Assembly (NCBI GenBank): GCA_024345305.1
Contig: BRON01000005.1
Span: 2,005,802-2,069,801 of the forward strand
DNA: 64,000 nt
Direction: 5' to 3'
Source of the DNA: Mrakia gelida
Taxonomy: Eukaryota; Basidiomycota; Tremellomycetes; Cystofilobasidiales; Mrakiaceae
The notes under the pieces are model-generated. The model worked only from the letters and a program-made list of their open reading frames with translations. It had not been told where the DNA came from and did no database searches. Shown one piece after another: positions 1 through 64,000 of this stretch. Numbering within the stretch: position 1 is the stretch's first letter; each line of letters starts with the position of its first letter. The translations under genes and the position numbers were made by a program.

Positions 1-3000
1 CGTCCTCGACGACTCTCATCGGTCCGAACTCGTCGTCGCTGTCGACGTCCATCGAGGTTTCGCGTTCTCCCTCCGAGTGATCCTCGACCTTGACTCCGAT
101 GGCCGTCTTGAGGACATTCTTCAGGACGTCGAGGAGGGGAGCGAAGGCGTCTTGGAGCTGAGAAGGAAAAAAGGAGGAGAAGGAAAAAAGGAGACGAAGT
201 CAGCCTCGAGTTCGCGTCAAGGAGAAAAAGAGACGATCCACTCACATCAGAGCTCTTCCACATGATGTGCTGCAGCGTCAACCTTCTCTCCTGCTCCTCT
301 TCCAGCCTAGCGATCCTCCGATCGAAGAACTTGGGCAGCATGTCCTTCCGAATCCCTGTCATCGGTCCAGGACGAAGCAGAGCTCTCGACCCGGCTCCCT
401 CCTCCTCCTCGACCTTCGACCCGCCCACCAACGGCTCCAAACCCTGACCCATCACCGCCAGCTCTCCTCCCGATAGCCTCGACAGCGCGAAAGAGTTCGT
501 GACGGCTGAGAGAAGGCTGCAAGCCGCTTTGATCGTCTTCCTCTCCGGCGCGACTCCGTTAAGTTCGAGGACGGCTTCGAACGCGAGGACGAGGACGACG
601 AGGTCGAGGGACCTTCGAACCTTCTCCGGAGTGACTGTGGCTTCGAGATCGACGTTGGTCCATTCGGCGAGAAGGCTGTTGACCGAGTTGGAGAGGAAGG
701 TCGAGATCTTCCTCGCGCAACCGTCGAGCTTGACGAGGTTGTCGTTCGGACCTGGAATGGATCCGAGAGGGAGGGAAGTGGGTAGGGAGGAATTCGTCCG
801 AGAGGTGATGGGGAGGTCGAGATGAGCGTGGATGATGTAGTCGCGAACGACAGCGGTCTCTACTTCTTGAACGACGTGGGAGACGATGGGCGATTCGGGG
901 AGGAAGTCGGTGTGAACGAGGACGACGTGTTTGGGGAATCGGCAGAGGGAGGAGAGGAGTCGAAGGACGTCCGATGGAGTGTGGTTCTCGAGCTTGGTCC
1001 GAACGTTGAATCCCTTGGTGGTTCCGTCGACGACCCTCCACGAAGTTCCGAGCCAGTTGACGACCTTCTCCTCGAGATCCAACCTGAACAACCTCACGTC
1101 CCGGCTCGCCATCTCCAAGCACGTAGCGAGGAAGTCGCAGACCGAGTCGTAGGGGAAGTGGGGTCCTTGTATCTCGATGTCCTTGACGAGGGACTCAACG
1201 TCGGTGAGGATGATGAGGGGAGGGACCTTCTCCGCGACGGCGATGGCGTGGGCTGCATGGCAAGCGGCTCGACAGACTGCTGGGACGACCGCCTTTCGAA
1301 CAGCAAACGTCCAAGCCTTCTCCCAGAGCGAGTTGTCCGACGAAGGTCGAGCGGCTTTCCTCGAGGGAGACGCGAAGGGAGATCGAGAGGGAAGACCTGA
1401 TCCTGACCCGATTGAGTTCGAGTTCGACGACGACGACTGGGATGATTCCTCCGCTGATCTGAACGCTCGATCCTCCGTTGCGATGGCTGCGAGGCAGAGG
1501 AGAGCCCACGACTGAACGGTAGGGTCCTCCCAGTTGAGCGACGAGTTGAGAGCGTCGAGGATCGGATTGAGCGACTGACGCGTCTCTTTCCAGTGACGGT
1601 CGATGAGGAAGAGGAGAACTTGGAGTCGAGCGACCTCGGTCGGAGCGTTGAGGGCGGTGTTGATCGAGTGGAGGAGAGAGGTGATGGGATCCTCGACCTT
1701 TCGACGTTTCGTCGCGACTGGACTCGAGAGGGTGGAAGTCGAGACGTAGGGAAGCCCTTCGGCGTGATTGGCGATCTGGGAGAAGGAATAAGAAGATCGA
1801 GAGTCAGCCAATGAGTTAGAGAGTTGTTCGAGGAGGAAACACAGTCAAGATAGCAGGAAAGAAGGAGAGGAAACGCACCGCCGCGACCACATCGGCATGC
1901 AACTCGAGAGTAGCCCAAACCATCGCTTGAGACGGCGAGAAAGGTTGACCGAACTGCACGAACGAAGAATCACGAAGATCAGCAACTATTCTCGACTCCC
2001 GAGATAGAGAAACAAGCTCACCTTGAACGACCCAGCTTCAAACGCCTTCCTCCTCCCCGCGACTCTCCCAACTCCCTCCTCCGCCTCAACCTTCACTCTC
2101 AAACTCTCCAACATCAACACCTCCCCACCACCTCTCGCAATCTCTCCTTCCCCACCCTCCAAAGCCTCCAACACCCTCCCCAACACCTCCACCTCCTCCT
2201 CTCCTTTTCCTCCCTCCACGCTGCTCCCCTTCTTCCCGACCAAAAAAGGCAATACCAACTTCCACCCAATCACCACCTGCTCCCTCACCTCCTTACTCCT
2301 CGTCCTGCCCCACAACAAAACCAGCAACCTCGCCAACTTGCTCCCTACGTCCCTCATCACCTGAAGCTGATTCAACTGCACCTCCCTGAGCACGAGGTTG
2401 ATGGATCGAAGGACGTCGAGGTGAGCGGAGGTTTCGGAGGGAAAAGTGAGGAGGAACCTGAGGAGTTTGTAGAGGATGGAAGGAGTTACGTGGGAGGGTG
2501 GGAAAGAGGTGGGTTCGCCTTCGGAGGTGTATGGAGGGCAGAGGGAGGAGCCGAGGAGAGGGGAGGAGTGAGGTGATTGGAGGAGGGTGTGGATGAGGGA
2601 GATGAGGGCGATTTGGGAGAGGGAGGTGGTTGCTTTGGTGGGTGAGCTTGTAGAGGGTGGGTGGGAGTGAGAGCGTTGTTGTTGTGTAGAGGTAGAGGTG
2701 GAGGTAGAGGCTTGCTGGGATTCGAGAAGACCTCGGGTGGTGCCTCGTTTTCGTTTCTGGAAGGAGACGCGTCGAGGGACGGAGCGAGAGTCAGTTTCCT
2801 CCTCCTCGATTTTCGCACGAGAGCGACGCGTGACCAACAGAAACACAGACAATAAGACTCACCTTCTGTATCGAAGAAGCCATCTCCGACTCGTCCTCCT
2901 CATCCTGATCCTCATCCAACTCGTCCACCTCCATCTCCTCAACCTGCATTCGTCCCTTTCCCTTCCTACTCTTCGATCCTCCGCCACTCCCACCAGCCAG

Positions 3001-3741
3001 CACCCAATCCTCTCCACTCGCCTCTCCCTCATTGAACCTCCCCAGTCCACCAAACTGCTCTAGATCCTCTCCGTAAATCCCAGCGAAACACATCCTCACG
3101 AGCCCTTCCCAGTCCCTCGGATCGAGTCCGTCGAGGTGAGCAGGGTAGGAGAAGATGGTTTTGAGGGCTTTGACGTAGTCGAGAGCGATGGGAGCGAAGA
3201 GGGTTCCCTTTGACTCGATGGTTTGGGTGAGATGGGCGAAGATGGCTTTGACGACTTTGCGGGAGAGGTGAGGGGAGGTGAGTTGGACGAGCCATCGGAC
3301 GGCGGAGGCGGCTCGGGTGAGGCGGTGGATGACCATCGGGGTGGCTGTAGTGGACCAAGGGAGAGAGAAGTGAAGGTCAGCGAGCGAGAAAATCTTCCTT
3401 CTGCAGCTCGTCGAACGATAGGAAGCTCGAATCGTCCTCGTCGTTCGTCGAGCTCAACACGCTCCTCCTTCCCTCCTCCTCCTCTCCCCTCATCGCTGGA
3501 ACTCACACTTATCGACTCCCTTCTTGATGACGACCTTCCTCTCCTCTACTACACACGAGAACAGAGCCTGATAGATTCCCAACCAGTACTTTGGATCTCC
3601 TTCTCCCTTCTCGATGGCTGAGCGAAGATGGTTCCCATCCGAGAGGTAACTTTTGAGGTCGGCCACTCCTTGCTCTCGAGTTTTGATCTTGTCGGATTTG
3701 AGATCAGAGATGATCGATTCGATGGAGATAGAAGGAGCCAT
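1..3741 (-). CDS. TEL1: TEL1/ATM-type PI3K-like checkpoint kinase, N-terminal part (runs off window)
   Basis: The gene starts at ATG 3741 and reads leftward out of the window, so the FAT and kinase domains are not visible. Phase-consistent exons are 3741-3507, 3344-2863, 2756-2022, 1953-1879, 1775-246 and 157-1, about 1,070 residues here. The first ~30 residues (ISDLKSDKIKTREQGVADL) match the TAN motif that marks Tel1/ATM N-termini; the rest is helical-repeat-like sequence of low complexity typical of the solenoid of these kinases. Known family role: a nuclear kinase recruited to DNA breaks and to short telomeres. Identification rests mainly on the TAN motif and on the long helical N-terminus; another HEAT-repeat protein is possible. 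It shares a 750-bp intergenic region with the divergent gene at 4488. Confidence 0.7.
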
Positions 3742-4487
3742 CTACAACGAGGGATAGGGAGGGCGGAGAGTCAGCGAGAGGAAGAGCGAAGAAGGGAGGT
3801 GAAGGGAGGGAGGAGGGAGGAGGTCACTTTTGGATGAGCTTCCTTCCGAGAGAACGAGAGACGCGAACGCCAGAGGGGAGAGAGAAGATTTGCAGGTCTA
3901 GAGGGAGGGCGGGAGGGTTAAGATGGGCAAGATGATTAGCTTGTATGCGGACGGGGAGGGGAGGCGAAGAAGAGGGAGGGTCGAAGGGAGGAGGAGAGGC
4001 GAGCTCACCGCGAAGATGGTGGAGCGAGCGAACTTCGAAGCTGATTTTGACGAAGAAAGGAGGGTCGGATCAGCTTGAAAACAGCGCCAGAAGAAAGCTG
4101 GAGCTCGTACAAACCTTCTGGTATAGATTTGAACGCTGTCGAGATGGAAACGGCTGTTGGAACGGGTGGTGGTTTGAAGCGACCTTCCAAGGGGCCTCCT
4201 TCGGAGCATCGTCGCGTCGTCGCCCGCTGCTGCTTCAAAACTCGCTTCCAGATTTTTCTTACAGGTTCAAAGAAGGTTCCAGGTCGACTGGTGACATCCT
4301 CGGAGGCAAAATCGAGTGCACCCAGATAAAAAACGGGTCGAACAAGTCGAGTTCGACACCTTCTCGTCGACCTCCTCTCAACCAGAACGACCTCCTCCTT
4401 CCTCGCTCCCCTTCTTTCCCTTCCTTTCCTCTCCCTTCTCTCTTTCCCTCCCACCCCCATCTTCCCCTTCCCTCCTCGACTCCTACT
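3742..4487. promoter_or_regulatory. Divergent intergenic region between TEL1 and the acidic-protein gene
   Basis: Both flanking genes start here and point outward, so the region must hold both promoters and leaders. An open frame crosses it on the plus strand but has no convincing start. A pyrimidine-rich stretch precedes the 4488 ATG, as before several other starts in the window. No TATA box or other named site was recognised. Confidence 0.4.
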
Positions 4488-7400
4488 ATGGACTCTCTAG
4501 CTCCTCAAGATATCGACATGATCGCGGAGAGTGGGGACGAGGCGATGGAGGACGCGCTCTATCGAGACGACGACGACGAGGGTCAACTCATCGTCGAGGA
4601 GAACATTGAATCAACAGCAACCACATCATCATCAGTCCCAGCAGAAGTCGAGATGGCTCCAGTGGATGCAGGAGCAGTCGATGACATCCTCGAGGTGGAG
4701 GAAGAGGAGGAGCAGGGAGAGGGAGGAGTGGATATCGAAGTTTTACCCACGGCGGGAGAAGGGGAGGAGGTCGGCGGTGGTGGTGGAGAAGACGTAGCTT
4801 TCGAGGATGCCGAGACTGCTGGAGGAGAAGAGGAGTCCAGCAGTAAGGTGGATGGTGGAGTTGTAGCAGGAGAGGAGATCGTCTTGGAGGAGGAACCATC
4901 GAAGGAGGAAGAGGAGGAGGGATCATCGTCAGCAGCTTCAGCACGTTCCACCGAACCTTCTACCACAACCATCGAGCCAACTCCCTCTTCGCTACCACTC
5001 CCAGCGTCAACCTCAACCCCTCTGTCACCTGAGGCTGAAGGTTTCGTCATCGTCGAGGCTCCCTCGGACTCGGAAACGAATGGGAAGGAGGAGGCGAGGA
5101 GGGAGGATGAGGTCGATCCAGTCGAGAACGAAGGTCAGTCCAGCCTCCTCTTTCTCTTCGAGACGTGTGTGTGTGTAAGCAGCGATGCTGACCCTTCTTG
5201 TGCTTCTTCTCCAGAATCAACAGGAGAGCACATCGCTGGATCGCACATCGACGAGGCTTCGGAGTCCGTCCTTCCAGGTCAGGCGCATCCTCCTTCCCTT
5301 CCCTTCGCTCCTTTCCTTCTTCTCCCTCGCCCAGACTCGTTTAGCTTACTGACTTCTCTCCCACCTCCCTTTTTGAACCCTTGCAGAACCCGAAACTTCC
5401 TCCAACTACTTCTCAACCAACATCAACACCTCCGACGCCGACCCTTCTCCTTCGAAACTCCAAGCTCCCCACTCCTCCGAACCTCTCCACCCATCTCACT
5501 ACACGAACGGTCATCACGGCGACGACGAAGAAGACTCCTTCTCCTCCTACTCGGACGCCTCCTCTTCTCATTTCCCATCCGACTTCTTCCTCTCCACCAT
5601 CGTCACCTACCCTTCCAACAGCTCCATCCCTACTCCATCTCCTTACTCGCTGTTCCAACCTTTCGCCGACGAGGGTGCCGATCTTCCCATCTTGCTCGCT
5701 TCGAACCCGGATCTCTTCAGAGCACCTCTTACGGAGCTCTTCGATGCGTTGAGGGAGGAAGGAGCTTTCTCAGTCGAGGACAAGTCTTTGAACATGGAGG
5801 ATGAGGGAGGGACGCTCGAGTGGGTTCTGGAGCACGAGAACGAGGGAGTCGCTTTGGTTATCGGAGAGGTTCGTTCGCTTTTATCGTCTCTGTGTATCAT
5901 CATCTCGATCCGACGCTGTAGCTGACTCTGTTCTCTCCCTCCTCTTCGATTCTGCAGGACAACAAGCACGCCGTCGACTTCTCGCTTCAAGATCTCGCCA
6001 AACTCCACTCTCACTGTGGACTTGGAGCACCGATGCGACTCAAGCTGAGAACAGGACCAACGAGGTTCCTGCTTCGAGTGAACAAGATTCAGGAGATCAG
6101 GCGAGAGATGGACGAGGAGCTGGGGAGTGAGCATGCTGAGGAGGACGAGGGTTGGGTCGAAGAAGGTGAGTTCGCCTCGTTTCCTTCTTCGTTCCTCGCT
6201 CGAAACGACCCCGTGCTGACCAACTCTGCTCTCGTCTACTTCCCAGACTCAGAGCACCACGAGCACATCGACGAGGAAGAACATTTCAACTCTCATCACG
6301 ATCACGAGGAGCTCGAAGGAGATGGAGAGATGGCCGACGAAGGTGAGCTCTCTTTCTCTTCGATCTCGTTTTTGATCCTTCGCTTGGAACTGACTCGAGC
6401 TTCTCTCTTCCTCTAGATCTGCTCGGACATGAGCTGGAGGCTGAGCCAGAACATCTCGAAGCTGCTGCTATCGACGAATCAGCTGGTGAGTTCCTCTCGA
6501 CCCGCTCTCTCCGTCGCGTCGTGCTTCCCGAGCTGATAGCTGCTCGTTTCGCTTTCTTTTAGACATCGCCGACGACGACGAAGTCCCTGCCGATGAACCT
6601 GCCTACGTTGAACCTGAACAGACCGATCCTGAAGGTGAGCCTTCCCCTTTTGACCGCTTCTCGTCCTCGTTCAAAACTCGTCGCTGACTCGCCGTGCTTC
6701 TCCTCTCTTAGACTACCCCAACGGACCAGATGACGCCACTGCTGCTCAAGCCTCTACCATCGACGACCCAGCTTCGGAACCTATCGCTGAGGAGACCGAG
6801 CTCGTTGCTCAAGGTGCGTCTCCCTTCTTTCGTTGGGTGTCGATCTCGTCGAACGCTGCTGACCTCGTCCTTCATTCCCTCTTCTCAGACGAATCAGAAC
6901 GAGAACCAGAACCAAGTATCATCGAGGAAGCTACCATCGTCGTCACCGCCAACGAAGACATCGAGATCCCTTCAGAAGCTGCTCCTTCCTCGACCGACCA
7001 AGGCGACTTCGACGCGTCGGCTGCCGGAGGACTCTACGACGACGACGAGGAGGAAGAGGAGGATCGGACTGCCCACATCTCGGATGCTCCAGCGACCGAG
7101 GACGTAGTGGACCAAGAGGAAGTCGACACGATCGCCGAGGTCGAGAAGGAAGCTGCCGACGCGACCACCAGTTCGGAAGCTGTCGAATCCGTTCCCGTTC
7201 CACCTCAGTTCGTCGTGGAAGATGGAGAACCGACTGCTACGGATCCCGAAGATGTCGCTCCTGCTTCCGAGGATCTTTCAACTCCTTCTTCGAGTGAGTC
7301 TCGTCGCCTCGAGATGCTTTGCTCCCTTGTCTCGTCGAACTCGAACTAAACTGACCTCGTTCCTTTCTCCCTCCCCTTCGTTCCAGCTCCTGCTCCTGCT

Positions 7401-7978
7401 CCTTCCGTCTCCGTTCCTGCCGCTGCCAACGCCGTTGCCTCGTCCTCCCGTCGTTCAACACGTCTCAACCCATCTTCCAACGCCCCATCGCCAGCTCCTA
7501 CGCCAGCAGCAAACGCAGCTCCATCGCTCGAAGTCCCGGACGAGCTCTACGGAGATGGATCGGACGAGGTCGATCTCTACGCCGACTCTCCTCTTCCCTC
7601 GAAACCAGTCGAGGATCATCTCGAGGAGGTCGAGCCTCTAGGACTTCACGAGGAGGCGGACGAGGATCAAGTCCGAGTCGAGGACGACGAGGAAGAGGGA
7701 GATTCGGATCACACGCTGGCGGAGAGCATTGAGGATCTCGTGGAGGTGGTTATTGAGGTGGATGGAGATGCTGGCGAGGGGAGTCAGACGGGTGGGGCGA
7801 GTCCAAAGAGGAGGTTCGATCAGTTGGAGAAGGACGATGCGAGTGGAGAGGTGGTCGAGACGATCGAAGCTCGAGGTTCGTTTCCCTTTCTTCTCTTGTT
7901 CGTCGCCGCCTCGTGCCGATACTGACCGAACACCTTCTTTCCTCCCCAGCAGACCTCAAACGACACAAAGCAGCTTAG
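4488..7978 (+). CDS. Acidic uncharacterised protein with a conserved central domain
   Basis: ATG at 4488 (MDSLAPQDIDMIAESGDEAM), stop TAG at 7976-7978. Eleven exons are separated by short introns, for example 5134-5214, 5869-5957, 6166-6246, 6343-6416, 6486-6562, 6635-6711, 6815-6888, 7294-7386 and 7876-7949. The N-terminal ~200 residues and the C-terminal half are strongly acidic and Ser/Glu/Asp-rich. A better-ordered core is encoded at about 5580-6120 (DFFLSTIVTYPSN, ADLPILLASNPDLFRAPLTE, HAVDFSLQDLAKLHSHCGLG), reminiscent of a conserved fungal family of unknown function. A basic tail (SPKRRFDQLEK, DLKRHKAA) suggests a nuclear protein. No enzymatic motif was seen, so no function is assigned. 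Confidence 0.7.
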
Positions 7979-9249
7979 GCTCAGACCACCCATCCATCAC
8001 GTCTCGACCCCTCTCCCTCTCCCATCGAACCCACTCGTCCACTTCAACCTCCTCCGATCACCCTCCTCCTCAAACCGAACGCAGACCTCCACGAACACCA
8101 TCCTCGAACATCACAACGCTCGTCCCTCTACTTTATCCCACCTCGTCGTCCAGTCCCCTCCCTCGAGTCCCAACCCACCCTCCCGTCCTCCCTCCTCCCC
8201 GTCTCCTCTCGACCTCCCTTCCACCCTCCCATCTTACACCCTCCCCTTTCCTCCTTCTCAACACTAACCCGGCCTCCTTTCTCGAACCAACAACAACATC
8301 AAGATCCTCCCCAAGAACTGCCCTCAAGACAGTTGCTTTGGTGTGGAAAATGAACGATTCTCACGAACAAAAGTATGAACAAGGTCAGTGATTTCCTTTT
8401 CTCCTTCTTCTTCTTCTCTGCCCCCCACCCACCACTACGTATGCCCTTTCTTCCACTCGTTTCGATATACCTTTTCTTCTCCTTTGCATCTCATTCCCTT
8501 TCTCTTGCTACGTTACGGTTTCTCGTTCTCTCTCTTGTCCTCCCTGCTCTTCGTTCGCGTCGTCTTCGTCTTTCTTGTTTCGTTTCGCCCTTCTTCTTCG
8601 CTCTTCTTTCCCCTTTGCAACTTTGTCCTTGGCTTCTAGCTACTTGCACGCTGATTTGGTGGAAGCACGGGGTGAGGCGTGGTTGGGAGTCGAGTCGAAG
8701 TCCAGTGCGACGCGCCGTGTTTTTCTCTCTCGTTCGTTCTTCATTTTTCGCTCTCTCTTCTTTCGTTTTCAAATCAAATCAAACTCAATCGAATACCTCC
8801 ACGAGAAACGAGGGAACCAAAAAGAGAAAGCGAGGAAACGTAGCCAGCCGAGAGACGAGGGGAAGGCAATCGAGAAAGAAGAGAAGCAAGACCAAAAGCG
8901 CGACGCGAGCGAGAAAGCTACTAGAGTACTAGACCTGAGAACTGGGAGAGAGGAAAGCGAAACAGAGAAAAGGCTCCTCTACTTTGGGTTGTGAATGTGA
9001 GAATCTACTGTACGTACGCGAAACCAGGGTGAGATGGATTTGAAGAAGAAGGAAAGAGGAAAGAACGTCCGAGAGAAGGAAAGGGAAAGGGAAGTGGGTA
9101 TCACAAAGGGGGGGAGAGGGAAAAGAAGAAGAGGAAAAAAAGGGAGGGTTGTAAGGATTGCAAGGTAAAAACGAGCGAGCGAGGGGGATGGTAAAGAAAG
9201 CAAGGGAAGGAACGAAGCAAAAGGAGGGAAGTCAAGTCGAGTCGGGGTT
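7979..9249. other. Convergent intergenic region
   Basis: It lies between the 3' ends of the acidic-protein gene and STE20, so it should contain two 3' UTRs. Pro/Ser-rich frames overlap the first 400 bases but have no intron or start context and look like readthrough of pyrimidine-rich DNA. The strand switches from pyrimidine-rich (8380-8780) to purine-rich (8780-9240). No RNA gene was recognised. Confidence 0.4.
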
Positions 9250-13244
<3,995 letters not shown>

Positions 13245-13961
13245 CCTGAGGGGAGCAGAAGGGGAAGGAGGGGAGGGAGAGGGATCGAGACCGTTGGAGG
13301 TGAGGAGAGGAGGGACGCTTTGAGAAACCAAACCGATTTCGACTTAAAATCGCAAAGCTACAAAGAGAGCGGAAACTATCTCGGAATGAGTGCAGAAGTC
13401 AGAGGAACAAGATTTCAGGCTCCTGAGAATTTTCTCGTGGACGGGAACGCGTCTCGAGCTCGCGGTCTCCCTGCGTCGTGCGTCGCTCAAAGGGAGGCTC
13501 GAGAGCAAGATCCAAGCTCTTTTCGTACGTGACTGAGGGGTTTAAGAATTCCCGTATCTCGTGTCTAGTTCGCGAAGAAAAACACGAGGCCTGGAGACTT
13601 TCCAAGAGGACGCAAAACAAACCGTCAACAACGACCTCGACGCGTCGCTCTCCTCGTGTCTACCTTCTCTCTCGAGCCTCGTGATCTCCGAATACCATCC
13701 TCAACCGTCTTGTTCCGACTCGTCATTGTCTCCTTCTCTCTCATCACCAGAGTGCCGACATCACCAGAGTGGCGAGTCCAAAAGCTCGGCCGCGTACTTC
13801 GAAACCTTCTCCCTCCGACTCGTTCATCTTCCGATTCTCATCCTTTTCTCGCTGCACTTTCCTCTCCGCTTTCAGGACTGATAATGAAACTCAGTATCAC
13901 AGGGACGTCCTCAGCTCCGCGATGAAACCTTGGGATCGCTCGAATCGAAAGACTACGACGA
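13245..13961. other. Intergenic region upstream of STE20
   Basis: It lies between the STE20 start and the 3' end of the dehydrogenase gene, both on the minus strand, so it should hold the STE20 promoter and leader. Short frames here show no splice context or recognisable product. Confidence 0.35.
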
Positions 13962-15707
13962 TCAAAACTCAGCGCACTTCCTCTCGCACCACTCCCATAG
14001 CTTGCTTCCCAGCTCAAGATCGGCTGCTTCGGGACGACACCTTCCGATTCGAGCCCAGGGAACGAGGTACTGCGAATCAAAGAACGAACGGACGTCAGTT
14101 CGAAGGAGGAAGATGGAAGTTGATCGAGACGCGTCGCGGATCGCGAACTCACTCGTCCTCCGAAGTCCTTTCCCTCCACGGTCGTTCCCGTGTAGAGCTC
14201 TGTGACGAGAAGAAGGTGAAGTAAAGATCGGTCAGCGGGGCATTGGAGGGTTTGGATCGCGTTGGGATGGAGAGTACTGACGAGTGAGAGCTCCTTGCGA
14301 GGCAGGGTAGAAGAAGAAGTGCTGGACGGACGAGGCAGAGTCGAGGAATGAGGTCAGGAAAGTTTGGGATAGGGCAAGAAATGTCTTTTGCTTACCAAGA
14401 TCGCACGTTGGACTGTTTGAAGAGCGAAGGACGGAGAGGTCAGCGAAACGAGAGAAGTTGGACGACGATGGACGTCTCGACTCACCCCATGAACCGTGTC
14501 GCTGAAGCTGAGTATTGAGGTTCCCGGGATGAGCAGCGGAAGAGACCAAGCCTTGCGACGCGTATCGACGATGAAGCTCGTTTGCGATGATGATGTTTCC
14601 CTGAGAGGTCGAACAAAACAAACGTTCAGCTTTCTACTTCTCTATAGATGCAGCGAGAAGGACAGTCGAGCTGACCAGCTTGCTCTGACCGTAAAGGACA
14701 TGTTTCGCGAGACTCGATCTCGGACGTTCCATCCCGTCCTCAGCCTTGACAGAGTCGAAGTCGATTCCTCCCGTCGGAGCGAAGAGATGAGCGGATGAGG
14801 AAGTATGGACGACTCGAGGGAATCCTTCGGCTTTGTTGGGGCTGGCGAGGAGCAGAGGGAGGAGGAGCGTCGAGAGGAACCAGTGAGCGAGGACGTTGCA
14901 GCCGAACTAGATGAGGAGAAGACGAGATGAAGATCAAAGGAGTGCGATAAAAAGGGAAGGGGTGAGGGACGTGGCTCGGAGGAAGTGAAGAAGTGAGCGG
15001 CGAGGGAAGATGTGGGAAGGGACAGGGCAAGCGAGACGACGCACCTCCAAATCGTGCCCGTGCTTGTTTCGCGAGTTCGCTGGAGGTGCCATGACTCCAG
15101 CGTTACAGAAGAGGATATCGAGAGACGAGAATTTACTATGAATGCGTCCGCACGCAAGTCAATACGTCAGTCTCCTCTCTTCGAGAACACAGAAGGGAAA
15201 ATCGAAGCTCACCTCGCGATCTCCTCCGACGCCCGTCGCACCGTTGGCAAGTCTTCCAAATCCAGCATCACGAACAGTAGCTCTCCCTTCTCTCCGGTCT
15301 CCTCTTCAAGGCGAGCCATCGCCTCCTTAGCCTTGGACTCTGAGCGTCCGAGGATGATGACGGTAGCGTTGTGGTTGAGGAGAGCCTGCGAGGACGAGGA
15401 GGGAGGAGGAGGTCGTCGATGTGAGCTCGCAACTTTCCCTCCTCTTCCCTCTTCGACGAGAGAAAAGAGATCTTACTTTTACCGTCTCGTAGCCCACACC
15501 ACCGTATCCTCCAGTGACTGCAGCGACCTGAGCGAAGACGACAGGAGGCCTAGTCAGTAGTGTAGTCCAACGAACTCGAGCTCAATCAAAGGAGGAGGGA
15601 GGGAATCGAGGGCTCACCTTTCCAGTCAGATCAGGGATGTCCCCGACGCTGAAGGTCGATATCGGAGGGAAGACCTGTGTTCTAAAGACGTCGATGGCGA
15701 GATCCAT
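13962..15707 (-). CDS. Short-chain dehydrogenase/reductase, retinol-dehydrogenase/WWOX-like
   Basis: Ten exons join in phase to 320 residues: 15707-15618, 15527-15477, 15385-15213, 15135-15045, 14906-14676, 14600-14486, 14412-14396 (17 bases), 14321-14282, 14199-14153 and 14069-13962. Classical SDR landmarks are all present: the cofactor loop TGGYGGVG near residue 33, an LFCNAGVM (NAG) motif, an HTSSSAH catalytic serine strand and YGQSK (YxxxK). The HPGNLNT segment after the catalytic site and the overall length match the retinol dehydrogenase/WWOX-like subfamily. Expected activity is NAD(P)-dependent oxidoreduction of an unknown alcohol or carbonyl. The 17-base exon is unusually small. No membrane segment is obvious. 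Confidence 0.88.
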
Positions 15708-16369
15708 GATAAATCGATGCTGAGGAGGTTGGTGGTTGGGAGGGAGCGAGAGACGAGTTGGAAGAAGAGGGTCGGAGGGACGAACGGGGACGATCGAGCC
15801 CGGAGCTTCGAGCTTCGAAGTCGGTTAGTTACCGACCTGATTCAGCTGCTACAGTGCTCGGGCGACTTCTGTTAACTCTGAGAAGAGGTTCGCTTGGGCC
15901 CGAGAGTCCAAAAGATGAGTTTGAGCTCCCCAGGGGGGATCTCGTCGAGCAGTAGCAGGACGAACGCGTCGCGGCTGGTTCGTTCGCTGAACTTTGTCGC
16001 CGTCAAGGTCGATGTTGCTGAAGAGGATATGCATCAAAGATGAGCGTACATATATAACAGAGAACGCGTCTCAAATAGCGAGGCCCGATGCAAGAAGCAA
16101 AGACGTAGAGGACGCTCAAGGCATAAGTCGAGTTGCGTCGGCTCTCACTTCTCGTATAAGAAGGGAGGTGCCCGATGCGAAAGACAGGGCTTCTGTGAAG
16201 TGACGTGAAGCAGACGAGTCAGATATCGCTATGAGAGAAGGGGGAAAGGCTTCCAACAAGGAAAGAGAGGGAGAAAAGGGAGGGAGAGAGAAACGCCGAC
16301 GAGACGTGGACTCACAAGTCGACGTACTTCTGAACGCTAGGCTTCTGATCCAGCTGGGCGAGAGAGTAT
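15708..16369. other. Intergenic region upstream of the dehydrogenase
   Basis: It lies between two minus-strand genes and probably contains the dehydrogenase promoter. An A/T-rich stretch around 16046-16060 (catatataac) is TATA-like but lies about 340 bases from the start codon. No other site was recognised. Confidence 0.3.
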
Positions 16370-17591
16370 CTACAGCTGAAAGTATCAAGAACGGGAGAGG
16401 GTGTCGAGTCAGCTCTGAAGCGAGCCGACGAGCGAGCGAGAAGGGAAACGACGCGACGAACCTGCGAGATCTCAACCGGGATCTTCTCGATCTCCTTCCC
16501 AAGCTTCTTCCCTTCCAGCCTCTTCACCAGCTCCTTCTTCGCCACCTCGAACCTCTCCTTCATATCCCTCGACCCAACCCAAACCCTCCCGTTCGCTTCA
16601 CCCAACAACGTCGCGAACTCCTCGAACAACCTCTGACACGATCCCTTCGGATTCCTGGGATCCACCTTCTGCTCGATCATCGACAGATCCAGCGTAAACC
16701 TCGCACGCCTTCCAGGCGGGACCAAGATATTAGGGATCTCGTTGACGGTCGGGAGGAATCCTTGGAAAACGAAGTCCTCGAGACGACTCCACTGCCAGGT
16801 CAGTCGCGACCCTGTCAAAACGCTCGAGGACCTGACGTGGGCGAGGACGGTAGGCTTGAGGAGTTGGAAGGAGTGTGTCCCCAGTAGAGCCATAGACGGG
16901 TTGATGAGCCGATTGAAGTAGCCTATCTGAGATGGGTTGGAGTAGGAGTCGAGGAGGAGGGGGGAGGAGGGGAGCGGATGGTCGCCGTCGATGTAGCAGT
17001 GGTGGGAACTCCAGGCGTCGACGTTGTCGTCTTTGGGTTCGAGGATGGATAGGTGTTTGGTTTGCGTCCGAGAGAAGTGAGGTTGCAGGTGAGGACGGAG
17101 GGAAGAAGGGGTGACGGGCTGAGGAGGGGCACGAGGGACGTGAGCTCGCGAAGACTTCATGGTCTCATCATCAGGTGAGGAACTCACTGGAGGAAGGAAG
17201 AAACGAGTCGCCTGCCAGGTGCTTGATATCGTGACGTGTCGATAGAGGAGAGGGGAGGCGAGGCTGAGGCATGCGAAGGAGACCTGAGTGAAGATCGCGA
17301 GCGCGGATTGGGAGGACTGAGCCATGATGGCGAGCAGGATCTCGTTGGGAAACACTTGCGAGTCGAGCTGAAGCTCCGACGTGGACTGTAGAGCCAAAGG
17401 TGAGGAGGAGTTTAGCTTGGGACGAGGAAGAGAGGGGGCGGCGGGAAGCGAGCTCGCAAGCTGAAGCGGACGGTCGTGCGCTCAAGAGCAAAACTGACCT
17501 TGACAAGTTCTGCAACTGCATCTGAAGCTGCTGGAGGGTTCTCAAGACCATCGACCTCCGTTTCTGAGAGTGAGGGACTTGAAAGATCCAT
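16370..17591 (-). CDS. F-box-like protein, paralogue A1
   Basis: Start ATG 17591 (MDLSSPSLSETEVDGLENPP); the first intron begins with GTCAGT after AELVK. The second exon carries an F-box-like helix pair (VFPNEILLAIMAQ, followed by SFACLSLASPLLYRHVTIS). A later exon begins near 17120 (PVTPSSLRPH) and continues with SRTQTKHLSILEPKDDNVDA and FTLDLSMIEQKVDPRNPKGS. The last intron has a GTTCGT donor after EISQ and leaves only one more residue before the stop at 16372-16370. The product is alignable by eye along most of its length with A2 at 26487-27577. F-box proteins usually supply substrates to SCF ubiquitin ligases; a partner or substrate cannot be named here. It is divergent from B1, 215 bases away. 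Confidence 0.65.
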
Positions 17592-17806
17592 ATCGGCCGA
17601 TGGGGAGTGCTGAAAGTTGGGAGGGAAGGAGGGGAGGTGAGCTCGAAACCGAGAGGAGCGAGCTCGCTCGTCCCTTTCTCCTGCAACCCCCACGACCTCA
17701 AATTTTCACTTATCATCTTCGGCACCATCAAAGCTCAAGCGGAATCACCCTATCGCTCTTTCCTCCCTGGACGCTTTGCTCCTCTTCCCTCCCCGTTTCG
17801 CTCACG

Positions 17807-19388
17807 ATGGATCTCTCCTCACTCGCTCCTTCCCTCCCTTCGACATCGACCTCGAGCGCCAGCATCAGCTTTGCGTCGTCCACCAGCGAGAAGGCCTGCC
17901 GCTCATGCGACCGACCTCTCGTGAGGTCGCTTCTCTGCTCTAGGTGCAAGGGACCCTACTGTTCCGTGGCTTGTCAGAAGAAGGCGAGCTCTGAGGTCTC
18001 TTCCACTCATCCTTCGACTCCCGAGACTCGTCGCTTTCTCGACTAACATCTCTCTCTCCTCTTTTGTTCCAGGACTGGAAACTCCACAAGAAGAGCTGTC
18101 GCGTCTATTACCCACCCTCGAGCTCGAAAGATCAGGGACAAGGTGAGTTTCGTTGGGCGAGGGAGCTTCAAAGAAAGCAAAGCTCGCAGGCTGAACCTCC
18201 TCTCCCGCTCGTTTTCTTGCCTTCCTCATCGCTCCAGTCTTCCCGAACGAGATCTTCCACAACATCCTCGAGTTTATCTTCCTTCGACCATCTTCCATCA
18301 CCCCTTCGTCGGATCCCTTCCATCTCAACGGGACCACCCATCTCCTCCTCGTCTCGTCCTCTTTCCTCACCCTCTCCCTCCCTCTCCTCTACCAATCGGT
18401 CACCATCTCCCGCCCTTCTCACTATGTGAAGTTCTTCGATCCAGAGAAGGGTCTCTTCGTCGCTGGAAAGGACTCAAAGAGGCGATGGGGTTTCGTACGC
18501 GAGGTGAGTACACGTTGGCGAGCTTTCGGCTGTCGACGCGACGCATCTTTCGCTTTACTCGAGCTAAACGTCCTTTTTCTCGCCTCGCCACGTCTCCTTT
18601 CCCAGCTCAACATCGTATCAGACGTCCAACCTCCACCCGAAGTCTACTTCGAAGATGGCGACTACATCGTTCCCCTCGCCTTCCCTCCCTTCTCCCAAAA
18701 CCTCACTCAAGTCTGCGTCCTCGAGTCAATACCGTGGTCAGTTTTTAACGAGATGGACAGGGATGGGACGTTGTGGCTCAACCAAGCCGGAGCGAAGGAG
18801 CTCCTCGCTCGGATCCAGGAGGATCAAGGGGAGAGAAAGGATGCGGAGATGTCCCTCGGAGAACTACATCGAGGCGAGGGTCTCGTCTATCCCAACGGTC
18901 AACTCATCCCCTTTGACGATTGGATCACCACCTACACGGCCTCCGGTACCCTCGACGCAGCCATCAACCTTTCCATCGCAGGCACTATCGAGGAACTTCT
19001 TCAGAACGAGCAGGACACCTTCTTCGACGAGCTCATTTTCACTACCGCCCCTCGGATCCTTCGCCTTCGCTGGCCATCCCCAAGAACGATCATGAAATGG
19101 TGTTCTCCTCCCCAAGGATGCGAGGAAGTCAAGACTCTCGCCATCCATTACGATCCAGCGGTCAACAAAGGTCTCTTCAACGGTCTCTACGCGTTCGCTC
19201 AAGAGGTCGGATCGGGAAGCAACATCGGACACGTCGAACTCGTCGGTTATCCTCCCGAGAAGCTGGTCGGGTTCGTCGAATGGATCAAGACGAGGAAACC
19301 GTCGAAGAACAAGGATCGGATCGAGAGATGGACGTGGACGCAGGAGGATGGAACGATCTTCGAGCTCAGAATCACTGAGAACGTGTGA
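17807..19388 (+). CDS. MYND zinc finger plus F-box-like protein, paralogue B1
   Basis: Exons 17807-17983, 18073-18142, 18238-18503 and 18606-19388. Exon 1 plus exon 2 encode a complete MYND finger (CRSCDRPLVRSLLCSRCKGP, YCSVACQKK, DWKLHKKSC), but only if intron 1 uses a GC donor (GCGAGC) with a CTAAC branch point. An F-box-like segment follows (VFPNEIFHNILEFIFLRP) and then a family-specific region (SDPFHLNGTTHLLLVSSSFL) shared with B2. The stop at 19388 overlaps a possible GTGAGT donor, so a further 3' exon cannot be excluded. MYND fingers bind proline-rich peptides; together with the F-box-like part this suggests an adaptor, which is inference. B2 has no MYND finger that I can see. Confidence 0.65.
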
Positions 19389-20446
19389 GTCTGCGCTCTC
19401 TCTCTCGGTCTCTCTTTCTCGATTGGCGCCACACCGTCTTGATTTCCTACTGACCTCGCTCGTCGTTTCTCCACAGCTGGATCCGACCTCAACGGTAACT
19501 GCAACTTAGTTCGACGCGTCGGGACGCCTCCTCGCCTGTGAGTCTGACCCCTTCTCCTCGTCAGAGTCCCGTCCGTTACCTTTCGTTGACATGCACACTC
19601 CCATCTTGCCTCTTCCCCTTTCTCTTTTGCAGCATCACCCACCCTCCTTCTTCGATCTCGTCGCCTCGGAATCTCCACCCTCCCTCGCCCTCGACTTTTC
19701 GCCAGCGCAGCTCTTCCTCCTCCCAACTCCGATCCATGCACCACCCTCTCGACACTCTTCACCATACCTACTTCTTCCAAGAATCCCCTCAGCCTCCTCT
19801 AAACAACGGATCTCCCTCACCCTCCCTCCACTGGCCACCCTCCCTCGCCCTCGACGCCGACGCCAACGCCAACGATCCCTTCTTCGCTTCCACTCACCTC
19901 GCATCATCTTCGTCCTCGATCCATACAAGAGCATTCATCTCTTCTCCACCTGCCGGAGAGCCTCGCGAAGGATCAGTGAGAGGGCGAGGGTGGGACGCGA
20001 GTCCTGGAGCGGGCGAGCGACGCGTCTCTTTTTGTTTTTGTAGCCTTGCTCTTTGTTCTCCCCTCTTCTCTCCTTCTTGCGTATTGGCTATGCATTTTGT
20101 AATGGCCTAGTCTTTCAGTGCATGGCTTCGTCTACTCTATCATCCTTCTAGTCGAACGAGAAGAAGGGACGCAGACCTCGCTCGCTCGCGATGGCGATTC
20201 CTTTTCTCTCTCTCTCGTTCTTTTCGTGCCTCTTCCCCGCTCCTTTTTCTCTCTCTGAGCATGAAAAAATGGAAGTATCCACCCTCAGGTTCAATCAATC
20301 CAAGAAAATGTTACGAACTCGGTCTCTTCGGACCTTTCCCTGCCGATCACCTTATCTCCCTCCCTCCCTTCTCTCTTCTCTCTCCCAACCCCCAACAAGC
20401 ACTCAACTCAACCCAACCCCTCTTCCCACCTCCTCCCTCCTCCCGA
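19389..20446. other. Intergenic or uncertain region downstream of B1
   Basis: Two overlapping Ser/Pro-rich frames (about 19538-20110) follow a possible acceptor at 19630. One contains MHHPLDTLHHTYFFQES and could be a 3' exon of B1 or an independent short gene, but no start, donor and stop fit together. The rest is pyrimidine-rich. Confidence 0.3.
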
Positions 20447-21732
20447 ATGGCCCAACTAGCAGCCGCCTACTCCCACCCCCTCGCCTCCCCTCCCAGCACC
20501 AGCACCCGAAACTCCTCGCTCTTCTCCTCCCGACCTCGTTCGACCGCCCCTCGACCTTCCTTCTCGTCCAACTACACTCTCCAGATCACCACCCAACTCG
20601 ACGCCGTCGTTGCTCTCTCGTACGAGCAGCTTACTCGGAACCCAGCTTACGTGCGAGCTATCCTGCTGAGCTACTGTCGGTACAAGATGGAGAGGAGGAC
20701 GGGGAAGGATGGGAGGGTCAGATCGAGAGAGGTGGGAAAGAAGTTGGATGCGTTAGAGAGGGTGTTGGTTAAGCAGGGGGTGGGTTCACTGGATCCTTTC
20801 GCTTGGGGTCGCTTTGGGGAGGGCTGTATAGAAAGAAGGAAGGAAGGAGGGGAGGAGCTGAGGTGGGAAAGAGGGAGGGAGAGTCGAACGAGGGAGGGAG
20901 GGAGGTCGACCGAGGTCGACGTCGAGCTCGTGCTTGGCTCTTCGTCTTCTCGAGGGAACTGAGTCAAAGCTGGTTCGAAGTCTGAAGAGAAAACCTTCAC
21001 TTCCACCTTCGTCGATACTCCCTTATCCTACTCGCCTGACCAACGAAGGAGGGACGACGTCCGCTCTCGCTCCCTCGCTCTTCCCATCCTCCCGTCCTCA
21101 CTCTTTCCTCCCCCCTTTTCCCTCTCTCCGAACCGCCAACTTACGCCTTCATCTTCCTCTATTGGCCCTTCCAGTTCACAACCTTCTCCTCCCCCCTCCT
21201 CCAAACACGCACAACCCTCTCCATCCCCATCACCGACTCCTCCCTCCCCTCGTCTTCCTCAGACGTCAACGCACCCGCACCCTTCCTCCTCGCTTACTCC
21301 GTCGCCCCTTCTCTCACCTCAACCCGCCCCCGCTCCTCAACAACAACAACAACCTCCCTCCACCTCTACCCAAACGGCGAAGCGCCCACCCTGCGCGTTC
21401 GACGAGCAACCGTGACGGGATCGAGCTTGCCCTCCTCGCCTGCCATCTTTGGGAACATGGATGGGATCGATAGGGATCGGGCTCCGGTGGTTAGGGAGGA
21501 GGATGAGGACGAAGAGGGAGAGGGAGAGGGGTTGCCGAGGTACGATGCGGAGGGAGGAGGAGGGTTGCCAACGTACCACTCGACGACGACGACGACGGCT
21601 GTTGCTTCTGGGGAGGCGCCGAGGTATGTGGAGGCTGCTTCGGCCGAAGCAGAGCAGGAGGCGGGAGATAGGAGGGAGGGTAGGGAGCAGTTCTGGTGGG
21701 GAGTTGAAGGTGGGGCGGGAGGAGTTGCTTGA
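20447..21732 (+). CDS. Hypothetical protein with aromatic 'PY-like' tail motifs
   Basis: ATG at 20447 opens a frame with an ordered segment (LDAVVALSYEQLTRNPAYVR). A second long frame (about 21046-21732) encodes TYAFIFLYWPFQFTTFSS, a Ser/Thr-rich part and an acidic tail with LPRYDA, LPTYHS and APRYVEA repeats, which resemble short Tyr motifs of membrane-trafficking adaptors. The two halves are in different frames; a branch-like CCTGAC at about 21038 suggests an intron between them, but I could not fix its donor. They may be two genes. No family was recognised. Confidence 0.35.
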
Positions 21733-22152
21733 GGAGAGACGCAGAGACGCGTCGAGGTGGGGGCTCGTTGCTTGCTGTTGTTTTATCTGGTTCTTTCTAC
21801 GATCTTTTCACCTTTTCTGGGACTTTGGCGTTCCCTTACGACGTTTGATGACACGATACGAATCACGATCTTGCTCTACTTGGACGGGAGGAAGGAAGAA
21901 ACGTGATGGGGAAGGAGCGCGTTCTCGAGCGAGCGAAGAGAAAGCAGACTTGCTAGCGCCAATTTATCCTGGCGGCTCGAAAGCTTAATGCTTAATGGAC
22001 TTTCGCCCCAAAATCGAAAATCTGCCCGGAAAAACGAAACACAGACGGCCTCGACCGCCTCTTCTCCTCGAGCTCAATCTCGCCTCGCCAACTTCGAACT
22101 CACCTCCCTCCCTTCATCTGACCTCCATCCCTCTCCATCCTCTCGTCTCATC
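21733..22152. other. Intergenic region upstream of PAF1
   Basis: It lies between the hypothetical gene and the PAF1 start, and is presumably 3' UTR plus the PAF1 promoter. The last ~100 bases are pyrimidine-rich, as expected for a leader. No specific site was recognised. Confidence 0.35.
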
Positions 22153-24379
22153 ATGTCCAAAAAGACGTCAGTCTTCTCTCTCCCTTGCTCTCTCCTTTGC
22201 TCTCTTCTCCCCACTAACCCACCTTCTCCTCTTCAGTGATCTCCTGGTCAAAGTCCGCTACGAGAACCCTCTCCCTCCTCCCCCCTTCCCTCCCAAACTC
22301 GTGGACATCCCCACCTCCCTCTCCCGCTACGGTCAACCTTCCTATGTCACTCAACTCATAAGGGAGACCCCTTACCCCATGATGGTCGATGCGGAGTGTG
22401 GGATGCCGCTGGATCTGTTGAACTATAAAGGGATCTGGGAGGGAGGAGGAACGGATGGTGAGTCGAATCAACGAGAGAAGGAGCTGAGCAGGGAGGGGCA
22501 GGGGGACAGAGAGGGTCGGAAGAGGTGGAGGGGGTGTATGCGCTCTGGACTGGGTGGAGAGATGGAGTTCTTTGTATATACAGAGAGACAGGAAGGGGGG
22601 GAGGAACGAACGAGAACGAACGAGACGAGCTCAACCATCCCTCCCTTCCCTTCCTTCGCTCGAGCTCACCCATCCTTCCCTTTTCTTTTCTCCCAGAAAT
22701 CAACCCCACCGGCCCCTTACCAACCCTCGACCCCGAAGATTCCTACCTCCTCTCCAACCCCGACCCTCTCCAACCAGCTCTCACCTCCACCAACTCTCTC
22801 GACTCCTCAGCCCCAGCAACTCCCTCAGGAGGGCACATCGATATCCACTCCCATGTCTCTTGGTTGAGGAAGACAGAGTACATCCAGAAGGATGCCGTTA
22901 GAGCTCAGGCGGGTGTGGGGGGGTTGAAGGGGTGAGTGAACACGCGTTTTGAACGAAGGAGGGGGAGGGCAGAGGAGGAAGGGAAGGAGCGAGCAAGCTG
23001 ACCTTTGTTTGTTCGTTTAGCTTCAAACGACCTGTCCAACTGGATCGATCTCTGGAGGGACAGTACGCTCTCATCGAGAAGACGTTCACGGATCTGGAGA
23101 GGAGCGATCTCAAGACGCTGAAGCATCCCAACAAACCTGGACTTACAGCTGTCGAGGTGAGCTCTCTCGCGTTTCCTCCTTCCTTCCGTTCCTGCTTGCT
23201 CGCTCCTCGCTCGAGGCTGATCTCGGTCCTTCACTGTTCGTGCTCGCTCGCTAGGAATACGATGTTCTACCCGATCCTCAGACCTGGGCGACTGGGTACT
23301 CGCTGTTCAAGTTCGTCGAGCCTCCGGCTTCGGAAGGGATTGCTGGGGCGGATGCTGTGAGTCGACCTCTCTTTGCCTGCTATTCTTTTCCACCTCTGCT
23401 CGCGGAGCTGGAAAGTGGGCTTCTTCGTCTCTGTCACTTTTCGCTGACCTCGTCGTTCACGTCCTCGAAACCGCAGACTCCCAACGCCTCCCTCTCCTCA
23501 GCCATCTTCCGACCCATCCTCGACTCGGACGGCGAGCAGTCGCTCGTGTACTACGTCCCAGAAACAGCAGAGGCGGACGAGGCAGCGTTGAAGGGAATGA
23601 GGACTGATCAGCCTGAGTCGCAGGAGGTGAGTTTCGAACGCGTTCTCGTTTTAGCCGTCGCCTCGAAACTGACCCTCCCCTTCGTCCCTCCCTTCCCCTC
23701 CATCCCACCTCCCACCCTCCCATCTCACCCTCTCACCCATTACCCTCCCCCCTCGCCCATCCAACCTCAGCCCGTCCGCTACATCTTCGCTCGAAACTAC
23801 GAACTGGCAGGAACCGGAGCCGCCCTCGCAAAGGGAACTGAACTCGCGCTCATCATCTGCGAAGCCGACGACGACGCGAAGCCTGGAGAGGAGGTGGGAG
23901 AGGGAGGGAAGAGGAAGAGAGGGAAGGGAGCGTACTTCCATGAGTTCATTTCGAAGACGACGATCAAGAGGAAGAGGATCAAGGTGCGTCGCGTCTTTCG
24001 TTTGTTCGCCTTTCGAGTCGTTCGGTTCGTTTCGCTGACCCTGCTCTCTCCTCTCTTCCCTCCTTTCTTTCTCTCTTTTCTCTCCACCTTTGTCTTTTCC
24101 TCCCACACCCCTTTTCATACCTCACAGAAAAACTCCCCACCCTCCAACCCAGTCTGGGACGAGATCAACCTCTTCCTCGAAACGCCCACCGAGGACGTCC
24201 TTGCCATCCGACACGACGAGTCCAGGGTCGTCGACGACCCGAGTTGGGAGCCGCCGAAGGAGGAGGAGGAGGGAGAGAACGGGCAGGAGCAGGAGCACGA
24301 GCAGGAGAGCGAGAACGAGAGTGGGAACGAGGGTGGGGAGGGGGAGGGGAGAGGGCAGGGGATGGAGGTTGATAGTTAG
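22153..24379 (+). CDS. PAF1: RNA polymerase II-associated Paf1 complex subunit Paf1
   Basis: Eight exons join in phase to 440 residues: 22153-22166, 22237-22457, 22697-22931, 23021-23156, 23255-23356, 23477-23626, 23771-23983 and 24128-24379. Family landmarks: the N-terminal KVRYENPLPPPPFPPKLVDI segment, VSWLRKTEYIQKDA, the FKRPVQLDRSLEGQYALIEK region, and a Glu-rich C-terminal tail. The Paf1 complex travels with elongating Pol II in the nucleus and promotes H2B ubiquitination and H3K4/K36 methylation. Length and the acidic tail fit fungal Paf1. The first exon codes only four whole residues. Confidence 0.93.
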
Positions 24380-24604
24380 TTGAGGGATTGAGATGATCGA
24401 CATGTTTGGCGTTGGGTGAGCTTTTAGTTCGGTGGGTGGAGAAAAAAAGGGGGTGGGTGGGGATGGAGAGAGCGCGAGAGCGAGAAGAGATATGGTTCGC
24501 AGGTTCGACGCGTCGTCGTCGGACAGCGAAGCGAAAGCTTTCGACTTTCGAGGGTTCGAGGAACCTGAAAGAACCCAAGGCTGACGACATCATATCCAAA
24601 GCGA

Positions 24605-24909
24605 AACCCACACAAGCATGGTTGCTAATCGCGAAAAAGGAGACGAGGTCAGCCTCGAGGTTCGAGGACAAAAGAGAAGGAAGAGGGAGAAACGCGTCGA
24701 CTGACCTCCTCAGCCTCGTGCATCGCCAACTTCCGTCGTTCGACGGGTGTCGCGAAGATCGTCCAGTACGAAACGACTGCAAAGAAGCTGGTATTCAGCT
24801 CCATGTGGACTTGGGGAAAAGAAGAAGGAGGGGACTGACTCTACCAAGACAGCAGGAAGGGATCGATGGCCAAAGCGACGTCCGGCTGCGAGGAGGAGAG
24901 AAAAGACAT
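24605..24909 (-). CDS. Possible small protein with one hydrophobic segment
   Basis: From a candidate ATG at 24909 the reading is MSFLSSSQPDVALAIDPFLL; an intron of about 24844-24791 (GTAGAG donor, CCAG acceptor) then leads to SCFFAVVSYWTIFATPVE RRKLAMHEAEE, a hydrophobic stretch followed by a basic turn. A GTCAGT donor follows and the last exon is uncertain. The same first exon could instead be a 3' extension of B2, because a GTGAGT donor at 24972 splices to it in phase. No family was recognised. Confidence 0.3.
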
Positions 24910-24956
24910 GGGTCGTTTTGGGGTGAGTCTCTCGTGTAGAACGATTCGAGAGGTAA

Positions 24957-26054
24957 CTAAGCGAGACTCACCGAGTGTTGGAGTAGCTGAACGCTGCCGT
25001 CTGGACGAACCTCGACGCGACCCGTCTCGCTGGACTTGATCCCTTGCCTTGACGCTTCGAACCAAGGGACGAACTCATCGAGGACGCTGGCTGGGAAATC
25101 CTCCAGATGAATGAGATCGACGATTCCGAGGCGGCACTGTAGGAAAAGTGCTGCCTGGGCGAGGGAAGGAGGTTGAGAAAGGAACGCCGACGATGGATCT
25201 CCGCCGAGGGGAGAGGACCAGAAGAGCTGGAGGGTGCCGTAGTCCGCCACGTCTCGACTAGGTGATCCTCTTCCGACCCCGAACAGCTGTGATAGGGACA
25301 GTCGAAGTTGATCCGGTGAGGTGTTGGGGAGGAGGGAGGAGACCAGGAATACTGAGCGCTGACCCGCCAACTCGGTCTGGAAGCGATCGTTCACGTTCCC
25401 GGTGATGGCCCACCGCACCATCTCCTCCGCCTCCGCTTCTCCTTCGTCGTCGTCGGAAGCTACGCCGTCGAAGTAACTGGCTCGGTTGATGCCTGCAGCA
25501 GCGTCCTTCCTCCTCTCTTCGTCCGCGCAGATCTTCGCGAGCCACGCTGGATCCGGTTCCTTCCTCGAAGGGATGTGAGGGTCCATCAGGCAGACGACAT
25601 CGAGGTAGTGTCCCTCCATGACCTTGATATCGACGACGTGGGTTCTTCCTCCTGGGGGGAGAGTAGAGACCAAGGGGACATCGACGCCGGCGACGATGGA
25701 GAGTTCCTTTACGAGGTTCCATCGACTCGCTCCTTCCTCTCCAGCGAAGAGACCGTCCTCGGGGTTGAAGAAGGTGACGTCGTGGGAAGGACGAGAGATG
25801 GTGATGGAGGAGTAGAAGGAAGGGAGACAGAGCTCTCGGAAGCCTTTGGAGACGAGGAGGAGGTGGGAGGTTCCGTTGAGATGGAAGGGATCCGAGGAGG
25901 GAGTGAGTGCGGTTCGTCGGAGGAAGGTGTATTTGATGATTCGTTCGATGACCTCGACGGGAAGAGCTGAGAGGGAGAAGAAGGGGAGGAAGGAGAGAGA
26001 GAGAGGAAGGAAGGGAGGAAGGGGTGTGAGCTTGGAGCTTTCGACGTCGACCAT
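24957..26054 (-). CDS. F-box-like protein, paralogue B2
   Basis: A single open exon from ATG 26054 (MVDVESSKL) to a stop at 24957 encodes about 365 residues. An F-box-like helix (LPVEVIERIIKYTFLRR) is followed by SDPFHLNGTSHLLLVSKGFR, nearly the same block as in B1, then PSHDVTFFNPEDGLFAGEEG, again parallel to B1. An acidic insertion (ASDDDEGEAEAEEM) is not in B1. Upstream exons may add an N-terminus beginning at ATG 26338 (MASSTSNLQDTSQTQLNMDE), with donors I could not place. No MYND finger was seen. It is divergent from A2, mirroring the A1/B1 pair. Confidence 0.65.
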   Translation of the reverse strand: MVDVESSKLTPLPPFLPLSLSFLPFFSLSALPVEVIERIIKYTFLRRTALTPSSDPFHLNGTSHLLLVSKGFRELCLPSFYSSITISRPSHDVTFFNPEDGLFAGEEGASRWNLVKELSIVAGVDVPLVSTLPPGGRTHVVDIKVMEGHYLDVVCLMDPHIPSRKEPDPAWLAKICADEERRKDAAAGINRASYFDGVASDDDEGEAEAEEMVRWAITGNVNDRFQTELAGQRSVFLVSSLLPNTSPDQLRLSLSQLFGVGRGSPSRDVADYGTLQLFWSSPLGGDPSSAFLSQPPSLAQAALFLQCRLGIVDLIHLEDFPASVLDEFVPWFEASRQGIKSSETGRVEVRPDGSVQLLQHSVSLA

Positions 26055-26486
26055 GATGTTCCTCCAGAACCCAGCAACAAAGACCGAACGAAACGCAGCT
26101 CACAGGGGAGAGGAGAATGAGACCCATTCGAATGGTCTGCTTGCCTCGTCTTGATGTCGAAGGAAGAGAGCTGGAGAAGGAGGAGATGGGAGGTCAGCTC
26201 GAACGAGGGAAGGGATGTTGAGCTCGCCCGAGACGAAGGGAGGAACATCGAGCTCATCGAAAGGACTTCAGCTTCCTTCTCATCCATGTTGAGTTGAGTC
26301 TGAGACGTATCCTGCAAGTTCGAGGTCGAAGAAGCCATATCGTTTGAATGAAAGGGGTGGGAGGTAGGGGACGAGAGGAAGGGACGAGCTCGAAGCTGAA
26401 AACGCCCTTTCGTCCTTGCGTTCTCGGTCCGCCACAGACCGCCATCTTCTCTTCTTTCTTCGCATCCTCGCTTCTCCACCGCGGCC

Positions 26487-27577
26487 ATGGACTCCTCGTC
26501 ATCCTCCTTACCAGCTTCCCAGAGGATTCCCAACGAAATCCTTCTCCCCATCATCGCTCAATGCTCCCCTTCAGCGCTTGCCGCCTTCGCTCAAACGTCC
26601 TTCGCCTTCCTCGAGGTCGCATCTCCCCTCCTCTACACGAGCGTCACCCTGTCGAACCCAAAGCAGGCAGCTCTCTTCTTCAGCCCTCCTGTTCGTACCT
26701 AGCCACCCTTTCTGATTGAGCGAAAAGGGGCCGTTTCGCGAAGGAAGTTGAGCTCACACGCCCTCCCTCTCTCCCTCCCTCCCTCCCTCCATCTGCCTTT
26801 CCTCTCTTCCTCGTCCATCTCTGCAGCACGTCTTCCCCTCCTATCTCTCCCGTATCGAGCTCTTCATCTCTCGAACCCAAACGAAACACCTCATTACCGA
26901 CTTAGGCTCCTACGACACCTCTCGTTCTCTCTTCACTCCTCCCACCGGTCCCCTCCTCCTCGACTCGTACTCCGACTGGCGAGGAGACACTTGCTTCATG
27001 TGGCTCGTTAATCCTTCACTGTGTAGCCTTCAATCGAACGCCCACGCACAGCATAACATGGATACCTTCGCCCAAATAACGGATCACCCTCTCCACCGCT
27101 ATGGGTACCTCGGCGAAAGCTGGGATCGTCTCGAGGACCTCGTCTTCTCTGGGTGGTACCCCAACGGGGAATTTCCTCGCTGTCGGGAGGGGCCGAGTCA
27201 GGTACCTCGATTGACGTTGGATCTGGCGATGATTGAGCAGAGCTTGGATCCTAGAACACCGAAGGGGTCGTGTCAGAGGGTACTGTTGGAAGGGTTCGCG
27301 AAGAGCTTGGGTGGTCGCAGAGGGAGGGTTTGGGTTAGGTCGGAGGAGATGAGGGAGATGTTTAAGGTTGCGAAGGAAGAGGTTGTGAAGAGATTGAATG
27401 GGTCGAAGCTGGGACAGGAGGTGGGAGAGATCAGGGTCGATATCAAGGAGGTTCGTCGCGTCTCTTCCTCCTGGGCTGCTCTTCCTTCTTCTCTCCTTTG
27501 AATCGAACGAATTTGATCCCTGACTTCTTGCGTATCGATCGCGTTTTAAATCATCACTTCAGCCGACGTCGCTTTGA
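26487..27577 (+). CDS. F-box-like protein, paralogue A2
   Basis: ATG 26487 (MDSSSSSLPASQRIPNEILL) opens an F-box-like segment (PIIAQCSPSALAAFAQTSFA, FLEVASPLLYTSVTLS). A GTTCGT donor near 26693 joins to an acceptor near 26827 (HVFPSYLSRIELFISRTQTK). The body carries RLTLDLAMIEQSLDPRTPKG and RVWVRSEEMREMFKVAKEEV, which match A1 almost block for block. The last intron again has a GTTCGT donor after a DIKE/EISQ-type end, leaving a four-residue final exon (PTSL) and a stop at 27575-27577. Intron positions are therefore shared with A1, which supports recent duplication. Confidence 0.65.
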
Positions 27578-28560
27578 GGCGTTCCTACGTCTCTTTCGGC
27601 TCTTCTTCGTGCTTCTTCGTTTCGTCCGTCGTGAGTCCACCTCCTTGTCTTCTCCTTTCGCTTCCTTTCCTTCGATAGACTCGTTCTTCCATCGCCTTTC
27701 ACAAAATCAACTGACCTGTGCCTCTCTCTTCTCATCGGTAATGTCACCCAGTCCCCCTCCCTACCCTTCTTCTCGCCTTTTCCCTCCCCGCGTCGCGTCG
27801 CCCAAATTACCTTCTGGCCGCCCATCGTCCCTCCCGCTCTTTCCCATTCGCAACAACTCCACCCTTCCACGTTCCGAACATGCACCTCCAACTCTCTACG
27901 AAGGGCTCAGCGGCGACGACCAGACGAATGGAGCTTCGGATCGTTCGTCGATCATTCTCCCTTTCGCTCTGCGTCGCCCAACCTCGTTCAACCCGCTTTA
28001 CCACTCCCTCTCCTATCCATGCACAATGTTCTTCCTCTCCCCTTCTCTTGCCGCGCTGGCAACACTTTGTTTCTCGTTTCACTCGTTCGTTTCAGTTTCA
28101 GTTTTCGTCGCCGTCGCGTCGCTTTGACCTCTTTTAGTTTACTTTGCTCTCTCTCTCGTTAGTCATGATCATCATGCATTTTCACTCTCTATCGTTGGTT
28201 GGGTGGGTGCGCTGGGAGGAAGAGAGGAGAGTGGTAGTAATCGTCGTCTCATCGCGCAAGGAAGCGAAAACAGAAAACCCGGAGGGGAGGGGAGCGGAGA
28301 GTTGGATTCGAACAACCATTGTTGCTCGCGTTGAGATGTTGGCAAGTGTGGATACCTTGACTTTCGCGGTCGGCTGAAAGAGTCTTGCAGTGTGTTCGAA
28401 AAGGAACAAGTGACGAGAAGAAACGCGTTGAGGTTGATCTGAGAAGGCGACCTTCTCATCGCAATTCCGCAACAGAAATGATAGATCTCCTCCAAAAATC
28501 CGAGAGGATTGATGTGTAGGTATTGAGAGCGACAGCAAAATCGTCAGTTCTCCGAGAACA
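27578..28560. other. Intergenic region, nothing firm
   Basis: A Ser/Pro-rich frame covers about 27720-28127 without recognisable content. Otherwise the DNA looks like 3' UTR of A2 followed by mixed-composition sequence. A T-arm-like string near 28305 was tested as a tRNA and rejected. Confidence 0.3.
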
Positions 28561-28599
28561 AAACGAAGAAGCGAAAGATTGAATCAGAAGGCGTCGACT

Positions 28600-30815
28600 T
28601 TCAGAAAAGTTCCGATTGCCTCCTTCTCTCCAGACCCAGTGAAGGTGTATCTGAGTTGCGAAACTATGATTCATTCGGCGGGTCAGGAGTACAAGGAAGT
28701 GATCGGAAGAATCTCAGAGATGAGACTCATGAGAGGATACAAAGAGGAGCGGTCGAGCCCAGACGCGTCGTCTTCTCCGTTCGAAGAGACCTAACCTCCT
28801 TCGGTCCCATCCTTCACCCGATCATGGATGACTATTGATTTCTCATGAGCGGGTTGAATACGGGTGAGAAAAGTGGGAAGTCTCCGAAAGACGAAAGAAA
28901 GAGAGGAAGAAAGCGAACGGCGACGCGTTTCGTTTGCATCAGATCCGACCACTGCACTGACCAAGCCTACTCAAATAACGATAGGGCGACAGGCCGATCT
29001 CGTGCGTATGGAGTAAGTTGCATCAGAGAGCAGTCGGAAGTGAATCCTCGAGGGAAAGAACGTTAAAGCGAAAAGCGAACAAACGATGACAACTGACGAG
29101 GTGCGACAAAACAGATCCGACCTCCCTGCCATCGCCATCTCAGCTGCGCTCACGAGATCGAAGACATTGTTCGCAGCTGAGCGAGACGGTCAGAGGTCGG
29201 AAATGACCTTGTCAACAAATGCGAGACGATAACGGACAAGGACGAAAGGAAGTCGCGTTCCTCGAACGAGATTCGACCCTTTCCTCAATCAACCAGACCT
29301 CATCACCAGTCCACCGAAGTCAGGTGGGGAGAAAGACAGGTAGGTCGAAAAGGGGCGGGTCGGACCTCGCTCGAGGGGCGCAAAAAGGAAAGGAAAGAGA
29401 GGAGAGTCAAGAGCGGCGACACGCTGCGATGTTTTGAGAGATATCCGACCTCCGTTCACTACCTCGTCACACGTTGGCGAGCGGATCGAAGAACGGGTCA
29501 GGAGGTAGCAGTAGAGGTCGGAAGTCTCCCGAAGCGAGAAGAAGGATTGATGAACGAGACGCGTCTCTCTCGTCCGAACAAGATTCGACCCGTGCGACCC
29601 CTTCTATCACCCGATGAACGAGTCACTTCTTAGAAGGATGTCGTGCGATGGGAGGAAGCCTGAGAGGGGAGGTTCGAGATCGCTTGAAGGGAGTCGAAAA
29701 AATCAGACGAAACGGATGAAAGACGAAAAAAAGAGTGACGACGCGACACGAAAAAGATCCGACCTCGCTACTTCTCATTCTGTACCTGATGGTCAGCGCG
29801 ATGTGATGAGCAACAAGTACGAAAGCGAGAGGAGAGGTCGGAAACCCCTCGAAGCGAAAGGGGAGGGGGGGGTGGGGGGGGTGGCTCCGAAACCCGCTAA
29901 GCTCTCTGGAAAACGAGTGAGGAGGTGGAAGGCAAGGTCGGAACTCCAAACAACGTCGCAGATGAAGCAAATCCGAGAGAAGAAGCCGCGTCGCCTCGTC
30001 CGAACGAGATCCGACCTTACCAAACACTCTCAATACCCGGTAGAACTAACCGCTCGGATCAGACCCAATCGCTTGATAACGGGTGAGCAAGTGTGGCTGC
30101 AGAGGTCGGGAATTATCCGCTTCAACGGGAACGAAAAAAGAGAGAAGATAGAAGAGCGAAGCGAAACGAAGAGGGAAAAGACGCGCCGCTCTTGGGAGAG
30201 AGACCCGACCGTTCTGCTCCACACACCTGATGTCCAGAAGCCCGCCTCCTCACGAAGAGGGGCTCCTGGGGAGAACAGGTGTCGGAGGAAGCGAAAGAAG
30301 GTCGGGAATGAATCGTCCGTTCGAGAGCGACGACGCGCGTCGAGCTCGAGTTCGACTCTCTGGAGGAGGGGGAGTCTTCCTGAATGCTCCCTCGCTGTCT
30401 AGAATACCCGACCCCATCGTCCAGAACACCACCCGAGCATGGACTCCTTGGTTCCGACGGGGAAAGCGAGGTGCAAGAAACGGGTGGGCGTGTGGAGCGA
30501 GAGGGTCGGGAGGGTTGAGACGAGGAGAAGAGATGGGGAGAAGGGACAGGAAGAGGCTGGAAAGAAAGAGGTGGGTGGAGTGAGAGATAGGAGAGATAAG
30601 GAAATAGAAAGAGAAAAGGGAGAGATGACAAGAAAGAAGGGAGAGATGAGGGAACGAACGAGCTCGCGAGGCCCACGCTCCAACCTTTCCCCATCGCGAA
30701 GGATCCGACCGACCGTCGATGCACGCGCCACTTCAAGCGTGTAAGTCAATCCCCTTTTACGGGAAGTAACGTACACACGAGAGGTACGGCGAGGAAGGAA
30801 AGAAGGTCGGAAGCG
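28600..30815. repeat. Array of about ten diverged units bounded by TCCGACC / GGTCGGA inverted motifs
   Basis: Units open with a GATCCGACC-like string (about 28942, 29112, 29269, 29443, 29583, 29757, 30008, 30204, 30408, 30702) and close 70-105 bases later with an AGGTCGGAA-like string (about 29034, 29194, 29341, 29517, 29837, 29937, 30103, 30299, 30507, 30806). Between them several units share a central GAANAACGGGTGAG-like string; after the closing motif comes a purine-rich spacer often with CGAAGCGA. Spacing is mostly 140-205 bases. The opening and closing strings could pair as a stem. No coding frame, tRNA or clear box C/D pattern runs consistently through the units. Function unknown. Confidence 0.5.
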
Positions 30816-31719
30816 TCGTGATGAGGAAGGGAGGTGTGGAGTGGAGCGGAAGAAGAGGTGGAGCAAGGCTGGGAAAGAGATAGAGACGATGATGCGGAGA
30901 AAAAAAAGGGACGAAAGAAAGGGGAGTAATGAAAGAGAAGGCAGCATAGCTCCGTTGAAGAGCGTGGAGGGACGTCCGGAGGGGGATGGACGGGGCAAGG
31001 GAAGAGAGGAAGGAAAGGGACGTCGGTTGAGCTGCACTCCGTCCCACCCTTCTTCCTCTACCGGCACCCATTCCATCCGAGTCTCGAGCATCCCTCCAGA
31101 ATGAGCCATAGGAAGAGAGAGGGCGAGAAGGTAGGGAGTGTCGTTCTATGGACGAATGGACGAGGAGGGAGACGAAGGGGGAGGGAGGGAGTTGAGCTCA
31201 AGCTCGTTCGAGTCGTCTCCCCTTCCCCTCAGCCGCTTCCGTCTCAGGCTGTTCGAACATAAAGTTGAAGGGAGCCTACGTCTACTGAGCATACACATCC
31301 TCCAATGCTGCTCGGAGGAAGACCAGTCGAGGGGAAGGGCGAGAGAGAACGAAGCAAAGGAGAGAAGGGAGGGAGATGATGATCGTTTGGAGCTCAAAGA
31401 GAAGGGAGGTCCTTCGTTGAGCCTGTCTCGCCCCCCTTTTTTCTGGCGAGAACAAATTTTCAGAAACTCGCTCATTCCCACCCCCTCTCTGAACAACCAT
31501 CTATACTTCTCTCTACCACCGAATTTTCCATCTTTCGACGTCACCAGATTTTGAATCTCCGCTCGCAGAGACTTTCGCTCTCGAGCTCCCTTCTCTCCTC
31601 TCCTCTTCTCTTCTTCAACGCCAACAAACCCTTTGGAAGGACACCCTCTCGTTCACCTACCCCTCTACACCCACCCTGCCCCTACCCCCACCAGCTCCCA
31701 AGGACTCGTCTCATTCGCC
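30816..31719. other. Intergenic region upstream of TMA46
   Basis: Purine-rich to about 31400, then pyrimidine-rich up to the TMA46 ATG. It is presumably promoter and leader. No gene was recognised. Confidence 0.35.
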
Positions 31720-34477
31720 ATGCCTCCCAAGCAAGGAAAGGCCCAGAAGGCTCCTACCGTCGACAAGGTGAGCTCTCCCTCCGTCTTCGTCCCTTCTCCT
31801 CGTTCTTCCTCCTTCGTTCGTTCGAGCTGACTCTCCTTCATATACTTGTCATCAACTCGTTAACAGACTTTCGGAATGAAGAACGTTAGTCTCTCCCTTT
31901 CCTTACACCTCTTCGACTCGACGGTTCCCCTTCTCTTCTCCCGAGCTGACCATCTTTCCTTCTCTTCGTCCCCTCCTCTCCTTCGTCCTCGCCCTTACCC
32001 CTCCTCTCATCAATCATCAACCCTAACCCTTAACACCTTCCTAATGATCGCTCGACCCGCCCCTTCCTCAGAAAAACAAATCCGCCAAGGTCCAGAACAC
32101 GGTCGCTCAGATGAAGGAAGCCGCTTCGAGGAAGGGAAAGGCTCCAGAGGATGTGAGTCGACTCGTTCTCTCTTTCGATTCGTTTCGAGGGTTGGTTGGG
32201 AGGTGTTGAGGGTCCAAGGGAGCTACCTTGGGTGGTTTCTCCCTCGCTGGTGGGAGAGGAGTGGGGAAGGGGAAGCGAGCGAAGGCAAGGGAAGGAAGAG
32301 TTGAGCTCGAGGGAAGGAAGGAGAGGGGACAGGGAGCTGACGAAGAGAGCTGCTCTTCATCAAGGGATGGGAAGAGGGAGGCGAACGAGATCTGCATAGT
32401 AGAGGAAGGGCTACGAATACTCGGAGGTGGCGCTACTATACTCTTGGCGGTCGAGGAGGCACGGAAGAGCTCGTCGAGTTCAGTCTCGCGAGCTCGTTCC
32501 CTTTTCTCGACTCGACTCGACTCCCTTCCATCGACTCTCCTCGACCTCGCCCTGCTCGCTCGAATCCCTACTACACACGCTCTCACCCCATCCCCAACAA
32601 ACACCACCTCATTCTCCTCGTTCCCATCTCCCTCCCCAAACCCTCACTGACTCCTTCGCCTTCCTCCTCCCTCCCCTCCCTCCCCCAGCTCCGCAAAGAA
32701 GAACAACGAGCACTCGAGAAGAAAGCTCGAGAGGACATCATCAAGCTTCAGAAGGCCGAGGCCGCTCTCAACAAGCCTCTTCAGGCTCAGAAGGTCGCGT
32801 TCGGAGTGGGTGAGTGTCAGCGAGCGACGAGAGGGGAGCGCGAGACGAGTACGAGAGAGCTGACTCGCGTCGACGCTGTTCGTTCGTTCGTTCGTTCGTT
32901 TCGACAGACCCCAAGACCGTTCTCTGCCAGTACTACAAGGCTGGATTCTGTGAGAAGGCTCAGAAGGTGGGCATCATTCGCGTCTCCTCTCCTCCCTTTC
33001 GTTCTTGTCCTCGTTCTCGTTCTCTTCGTCGCGCGTCTCTCGAGAGCTCACCTTCCTTTCCACTCTCACCCCTCGTTCGCAGTGCAAATTCTCCCACGAC
33101 AAAGACGTCGGTCGACGAGTAGAGAAGCGAAACCTGTACGCCGACGACCGAGGAGGAGCCGCCAACCCTGGAGCCGTCGATCCCAACGACAAGACCAAGG
33201 ATACCATGGACACCTGGGACGACGAGAAGCTCGCGAAAGTCGTGCTTTCCAAGTATGGAAACCCGAAGACTACGACTGATGTGAGTGGGCGTGTGAGCGA
33301 AGCGGGTTTTGGCGAGATCGGGAGGGAGGGTGGGGAAGGGAGGGAAGGGGAGGGTGAGGAAGATGGGAGGGAGAGACGAGACCAGAGAGCTGACCCTTCG
33401 TGTGTTTCGCGTCGTTGCTCGTTCAGATCGTCTGCAAGCACTTCATCGAGGCTGTCGAGAAGGGATCGTATGGATGGTTCTGGGTTTGGTGAGTCTTCTG
33501 ACCTCGTTCCGTCGTCCTCGTCGAACTTCGAGCTAACCCTTTCCCTCCTTCCCTCCTCAGCCCCAACGGAGACGAGTGCTTCTACCGGTTCGTCTCTTTC
33601 GTCTCATTTCAACCCACTCTGAGCTTCGTTTCGGGTGATGCGAGCGGCTCCGGCGAACGAAAGCTGACCTTCCCACCCTCCTTCCGACTCGCAGACACGC
33701 GCTTCCTCCAGGCTTCGTTCTCAACTCGGAGAAGAAGAAGAAAGAGGCTGCCGCCAAGGCCCAGGTCATCACGTTGGAGGAGTTCTTGGAAAGCGAGGTG
33801 AGTCCCCCCCATCCCATCCCTTTCCTTCGTTTCGTTTCGTTTCGTTTCGTTTCGCTCGCGATGAGACGCGTCCGAGAACTGACAACCCCCTTCCTCCCCC
33901 TTCCCTTCCCCTTCGCTCCCCCCTCTCTCCACCCCCATCCTCGTTTTCTCTCAGCGACACAAACTCGGAAAGAATCTCACCCCGGTCACGGAGGAGTCGT
34001 TCGCCATCTGGAAGAAGACGAGAGTCGACAAGAAGACGGCCGAGGAGGAGGTGCAGAACAAGCTCAAGGGGGCGGCCGCTCAGGGTGGAAAGTTGACGGG
34101 TATGAGTGGAAGGGATCTGGTGAGTCGCACCTTCGTTTCTCTTCTCGAACGCGAAACTGACCCCTTCCCTCCCTCCCTCCCATCCTCTTCCCAAACAGTT
34201 CACCTTCAACCCCGACTGGTTCAAGGACGAGGACGGCGAGGACAACGCCGAGGACGAGGTCGATCTCGACCAGTACGAGCGACACTCCGAGAACGGTGGA
34301 CCCGAGGGGAACCACGAGGATCAAGAGGAGGAGGAGGAGGACGAGACCGAGGAGGCGGAGATGGAGGAGGAGAACGAGGGAGCCGACGTCGAGGAGAAGC
34401 TGAAGGACTTGACCCTGAGTGGCAAGGCGGATGGGGAAGAGGATGGTGGGAAGATGAAGGATGTTGTGGAGGGTTAA
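31720..34477 (+). CDS. TMA46: Translation machinery-associated CCCH protein (TMA46 / ZC3H15, DFRP1 family)
   Basis: Starts [16 protein letters not shown], then an 18-base exon (31867-31884, TFGMKN) and [18 protein letters not shown], the hallmark N-terminus of this family. A CCCH finger follows ([19 protein letters not shown]) and a second one (CKHFIEA...[13 protein letters not shown]). The C-terminus is highly acidic. Exons include 32072-32152, 32689-32809, 32908-32966, 33083-33280, 33427-33488, 33561-33587, 33696-33797, 33955-34119 and 34199-34477. Known role: cytoplasmic, ribosome-associated partner that stabilises the DRG/Rbg1 GTPase. Two introns hold short simple repeats, (CGTT)n near 32881-32901 and (TTCGT)n near 33827-33853. 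Confidence 0.93.
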
Positions 34478-34792
34478 GCTGTCTTGATAGCTCGTTTCGT
34501 TTGATCTCTCTCGTTCGCTCGTCGTCGTTGTTCTCGTTCTTCACTTTCTCTTGCATTTCTCTCTTCCTTTGCCTCGCTTTCTCTACGATCTTGCTTGTCC
34601 GTGCTACGCTACCTTGCTCTTGCCTCGTGCCACCCTTCCTTGCCTCCCTCACGAAGCGAAAGCGAAAACTAAAAGCAAGATGAACAAAGACTTCGCGTCT
34701 CGCTCTGTCTTGCCCTCTCGCCCCTTCTTGCGTCGCGTCCGAGTTCTAGAGAGCGTGTGATGTATAAAGACTCCACCAACCCAATTCTAGCA
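34478..34792. other. Convergent 3' intergenic region
   Basis: This 315-base stretch separates the 3' ends of TMA46 and the amidase gene. It is pyrimidine-rich on the plus strand and presumably carries both terminators. No gene was seen. Confidence 0.35.
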
Positions 34793-37700
34793 CTAAGGCG
34801 TCCCCTTGACCAACCTGATCCTCCTACTTCCCTCGCTGCTCTCCCCACTCCCTCCCACGACCCTTCCAACAAACTCGCCCCGCTGGATCCTCGCGATCGT
34901 AGCAGCTCCTCCGAGAGAGGTCTTCCACCAATCGGTGGCGAGAGGTCCGAGCCAGTAGAGGGAGCCGGATTGGGAATCGGAGGTGATGTTGACGCCCGAG
35001 GAGGAGATGGAGCGGGAGTAGGAGGCGAGGGAGGTCTGCGAGGGGAGGGAACGAAGGGAGGAGGGGAGGTGAGGTTAGAGGACGCGAATGCACCGAGAAG
35101 AGGCGTGGGAGCGAGGTGAGACGATGGACTCACGTCTACGTAGTCGAGCTTGTTAACAGACGAAGCACCGAATCCAGTGACGAGTCCAGTGGAGAGGTAC
35201 TGAAGCGACGCTCCAGCGTTCTGACTCGATTTGATCGTTGAGCCTGAGCCGATTCCAGCGAGACCTGATCCGAATTCGGTTCGATCGTAGGCATGGTTGA
35301 CGGTGGTAGCGTAGATGGTGTCGCCGGCGTCGTTCTCGGTTCCGATGTAGGAGAGGGAGAGAGCTGGAAGGAAGGGACGACGAGAGGGAGGGGAGAGACG
35401 TGTCGAGAAGAGGAGGTCAGCGCGAGCGAGGAACGAAGCGCGAAAGGAAGAGCTAGTATCGGAGGAGCGTGAGGGCTTACGGAAGCTGTAGGTGTCGGAG
35501 AGAACGGGAAGGAGGTTGTGGGTCGAGGACTGAGAGCCCGTCGTGAGTTGGGAGACCGTCTGTTGAAACGAGGAGGCAACAAAATCAGTAGAGTATTCGA
35601 TCGCTTGACGAGGGATTCAAGCCAACGGGAGAGATTCATGAGAACTTACCTGTCCAGCAGCGTTGTTGAAGTAGGTCTGTAGCGAGGACAAGGAAGAGAG
35701 GGGGAGGAAATGGTCAGCTCGTCGCGTCGGGCCTTCCTGCTCGCACCCACTCAAATCGAAAGAGATCTGAAGATTGAACTCACCTGAGTGTTCTCATACC
35801 CCAACTGCTGCTTCCAAACCACCGTTGTCGACTTCCCATCACCAGTCTTGACCGTTCCCGAGGTCGTCAACTCTCTCGTCGCCTTAACCGTCACGTTCAC
35901 AGCCGTCCCATCCGGAGAGACAGTTCCAGAGATGGTAGGGTCGATGAAGGGAGTAAGAGGAAGAGAGGTGAGTTTGCCGGTGGTGGGGAGTTTGGAGGAA
36001 GACAGAATGATTTGGACTGAGAAGGAGGGAGGGAAGGGGACGACGCGACGAGTTCTCGTCAGCGACGAGCTCAAAGGGGCGAGCGAACGAAAACACACAG
36101 AGAGACGAAGAAGACCGAACTCACTGTTCCCTCCCAAGAACCAGTTCGAAAAAGTCGAATGACCAGCTCCCATCCCAGCGACGGAGAGCCCAAAGACGTG
36201 AGGCAAGCCGTCGGAGAGAAGACCGAGGAAAGGAGAGACGTCGATGGTGTAGGTGGGTTGAACGAAGGATCCGTAGGCTGAGATAGGTCGCCACATGAGA
36301 GGGTCTGGTGCAAAAGACGGTGGAGAGCTGAGTGAGAAATGCGTCTAGGGGAGAAGAAAGAGGGGAAAGGGCGAGGAGGAGGGACGCACTGATTCCTCCG
36401 GTGAAGATGACGGCTAGAACGAAAGGGAGAACGCGAGAGTCAGCCTCGCGAGGACGATGGTGTAGACGTAGAAGAGGAAGTGCACGAACGGTAAGGCCAG
36501 ACGACTCCAGCGAGGATACCTGTTTGAGAGAAGATCGAAGGATGTGGTCAGGCGAGAATCGACGAACTCGAATGGCTGGGTCAAAGACGTCGCACTCACC
36601 ATCAATTCGAAGCTGAACCTCTCTGAAAGGACCTGTACCGGACGCAGACCCAGCGGGAACCTTGTCGAGATATCTGCGTGCGAGAAAGAAAGAAGCAGGA
36701 AGAGGTCAGCTTCGCGTTCTCGAATCGACGCGACTTCGACTCGACGACGTCTCTCGACTCTTCCTTTCCCGCAACGATTCGTCAAACTCACTCGTCAGCG
36801 ATGTTCCAGTACCTGTTACAACCCAAAAGCCAACTTTAAGTCAGCATGCGTCTCTCCATCCTCAGCCTCACTCTTCCTGCCTCGACTCCCTCCCTCTCCG
36901 CGTCCAGCTCAAATGACTCACCAAAACTCCTCCGCCGCTCGCCGTGATCTCCACCCACGCACTAGCCGCGTTCCTCGGGAGGGTGACCGAGACGTTCTTC
37001 TCAGGAGGAGGGCTGAGAGGTTTGGGACCTGTGCTGGTGAAGTCGGTGAGCGGCAGGATGAGGTCGGCGACTTTGGGTTTGGGAGCGAGCAGGGTGGAAG
37101 GGTAGAAGGTCGCGGTGAGGGTGATTTCGAAGCCTGCGTCGACTCCCTGTGAGGTGTAGAAAGGAAGAGAGTGGTGGGTTAGTAGGGAAGGGGGGGACGA
37201 ACAGGGAGAAGGAGGGAGGGAGTGGGAGGGAGGGAGAAGAGTCGACACGTCGAGGGAGGACGGGTTGAGCTGCTTCAAGTTCGAGAGCGATCTGGAGCCA
37301 CTCACGTAGTTGAAGTCGATGACGTTGCCGAGGTTGAGAACGATCTCAGTTGGAGCAGCGAAGAGAGGGATGTACTTCGAGACGTCCTGACGAGAGCGAA
37401 AAGGAAGGACGAAAGTTAAGTCAGTTCGAACCTAGACCTCTCGACGCGACGAAAACGAAACGAGGGAGCCGAGAACTGACCTTGAACACACTCCAGACGA
37501 TCCCGTTGGTTCGAGTAGGCTCGGCAGTAGAGGTTCTCCAGACTGAAGCGAAGGTGAAGAGAACGAGAAGCAAAGAGATCAGCGATCGACGTGAGAACCA
37601 TGAGCTTGACGAAAGGTCGAGAAAGCGAGCTCACCTTCAATCCTCCAACGAAGACAGTTGAGAGTCGATCGTATTGAGTCTGACGCGACGAGAGGGTGAA

Positions 37701-38342
37701 ATAAAAGAGGTCAGCATGGCGCTCTTGTCGGAGGGAGAGAAGGGAAGACGGGCTCTCGCAACCATCGACACCGAGCTCGACGAGCGACGAGGGACGAGCA
37801 AGAAGAAACGAGACCGACGACTCACTCCTCTCGACGTTCCAGTGAAGTTCATAGTGACTCCGCTCCAGGATCCAGGAGTTCCGCACTTGGTGGGGGGCTG
37901 AAGAGCGTCCGAGGCGAAAGAAGAGGGGACGAGAGGAGGCAGGAAGGTGAGCTTCGCTCTCGCTCTCGTTTCGTCCCTCGTTCCCTCCGCATCCTCTCCC
38001 TCTCCCTCTCCCTCTCCCACCAACGAACCAAATACCAGGAGAGGGGAAACTCACAGTGAACTGAACAATACTCGGATCGTCGTACGTGGTAAAGTTGTTG
38101 ATGGTGATCAAAACGACGCAAGCCTTGGACTCTCCTCCTGCGAGCAGGTGAAGAGGAGGAGGTTGTTGGACCTGAAGGTTCCGGAGAGGAGCTCCTACGA
38201 CAGCACTGGCGCTGGCGGAGGGGGCCGCGGAAGCTTGACGACGGTGGTGGTGTCGAGTGGGAGGGGAGGCGGAGGTGGAGAGGGCAAGAGCGAGAAGAGT
38301 AAAGACCGTGGAGGAGAGATAAAGGAAGGCGGGGAGTCGCAT
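34793..38342 (-). CDS. Secreted peptide-N4-(N-acetyl-beta-glucosaminyl)asparagine amidase A (PNGase A) family protein
   Basis: ATG 38342 opens a signal peptide (MRLPAFLYLSSTVFTLLALA). Many short exons follow. Family landmarks in order: PPTKCGTPGSWSGVTMNFTG, QYDRLSTVFVGGL, VWRTSTAEPTRTNGIVWSVF, DVSKYIPLFAAPTEIVLNLG, VGVDAGFEITLTATFYP, RNAASAWVEITASG, PLMWRPISAYGSFVQPTYTI, FGLSVAGMGAGHSTFSNWFL and a C-terminal NHAYDRTEFGSGLAGIG. The last exon ends SGSLYWLGPLATDWWKTSLG before a stop at 34793-34795. Family activity: release of N-glycans from glycopeptides; the product is probably secreted or in the secretory pathway. Exon edges are approximate. No catalytic residue was assessed. Confidence 0.85.
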
Positions 38343-38928
38343 CGAGAGCGAGCGAGCGAGGCGACGAGGCTGAGAGGGGGAGGAAACATCTAACAGAGTC
38401 AGCTTTGAGGGAGAGACGAAGACGAGTACCTTTAACTCACGAATGGAATGAAGAGAAGAGGGAAGATGGGCGTTGTGAGAGAAGAGCGAGCGAGCGAACC
38501 AACGCGTGTGTCCGACGGCGGCTTCGATACGGACGGACAGAACCCACGCGTGGCTCAGATGCCCATGAGGAGACGAGATGCTTATCTCTGCAGGGGTAAA
38601 TAGCGAACGGGCCGTCGTTAGCTTCGTTTTGATGAGGTCGGAGGGACGATCCGGGGAAGGACGAGGGAAAAGGAACGCACGCGTCGAGTTTGAGGGAAGG
38701 AGAGTCGAGAGTTGAAGATCGAGCGACGAAAGAACAGACTCGATCGTTGACTGTGATTGAGGTGATGAGCAAAGAGTCAAGATAGAAGATCAGAAGCGGC
38801 ACATAATGAGAGAGGAGAGGGGAAAGGGTGGACAGCGAAAGGGAAAGAGCTCACCGAAAGAAGTGCGACTCGGACTCAAACGAGCTCGCTCAGCTCTTTG
38901 CCGATAACGAAGGAACGCAGTGACTCCT
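38343..38928. other. Intergenic region upstream of the amidase
   Basis: It lies between the amidase start and the end of the next minus-strand locus, and is presumably the amidase promoter. No gene or specific site was recognised. Confidence 0.3.
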
Positions 38929-39890
38929 ACAAGTCGCTGCTTCCTTCGTTTTCGAAAGCGGAGGGGCCGTTGGCGGAGAAGCGGGGTGAGCTCGACGTCG
39001 CGGTGTGAGGGCGTGAGGTCGACATCAGCTCTCCTTCCTTCCCTCTTGCCCCCGACTCGCATCCATCTCCGATCGAACGACACCTTAACCACCTGCGCAT
39101 CCAGCGATCCGTCGGCGACGTCCATATACCAGTGCGCAAGAGGCGGGCTGGCCGAGCTGAGCGTCGAGGAGGGAGAAGGAGTCCAAGGCGATGGATGGAA
39201 GGAGCGAGGTCGAGCTCAACGTCGAAGGCGAAAGAAGCAGGGAGCGAACGACGTCCATCCAAGGGAGACGCTCCTCACCATCGACACGAGGGTCATAGCG
39301 GGAGGGGTTCTTGACGATGTTGACGAGACCTGAAGAAGTATAGAACGAACGAATGAACGAAAGGTCAGCGTCCATCGTTTCGTTCGTTCAAGCTCGCTTC
39401 CACCTCCTTCCTTCCCCTCCCTCCCTCCCTTCCTCCCCCTCCCATCCCATCGACTCACCAACTTCCACCTCAGCATCTACATATGAGGGTCATTTCTACG
39501 AGCGACGAGATCGATTCCTGCTAGAACGAACGAACGAGCGATAGAAAGGGGGAACGAGTCGACGTCAGCTCGAGCTCAACACCTCCTCCCTTCCTTCCTT
39601 CCCATCCGTCCGACGAGCGAGAGAACGAACGAGCGGACGAGCTGTACATCCAGCAATCAGAGGCAAAACGTCGCCTGATGCGATTCACCTGACTGAGAGA
39701 GAGGGAGGGAAAGCAGCCTGGAACGATGAACGACCAGAGGGAAGCGAAGCGAAGGTGAGCTCGACGTTCGTTTCGTTCGACTCCTCCTTCCTCGTTTACT
39801 AACTCACCTTCTAAATCTATACACCGAGGGCCGACGCTGCCAAGACCGCCTCAGACCTCCGCGAAAAGTCCGACCACTGCGCGAGGTAGA
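38929..39890 (-). CDS. Unresolved multi-exon minus-strand locus
   Basis: Several exon-like pieces with splice signals are visible but I cannot join them from a start codon. In order: a piece reading YLAQWSDFSRRSEAVLAASA (about 39840-39890), one reading GIDLVARRNDPH (about 39485-39525), one reading GLVNIVKNPSRYDPRVDG after a CTTCAG acceptor near 39332, one reading LAHWYMDVADGSLDAQ (about 39100-39148), and a low-complexity end FSANGPSAFENEGSSDL with a stop near 38929. Branch-like CTGAC/CTTAC strings lie between pieces. It may be a small membrane or organelle protein; no family was recognised. Confidence 0.3.
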
Positions 39891-40161
39891 AGAAGAGAAC
39901 GGGAGGAGTGAAGGGGGAGGGAGGAGGGGAGCGAGGGGAGAAGATGGCCGTTTGAAGTGAAGTCGAGGTTTCGTTCCGTCGGGTTACGTGACCGCTACAA
40001 TTTGTACATATATCTCCTTCGCAGCAGAGAGGCACCTTTCAATGCTGAGAGGAGAGAGGAAAGACTTGCTTGATCGAGGTCTCAGGTCTCGGGGCAAGGG
40101 AGGGAGGCGTTGAGACGCGTCGCTGATCTCGAGACCACCTCCATCCTCTCCCCCCTACAGG

Positions 40162-42561
40162 ACCATCACTCCTCCATACCTCCCTCACCACCCCACTCTA
40201 CTCCGAATGGCCTTCATCTTCACCACCTTCCTCCCTTCCTTGAGCGAGACGCGATCCCTGCCGCCTCCTCCTCCAACTCGGAACATCACTCATCTCCTCC
40301 CCACCTCTCACCCCTTCCTCGCTCCTCCTCCTCCTCGCTTACCCCTCGCTCCCCCTCCTCTACACCTCCTCCTGGAGCAGCCCCTCAAGCTCTCAAACCC
40401 CACTTCCTCCCTTCGGACAAGGAGCAGCCCAACGACGACGACGGATCGTTGGAAGGACGTCATCAGTCGCTCGACGCGGAGGAGGTTGACTATCAGGACG
40501 ACGAGGAGACCTTTGACGAGGCAGAGGGAGGAGCTGAGGGTACGGTTCAACTGGACAACGACCTCGATCGGAGCCAGGAGAAGGAGGAGGAGGACAACAA
40601 CCCCGACCAACCTCCTTCCCTCGACGCGTTCCCTCCAGGACAAGTCGACGAGCTCAACGGGATCGAGGAGGAGGAGGGAGCTCTTCCATTATCCTGCTCC
40701 CCACTCACCAAGCCAGGTCACAACGGACACGACGGACCGGTCGAGGTCGAGGACAAAGAGGAACCGGAACCGGTCGCGGACGACGAGGATCAGGGACAGC
40801 TCGAGGAGGAAGAGCTCGAGGAGGAAGGGGAGGAGAACCTCGTCGTGAACCAGGAGAACGTCGAGCTCGAAACAGCAGGAGATCAACAACTCGAGGATCA
40901 TCTACCCGTCGAGGAGGAGGAGGAGAACGAGGATGAACTTCAGCAGCATCAGCAGCAGGAGGAGGACGTCGGAGACAACGAGGAGTCTCGTCTGCAGGGT
41001 TGGGTTAGACGAAAGGAGGTCGATCGAATCAGAGAGGTCGCCGAAGAGTTGAAGTTGGAGGTCGGGAGGTCAAGGACGATGCTGAAGGAGCAGGATGGGG
41101 TTCTCGACGTGGCGACGCGTTCGTCCCAGAGGGACAAGTGAGTCCACCTCTCCGCTCTCTCCCAATCCCGAACCCACTCGCTGACATTCCCCTGCCCTTC
41201 CTCTCTTCAATCAGGTACAAAATCCGACAGCTCGAAGCCTCCACCGAGTTCGTTCGACCCTCCTTCCTTCTCCTCGACTCTCGCTCGCTCACCTTCGACG
41301 TGCACCCCTCGTTCTCATCTACAGGAACCTTCGGAACGACCTCGTCACCTCCAACGAGACCATCACGAACCTCAAGGCAACATGGAGAGAGCTCAGGACT
41401 GTTAGGGATCAGCGAGACGAGGTTATGTGAGTCTCGCGATTCGTCTCTTTCCTTCTTTGAACGACAAGCGAGCTGACCTCCTCCCTCTTTCACAACCAAC
41501 AGGGCTATGAACAACGAGTCTGTCTTCGAGAACGAGTGCGTTCATCCTTCCCTCTTCTCATCGCTCCCGAAGTCGCGTCGAAGACGAGCTTCCTGTCCCC
41601 GAGCTGCGTCAACCTGCCTCTTTTGGACTCGCTTCTTCTCGTACATCTTTTCAGGCGACTTGAGATGGAACTGGACGATCTCACCATGTGCGTACATCTT
41701 CCCGACATTTCCTTCGCCCACCTTAAGTCGCGTTGACTGACCTCGTCGTGATCCTCTCCTTTCCGAACAGCTCTCACGGAAACGACGTCGAGTTCCTCAC
41801 CGCTTCACTCGATCAGGTGGAGGACGAGTCGGATCGATCAGAACGGCAACTCATGATCTACGAGAAGAACTTGGAGAGAACGATGGGTGATCTCGAGACG
41901 ATGGAGCACGATCTCCAGTGAGTCTAGACGCGCTTCGACTCGTCCCTCGCGGCTCTTTCGCAAACGAGGACTGACGACGCTCCTCCTTCTCCTCACAGGA
42001 CCTCCAAGACCTACATCACCGAACTCAGTTCCAAGAACACCGCTCTCGGTCGGGAGAACCTCGAACTCCAGTCGCAGGTCAAGTGAGTTGCTCATTCCCT
42101 CTCTTTCGGACGCGCCTTCCCTCGTCGTGGAACCGCATCTGACCCCGCTCGCCTTCGCTTTCGTTTCCATCCTCAGCGATCTGGTCTTCTGCCTCGTTAC
42201 CGCTCACAAAGCTGCTCGAGGTCATCAAGCTCTTCAACGATCTGGCTCTCGCTCGTTCTCGTGAGTCAACGCAACTTCGCATTTCGATCTTCTCGACGAA
42301 ACGAACGCTGATCTCAACCCTTCTGACCCTCGTTTCGGTGCCTACGCAGGTCTCTTCAAGCCTCGAACACCAAAACTCAAACCATCCTCGCTCAGCAGCT
42401 CAAGCAGATCGACTCGCAGAGGGGTGATCTTATCAAGCAGCTCGCGTAAGTTCAGCTTCACCTCCCTTCGTCCTCGACAAAGCTCACTTCCTCGTTCCTT
42501 CCCCCTTCAACAGAGTCAAGTCGAGGCAGCTAACCAGATCGGAAGACCAAGTTCTCGTCTA
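40162..42561 (+). CDS. Acidic coiled-coil protein, truncated at its 3' end by the element array
   Basis: An acceptor at 40161 (CCCTACAG) opens a long exon (DHHSSIPPSPPHS) with an acidic, Glu/Gln-rich N-terminus; the true first exon was not found. From about 40990 the product is coiled coil, spread over small exons: EVDRIREVAEELKLEVGRSR, YKIRQLEAST, NDLVTSNETITNLKATWREL, VEFLTASLDQVEDESDRSER, ELSSKNTALGRENLELQSQV, ASNTKTQTILAQQLKQIDSQ. The last exon (VKSRQLTRSEDQVLV) runs straight into the element; the TAA stop is formed by its terminal CTAACGG. The original C-terminus is therefore missing. Function unknown; the coiled coil suggests a cytoskeletal or scaffold role. Confidence 0.55.
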
Positions 42562-45500
42562 ACGGTATGCGCCCCGTTCCTGCCTCCAGGAACGGTCGAT
42601 TCCGTGGAGTCGACTCCACGGATCCGTGGAGTCCGGACCGTTCCAGCAGCCTCCTCGGACTCCACGGACTTTGCGTCGCTTCGTTCTCCCTCCCCTTGTC
42701 ACCGAATCGCAAACGGAAAAGACGACCAGCGAGATCTACCTATGAAGCACAATGTATCAGAAGTACAGACTCATACGATAAAATCTGCATTGTCGACAGC
42801 GACTCTCCCGAGAGGTACCTCAAAACGATGAAGAGGGCGAGCTCGAGCTGACTTCCGCGAGTTCTTTTCGGAGGAGCTCAATCCTCTCTCTTTCAGCTGC
42901 CCTGTATATTCAAGGCCGAAACCGCGGATTGTAAAGAGCTGGAGTCGTTGGTACATAGCTCTAGTATGTCCCGTAACAAGGGCTTAGCTTTAGAGTGAAG
43001 ATTTGCCGACGTCTCGAGGTTGAAACGTATGAGCTCAAGCTCACCTCCCAGCTCCTCCTCCTTTCTCCTATGCAAGTCTGAGCCTCGTGGTAAGAAAATT
43101 TGCTCGCTCGAAGGGGGAACGCGTTCTCTATACCCGGCCTCCTGACTAATCTGTTTTCAGATTTTGAGTTACTGCTAGAGTCGTTGCGCAGCGGCAGCGA
43201 ACCTGTCGACGGAAGGGCCTTCTCGTTCGTTCAAGCTCAACATCGACCTCCTCCCCTCTCTCCCTCCTCTCTCGCTTACCTCCTACAACAGCAGCTGCAC
43301 TCTTCCTGGACCTCCTGCCTCTTTGATGCTCTAGGATCAACCTGGGTGATGGGAGGGTGGTTTCATAAATCGGTCTACGAAGCCGTAGACCGAAGGGGAC
43401 GAGCTCCGAGTCAATCGCGTGTCTTCGACGAGAAGTCGCGGAGCTGCTCTCTCCCCCAACCACATCGACATTGACCTCTTCCCTTGACACCTTCCTTTCC
43501 ATTTCTCACTTCCCCTTACCAACAACTTGTCAGATCCTACGAGGGACCAGCCTCCTTCCCAAGCACCCACTGGAGCAGTGCTCGAACGGAACGGCAGTTG
43601 GTGAGCTCCCTTGCCTTATCGCTCCCTTATCGCTTCCCTTCCTCAACCCCTCCTCCTCCTCTCGCAAAGGAAGGGAAGTCCTTTCTCTCCAGCTTCTATG
43701 TTGGGAGAGCATCATTTGGGGTTAATAGAACCCACTGAGAACCTGGATGTATGCTGGGAAGGTCTCGCGTTGGAAGGAAGGAAGGAGGAGCTCGCTCGCT
43801 TGCTCATGACTCGGTCTTGCCCTCCTCCTTCCCTTCCCTCCTCCACGAGCAAGCTCGATGCTGACTCTCTTTCCTCCCCTTCTCTTCCTACCAGGAACTT
43901 CTTCATCACTCCTCCTCTACTCCTATCCATCCAACGGACCCCATCCCCTCTCATCACCCTCTCGAGCTTCCTTCGAAAGCGACCTCAGCCAAACCTCCTT
44001 CCCCTTTGGAACCCTCGCTGAACGAGCGCTCGAGAGACCTTCTCGTAGGATTCAAGTGAGTCTTTTGCTTTCTGCTATGGAGGTGGGGGTAGGGAAAGGT
44101 CGGATGAGGTGTGATTTGCCTTGGGAAGGGGAGGGAAGGGAGGGGGAACGAAGAAGGAAGGAGGAGTTGCGAGCCCGAGCTGACCATCGTCCTTCCCTTC
44201 ACCCCACTCGCTCTCCCTCCTTCCCCTTGCACTCTCAGGCTTTTCCTTCAATACTGTATGTCCCTCTTGCATACACCAATCCTCCCATACCACCCATCCA
44301 CCATTTGGTTCTGTTCTGACTCTCGATTGGCCTGCTCTTGTTCGTGCTTGAGCAGATGAGCTTCCCGTGCCCGAGAGCTATCTGCCACGGCCTCTCGCCC
44401 TTCTCCACCCTCGCTAAACTCACTCAGCATGTGAAGGATATCCACCAAGCTGAAGTCCGTCTTTCTGGAGGTCTCAAAGGTGCGCTTGCATGCATCATCA
44501 CCGTGTTCGCTTCGTTCAAGCTCAACACCCATTTCTTCCTCCCTCCCTCTCGTTCTTCCATCCCCTCTCCTCTCAGTTCCTCGTGGAAGCAACAGATCGT
44601 TCTTCTGCCCTCGACCTCACTCGGAACCTCATTGCTCCCGTACCCCGGATGCGTTTCATAAGCACTGGAAGACCTGCACGGTGACTGAACCTCTGCATCC
44701 GCTCTTCCCTTCTCCTCTCGTTCACTCTTCATCTCCTTCTCCCCAACCCGACACTACCCCTCCGCCAACACAGGATCAGCTGGAGGAGGAGGTGCCTGCT
44801 TACCCTGCTCACCTAGGGGATGGGGAAGGGTTTGGTTCTGGGATGGACATAGGGGAGGGAGAGGGAGAGACCGAGCGAGGTGGTGGCGAGGGAGTTGGAG
44901 GGAGTGCGAGTGGGTTGAGCTTGAGTGGGACGAGGAAGGGGAAGGACCGCGTGGTTGTTGGTGGGAGAGAGGGTGGTGGTGGGGAGGATGGGAACCCTTC
45001 GGAAGGTGGAGGGGTTGGTGCTGCATGTGGGATGGATGGAGTCGAGGGCGAGGTCTCTTCGGACAATGGTGAGTTTCTCGCGTTCTGTTCCGTCACTCTC
45101 GTTTGCTCTCTCGCTTGAGAATATGGACTCGTGCTGATCCTCAAACCCTTCTTCCCTCCATCAGGCTCAACAGCATTGGTTCCTAGAGACGACGGGGCTG
45201 GGAACAACAGCCTCAGGGGACTCACGATCGGAGGATCTTTCGTTCGAGACGCGTTCTGGAAGGGACCTCATCTCGCCAGTTTGTTCTTCTTCTCCTCCCT
45301 CCTCCTTGCTCTCCCCCTTCCTTCCTGACCCTGACCTTTCTCCTCTTCCTCCTCTCAGCCACTCCTGCTCTCAATATCGCCTCTCTTGCTGTTAACACTC
45401 GCATCGGCCTCGTCATCTCAACCCACGAGGACTCTCACGGAGGAGGTGTTCGTCCCTCTCGCATCGGACACCATCTTGCACTCCACACTCCGTCCCTCTC

Positions 45501-46570
45501 CTCCTCCCAGCGGAAGACTCTCACCCGAGATGCCACCCACCTCCTCAACCTCTCTTCCTCTCTCGACACCTCCGACTACGCTTCCCTCGCCAACAACCAA
45601 GACGCGATCGGCCTCCTCCTCTCGACGAGTTCAGGCTCGACCGTCCCTATGGTCGAGGGACTCGCTGTGAGGTCAGGAATAGGGTGTGGGAGCTGTGGAG
45701 CTGTCTACAAGGATGGCGACTCCCTCCGAAGCCACCGTCACAAGAGGCACGGAGGAACGAACCTCGCTCCCACTCCCGCCTACTTCCAACGGCTCTTCCC
45801 CGACGCTCACCTCCCCGCCTTCGCCGTTCCTCCTCCCTCCCACGACTCCACCAACTTTGTTCCTCCTCCCCCTCCCAAGGTCCCACGATCGGATCCCCTC
45901 TCGGCATCAGCAGCCTTCCTTCTCAAGCAGCAGAACGAGATACTCTCCTCCCTTCCCATCCCCAGCGACAAGCTCGACAATTCCCTCTACCATCAACCAG
46001 TCTACCAGAACCCTCTCGGCTACGGCTCCTTCATCCGACCCTACCCTCTCGCCATCCTTCGCTCAGCCATCTCCCCCGCCCACAACTACCGATCCTCGGA
46101 CAAGACTCGAATCGAAGACCGCGACCCTCTGCGAAACGTCTGGGTCCACGTTCAGGATCTCGCCTTAGGGGTTCGGAAGTACGGGACGAACCCGAGCGAG
46201 TTCGCTGTGGCGAGGAAGATCGGGATGGGGGACGGGTCGGTGCAGATCTCGGAGGACATGGTCGAGGAAGAGCGAGGAGGGAAGGGACCGACGAGGATCT
46301 TCAAGCCGCGGCTCGCGGATTCGACCCTCAAACGATACAGCAGGGATTCAAGCTCGCTCATCCTCTTTGCCCTCAGGGTCACGCCAACGGTCTACCGAAA
46401 CCCCATCCCCATCCCTCAGGGCGAGCTCGCACCTCCTCCAATCATCTCCCCTCCTCCCTCCTCCTCCTCCTTCACCACCTCCATCGACCTTCCCTCCTTC
46501 CACACCACCGAGCGGATGGTACTCGCAGCCAACACCCTCCGTCAGGTCCTCCAGAGGGACGTCCTCGCCC
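42559..46570 (+). mobile_element. Subtelomeric recombinase-helicase element, copy 1 (truncated, 4.0 kb)
   Basis: Begins with CTAACGG fused to the coiled-coil gene and ends where copy 2 begins. It carries the palindromic left end, an untranslated leader of about 470 bases and the N-terminal zinc-finger part of the element gene. It is nearly base-for-base identical to copy 2 with a constant offset of 4,011 bases, except in its last ~260 bases, where it matches copy 3 better. Confidence 0.75.
42574..42669. repeat. Left-end palindrome block, copy 1
   Basis: Hairpin with 9-bp arms at 42574-42582/42587-42595 (arm CCGTTCCTG, loop CCTC). A perfect 20-bp palindrome at 42602-42621 overlaps a perfect 22-bp palindrome at 42612-42633, so two mutually exclusive folds exist. 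A third instance of the inner string (GGACTCCACGGAC) lies at 42657-42669. Confidence 0.8.
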
Positions 46571-46862
46571 TAACGGTATGCGCCCCGTTCCTGCCTCCAG
46601 GAACGGTCGATTCCGTGGAGTCGACTCCACGGATCCGTGGAGTCCGGACCGTTCCAGCAGCCTCCTCGGACTCCACGGACTTTGCGTCGCTTCGTTCTCC
46701 CTCCCCTTGTCACCGAATCGCAAACGGAAAAGACGACCAGCGAGATCTACCTATGAAGCACAATGTATCAGAAGTACAGACTCATACGATAAAATCTGCA
46801 TTGTCGACAGCGACTCTCCCGAGAGGTACCTCAAAACGATGAAGAGGGCGAGCTCGAGCTGA
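43029..46862 (+). pseudogene. Element gene, copy 1, truncated after the DUF3505-like region
   Basis: Starts at ATG 43029 (MSSSSPPSSSSF) and has an intron with a GTAAG donor and TTTTCAG acceptor before DFELLLESLRSGSEPVDGRA. Later exons give a C2H2-like finger (FPCPRAICHGL...LTQHVKDIHQ) and the DUF3505/OrsD-like finger (CGSCGAVYKDGDSLRSHRHK). Native sequence stops at RQVLQRDVL (46566); from there the frame runs on through the left end of copy 2 to 46862. The recombinase-like and helicase domains are absent. Confidence 0.65.
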
Positions 46863-49800
46863 CTTCCGCGAGTTCTTTTCGGAGGAGCTCAATCCTCTCT
46901 CTTTCAGCTGCCCTGTATATTCAAGGCCGAAACCGCGGATTGTAAAGAGCTGGAGTCGTTGGTACATAGCTCTAGTATGTCCCGTAACAAGGGCTTAGCT
47001 TTAGAGTGAAGATTTGCCGACGTCTCGAGGTTGAAACGTATGAGCTCAAGCTCACCTCCCAGCTCCTCCTCCTTTCTCCTATGCAAGTCTGAGCCTCGTG
47101 GTAAGAAAATTTGCTCGCTCGAAGGGGGAACGCGTTCTCTATACCCGGCCTCCTGACTAATCTGTTTTCAGATTTTGAGTTACTGCTAGAGTCGTTGCGC
47201 AGCGGCAGCGAACCTGTCGACGGAAGGGCCTTCTCGTTCGTTCAAGCTCAACATCGACCTCCTCCCCTCTCTCCCTCCTCTCTCGCTTACCTCCTACAAC
47301 AGCAGCTGCACTCTTCCTGGACCTCCTGCCTCTTTGATGCTCTAGGATCAACCTGGGTGATGGGAGGGTGGTTTCATAAATCGGTCTACGAAGCCGTAGA
47401 CCGAAGGGGACGAGCTCCGAGTCAATCGCGTGTCTTCGACGAGAAGTCGCGGAGCTGCTCTCTCCCCCAACCACATCGACATTGACCTCTTCCCTTGACA
47501 CCTTCCTTTCCATTTCTCACTTCCCCTTACCAACAACTTGTCAGATCCTACGAGGGACCAGCCTCCTTCCCAAGCACCCACTGGAGCAGTGCTCGAACGG
47601 AACGGCAGTTGGTGAGCTCCCTTGCCTTATCGCTCCCTTATCGCTTCCCTTCCTCAACCCCTCCTCCTCCTCTCGCAAAGGAAGGGAAGTCCTTTCTCTC
47701 CAGCTTCTATGTTGGGAGAGCATCATTTGGGGTTAATAGAACCCACTGAGAACCTGGATGTATGCTGGGAAGGTCTCGCGTTGGAAGGAAGGAAGGAGGA
47801 GCTCGCTCGCTTGCTCATGACTCGGTCTTGCCCTCCTCCTTCCCTTCCCTCCTCCACGAGCAAGCTCGATGCTGACTCTCTTTCCTCCCCTTCTCTTCCT
47901 ACCAGGAACTTCTTCATCACTCCTCCTCTACTCCTATCCATCCAACGGACCCCATCCCCTCTCATCACCCTCTCGAGCTTCCTTCGAAAGCGACCTCAGC
48001 CAAACCTCCTTCCCCTTTGGAACCCTCGCTGAACGAGCGCTCGAGAGACCTTCTCGTAGGATTCAAGTGAGTCTTTTGCTTTCTGCTATGGAGGTGGGGG
48101 TAGGGAAAGGTCGGATGAGGTGTGATTTGCCTTGGGAAGGGGAGGGAAGGGAGGGGGAACGAAGAAGGAAGGAGGAGTTGCGAGCCCGAGCTGACCATCG
48201 TCCTTCCCTTCACCCCACTCGCTCTCCCTCCTTCCCCTTGCACTCTCAGGCTTTTCCTTCAATACTGTATGTCCCTCTTGCATACACCAATCCTCCCATA
48301 CCACCCATCCACCATTTGGTTCTGTTCTGACTCTCGATTGGCCTGCTCTTGTTCGTGCTTGAGCAGATGAGCTTCCCGTGCCCGAGAGCTATCTGCCACG
48401 GCCTCTCGCCCTTCTCCACCCTCGCTAAACTCACTCAGCATGTGAAGGATATCCACCAAGCTGAAGTCCGTCTTTCTGGAGGTCTCAAAGGTGCGCTTGC
48501 ATGCATCATCACCGTGTTCGCTTCGTTCAAGCTCAACACCCATTTCTTCCTCCCTCCCTCTCGTTCTTCCATCCCCTCTCCTCTCAGTTCCTCGTGGAAG
48601 CAACAGATCGTTCTTCTGCCCTCGACCTCACTCGGAACCTCATTGCTCCCGTACCCCGGATGCGTTTCATAAGCACTGGAAGACCTGCACGGTGACTGAA
48701 CCTCTGCATCCGCTCTTCCCTTCTCCTCTCGTTCACTCTTCATCTCCTTCTCCCCAACCCGACACTACCCCTCCGCCAACACAGGATCAGCTGGAGGAGG
48801 AGGTGCCTGCTTACCCTGCTCACCTAGGGGATGGGGAAGGGTTTGGTTCTGGGATGGACATAGGGGAGGGAGAGGGAGAGACCGAGCGAGGTGGTGGCGA
48901 GGGAGTTGGAGGGAGTGCGAGTGGGTTGAGCTTGAGTGGGACGAGGAAGGGGAAGGACCGCGTGGTTGTTGGTGGGAGAGAGGGTGGTGGTGGGGAGGAT
49001 GGGAACCCTTCGGAAGGTGGAGGGGTTGGTGCTGCATGTGGGATGGATGGAGTCGAGGGCGAGGTCTCTTCGGACAATGGTGAGTTTCTCGCGTTCTGTT
49101 CCGTCACTCTCGTTTGCTCTCTCGCTTGAGAATATGGACTCGTGCTGATCCTCAAACCCTTCTTCCCTCCATCAGGCTCAACAGCATTGGTTCCTAGAGA
49201 CGACGGGGCTGGGAACAACAGCCTCAGGGGACTCACGATCGGAGGATCTTTCGTTCGAGACGCGTTCTGGAAGGGACCTCATCTCGCCAGTTTGTTCTTC
49301 TTCTCCTCCCTCCTCCTTGCTCTCCCCCTTCCTTCCTGACCCTGACCTTTCTCCTCTTCCTCCTCTCAGCCACTCCTGCTCTCAATATCGCCTCTCTTGC
49401 TGTTAACACTCGCATCGGCCTCGTCATCTCAACCCACGAGGACTCTCACGGAGGAGGTGTTCGTCCCTCTCGCATCGGACACCATCTTGCACTCCACACT
49501 CCGTCCCTCTCCTCCTCCCAGCGGAAGACTCTCACCCGAGATGCCACCCACCTCCTCAACCTCTCTTCCTCTCTCGACACCTCCGACTACGCTTCCCTCG
49601 CCAACAACCAAGACGCGATCGGCCTCCTCCTCTCGACGAGTTCAGGCTCGACCGTCCCTATGGTCGAGGGACTCGCTGTGAGGTCAGGAATAGGGTGTGG
49701 GAGCTGTGGAGCTGTCTACAAGGATGGCGACTCCCTCCGAAGCCACCGTCACAAGAGGCACGGAGGAACGAACCTCGCTCCCACTCCCGCCTACTTCCAA

Positions 49801-52585
49801 CGGCTCTTCCCCGACGCTCACCTCCCCGCCTTCGCCGTTCCTCCTCCCTCCCACGACTCCACCAACTTTGTTCCTCCTCCCCCTCCCAAGGTCCCACGAT
49901 CGGATCCCCTCTCGGCATCAGCAGCCTTCCTTCTCAAGCAGCAGAACGAGATACTCTCCTCCCTTCCCATCCCCAGCGACAAGCTCGACAATTCCCTCTA
50001 CCATCAACCAGTCTACCAGAACCCTCTCGGCTACGGCTCCTTCATCCGACCCTACCCTCTCGCCATCCTTCGCTCAGCCATCTCCCCCGCCCACAACTAC
50101 CGATCCTCGGACAAGACTCGAATCGAAGACCGCGACCCTCTGCGAAACGTCTGGGTCCACGTTCAGGATCTCGCCTTAGGGGTTCGGAAGTACGGGACGA
50201 ACCCGAGCGAGTTCGCTGTGGCGAGGAAGATCGGGATGGGGGACGGGTCGGTGCAGATCTCGGAGGACATGGTCGAGGAAGAGCGAGGAGGGAAGGGACC
50301 GACGAGGATCTTCAAGCCGCGGCTTGCGGATTCGACCCTCAAACGATACAGCAGGGACGCAAGCTCGCTCATCCTCTTCGCCCTCAGGGTCACGCCAACG
50401 GTCTACCGAAACCCCATCCCCATCCCTCAGGGCGAGCTCGCACCTCCTCCAATCATCTCCCCTCCTCCTTCCTCCTCCTCCTTCTCCACCTCCATCGACC
50501 TTCCCTCCTTGCACACCACCGAGCGGATGGTACTCGCAGCCAACACCCTCCGTCAGATCCTCCAGAGGGACGTCCTCACCCAGCCGAACGGGGTCTTCGG
50601 AGGAGAAGGAAGAGGAGGAGTCGAGGAGTCGAAGGAGGTTCAGGACGCCCTTCTCCAGTTCCTCCTTGCGATCTACTCCCCTCGATACTCATCCACTCCT
50701 CCTCGGGGCCAGATGGTCCTAGATCAGTTCCTAATCTGCCTTTCCCTCGCCGCCGGAGGAGGCTTTCGGGAGATCGGATCGTTCGGACCTCAGCTCGCGT
50801 CCTGCGAGTTCTTCGTTCGACTCGTCGTCTACCGCCTAGTGCTGGACGAGATTGGATGGGGAGAGGTTAGGGAGTTGGATGAAGCTGAGGTTGGAGCAGT
50901 GCCAGTGTCGAGAGGGTAAGTCGGTTGTCTTGATCGCTTTGCGGTTTCGAAACGCGTCGCTCACCTCTCTCTCTTTCTTCTTTCTCAGTCTCGACTCGCC
51001 GCTCTTCGAACTCGTCACAGCTCACCCCAACGGAGCTCAAGTCACACCCTTCGTCGTCCTTCGAGCTACTCGCTATCCCATCTCCCACGCCATCACCGCT
51101 GCTGGACCCGTCGTCTCCATCCAACCCCTCCACGACCCAGTCGAAGGCCACCTCCTCCCTCTCCTCTCCTACAACCGCTTCATCTCCCTCACCGCTATTG
51201 CCGACGCAGCCAAGGGAGCCATCGCATCAGCTGCTTCCTTGATCAAGACCCTCACCTTCTCGGCAGACCTCTCAGCAGTTGGCCGAACGATGGAAGGAGT
51301 GACGGTCGGAGGAGTTGCGGGAGAGGTTGGAGGATCGATCTTCACGGATCCATCAAACTGCATCAAGCTCGGGATACCTCGGAACCAACAGGCTCTCCTC
51401 CTCTCCCTCTCTCTCTCCAACTCCAAGCTCTGGATCTCAAACCCCTCGGATCCTCTCAAACCCCAGCTCAACCTTCCTCACGCCCGAGCCTTCCTTCACT
51501 CCCTAGCCGCCGCGAAGCTCAACCTCCTCGTCGCCATCCACCTCTCCTCCCCTGGAGGTCGAGCTTCGGAACTCGTTACTCAGCAGCTCACCCGAACGGT
51601 CGACCACGGCTCCTCTCTCTTCATCACCTCCAACCGACTCGCCGTTCGTACGGAGGTCAACAAGACAGGAACGAAGACCATCCATCGCTTCGTGTCGCCG
51701 ACCCTCGTGCCTCTCGTCATCCAGCTCTTCGGAGTCGTACAACCCTTCGCTCTCTACCTTCTCTCCCTCCTCCACTCTCTCAGCCCTCTGGACAACAACC
51801 TCGACGTTCAGACCACCTTCAGGACGTTCCTTTGGACGAACGGTGTCGGGAAGCAGATCGTTGCCGCCGACCTCAGATCCCACCTCAAGCTCGCCTTCGT
51901 CTTGTCAGGCTCGTCGTCGGGAGTCGGGCTCCAAACGGTTCGACACGCCGAAGTCTTCATCAGTCGGATCATCCTTCCTCTCCTCGGATCCGACGCTAAC
52001 GGACTCCTCGTCGCTCTGGAGACTCAGTCGAGCCAACGAGGCCACTCGCTCAAGACGGACGAGGCCGCTTACGGAAACACCGACTCCAGTGGTGGGATTC
52101 GGGACTTGGCTGCTTTTGGAGACGCGACGAATGCGATGAGGGTCGTGAGCCTGTACCAACTCGCGTTGGGAGTGGATCCTGTGAGTCTTTGCCTCCATGT
52201 TCGTTCTCGATCTTCACGCGACACCTCGTGCTGACCAACCCTCCTCTTCCCCCTCCTCCGCTACGCTACGCAGGTTCTCAAGATCGACCGCTTGCCCGAC
52301 AGGCTGGATCTGTTTCTTGGGCGTAGCTCTCATCCGTCGGTGAGTCCTTCCTCCCTTCTCTCTTCTGGCGACGTCCCTCGCCTGACTGACGCGTCTCTCT
52401 TCCTCTCCTTCTCTTCAGCTCTCCTCCAAGCGTCCCTCCTCCTCTTCTCTCTCTTCCTCCCAACCTCTCTTCAAACGTCCCACACCAGCACCACCCTCCC
52501 CTCCTCCAGTCTCAGGGTACGACGACGAAGGATCCGAGCCGATGGAGCTAAGTCGCGACGACGCGGCAGGAGGAGGAGGAGATCC
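46571..52585 (+). mobile_element. Subtelomeric recombinase-helicase element, copy 2 (truncated, 6.0 kb)
   Basis: Starts at the TAACGG of the junction with copy 1 and ends at the CTAACGG of copy 3. It keeps the left palindromes, the zinc-finger region and the whole recombinase-like region but is cut before the helicase, at a point equivalent to about 58538 in copy 3. Confidence 0.75.
46585..46680. repeat. Left-end palindrome block, copy 2
   Basis: Identical to the block of copy 1 at a 4,011-base offset: hairpin arms at 46585-46593/46598-46606, 22-bp palindrome at 46623-46644, and the third instance of the inner string at 46668-46680. Confidence 0.8.
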
Positions 52586-52588
52586 TAA
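47040..52588 (+). pseudogene. Element gene, copy 2, lacking the helicase
   Basis: Same start and exon plan as copy 1, continuing through the DUF3505-like finger (about 49690-49765) and an intron at about 50918-50989 into the recombinase-like region (LDSPLFELVTAHPNG to QRGHSLKTDEAAYGN). No frameshift or premature stop was seen up to MELSRDDAAGGGGDP, where copy 3 begins. Native sequence therefore ends between the recombinase-like and helicase domains. A finger-plus-recombinase protein could still be made. Confidence 0.6.
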
Positions 52589-52599
52589 CGGTATGCGTG

Positions 52600-52695
52600 C
52601 CGTTCCAACGCGTTGGAACGGTCGTTTCCGTGGAGTCCACTACCCGGATCCGGGTAGTCCGACCGTTCCAACAGCCCTTTTTGGACTACCCGGAC
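52600..52695. repeat. Left-end palindrome block, copy 3, with compensatory changes
   Basis: A perfect 22-bp palindrome at 52600-52621 (arm CCGTTCCAACG) and a perfect 20-bp palindrome at 52639-52658 (arm ACTACCCGGA). The same inner string recurs at 52683-52695 (GGACTACCCGGAC). Compared with copies 1 and 2, both arms of each palindrome have changed together, and the recurrence carries the same substitutions. Confidence 0.85.
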
Positions 52696-53054
52696 TTTGC
52701 GTCGCTTTGTTCTCCTTCCTCCTTCCACCGAATCGCAAACGGAAAACACGACCAGCGAGATCTACCCATGAAGCACAATGTATCAGAAGCACAGCTCTCT
52801 AGAACAAAATCTGCATCGTTGACAGCGATTCTCCCGAGAGGTACCTCAAAACGAAGGAGAGGGTGAGCTCGAGCTGACTTCCGCGAGTTCTTTTCGGAGG
52901 AGCTCCATCCTCTCTCTTTTCGCTGCCCTGTATACTCAAGGCCGAAACCGCGGATTGTAAAGAGCTGGAGTCGTTGGTACATAGCTCTAGTATGTCCCCT
53001 AAAGAGGGCTTAGCTCTAGAGTGAAGATTTGCCGACGTCTCGAGGTTGAAAGGT

Positions 53055-56000
53055 ATGAGCTCAAGCTCACCTCCCAGCTCCTCCTCCTTTTTCCTATGCG
53101 AGTCTGAGCCTCGTGGTAAGAAAATTTGCTCGCTCGAAGGAGGAACGTGTTCTTTATATCCGGCCTCTGACTAATATGTTTTCAGATTTCGATTTACTGC
53201 TAGAGTCGTTGCGCAGCGGCAGCGAACCTGTCGATGGAAGGGCCCTCTCGTTCGTTCAAGCTCAACCCCCATCTCCTCCCCCCTCCCCCTCCTCCCTCGC
53301 TTACCTCCTACAACAGCAGCTGGACTCTTCTCGGGCCTCCTGCCTCTTTGGTACTATAGGATTGACCTGGGCGATGGGAGGGTGGTTTCATACATCGATG
53401 GATCTACAAAGCCGTGGACCGAAGGGGACGAGGTCCGAGTCAACCGCGTGTCTTCGACGAGAAGTTGCGGAGCTGCTCTCTCCCCCAACCACATCGACCT
53501 CTTCCCTTGACCACTTCCTTTCCATTTCCCACTTCCTCTACCAACAACTTGTCAGCTCCTACGAGGGAGTAGCATCCCTCCCAAGGGCCCACTGGAGCAG
53601 TGCTTGAACGGCAGCCTTGGTGAGCTCCCTCGCCTTATCGCTTCCTCATCGCTTCCCTTTCCTCAACCCCTCCTCCTCTCGCAAAGGAAGGAAAGTCCTT
53701 TCTCTCGAGCTTCCATGTTGGGAGAGTATCCTTTGGGGTGAATAGAACCCACTGAGAAGGTGGATGCATGCTGGGAAGGTCTCTCGTTTGAAGGAAGAAG
53801 GGAGGAGCTCGTCGCTCGCTCGCTCGCTTATGACTCGGTCTTCCGCTCCTCCTTCCCTTCCCTCCTTCATGAGCGAGCTCGATGCTGACCCCTTTCCTCC
53901 ACTTTTCTCCCACCAGGAACTTCTCCTCCACTCCTCCTCTACTCCTAGCCATCCAACGGATCCGATCCAATTCTACAACCCTCTTCAGCTTCCTTCGAAA
54001 GCGACCTCAGCCAAACCTCCTTCCCCTTTGGAACCCTCGCTGGACGAGCTCTCGAGAGACTTTCTCGTGGACTCAAGTGAGTCTTTCGCTTTCAGTTGGA
54101 GGTAGGGGAGGTGGGATGAGGTGTCACCTGCCTTTGCAGAAGGAAGGAGAAGGAAGGAGGAGTTGCGAGCTCGAGCTGACCATCGTTCTTCCCTCTACCT
54201 CGCTCGCTCTCCCTCCTTCCCCTTGCACTCTCAGGTTCTTTCTTCAGTACCGTAAGTTGCCCTCGCATACCTCAATCTTCTCATACTATCCACCCTCCAC
54301 TTGGTTCTGTTCTGACTTTCGATTGACCTTCTCTCGTTCGTGCTCGAGCAGATGAGCTTCCCATGCTCAAGAGCGATCTGCCATGCCCTCTCACCCTTCT
54401 CCACCCTTGCTAAACTCACCCAGCATGTGAAGGATGTTCATCAAGCTGAAATTCGTCTTGCTGGAGGTCTCAAAGGTGCGCTTGCACACATCTTCTCCGT
54501 GTAGGTTCCGTTCAAGCCCAACACTCATCCCGTTCCTCCCTTCCTCTCGTTCTCCCTCCCCCATCCCTCTCAGTGCCGCGTGGAACCAACAGATCGTTCT
54601 CCTGCCCTCGACCTCACTCGGAACCTCACTTTTCCCGTACCCCAAACGCGTTTCATAAGCACTGGAAGATCTGCATCCTCACCGAACCTCTCCACCCGCT
54701 CTTCCCTTCTCCTCTCGTTCACTCTCCATCTCCCTCTCCCCAACCCGACACTCCCCCTCTGCCAACCCAGGATCAGGAGGAGGAGGAGGAGAACGCTCAC
54801 CTAGGGGACGGGGAAGGTTTTGGTTATGGGATGGACGAGGGGGAGGGAGAGGGAGAGACCGAGGGAGGTGGTGGCGAGGGAGTTGGAGAGATTACGAGTG
54901 GGTCGAGCTCGAGTGGGACGAGGAAGGGGAAGGAACGCGAGGTTGTTGATGGGAGAGAGGGTAGTGGTGGGGAGGATTGGAACCTTTCGGAAGATGGAGG
55001 AGTTGGTGCTGCATGTGGGATGGATGGAGTCGTCGGTGAGGTCTCTTCGGACGATGGTGAGTCTCTCGCGTCCTGTTCCGTCACTCTCGTTTGCTCTCTC
55101 GCTCGAGAGTATGGACCTGTGCTGATCTTTAAACCCTTCTTCCTTCCATCAGGCTCAACAGCATCGGTGCCAAGAGACGACGAAGCTGGGATTGGATGCT
55201 TCAGGAAACTCGACGTGGAAGGACTTGTCGCGTTTTGGAAAGGAGAGAGCCTCGCTTGTTCGTCCTTCATCTCCTTCTCTCCAATCTCTTGCTTCCCGAT
55301 CCTGATCTTCCTTTCTTTTTCTCTCTCTCTCTCAGCCACGACCAACCTCCACGCCGCTTCTCTAGCCATCAACATGAGGATCGGTCTCGTCGTTTCCACC
55401 CACGAGGACCCGTACGGAGGAGGAGTCGCACCATCCGGACTCACCGCTCACCTACTCAAGTTCTGCCCTTCCCTCTCCTCCTCCCATCGAAAAACCCTCG
55501 TCCGAGAAGCAACCCTCCTCCTGAACCTCGCGAACTCCTTCAAGCACTCCATCTACGCTCCCCTCTCCGATCGGAAACTCGCAAGTCAGCTGCTCCTCTC
55601 GAGACGGTCCACCTCGACCTTCCCTATGGTCGAGGGCATCGCCGTGAGGATGGGAGTAGGGTGTGGGAGCTGTGGTGTGGTCTCCAAGGATGGCGACTCC
55701 CTCCGAAGCCACCGTCACAAGAAGCACGGAGGAACGAATCTCTCCTCCGCTTCCGTTCACTCCCAACGACTCTTCCCCGACGCTCACCTCCCCGCCTTCG
55801 CCGTTCCTCCTCCGTCTCACAACTCCATCAACCTCGTTCCTCCTCCCCCTCCCAAGGTCCCACGATCGGATCCCTCCTCAGCATCAGCAGCCTTCCTTCT
55901 CGAGCAGCAGAACGAGATACTCTCCTCCCTTCCCACCCCCAGCGACAAGCTCGACAATTCCCTCTACCACCAACCAGTCTACCAGAACCCTCTCGGCTAC

Positions 56001-59000
56001 GGCTCCTTCATCCAACCCTACCCTCTCGCCGTCCTCCGCTCAGCCATCTCCCCCGCCCACAACTACCGGTCCTCGGACAAGACTCGAATCGAGGACCGCG
56101 ACCCTCTGCGAAACGTCTGGGTCCACGTTCAGGATCTCGCCTTAGGGGTTCGGAAGTACGGGACGAATCCGAGCGAGTTTGCTGTGGCGAGGAAGATCGG
56201 GATGGGGGACGGGTCGGTGCAGATCTCGGAGGACATGGTCGACGAAGAGCGAGGAGGGAAGGGACCGACAAGGATCTTCAAGCCGCGGCTCGCGGATTCG
56301 ACCCTCAAACGATACAGCAGGGATTCAAGCTCGCTCATCCTCTTTGCCCTCAGGGTCACGCCAACGGTCTACCGAAACCCCATCCCCATCCCTCAGGGCG
56401 AGCTCGCACCTCCTCCAATCATCTCCCCTCCTCCCTCCTCCTGCTCCTTCACCACCTCCATCGACCTTCCCTCCTTCCACACCACCGAGCGGATGGTACT
56501 CGCAGCCAACACCCTCCGTCAAGTCCTCCAGAGGGACGTCCTCACCCAGCCGAACGGGGTCGTCGGAGGAGAAGGGAGAGGAGGAGTCGAGGAGTCAAAG
56601 GAGGTTCAGGACGCCCTCCTCCAGTTCCTCCTTGCGATCTACTCCCCTCGATACTCATCCACTCCTCCTCGGGGCCAGATGGTCCTAGATCAGTTCCTAA
56701 TCTGCCTTTCCCTTGCTGCTGGAGGAGGCTTTCGGGAGATCGGATCGTTCGGACCTCAGCTCGCGTCCTGCGAGTTCTTCGTTCGACTCGTCGTCTACCG
56801 CCTAGTGCTGGACGAGATTGGATGGGGAGAGGTTAGGGAGTTGGATGAAGCTGAGGCTGGAGCAGTGCTAGTGTCGAGAGGGTAAGTCGGTTGTCTTGAT
56901 CGCTTTGGGGTTCGAAACGCGTCGCTCACCTCTCTCTTTCTTCTTTCTCAGTCTCGACTCGCCGCTCTTCGAACTCGTCACAGCTCACCCCAACGGAGCT
57001 CAAGTCACACCCTTTGTCGTCCTTCGAGCTACTCGCTATCCCATCTCCCACGCCATCACCGCTGCTGGACCCGTCGTCTCCATCCAACCCCTCCACGACC
57101 CAGTCGAAGGCCACCTCCTCCCTCTCCTCTCCTACAACCGCTTCATCTCCCTCACCGCTATTGCCGACGCAGCCAAGGGAGCCATCGCATCAGCTACTTC
57201 CTCGATCAAGACCCTCACCTTCTCGGCGGACCTCTCAGCAGTTGGCCGAACGATGAAAGGAGTGACGGTCGGAGGAGTTGCGGGAGAGGTTGGGGGATCG
57301 ATCTTCACGGATCCATCGAACTGCATCAAGCTCGGGATACCTCGGAACCAACAGGCTCTCCTCCTCTCCCTCTCTCTCTCCAACTCCAAGCTCTGGATCT
57401 CAAACCCCTCGGATCCTCTCAAACCCCAGCTCAACCTTCCTCACGCCCGAGCCTTCCTTCACTCCCTCGCCGCCGCGAAGCTCAACGTCCTCGTCGCCAT
57501 CCACCTCTCCTCCCCTGGAGGTCGAGCTTCGGAACTCGTTACTCAGCAGCTCACCCGAACGGTCGACCACGGTTCCTCTCTCTTCATCACCTCCAACCGA
57601 CTCGCCATTCGTACGGAGGTCAACAAGACAGGAACGAAGACCATCCATCGCTTCTTGTCTCCGACCCTCGTGCCTCTCGTCATCCAGCTCTTCGGAGTCG
57701 TACAACCCTTCGCTCTCTACCTTCTCTCCCTCCTCCACTCTCTCAGCCCTCTGGACAACAACCTCGACGTTCAGACCACCTTCAGGACGTTCCTTTGGAC
57801 AGACGGTGTCGGGAAGCAGATCGTCGCCGCCGACCTCCGATCCCACCTCAAGCTCGCCTTCGTCTTGTCAGGCTCCTCGTCGGGAGTCGGGCTCCAAACG
57901 GTTCGACACGCCGAAGTCTTCATCAGTCGGATCATCCTCCCTCTCCTCGGATCAGACGCCAACGGACTCCTCGTTGCTCTGGAGACTCAGTCGAGCCAAC
58001 GAGGCCACTCGCTCAAGACGGACGAGGCCGCTTACGGAAATACCGACTCCAGTGGTGGGATTCGGGACTTGGCTGCTTTTGGAGACGCGACGAATGCGAT
58101 GAGGGTCGTGAGCCTGTATCAACTCGCGTTGGGAGTGGACCCTGTCAGTCTTCGCCTCCATGTTCGTTCTCGATCTTCACGCGACACCTCGTTCTGACCA
58201 ACCCTCCTCTTCCCCCTCCGCTACGCAGGTTCTCAAGATCGATCGCTTGCCCGACAGGCTGGATCTGTTTCTTGGACGTAGCTCTCATCCGTCGGCGAGT
58301 CTTTCCTCCCTTCTCTCTTCTGGCGACGTCCCTCGCCTGACTGACGCGTCTCTCTTCCTCTCCTTCTCTTCAGCTCTCCTCCAAGCGTCCCTCCTCCTCT
58401 TCTCTCTCTTCCTCCCAACCTCTCTTCAAACGTCCCACACCAGCACCACCCTCCCCTCCTCCAGTCTCAGGGTACGACGACGAAGGATCCGAGCCGATGG
58501 AGCTAAGTCGAGACGACGCGTCAGGAGGAGGAGACAGCGCGAGAGACCCAGTCTTGGAGGAGGAGAGGAGTTCGATTCTTTCATCAAGTGCGGTGGAAGT
58601 ATCCTCAAGAAGCCGGACTCCTCTCGATCTCCAAGCTCTCACGGACGGTGTCGACTTCGACGACGACATGGACGACTTCGACGGATCCAGTCCCCCTCCT
58701 CCTCCTCCTCCGCCTCCTCGCGTTCATCCCGAACCCTCCCCTCTCCTCGTTCCTCCTCCCTACTCCCAAGCGGACGTCATCACCAGCCTTCTTCGGGAGT
58801 GGACCGGCAACCCATCAGCGGAGCTTTACCAAAACCAGCTCGAAGCTGCTGCCAAGATCATCCGCGGAGGAACCGATTACCTTCTCAGCAGCCCCGTTGG
58901 GTCGGGCAAGACCTTCCTCTCCCTCCTTCGAGCTCTCCTCGACCGCAGTCACCCTACTGGTCGTCTCGTCGTCTTCATAACACCCTTCCGCTCCATCCTC

Positions 59001-60864
59001 GCTACGCTTCACGCTCGATGTCGGAACAGCAGTCTCGACGTCCACACCCACCCCTTCCCTCCCGAAACCCCTCTCGTCAGCCTCCGAGGTGTCCTCCTCA
59101 TCTCGATCGAGCAGCTAGGCAACAAGCAGCTTCGAGAGGACCTCGCTTCCCTCGGCACCATAGGGAAGGTCCTCCAGTTCGTCGGGGATGAGGCTCACAC
59201 CTGGGCGACTCAGTCGGATTGGAGGCCGTCGATGGGCTACGTCTCCCTCGCTCGACTCGCGCGAGCTCCCTTCCTCCTTCTCTCCGGCAGCTGGACTGAG
59301 GGAGCACGGAGACACGCCGGAACACTCCTTCACTCAACCCTCACCGAGCTCAACTTCCCTCTTCGTCGTCCTGGAGTCACGTTCCACGTTGTGAAGCTGG
59401 ACTCCAGCGACGACGTCTTCAAGACGATGATGGATACTTTCGGGAACGGTCACCTCTCTGCTCCTAGAGCTCCAGTCATCATCTTTGGATTCACCAAGAA
59501 GGAGCTGGACGCGCTACGAGGAAGGCTGGTGGAGGAGGCGGAGAGGAAGGGTGTCGAGGTGAGGACGGAGGTCTACTACGCGGTGACGGGTGTGGAGGAG
59601 ACAAGGAAGATGGATGGAACGAGCAAGGATTGGGAAGCCGGAAGGATCGACTACCTGTTCTGCACAACAGCGGGGATTCAAGCTCTGGACTGTCCGGTGA
59701 GTCAAACACAACCCCCCTTGCGTCGCGTCGGGTCAGGACGAGAACAACAACCGAACTCTCTTCCTTCCTCTTCCAGCAATGCAACCTCGTCATCTTCCTT
59801 CCTCACCCAAAAGGATGGACAGTTTCCGAGCGCGTTCAGGGAGGAGGTCGAGGTCGAGACTGGGAGACCGTCGTCTGGGACCTCCAACGGAAGAAGTCGA
59901 CGCTTTTCGTCGACCACCCAAACGGGTTCGACCCTCGCTTCCGCTCTCCAAACAGCTGCATCGCCAAAGCACTGGAGGAGCAGCTCAACGATTTCTCGTC
60001 GGGAGACTGTGGGCTCTGTACAGAATGTCGTCGTCGTCGCGTTGCCCCTCCTCAATCTCCCTCCCTCCCCTCCCACCGAACCACCAACCTCCTCCCCTCA
60101 GCCATCTCTCCTCCCCTCATCAGCTCTCTCTTCCCTACCATCCCTCACTCCTCCGAGATCCCCGAAGCCTACCTCCAATCCCGTCAGCTCCATACTCAAG
60201 CAAACATCCTCCACGACGAACTTGCCCATCTCCTCCGAACCCTCGACTCCCTCTGCTCGTCGTGCATCCTCCTTCACCCAACCACTCAACTCTCTCCCAA
60301 CGCCACCTCACTCCACAAGTACGGATGCCCCAGCAAGAAGAAAGAGTACGTTTTCGATTCTGTTTGCCTCTCCTTCCTGATCGCGACGCGGTCTGACGTC
60401 GCTTTCTTCTCTTCTCTCGCAGGTGCTCGTACTGTACTGGCTGCAACTGGAGGAGTCTCGAGACATGCGCAGTCCTTACCGCTCAACGCTCTACCTACTC
60501 CAACTGCTGTTTCGGATGCCTCTTCCCAATCTCGCTGCACGACGAGGCGGCGGAGGGTGGGATGGGAGGAGGGTGTCCGTTCAGAGCTGCGAAGATGGTT
60601 GTTCCTCTTTGCATGCAGCTGTTCCGGGATCGGAGTTGGAGGGAGAGGGCTATCGAGGAGGGGAGGATTGGATCAGACTGGGGGTGGGTGTCTGACGGAG
60701 AAGGGATACTGCTGGGGACGAGGGAATATTACAAGTGGAAGATCACGAAGGAGAAGGACGTGGAGTTCTCGTTCTGGCTAGGTTTGCTCTCCCCTACACT
60801 TCCTTTCACCAACGCTGCTCTTCTCCTCCTCTGGTTCTACAAGACTGTCTCTCGCCCTACGTAG
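53055..60864 (+). CDS. Zinc-finger / tyrosine-recombinase-like / RecQ-like helicase fusion protein
   Basis: Start ATG 53055; intron 53116-53185; stop 60862-60864; roughly 2,000 residues over about ten exons. Order: C2H2-like finger (FPCSRAICHAL...LTQHVKDVHQ, about 54358-54450); acidic linker; DUF3505/OrsD-like finger (CGSCGVVSKDGDSLRSHRHK, about 55660-55725); helical region (DRDPLRNVWVHVQDLALGVR); recombinase-like region (about 56950-58050) with GGRASEL Arg, KTGTKT Lys, VRHAEVFISR and GHSLKTDEAAYG; then helicase motifs I (SSPVGSGKT, ~58890), II (GDEAH, ~59190), III (LLSGSWTE), V (CTTAGIQALDCP) and VI (ERVQGGGRGRD, ~59830); C-terminal Cys-rich region (CSYCTGCNW). Resembles fungal telomere-linked RecQ helicases. 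The recombinase assignment is inference. One intron near 58297 has a GC donor where copy 2 has GT. Confidence 0.75.
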
Positions 60865-60960
60865 TAACTCGTGTCCTCCTCTTTCTGTACTGGTTTTGAA
60901 TCTTGTTGCGCTCCGCTTTCGTTTCTTCTCCGGTTCTCTTTGATGTCTCTTGTCTGAAGT

Positions 60961-61271
60961 TGGAGTCGTTGGTACATAGCTCTAGTATGTCCCGTAAAAA
61001 GGGCTTAGCTTTAGAGTGAAGATCTGCCGACGTCTCGAGGTTGAAAGGTATGAGCTCAAGCTCACCTCCCAGCTCCTCCTCCTTTCTCCTATGCGAGTCT
61101 GAGCCTCGTGGTAATAAAAGTTGCTCGCTCGAAGGAGGAACGTGTTCTTTATATCCGGCCTCCTGACTAATATGTTTTCAGATTTCGATTTACTGCTAGA
61201 GTCGTTGCGCAGCGGCAGCAAACCTGTCGATGGAAGGGCCCTCTCGTTCGTTCAAGCTCAACCCCCATCTT
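60961..61271 (+). mobile_element. Fragment of a fourth element copy
   Basis: Matches the leader and first exons of copy 3 (GGAGTCGTTGGTAC through the ATG at 61048, the intron and the GSKPVDGRALSFVQAQ exon), then diverges after CAACCCCCATCT. It lacks the left ~375 bases with the palindromes and everything downstream. It is more like copy 3 than copies 1 and 2. Confidence 0.75.
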
Positions 61272-62014
61272 CCCTTGCCCCTCGCTCTATACATGCGCTT
61301 CCCCCTTGCCCCTCCTTCTCCATTATGAGTCTATGGTAGTATAGGACCAACCCTATCCACTTTTTATCTTTCGCCAGGGCTGGATGCAGGAGAAAATGAG
61401 CTCGATCAATGTGAGCTCCACCTCCACCTCCTCCCCTTCCTTCCCTCCATCTTCTCTCCTTCCGTTCTCCTCACCTCTTGCTCGGATCGCAATGGGACTT
61501 CGGGGGTATAGTAGGGCAGCTAGGGTGCCTAGGTGGAAGGTCTCAGATTTCGAGGGATGTATACGGTTGAGGCTCGTCGCTCATGGAGTCATGTTGAGCT
61601 TGACTCTCCTTCCTCCCATGCATCCGATGCTGCTGAGACTCTCGTACCAACTCTATCCTCTCGTTCTTTCTTTCCTACCACTCTAGTATACCTCCTCTTC
61701 CATCGCGAAACACTCCCACTACCCCTCTTGCTCCACCTCTCCCTCCCTCGACCTCCCCACTCCGTGCGCTGGCAGCTCAACCCTTCTCCTTCCTTTCCTG
61801 TGTCGAGTCTGTCGAGGCGAGTTCTCGCTCCTTTTCCTCGATTCTGGTGGATAAATCGGGGTTATATGAAGTGGGGCCATGGTCCGGGAAGTAGAGGGAT
61901 GCCTTAGGAGTGTTGGAAGGTCTCTCTCGCTCGTCGAGTGAGCTCTCGTTGAGCTCACCGCTCCTCCCCTTCCCTGCATCTCGACCTTGCCTCCCTTCGA
62001 CGTTCGTCAGTTCT
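61272..62014. other. Unrecognised subtelomeric DNA
   Basis: No gene with splice context was found. Short frames exist but carry no recognisable motif. Composition is less GC-rich than in the arm. Confidence 0.3.
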
Positions 62015-63390
62015 TCCGTGGCATTGCTATTTGACCTACCGATGATCTCGTATTGCTTCGCTGACTCTCTGGGTATGTTCAGTGTCGCTCTAGCTGCTTT
62101 CTTTGAGGAGTTGGGAGTGCTTGCGAGTGGGTGTGAGATGGTGGACGCGCTCTTTGACGGCTACTAGAACATGAACGGGCGCACCTATATACTCGCGGGC
62201 ATACGCGATCAAAAGGGAATCAAAAGCCTGTTTGATCCATCTATGACCCGAGGTGATCTACATCAGATGGAAGCGATCAATTCGGGACTTCTCCTTCCAG
62301 TCGCGTCCTCCCTTCTTCCAGCCAAGTTCGACTTGCTCAAATTTTCTCTGAGCTGATCGAAACCAATTCGGATCATCTCTAGTAGTCTTGACGGTTCTCC
62401 CAATTTATTCGGTGCCGCTCCAGCTGCTCTGGGTCCGAAGTTAAAAGTGTTCGTAAGTGGGTGCGAGATGGTGGACGCGCTCTTCAACGGCTACTAGAAC
62501 ATGAACGGGCGCACCTATATACTCGCGGGCATATGCGATCGAAAGGGAATTGAAAGTCGGTTTCAACTGTATATCACTCGAGGTGATCTATACGAGATGG
62601 AAGCGATCAATTCGGGACTTCTCCTTCCAGTCACGTCCTCCCTTCTTCCAGCCAAGTTCGACTTGCTCAAATCTTCTCTGAGCTGATCGAAACCAATTCG
62701 GATCATCTCTAGTAGTCTTGACGGTTCTCCCAATTTATTCGGTGCCGCTCCAGCTGCTCTGGGTCCGAAGTTAAAAGTGTTCGTAAGTGGATGTAAGATG
62801 GTGGACGCGCTCTTCGACAGCTGCTAGAACATGAACGGGCGCACCTGTATACTCGTGGGTATATGCGATCAAAAGGAAATTTAAATTCGGTTTCCACTAT
62901 GAATCACTCGAGGTGATCTATACGAGATGGAAGAAGTCGTTTCGTGATCCCTTGTTCATGTCGCGTCCTCTCCCCTCTTGTGCCAGTTCGACTCACTCAA
63001 ATTTTCTCTCAGCTGGTCGAAACCAACGCAGATCATCTCAGGTGCCTTTGATGGTTCTCTCAATATGTTTGATGCCACTCCAGCTGCTTGGGGCCCGAAC
63101 TGGGGGTGCTCGCGATGAGATGCGAAAGGCTGGACATGCTTTTCACCGGCTAAAAGAACACGAACGAAACCACCACTATAGTCGTGGGTATATGCGATCG
63201 AAAGGGAATTCAAATTCGGTTTCAACTTTGAATCACTCGAGGTGATCTATATGAGATGAAAGGGATCGTCTCATGACTCTTTGTTCCAGTCACGTCCTTC
63301 CTTCTGATGAAGCACCCTGACCTGCTCAAGTCGCCACTGATCTCCTTTCCAGCAATGAAGACAGTCTTGGAAAGTGAAAACGACTAGCTG
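62015..63390 (+). repeat. About four tandem 330-bp subtelomeric repeats
   Basis: Units anchored on AACATGAACGGGCGCACC recur at about 62168, 62498 and 62829, with a diverged unit near 63160 and a partial one before 62168. Units 1 and 2 are very similar over most of the 330 bases; the distal ones are more diverged. Each contains short open frames, but reading frames are not preserved in the later units, so coding is unlikely. Confidence 0.85.
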
Positions 63391-63485
63391 AAACCGTCTA
63401 TGAGTGGTGGAGACCAGGGACAGCGCTGGGGTGTTGGGCTGGAGAAGGGAAGGAAAGGACGCGTTGGAAGAGTGTTGGGTACGAC

Positions 63486-63896
63486 GGAAGGAGTGGGAGA
63501 GTAGTAGAGTAGTGAAAGTGAAGAAAAAGTAGAGAAACAGTGTTGGGTAGTAGGTGAGTTGGTTTGGAGGTGTTTGGGTGAAGAAAATTGAAGAGAGAGA
63601 GAAGAAGTTGAGGAGTTGGAGTGAGAAGGAGAAAAGAGTAGGGGAAGTAGTGAGGAGGTTGAGGAAGTAGAGAAGGTGAGAAGGAAGTGAAAGTGAAGGT
63701 GAAGTGTAGTAGTAAGTGTGAGAAAGTGTGGGAGGGTGTTGGAGTAGAAAAGGGGAGGTGTGGAAGGGAAAAGGAGTTGGAAAAAAGTGAAAAAGAGAGT
63801 TGGAGTGGGTTTGAGAGTGAAGTAGTAGTAGGGAAGTGGTTTTGGAGTAAAGAAAGTGAGAAGGGAGTGTATAAGAGTGTTTGTGGAAAGTTTGAA
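63486..63896 (+). other. Cytosine-free G/A/T-only strand next to the telomere
   Basis: After C at 63485 the plus strand has a single C (63538) up to the first telomeric repeat. The sequence is not a simple repeat: it is a mixture of GTGAG, GTTGG, GAAG and GGGTG-like strings. The transition from normal composition happens within about 100 bases. Confidence 0.9.
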
Positions 63897-64000
63897 GGGT
63901 TAGGGTTAGGGTTAGGGGTTAGGGTTAGGGTTAGGGTTAGGGTTAGGGTTAGGGTTAGGGTTAGGGTTAGGGTTAGGGTTAGGGTTAGGGTTAGGGTTAG
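63897..64000 (+). repeat. Telomere, (TTAGGG)n
   Basis: Uninterrupted TTAGGG repeats in the G-rich-toward-the-end orientation run to the end of the window, with one TTAGGGG variant in the third or fourth unit. This marks the right end as a true chromosome end. Confidence 0.98.

Follow-up and report, generated by a model that had tools for sequence, protein, structure and literature searches.

The Y' elements of yeast are terminal, helicase-encoding units that exist in long and short forms and build same-direction tandems, sometimes with telomere repeats between the copies. The HeT-A/TART elements of Drosophila and MoTeR of Magnaporthe are telomeric retroelements, and they form same-direction stacks in which one end of the element is constant and the other truncated. 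TATE, also telomere associated, is classed as a retrotransposon. For fungi, the passages cited here describe telomere-linked helicase (TLH) genes as UTASa/UTASb of Ustilago maydis and as a subtelomeric RecQ of Agaricus bisporus var. burnettii, and they report an OrsD domain in UTASb (PMC10532341, PMC7473861). Subtelomeric RecQ-like helicases are placed there in several fungi, with a role that is called open (PMC7473861).

A three-copy array at a Mrakia gelida chromosome end

The window, the whole 64-kb stretch of Mrakia gelida DNA analyzed here, ends in a (TTAGGG)n telomere (63896..64000, + strand), and searching its sequence revealed three left ends, each made of CTAACGG followed by palindromes, at 42559, 46570, and 52585, all on the + strand. 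Copy 1 (42559..46569, +) has a complete left end and is interrupted after 4011 bp by copy 2, at unit position 3962 (copy 3 being the reference for unit numbering, with position 1 at 52585). Copy 2 (46570..52584, +), also complete at its left end, is interrupted by copy 3 after 6015 bp, and copy 3 (52585..63895, +) is a long unit of about 11.3 kb that runs from its left end to the telomere. Identity between copies 1 and 2 is 99.8% over 4012 bp, and between copies 2 and 3 it is 90.0% over 6050 aligned positions. The preliminary description of this DNA had placed the stops of copies 1 and 2 at 4.0 and 6.0 kb, as we measured, and its statement that no copy resumes beyond the distal one was borne out by a self-BLAST of the window, which gave no match for a distal resumption of copy 1 or copy 2. 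Nested insertion was therefore rejected as the origin of the array. The three same-direction copies stand as described, but the limits given for the array (42559..60960) were too narrow, since copy 3 continues past 60960 to the telomere.

In copy 3 the left end comprises a 13-mer (52585..52597, +; usual form CTAAC[C/G]GTATGCG, present also at 42559 and 46570), palindrome A (52600..52621, +; 22 bp), which has an equal offset in copies 1 and 2, and the central palindrome B (52638..52659, +; 22 bp). The left ends had been called identical; CTAACGG is indeed common to all three, but the palindromes of copy 3 differ from those of copies 1 and 2, in both arms and in a compensating manner. Two extra CTAACGG motifs in the window, at 51996 (+, within the gene, where the remainder of the 13-mer is absent) and 22901 (−), were not taken as left ends, and an Rfam search of the window returned no match at the gathering threshold.

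Direct repeat DR1 lies at 52963..53274 (+) in copy 3, with counterparts at 42937-43241 in copy 1 and 46948-47252 in copy 2, and a 305-bp piece of the DNA close to the left end recurs at 60958-61262, within DR2 (60958..61270, +), which lies behind the gene. The whole DR1-DR2 stretch is absent from short units (about 3.5 kb) found elsewhere in the genome. Beyond DR2, copy 3 consists of unique DNA, 330-bp subtelomeric tandem repeats (62126..63305, +), and a C-poor strand that is nearly C-free (about 63485..63895, +; 2 C in unit positions 10901-11050 and 0 in 11051-11311), and then the telomere, whose start at other chromosome ends varies, falling inside or just past the nearly C-free stretch.

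The protein encoded by the unit was examined with Pfam. An exon at 55374..56881 (+) contains an OrsD-like and C2H2-like part, the OrsD matches in copy 1 (E = 0.0005, 20.9 bits) and copy 3 (E = 0.027) both lying under the cut-off of 26.6. The middle exon (56952..58143, +) shows, as a motif only, the tyrosine-recombinase-like order R..SEL / K / RH / GH / Y, which appeared in 0 of 200000 shuffles, the pattern having been chosen after the sequence was seen; Pfam gave no integrase match for this exon, and its profile comparison with XerD/FimB/FimE was negative. Two AlphaFold2 models were of low confidence (mean pLDDT 33.8 and 38.6). A DEAD/DEAH helicase core follows at 58833..59240 (+; Pfam DEAD, E = 2.5e-6, 27.8 bits versus a cut-off of 26), and the helicase region resumes past a likely intron at 59697-59776; the helicase appears to be RecQ-like within SF2, the finer RecQ assignment having been made by eye. 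The coding sequence is under constraint, with dN/dS between copies 2 and 3 of about 0.14 for the middle exon and 0.43 for the preceding one. The five open frames scanned with Pfam contained no reverse transcriptase domain, in line with the earlier claim, and no Helitron-type HUH nuclease or Pif1 helicase domain was listed for them. No protein homologue was over threshold among the about 8000 best candidates scored per search.

Placement, sequence, and junctions of left ends genome-wide

A whole-genome scan for the left end (≤3 mismatches) yielded 37 forward and 35 reverse matches, and the reversed control yielded 1 + 1; a chance origin of the left-end pattern is excluded. Matches not counted were C2:860542 (internal, 3 mismatches) and C20:839502, C24:15647, and C7:10375 (2 to 3 mismatches), and C3:2304956 and C3:2270382 were excluded from the 71 left ends read. 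Of these, 69 lie at most 36.5 kb from a contig end and are directed at that end, so that the subtelomeric, telomere-directed placement proposed as a check was found, as was variable distal truncation among interrupted copies. Three further left ends missed by the pattern, at C11 near 1551660 (directly preceded by another very short copy), C18:11389, and C22:4621, each face a contig end at a distance of under 12 kb and stay outside all counts. Unit DNA was present at 31 of the 35 contig ends examined (35 of 50), and the subtelomeric multi-copy location characteristic of TLH genes is present.

Telomere repeats were found at 18 of the 35 examined contig ends and at none of the other 17, the latter counting against re-capping. 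At all 18 telomere-bearing ends, to which this count is confined, the right-side DNA of the unit stops 0-48 bp before the telomere and the gap is C-free. At their right side, then, the terminal copies are whole, and a truncated copy is in most cases one that a newer copy overlies; since the right side is kept in 18/18, truncation looks like later end loss rather than incomplete addition. The proposal of repeated attachment at eroding ends agrees with placement, direction, and the joins to TTAGGG, but its reading of the truncation needs this change.

The left end is base-exact in nearly all copies genome-wide, and the arms of its palindromes co-vary. Across 41 distinct rows, 97.3% of the pairs in palindrome B are Watson-Crick, and 0 of 1000 shuffles were equally well paired; these rows are 41 of the 46 left-end variants, five composites or deletions being left out. 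Both-side changes across copies occur in 8 of the 11 pairs of palindrome B (shuffle mean 7.1) and in 3 pairs of palindrome A (shuffle mean 3.7), in neither case exceeding the shuffles, so the support for covariation is the pairing percentage only, and the shuffles ignore the relatedness of copies. Of 37 pairs of neighboring copies, 5 have exactly matching left-end variants, versus 0.59 expected (9 of 20000 shuffles), as if the donor were frequently that arm itself or its sister. Very short copies of 21, 21, 42, and 142 bp form a series.

The first bases of the left end, 5'-CTAAC, correspond to one phase of the telomere C-strand. In the passages cited, mammalian C-strands start predominantly with 5'-CTAACC (PMC12316455, PMC6167521), and because U. 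maydis, unlike mammals, prefers 5'-AACCCT (PMC6167521), we regard the left end as a hypothetical telomere mimic.

Left ends adjoin host DNA, other copies, or TTAGGG tracts, and the non-telomeric junctions follow the rule YY|C. Among 59 unique non-telomeric flanks, position −1 is C in 37, T in 17, G in 4, and A in 1 (pyrimidine in 54/59), and 45 of them have a pyrimidine at −2. In 19 of the 21 unique cases with a known interrupted target, the target goes on with C, the base with which the element itself begins (P = 2e-8), and in 8 of the 21 it goes on with CT. Exceptions are the telomere joins (G at −1) and 5/59 others at −1. Both left ends close to C22:229130 belong to the 71 and not to the 59 flanks, and the window junction between copies 2 and 3, with its GGA-run flank and no alignment, is outside the 21 known targets. 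The YY preference had suggested strict microhomology with a longer GGG template of the telomere, which is not claimed, as CC (13) did not stand out above TC (16) and CT (11). Left ends sit directly on TTAGGG at C1:4726, C12:1396564, C22:241310, and C1:3242891, the first three, identical in flank and left-end variant, being one event, which gives at least two separate events. The interrupted unit positions 3962, 6309/6310, and 10423 each recur with different left ends, so the targets may be nonrandom. At C23:184872 the flank of the left end is inverted unit DNA, which counts against re-capping.

The preliminary description had named subtelomeric placement of all copies as support, and a few internal copies occur. 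Two of these carry a left end (C15:1069024 and C23:131293), and the contig end that it faces is 197 and 131 kb away, respectively; no second defined end was seen within the 8.0 and 4.8 kb read around these two, one of which is followed by inverted telomere repeats. At C8:1741344 and C15:1192474 there are unit fragments with no left end seen, and C3:2253205-2253803 is a diverged remnant; some internal copies or fragments adjoin inverted telomere repeats. Short interstitial telomere tracts starting CTAACCC were considered as fusions and dropped, several consisting of ~3 repeats that could be repair insertions.

At C3:2270382, a similar 13-mer with another palindrome links rRNA-like DNA to a TTAGGG tract, and given this locus such left ends might serve other DNA too. 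Nuclear rDNA was rejected for the rRNA-like DNA, which at 43.6% G+C matches the bacterial large-subunit model best among Rfam families and which, judging from sequence, may be of organellar type.

Proposed re-capping of lost chromosome ends and its rivals

The attachment pattern of left ends is well supported, and we think it probable, with some reserve, that it reflects a telomere-linked-helicase (Y'-like) unit that is mobile and terminal and that re-caps lost chromosome ends, leading with its left end. This end, composed of the 13-mer and the palindromes, would be the one defined end of such a unit, the other being the chromosome's own telomere. Once a chromosome has lost its end, whether within host DNA, within an older unit, or close to the telomere tip, the exposed end would join, or prime copying from, a left end located elsewhere, be it that of a unit on the sister chromatid, at another chromosome end, or in a linear copy, and this unit would be carried through to its telomere. 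Repeated loss and re-capping would then produce stacks in which each copy is intact on the left and cut by the next copy. We infer that the defined end is made or used by the protein with the tyrosine-recombinase-like and helicase parts, that transfer occurs by copying rather than cutting, and that the host profits from re-capping. A more specific version is doubtful, though possible: the unit would represent a new class of mobile DNA element, having only one end defined by DNA and living as a chromosome cap, its telomere-linked helicase, fused to a tyrosine-recombinase-like domain, recognizing a C-strand-mimicking hairpin and attaching whole ends to breaks.

Passive Y'-like repeats spreading by ordinary subtelomeric exchange, that is, by homologous recombination and break-induced replication with no dedicated end, are an unlikely source of the whole pattern. 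Such exchange does also occur, as seen in the one-event copies on C1, C12, and C22 and in the junction at unit position 8294, which is repeated on C10 (twice), C11, and C18; however, homology gives no constant left end on 59 non-telomeric flanks with YY|C. Pure tandem duplication was rejected on similar evidence, fitting some repeats (the junction at 8294 again) and not the 59 different non-telomeric flanks.

It is rather improbable that the unit inserts internally by its left end near the telomere, in the manner of a Crypton, Helitron, or integron, and then loses the distal fragment. The two left ends deep within contigs would fit, and the targets continuing with C in 19/21 cases together with the three recurring positions resemble a target preference, but neither a second defined end nor a resumed target was present in the sequence read, left ends occur on telomere repeats, and 69/71 are directed at the contig end. 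We give still less weight to RNA-templated addition, in which telomerase or another reverse transcriptase, acting in trans, would copy onto breaks an antisense transcript that begins at the telomere and reaches the left end. The constant end, the one-base overlap at the join, and the 5'-CTAAC C-strand phase resemble target-primed copying, the series of very short copies resembles aborted copying, and antisense chromosome-end transcripts of U. maydis, amplified by RT-PCR and incompletely characterized, are mentioned in the passages cited (PMC10532341). Set against this, the five scanned frames have no reverse transcriptase, and the right side is present in all 18 telomere-bearing ends, though only completed ends may survive.

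Comparison with known terminal elements

A search of the open-licence PMC literature found no description of such an element. Re-capping may explain the purpose of the widespread subtelomeric helicase gene family, and the constant left end and the junction rule make it testable whether TLHs are the engines of chromosome re-capping elements. If true, this would provide chromosome ends with another means of maintenance besides telomerase and would be the DNA equivalent of telomeric retrotransposons, and if TLH genes generally belong to such elements, their function would be end capture.

With Cryptons and TATE, both tyrosine-recombinase elements, the unit may share a tyrosine-recombinase-like domain, in Mrakia a motif only. 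It differs from Cryptons in that one defined end is seen and nearly all left ends lie near contig ends, in contrast to internal two-ended insertions; a word search of the main text of the Crypton paper found neither "helicase" nor "RecQ." Same-direction stacks at chromosome ends, with one end constant and the opposite one truncated, are common to the unit and to HeT-A/TART and MoTeR, but these are retroelements, whereas no reverse transcriptase, expected of telomeric retrotransposons of the HeT-A, MoTeR, and Athena type, was found in the five scanned frames of the Mrakia unit, whose right side is kept at telomere-bearing ends. The analogy drawn earlier with Drosophila stands for the constant end and the same-direction stack, but the constant end is at the 5' side of the Mrakia gene, opposite to that of the Drosophila telomeric elements. 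The published TLH descriptions, as far as the passages cited extend, include no defined left end, covarying palindromes, or joins by one end to diverse DNA or to the tips of telomeres; by those descriptions, the unit resembles TLHs in its subtelomeric location, its full and truncated copies, and its RecQ-like helicase. Yeast Y' elements resemble it as terminal helicase-encoding units with long and short forms and same-direction tandem copies, whereas the Mrakia joins are mostly without telomere repeats and the left end is constant.

The array at the right end of contig C5 and the anatomy of the unit

The genome comprises 34.86 Mb in 25 contigs (designated C1, C3, C5, and so on, with sites given as contig:position), and the window is the right end of C5, terminating in a telomere of TTAGGG repeats (63896-64000). 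The unit, a subtelomeric DNA element with a helicase gene, is present in three copies, all in the same direction, starting at 42559, 46570, and 52585. Copies 1 and 2 were 99.8% identical across 4012 bp, and copies 2 and 3 were 90.0% identical over 6050 aligned positions. Copies 1 and 2 each stop exactly at the start of the next copy, and neither resumes after it in the window. Numbered on copy 3 (position 1 at 52585), the unit opens with a left end consisting of a 13-mer (usually CTAAC[C/G]GTATGCG) and palindromes A and B. The gene comes next, between two direct repeats of about 305 bp that start at positions 379 and 8374, and after the second of these follow unique DNA, 330-bp tandem repeats, and a C-poor strand (2 C in positions 10901-11050 and 0 C in 11051-11311), next to which lies the telomere. 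In short units of about 3.5 kb outside the window (e.g., C1:8784, C1:4726, and C6:2050864), positions 1 to about 701 are joined straight to 8374 onward, as expected if the two direct repeats had recombined with each other. The window interior also holds two inverted pairs with 75-76% identity, 16450-16698 with 27211-27462 and 18298-18459 with 25745-25906, which are perhaps related genes.

Genomic positions and right sides of the copies

Scanning the whole genome for the left-end pattern yielded 72 matches versus 2 for the reversed control. After weak or chance rows had been removed and directly seen cases added, 71 left ends were read, and 69 of them lay within 36.5 kb of the contig end toward which they point; three more, read later, were likewise near, and directed at, a contig end. 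The exceptions were C15:1069024 and C23:131293. The former aligns as far as unit position 5339, beyond which come about six inverted CCCTAA repeats, a structure that fits an old end-to-end fusion and could also be a product of repair; the latter is a short form with retrotransposon-like coding sequence after it (judged by eye). Fragments at C8:1741344 and C15:1192474 are truncated at a common junction, where unit position 2641 abuts inverted telomere repeats and host DNA, a diverged remnant occupies C3:2253205-2253803, and the flank at C23:184872 is inverted unit DNA.

Right sides, the parts of the unit toward the telomere, were inspected at 35 of the 50 contig ends. Telomere repeats were found on 18, and at all 18 the right part of the unit stopped 0 to 48 bp short of the telomere, with zero C in the gap. 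Among the remaining 17 ends, 13 break off within unit sequence and four have no unit sequence (C8 right and the left ends of C17, C24, and C25). Normally directed telomere repeats capping a unit truncated further in occurred at none of the 35 ends, which points to a chromosome end being lost first and a complete unit being added afterward; alternatively, selection against uncapped ends could yield the same right-side picture. The left end of C1 has telomere repeats and then vector-like DNA of bacterial type at C1:1-1024, which partially matches E. coli plasmid records and is perhaps a remainder of telomere cloning.

Left-end junctions and the proposed capture

Left ends sit on host DNA, the interiors of other units, the 330-bp repeats and sequence just past them, and TTAGGG tracts. 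Telomere-joined left ends of the unit represent at least two events, one found at C1:4726, C12:1396564, and C22:241310 with the same flank and the same left-end variant, and the other on a TTAGGG tract at C1:3242891. In a third telomere-joined case (C3:2270382, within C3:2269900-2270900), a 13-mer like that of the unit has another palindrome, 24 bp long, and is directed into the contig; through it, a TTAGGG tract is connected to large-subunit rRNA-like DNA. Since a bacterial large-subunit model matches this DNA best, it is possibly of organellar type, and the site represents either DNA appended onto a chromosome end or a wrongly joined contig. Short telomere-like tracts of about three repeats were also seen within host or unit DNA, two of them beginning exactly at CTAACCC; these are like repair insertions by telomerase.

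Across 59 unique non-telomeric flanks, the base just before the left end (position -1) was C in 37, T in 17, G in 4, and A in 1, position -2 was a pyrimidine in 45, and positions -3 to -20 showed no clear base preference. The next base of the interrupted target, the older sequence cut off at the junction, was C in 19 of 21 unique known cases (P = 2 × 10−8), with CT in 8. Thus, the joint usually has one or two bases in common with the left end. Interrupted unit positions ranged from 365 to 10810, and three recurred with differing left ends, so a further target preference is possible at some positions.

Over 41 distinct left ends, a sample in which relatedness of the copies was not controlled, Watson-Crick pairing was 92.9% in palindrome A and 97.3% in the central palindrome B. 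These percentages were reached in 0 of 1,000 shuffles and fell to at most 36.1% and 29.0%, respectively, when the partner was slid by 1 to 3 columns. Both sides had changed in 8 of the 11 pairs of palindrome B, numbers of such pairs being no higher than in shuffles (8 versus 7.1 for B and 3 versus 3.7 for A). Complementarity is kept while the sequence turns over, a behavior to be expected if the palindrome serves as a hairpin or dimer site. Neighboring copies had an exact left-end variant in common in 5 of 37 pairs (0.59 expected), suggesting that the same arm or its sister often serves as the donor. Series of very short copies (21, 21, 42, and 142 bp) also occurred. By eye, copies that were otherwise alike differed in a number of combinations at left-end position 6 (C or G) and at positions 14-15, just before palindrome A, as though these bases had repeatedly been reset.

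The simplest account is left-end-first capture, in which the exposed 3′ end of a chromosome, with a preference for YYC as its last bases, would either be joined to a unit's left end or be primed on it, and the captured unit would then be carried through as far as its telomere. The products are what was observed; the actor, the template, and copying versus cutting of DNA we infer. RNA-templated copying in trans remains as a rival account, as does plain recombination.

The gene and its relation to known systems

The Pfam scan, which took in five frames with the upstream exons outside it, revealed a DEAD/DEAH helicase in the unit gene (E = 2.5 × 10−6) and, under the curated cut-off, a weak match to OrsD (copy 1, E = 0.0005). 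In the middle exon, R-x-S-E-L, K, R-H, G-H, and a tyrosine are ordered as the invariant residues of XerD, with an equal H-to-Y spacing of nine residues and longer remaining spacings. This pattern, picked after the sequence had been viewed, was found in 0 of 200,000 shuffles and only twice in the six frames of the window (copies 2 and 3), and the tyrosine-recombinase-like reading received no confirmation from Pfam, profile-profile comparison, or two structure models. Between copies 2 and 3, dS and dN were 0.059 and 0.008 in the middle exon and 0.185 and 0.080 in the preceding exon, values indicating that the protein has been under constraint. Genome matches covering at least 327 of the 413 middle-exon residues were stop-free in 31 of 33 cases.

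Its gene and its location place the unit near the telomere-linked helicases, and Y' elements are like it in overall form. No description of a DNA element behaving in this manner was found in the available portions of the open-licence literature searched. Full and truncated copies are reported for UTASa/UTASb and for the Agaricus subtelomeric RecQ (PMC7473861; PMC10532341), whereas the defined left end of the unit is absent from their descriptions, as far as the accessible parts of these sources extend. The unit shares the stacked pattern of the telomeric retrotransposons but differs from them in that Pfam detected a reverse transcriptase in none of the five frames scanned.
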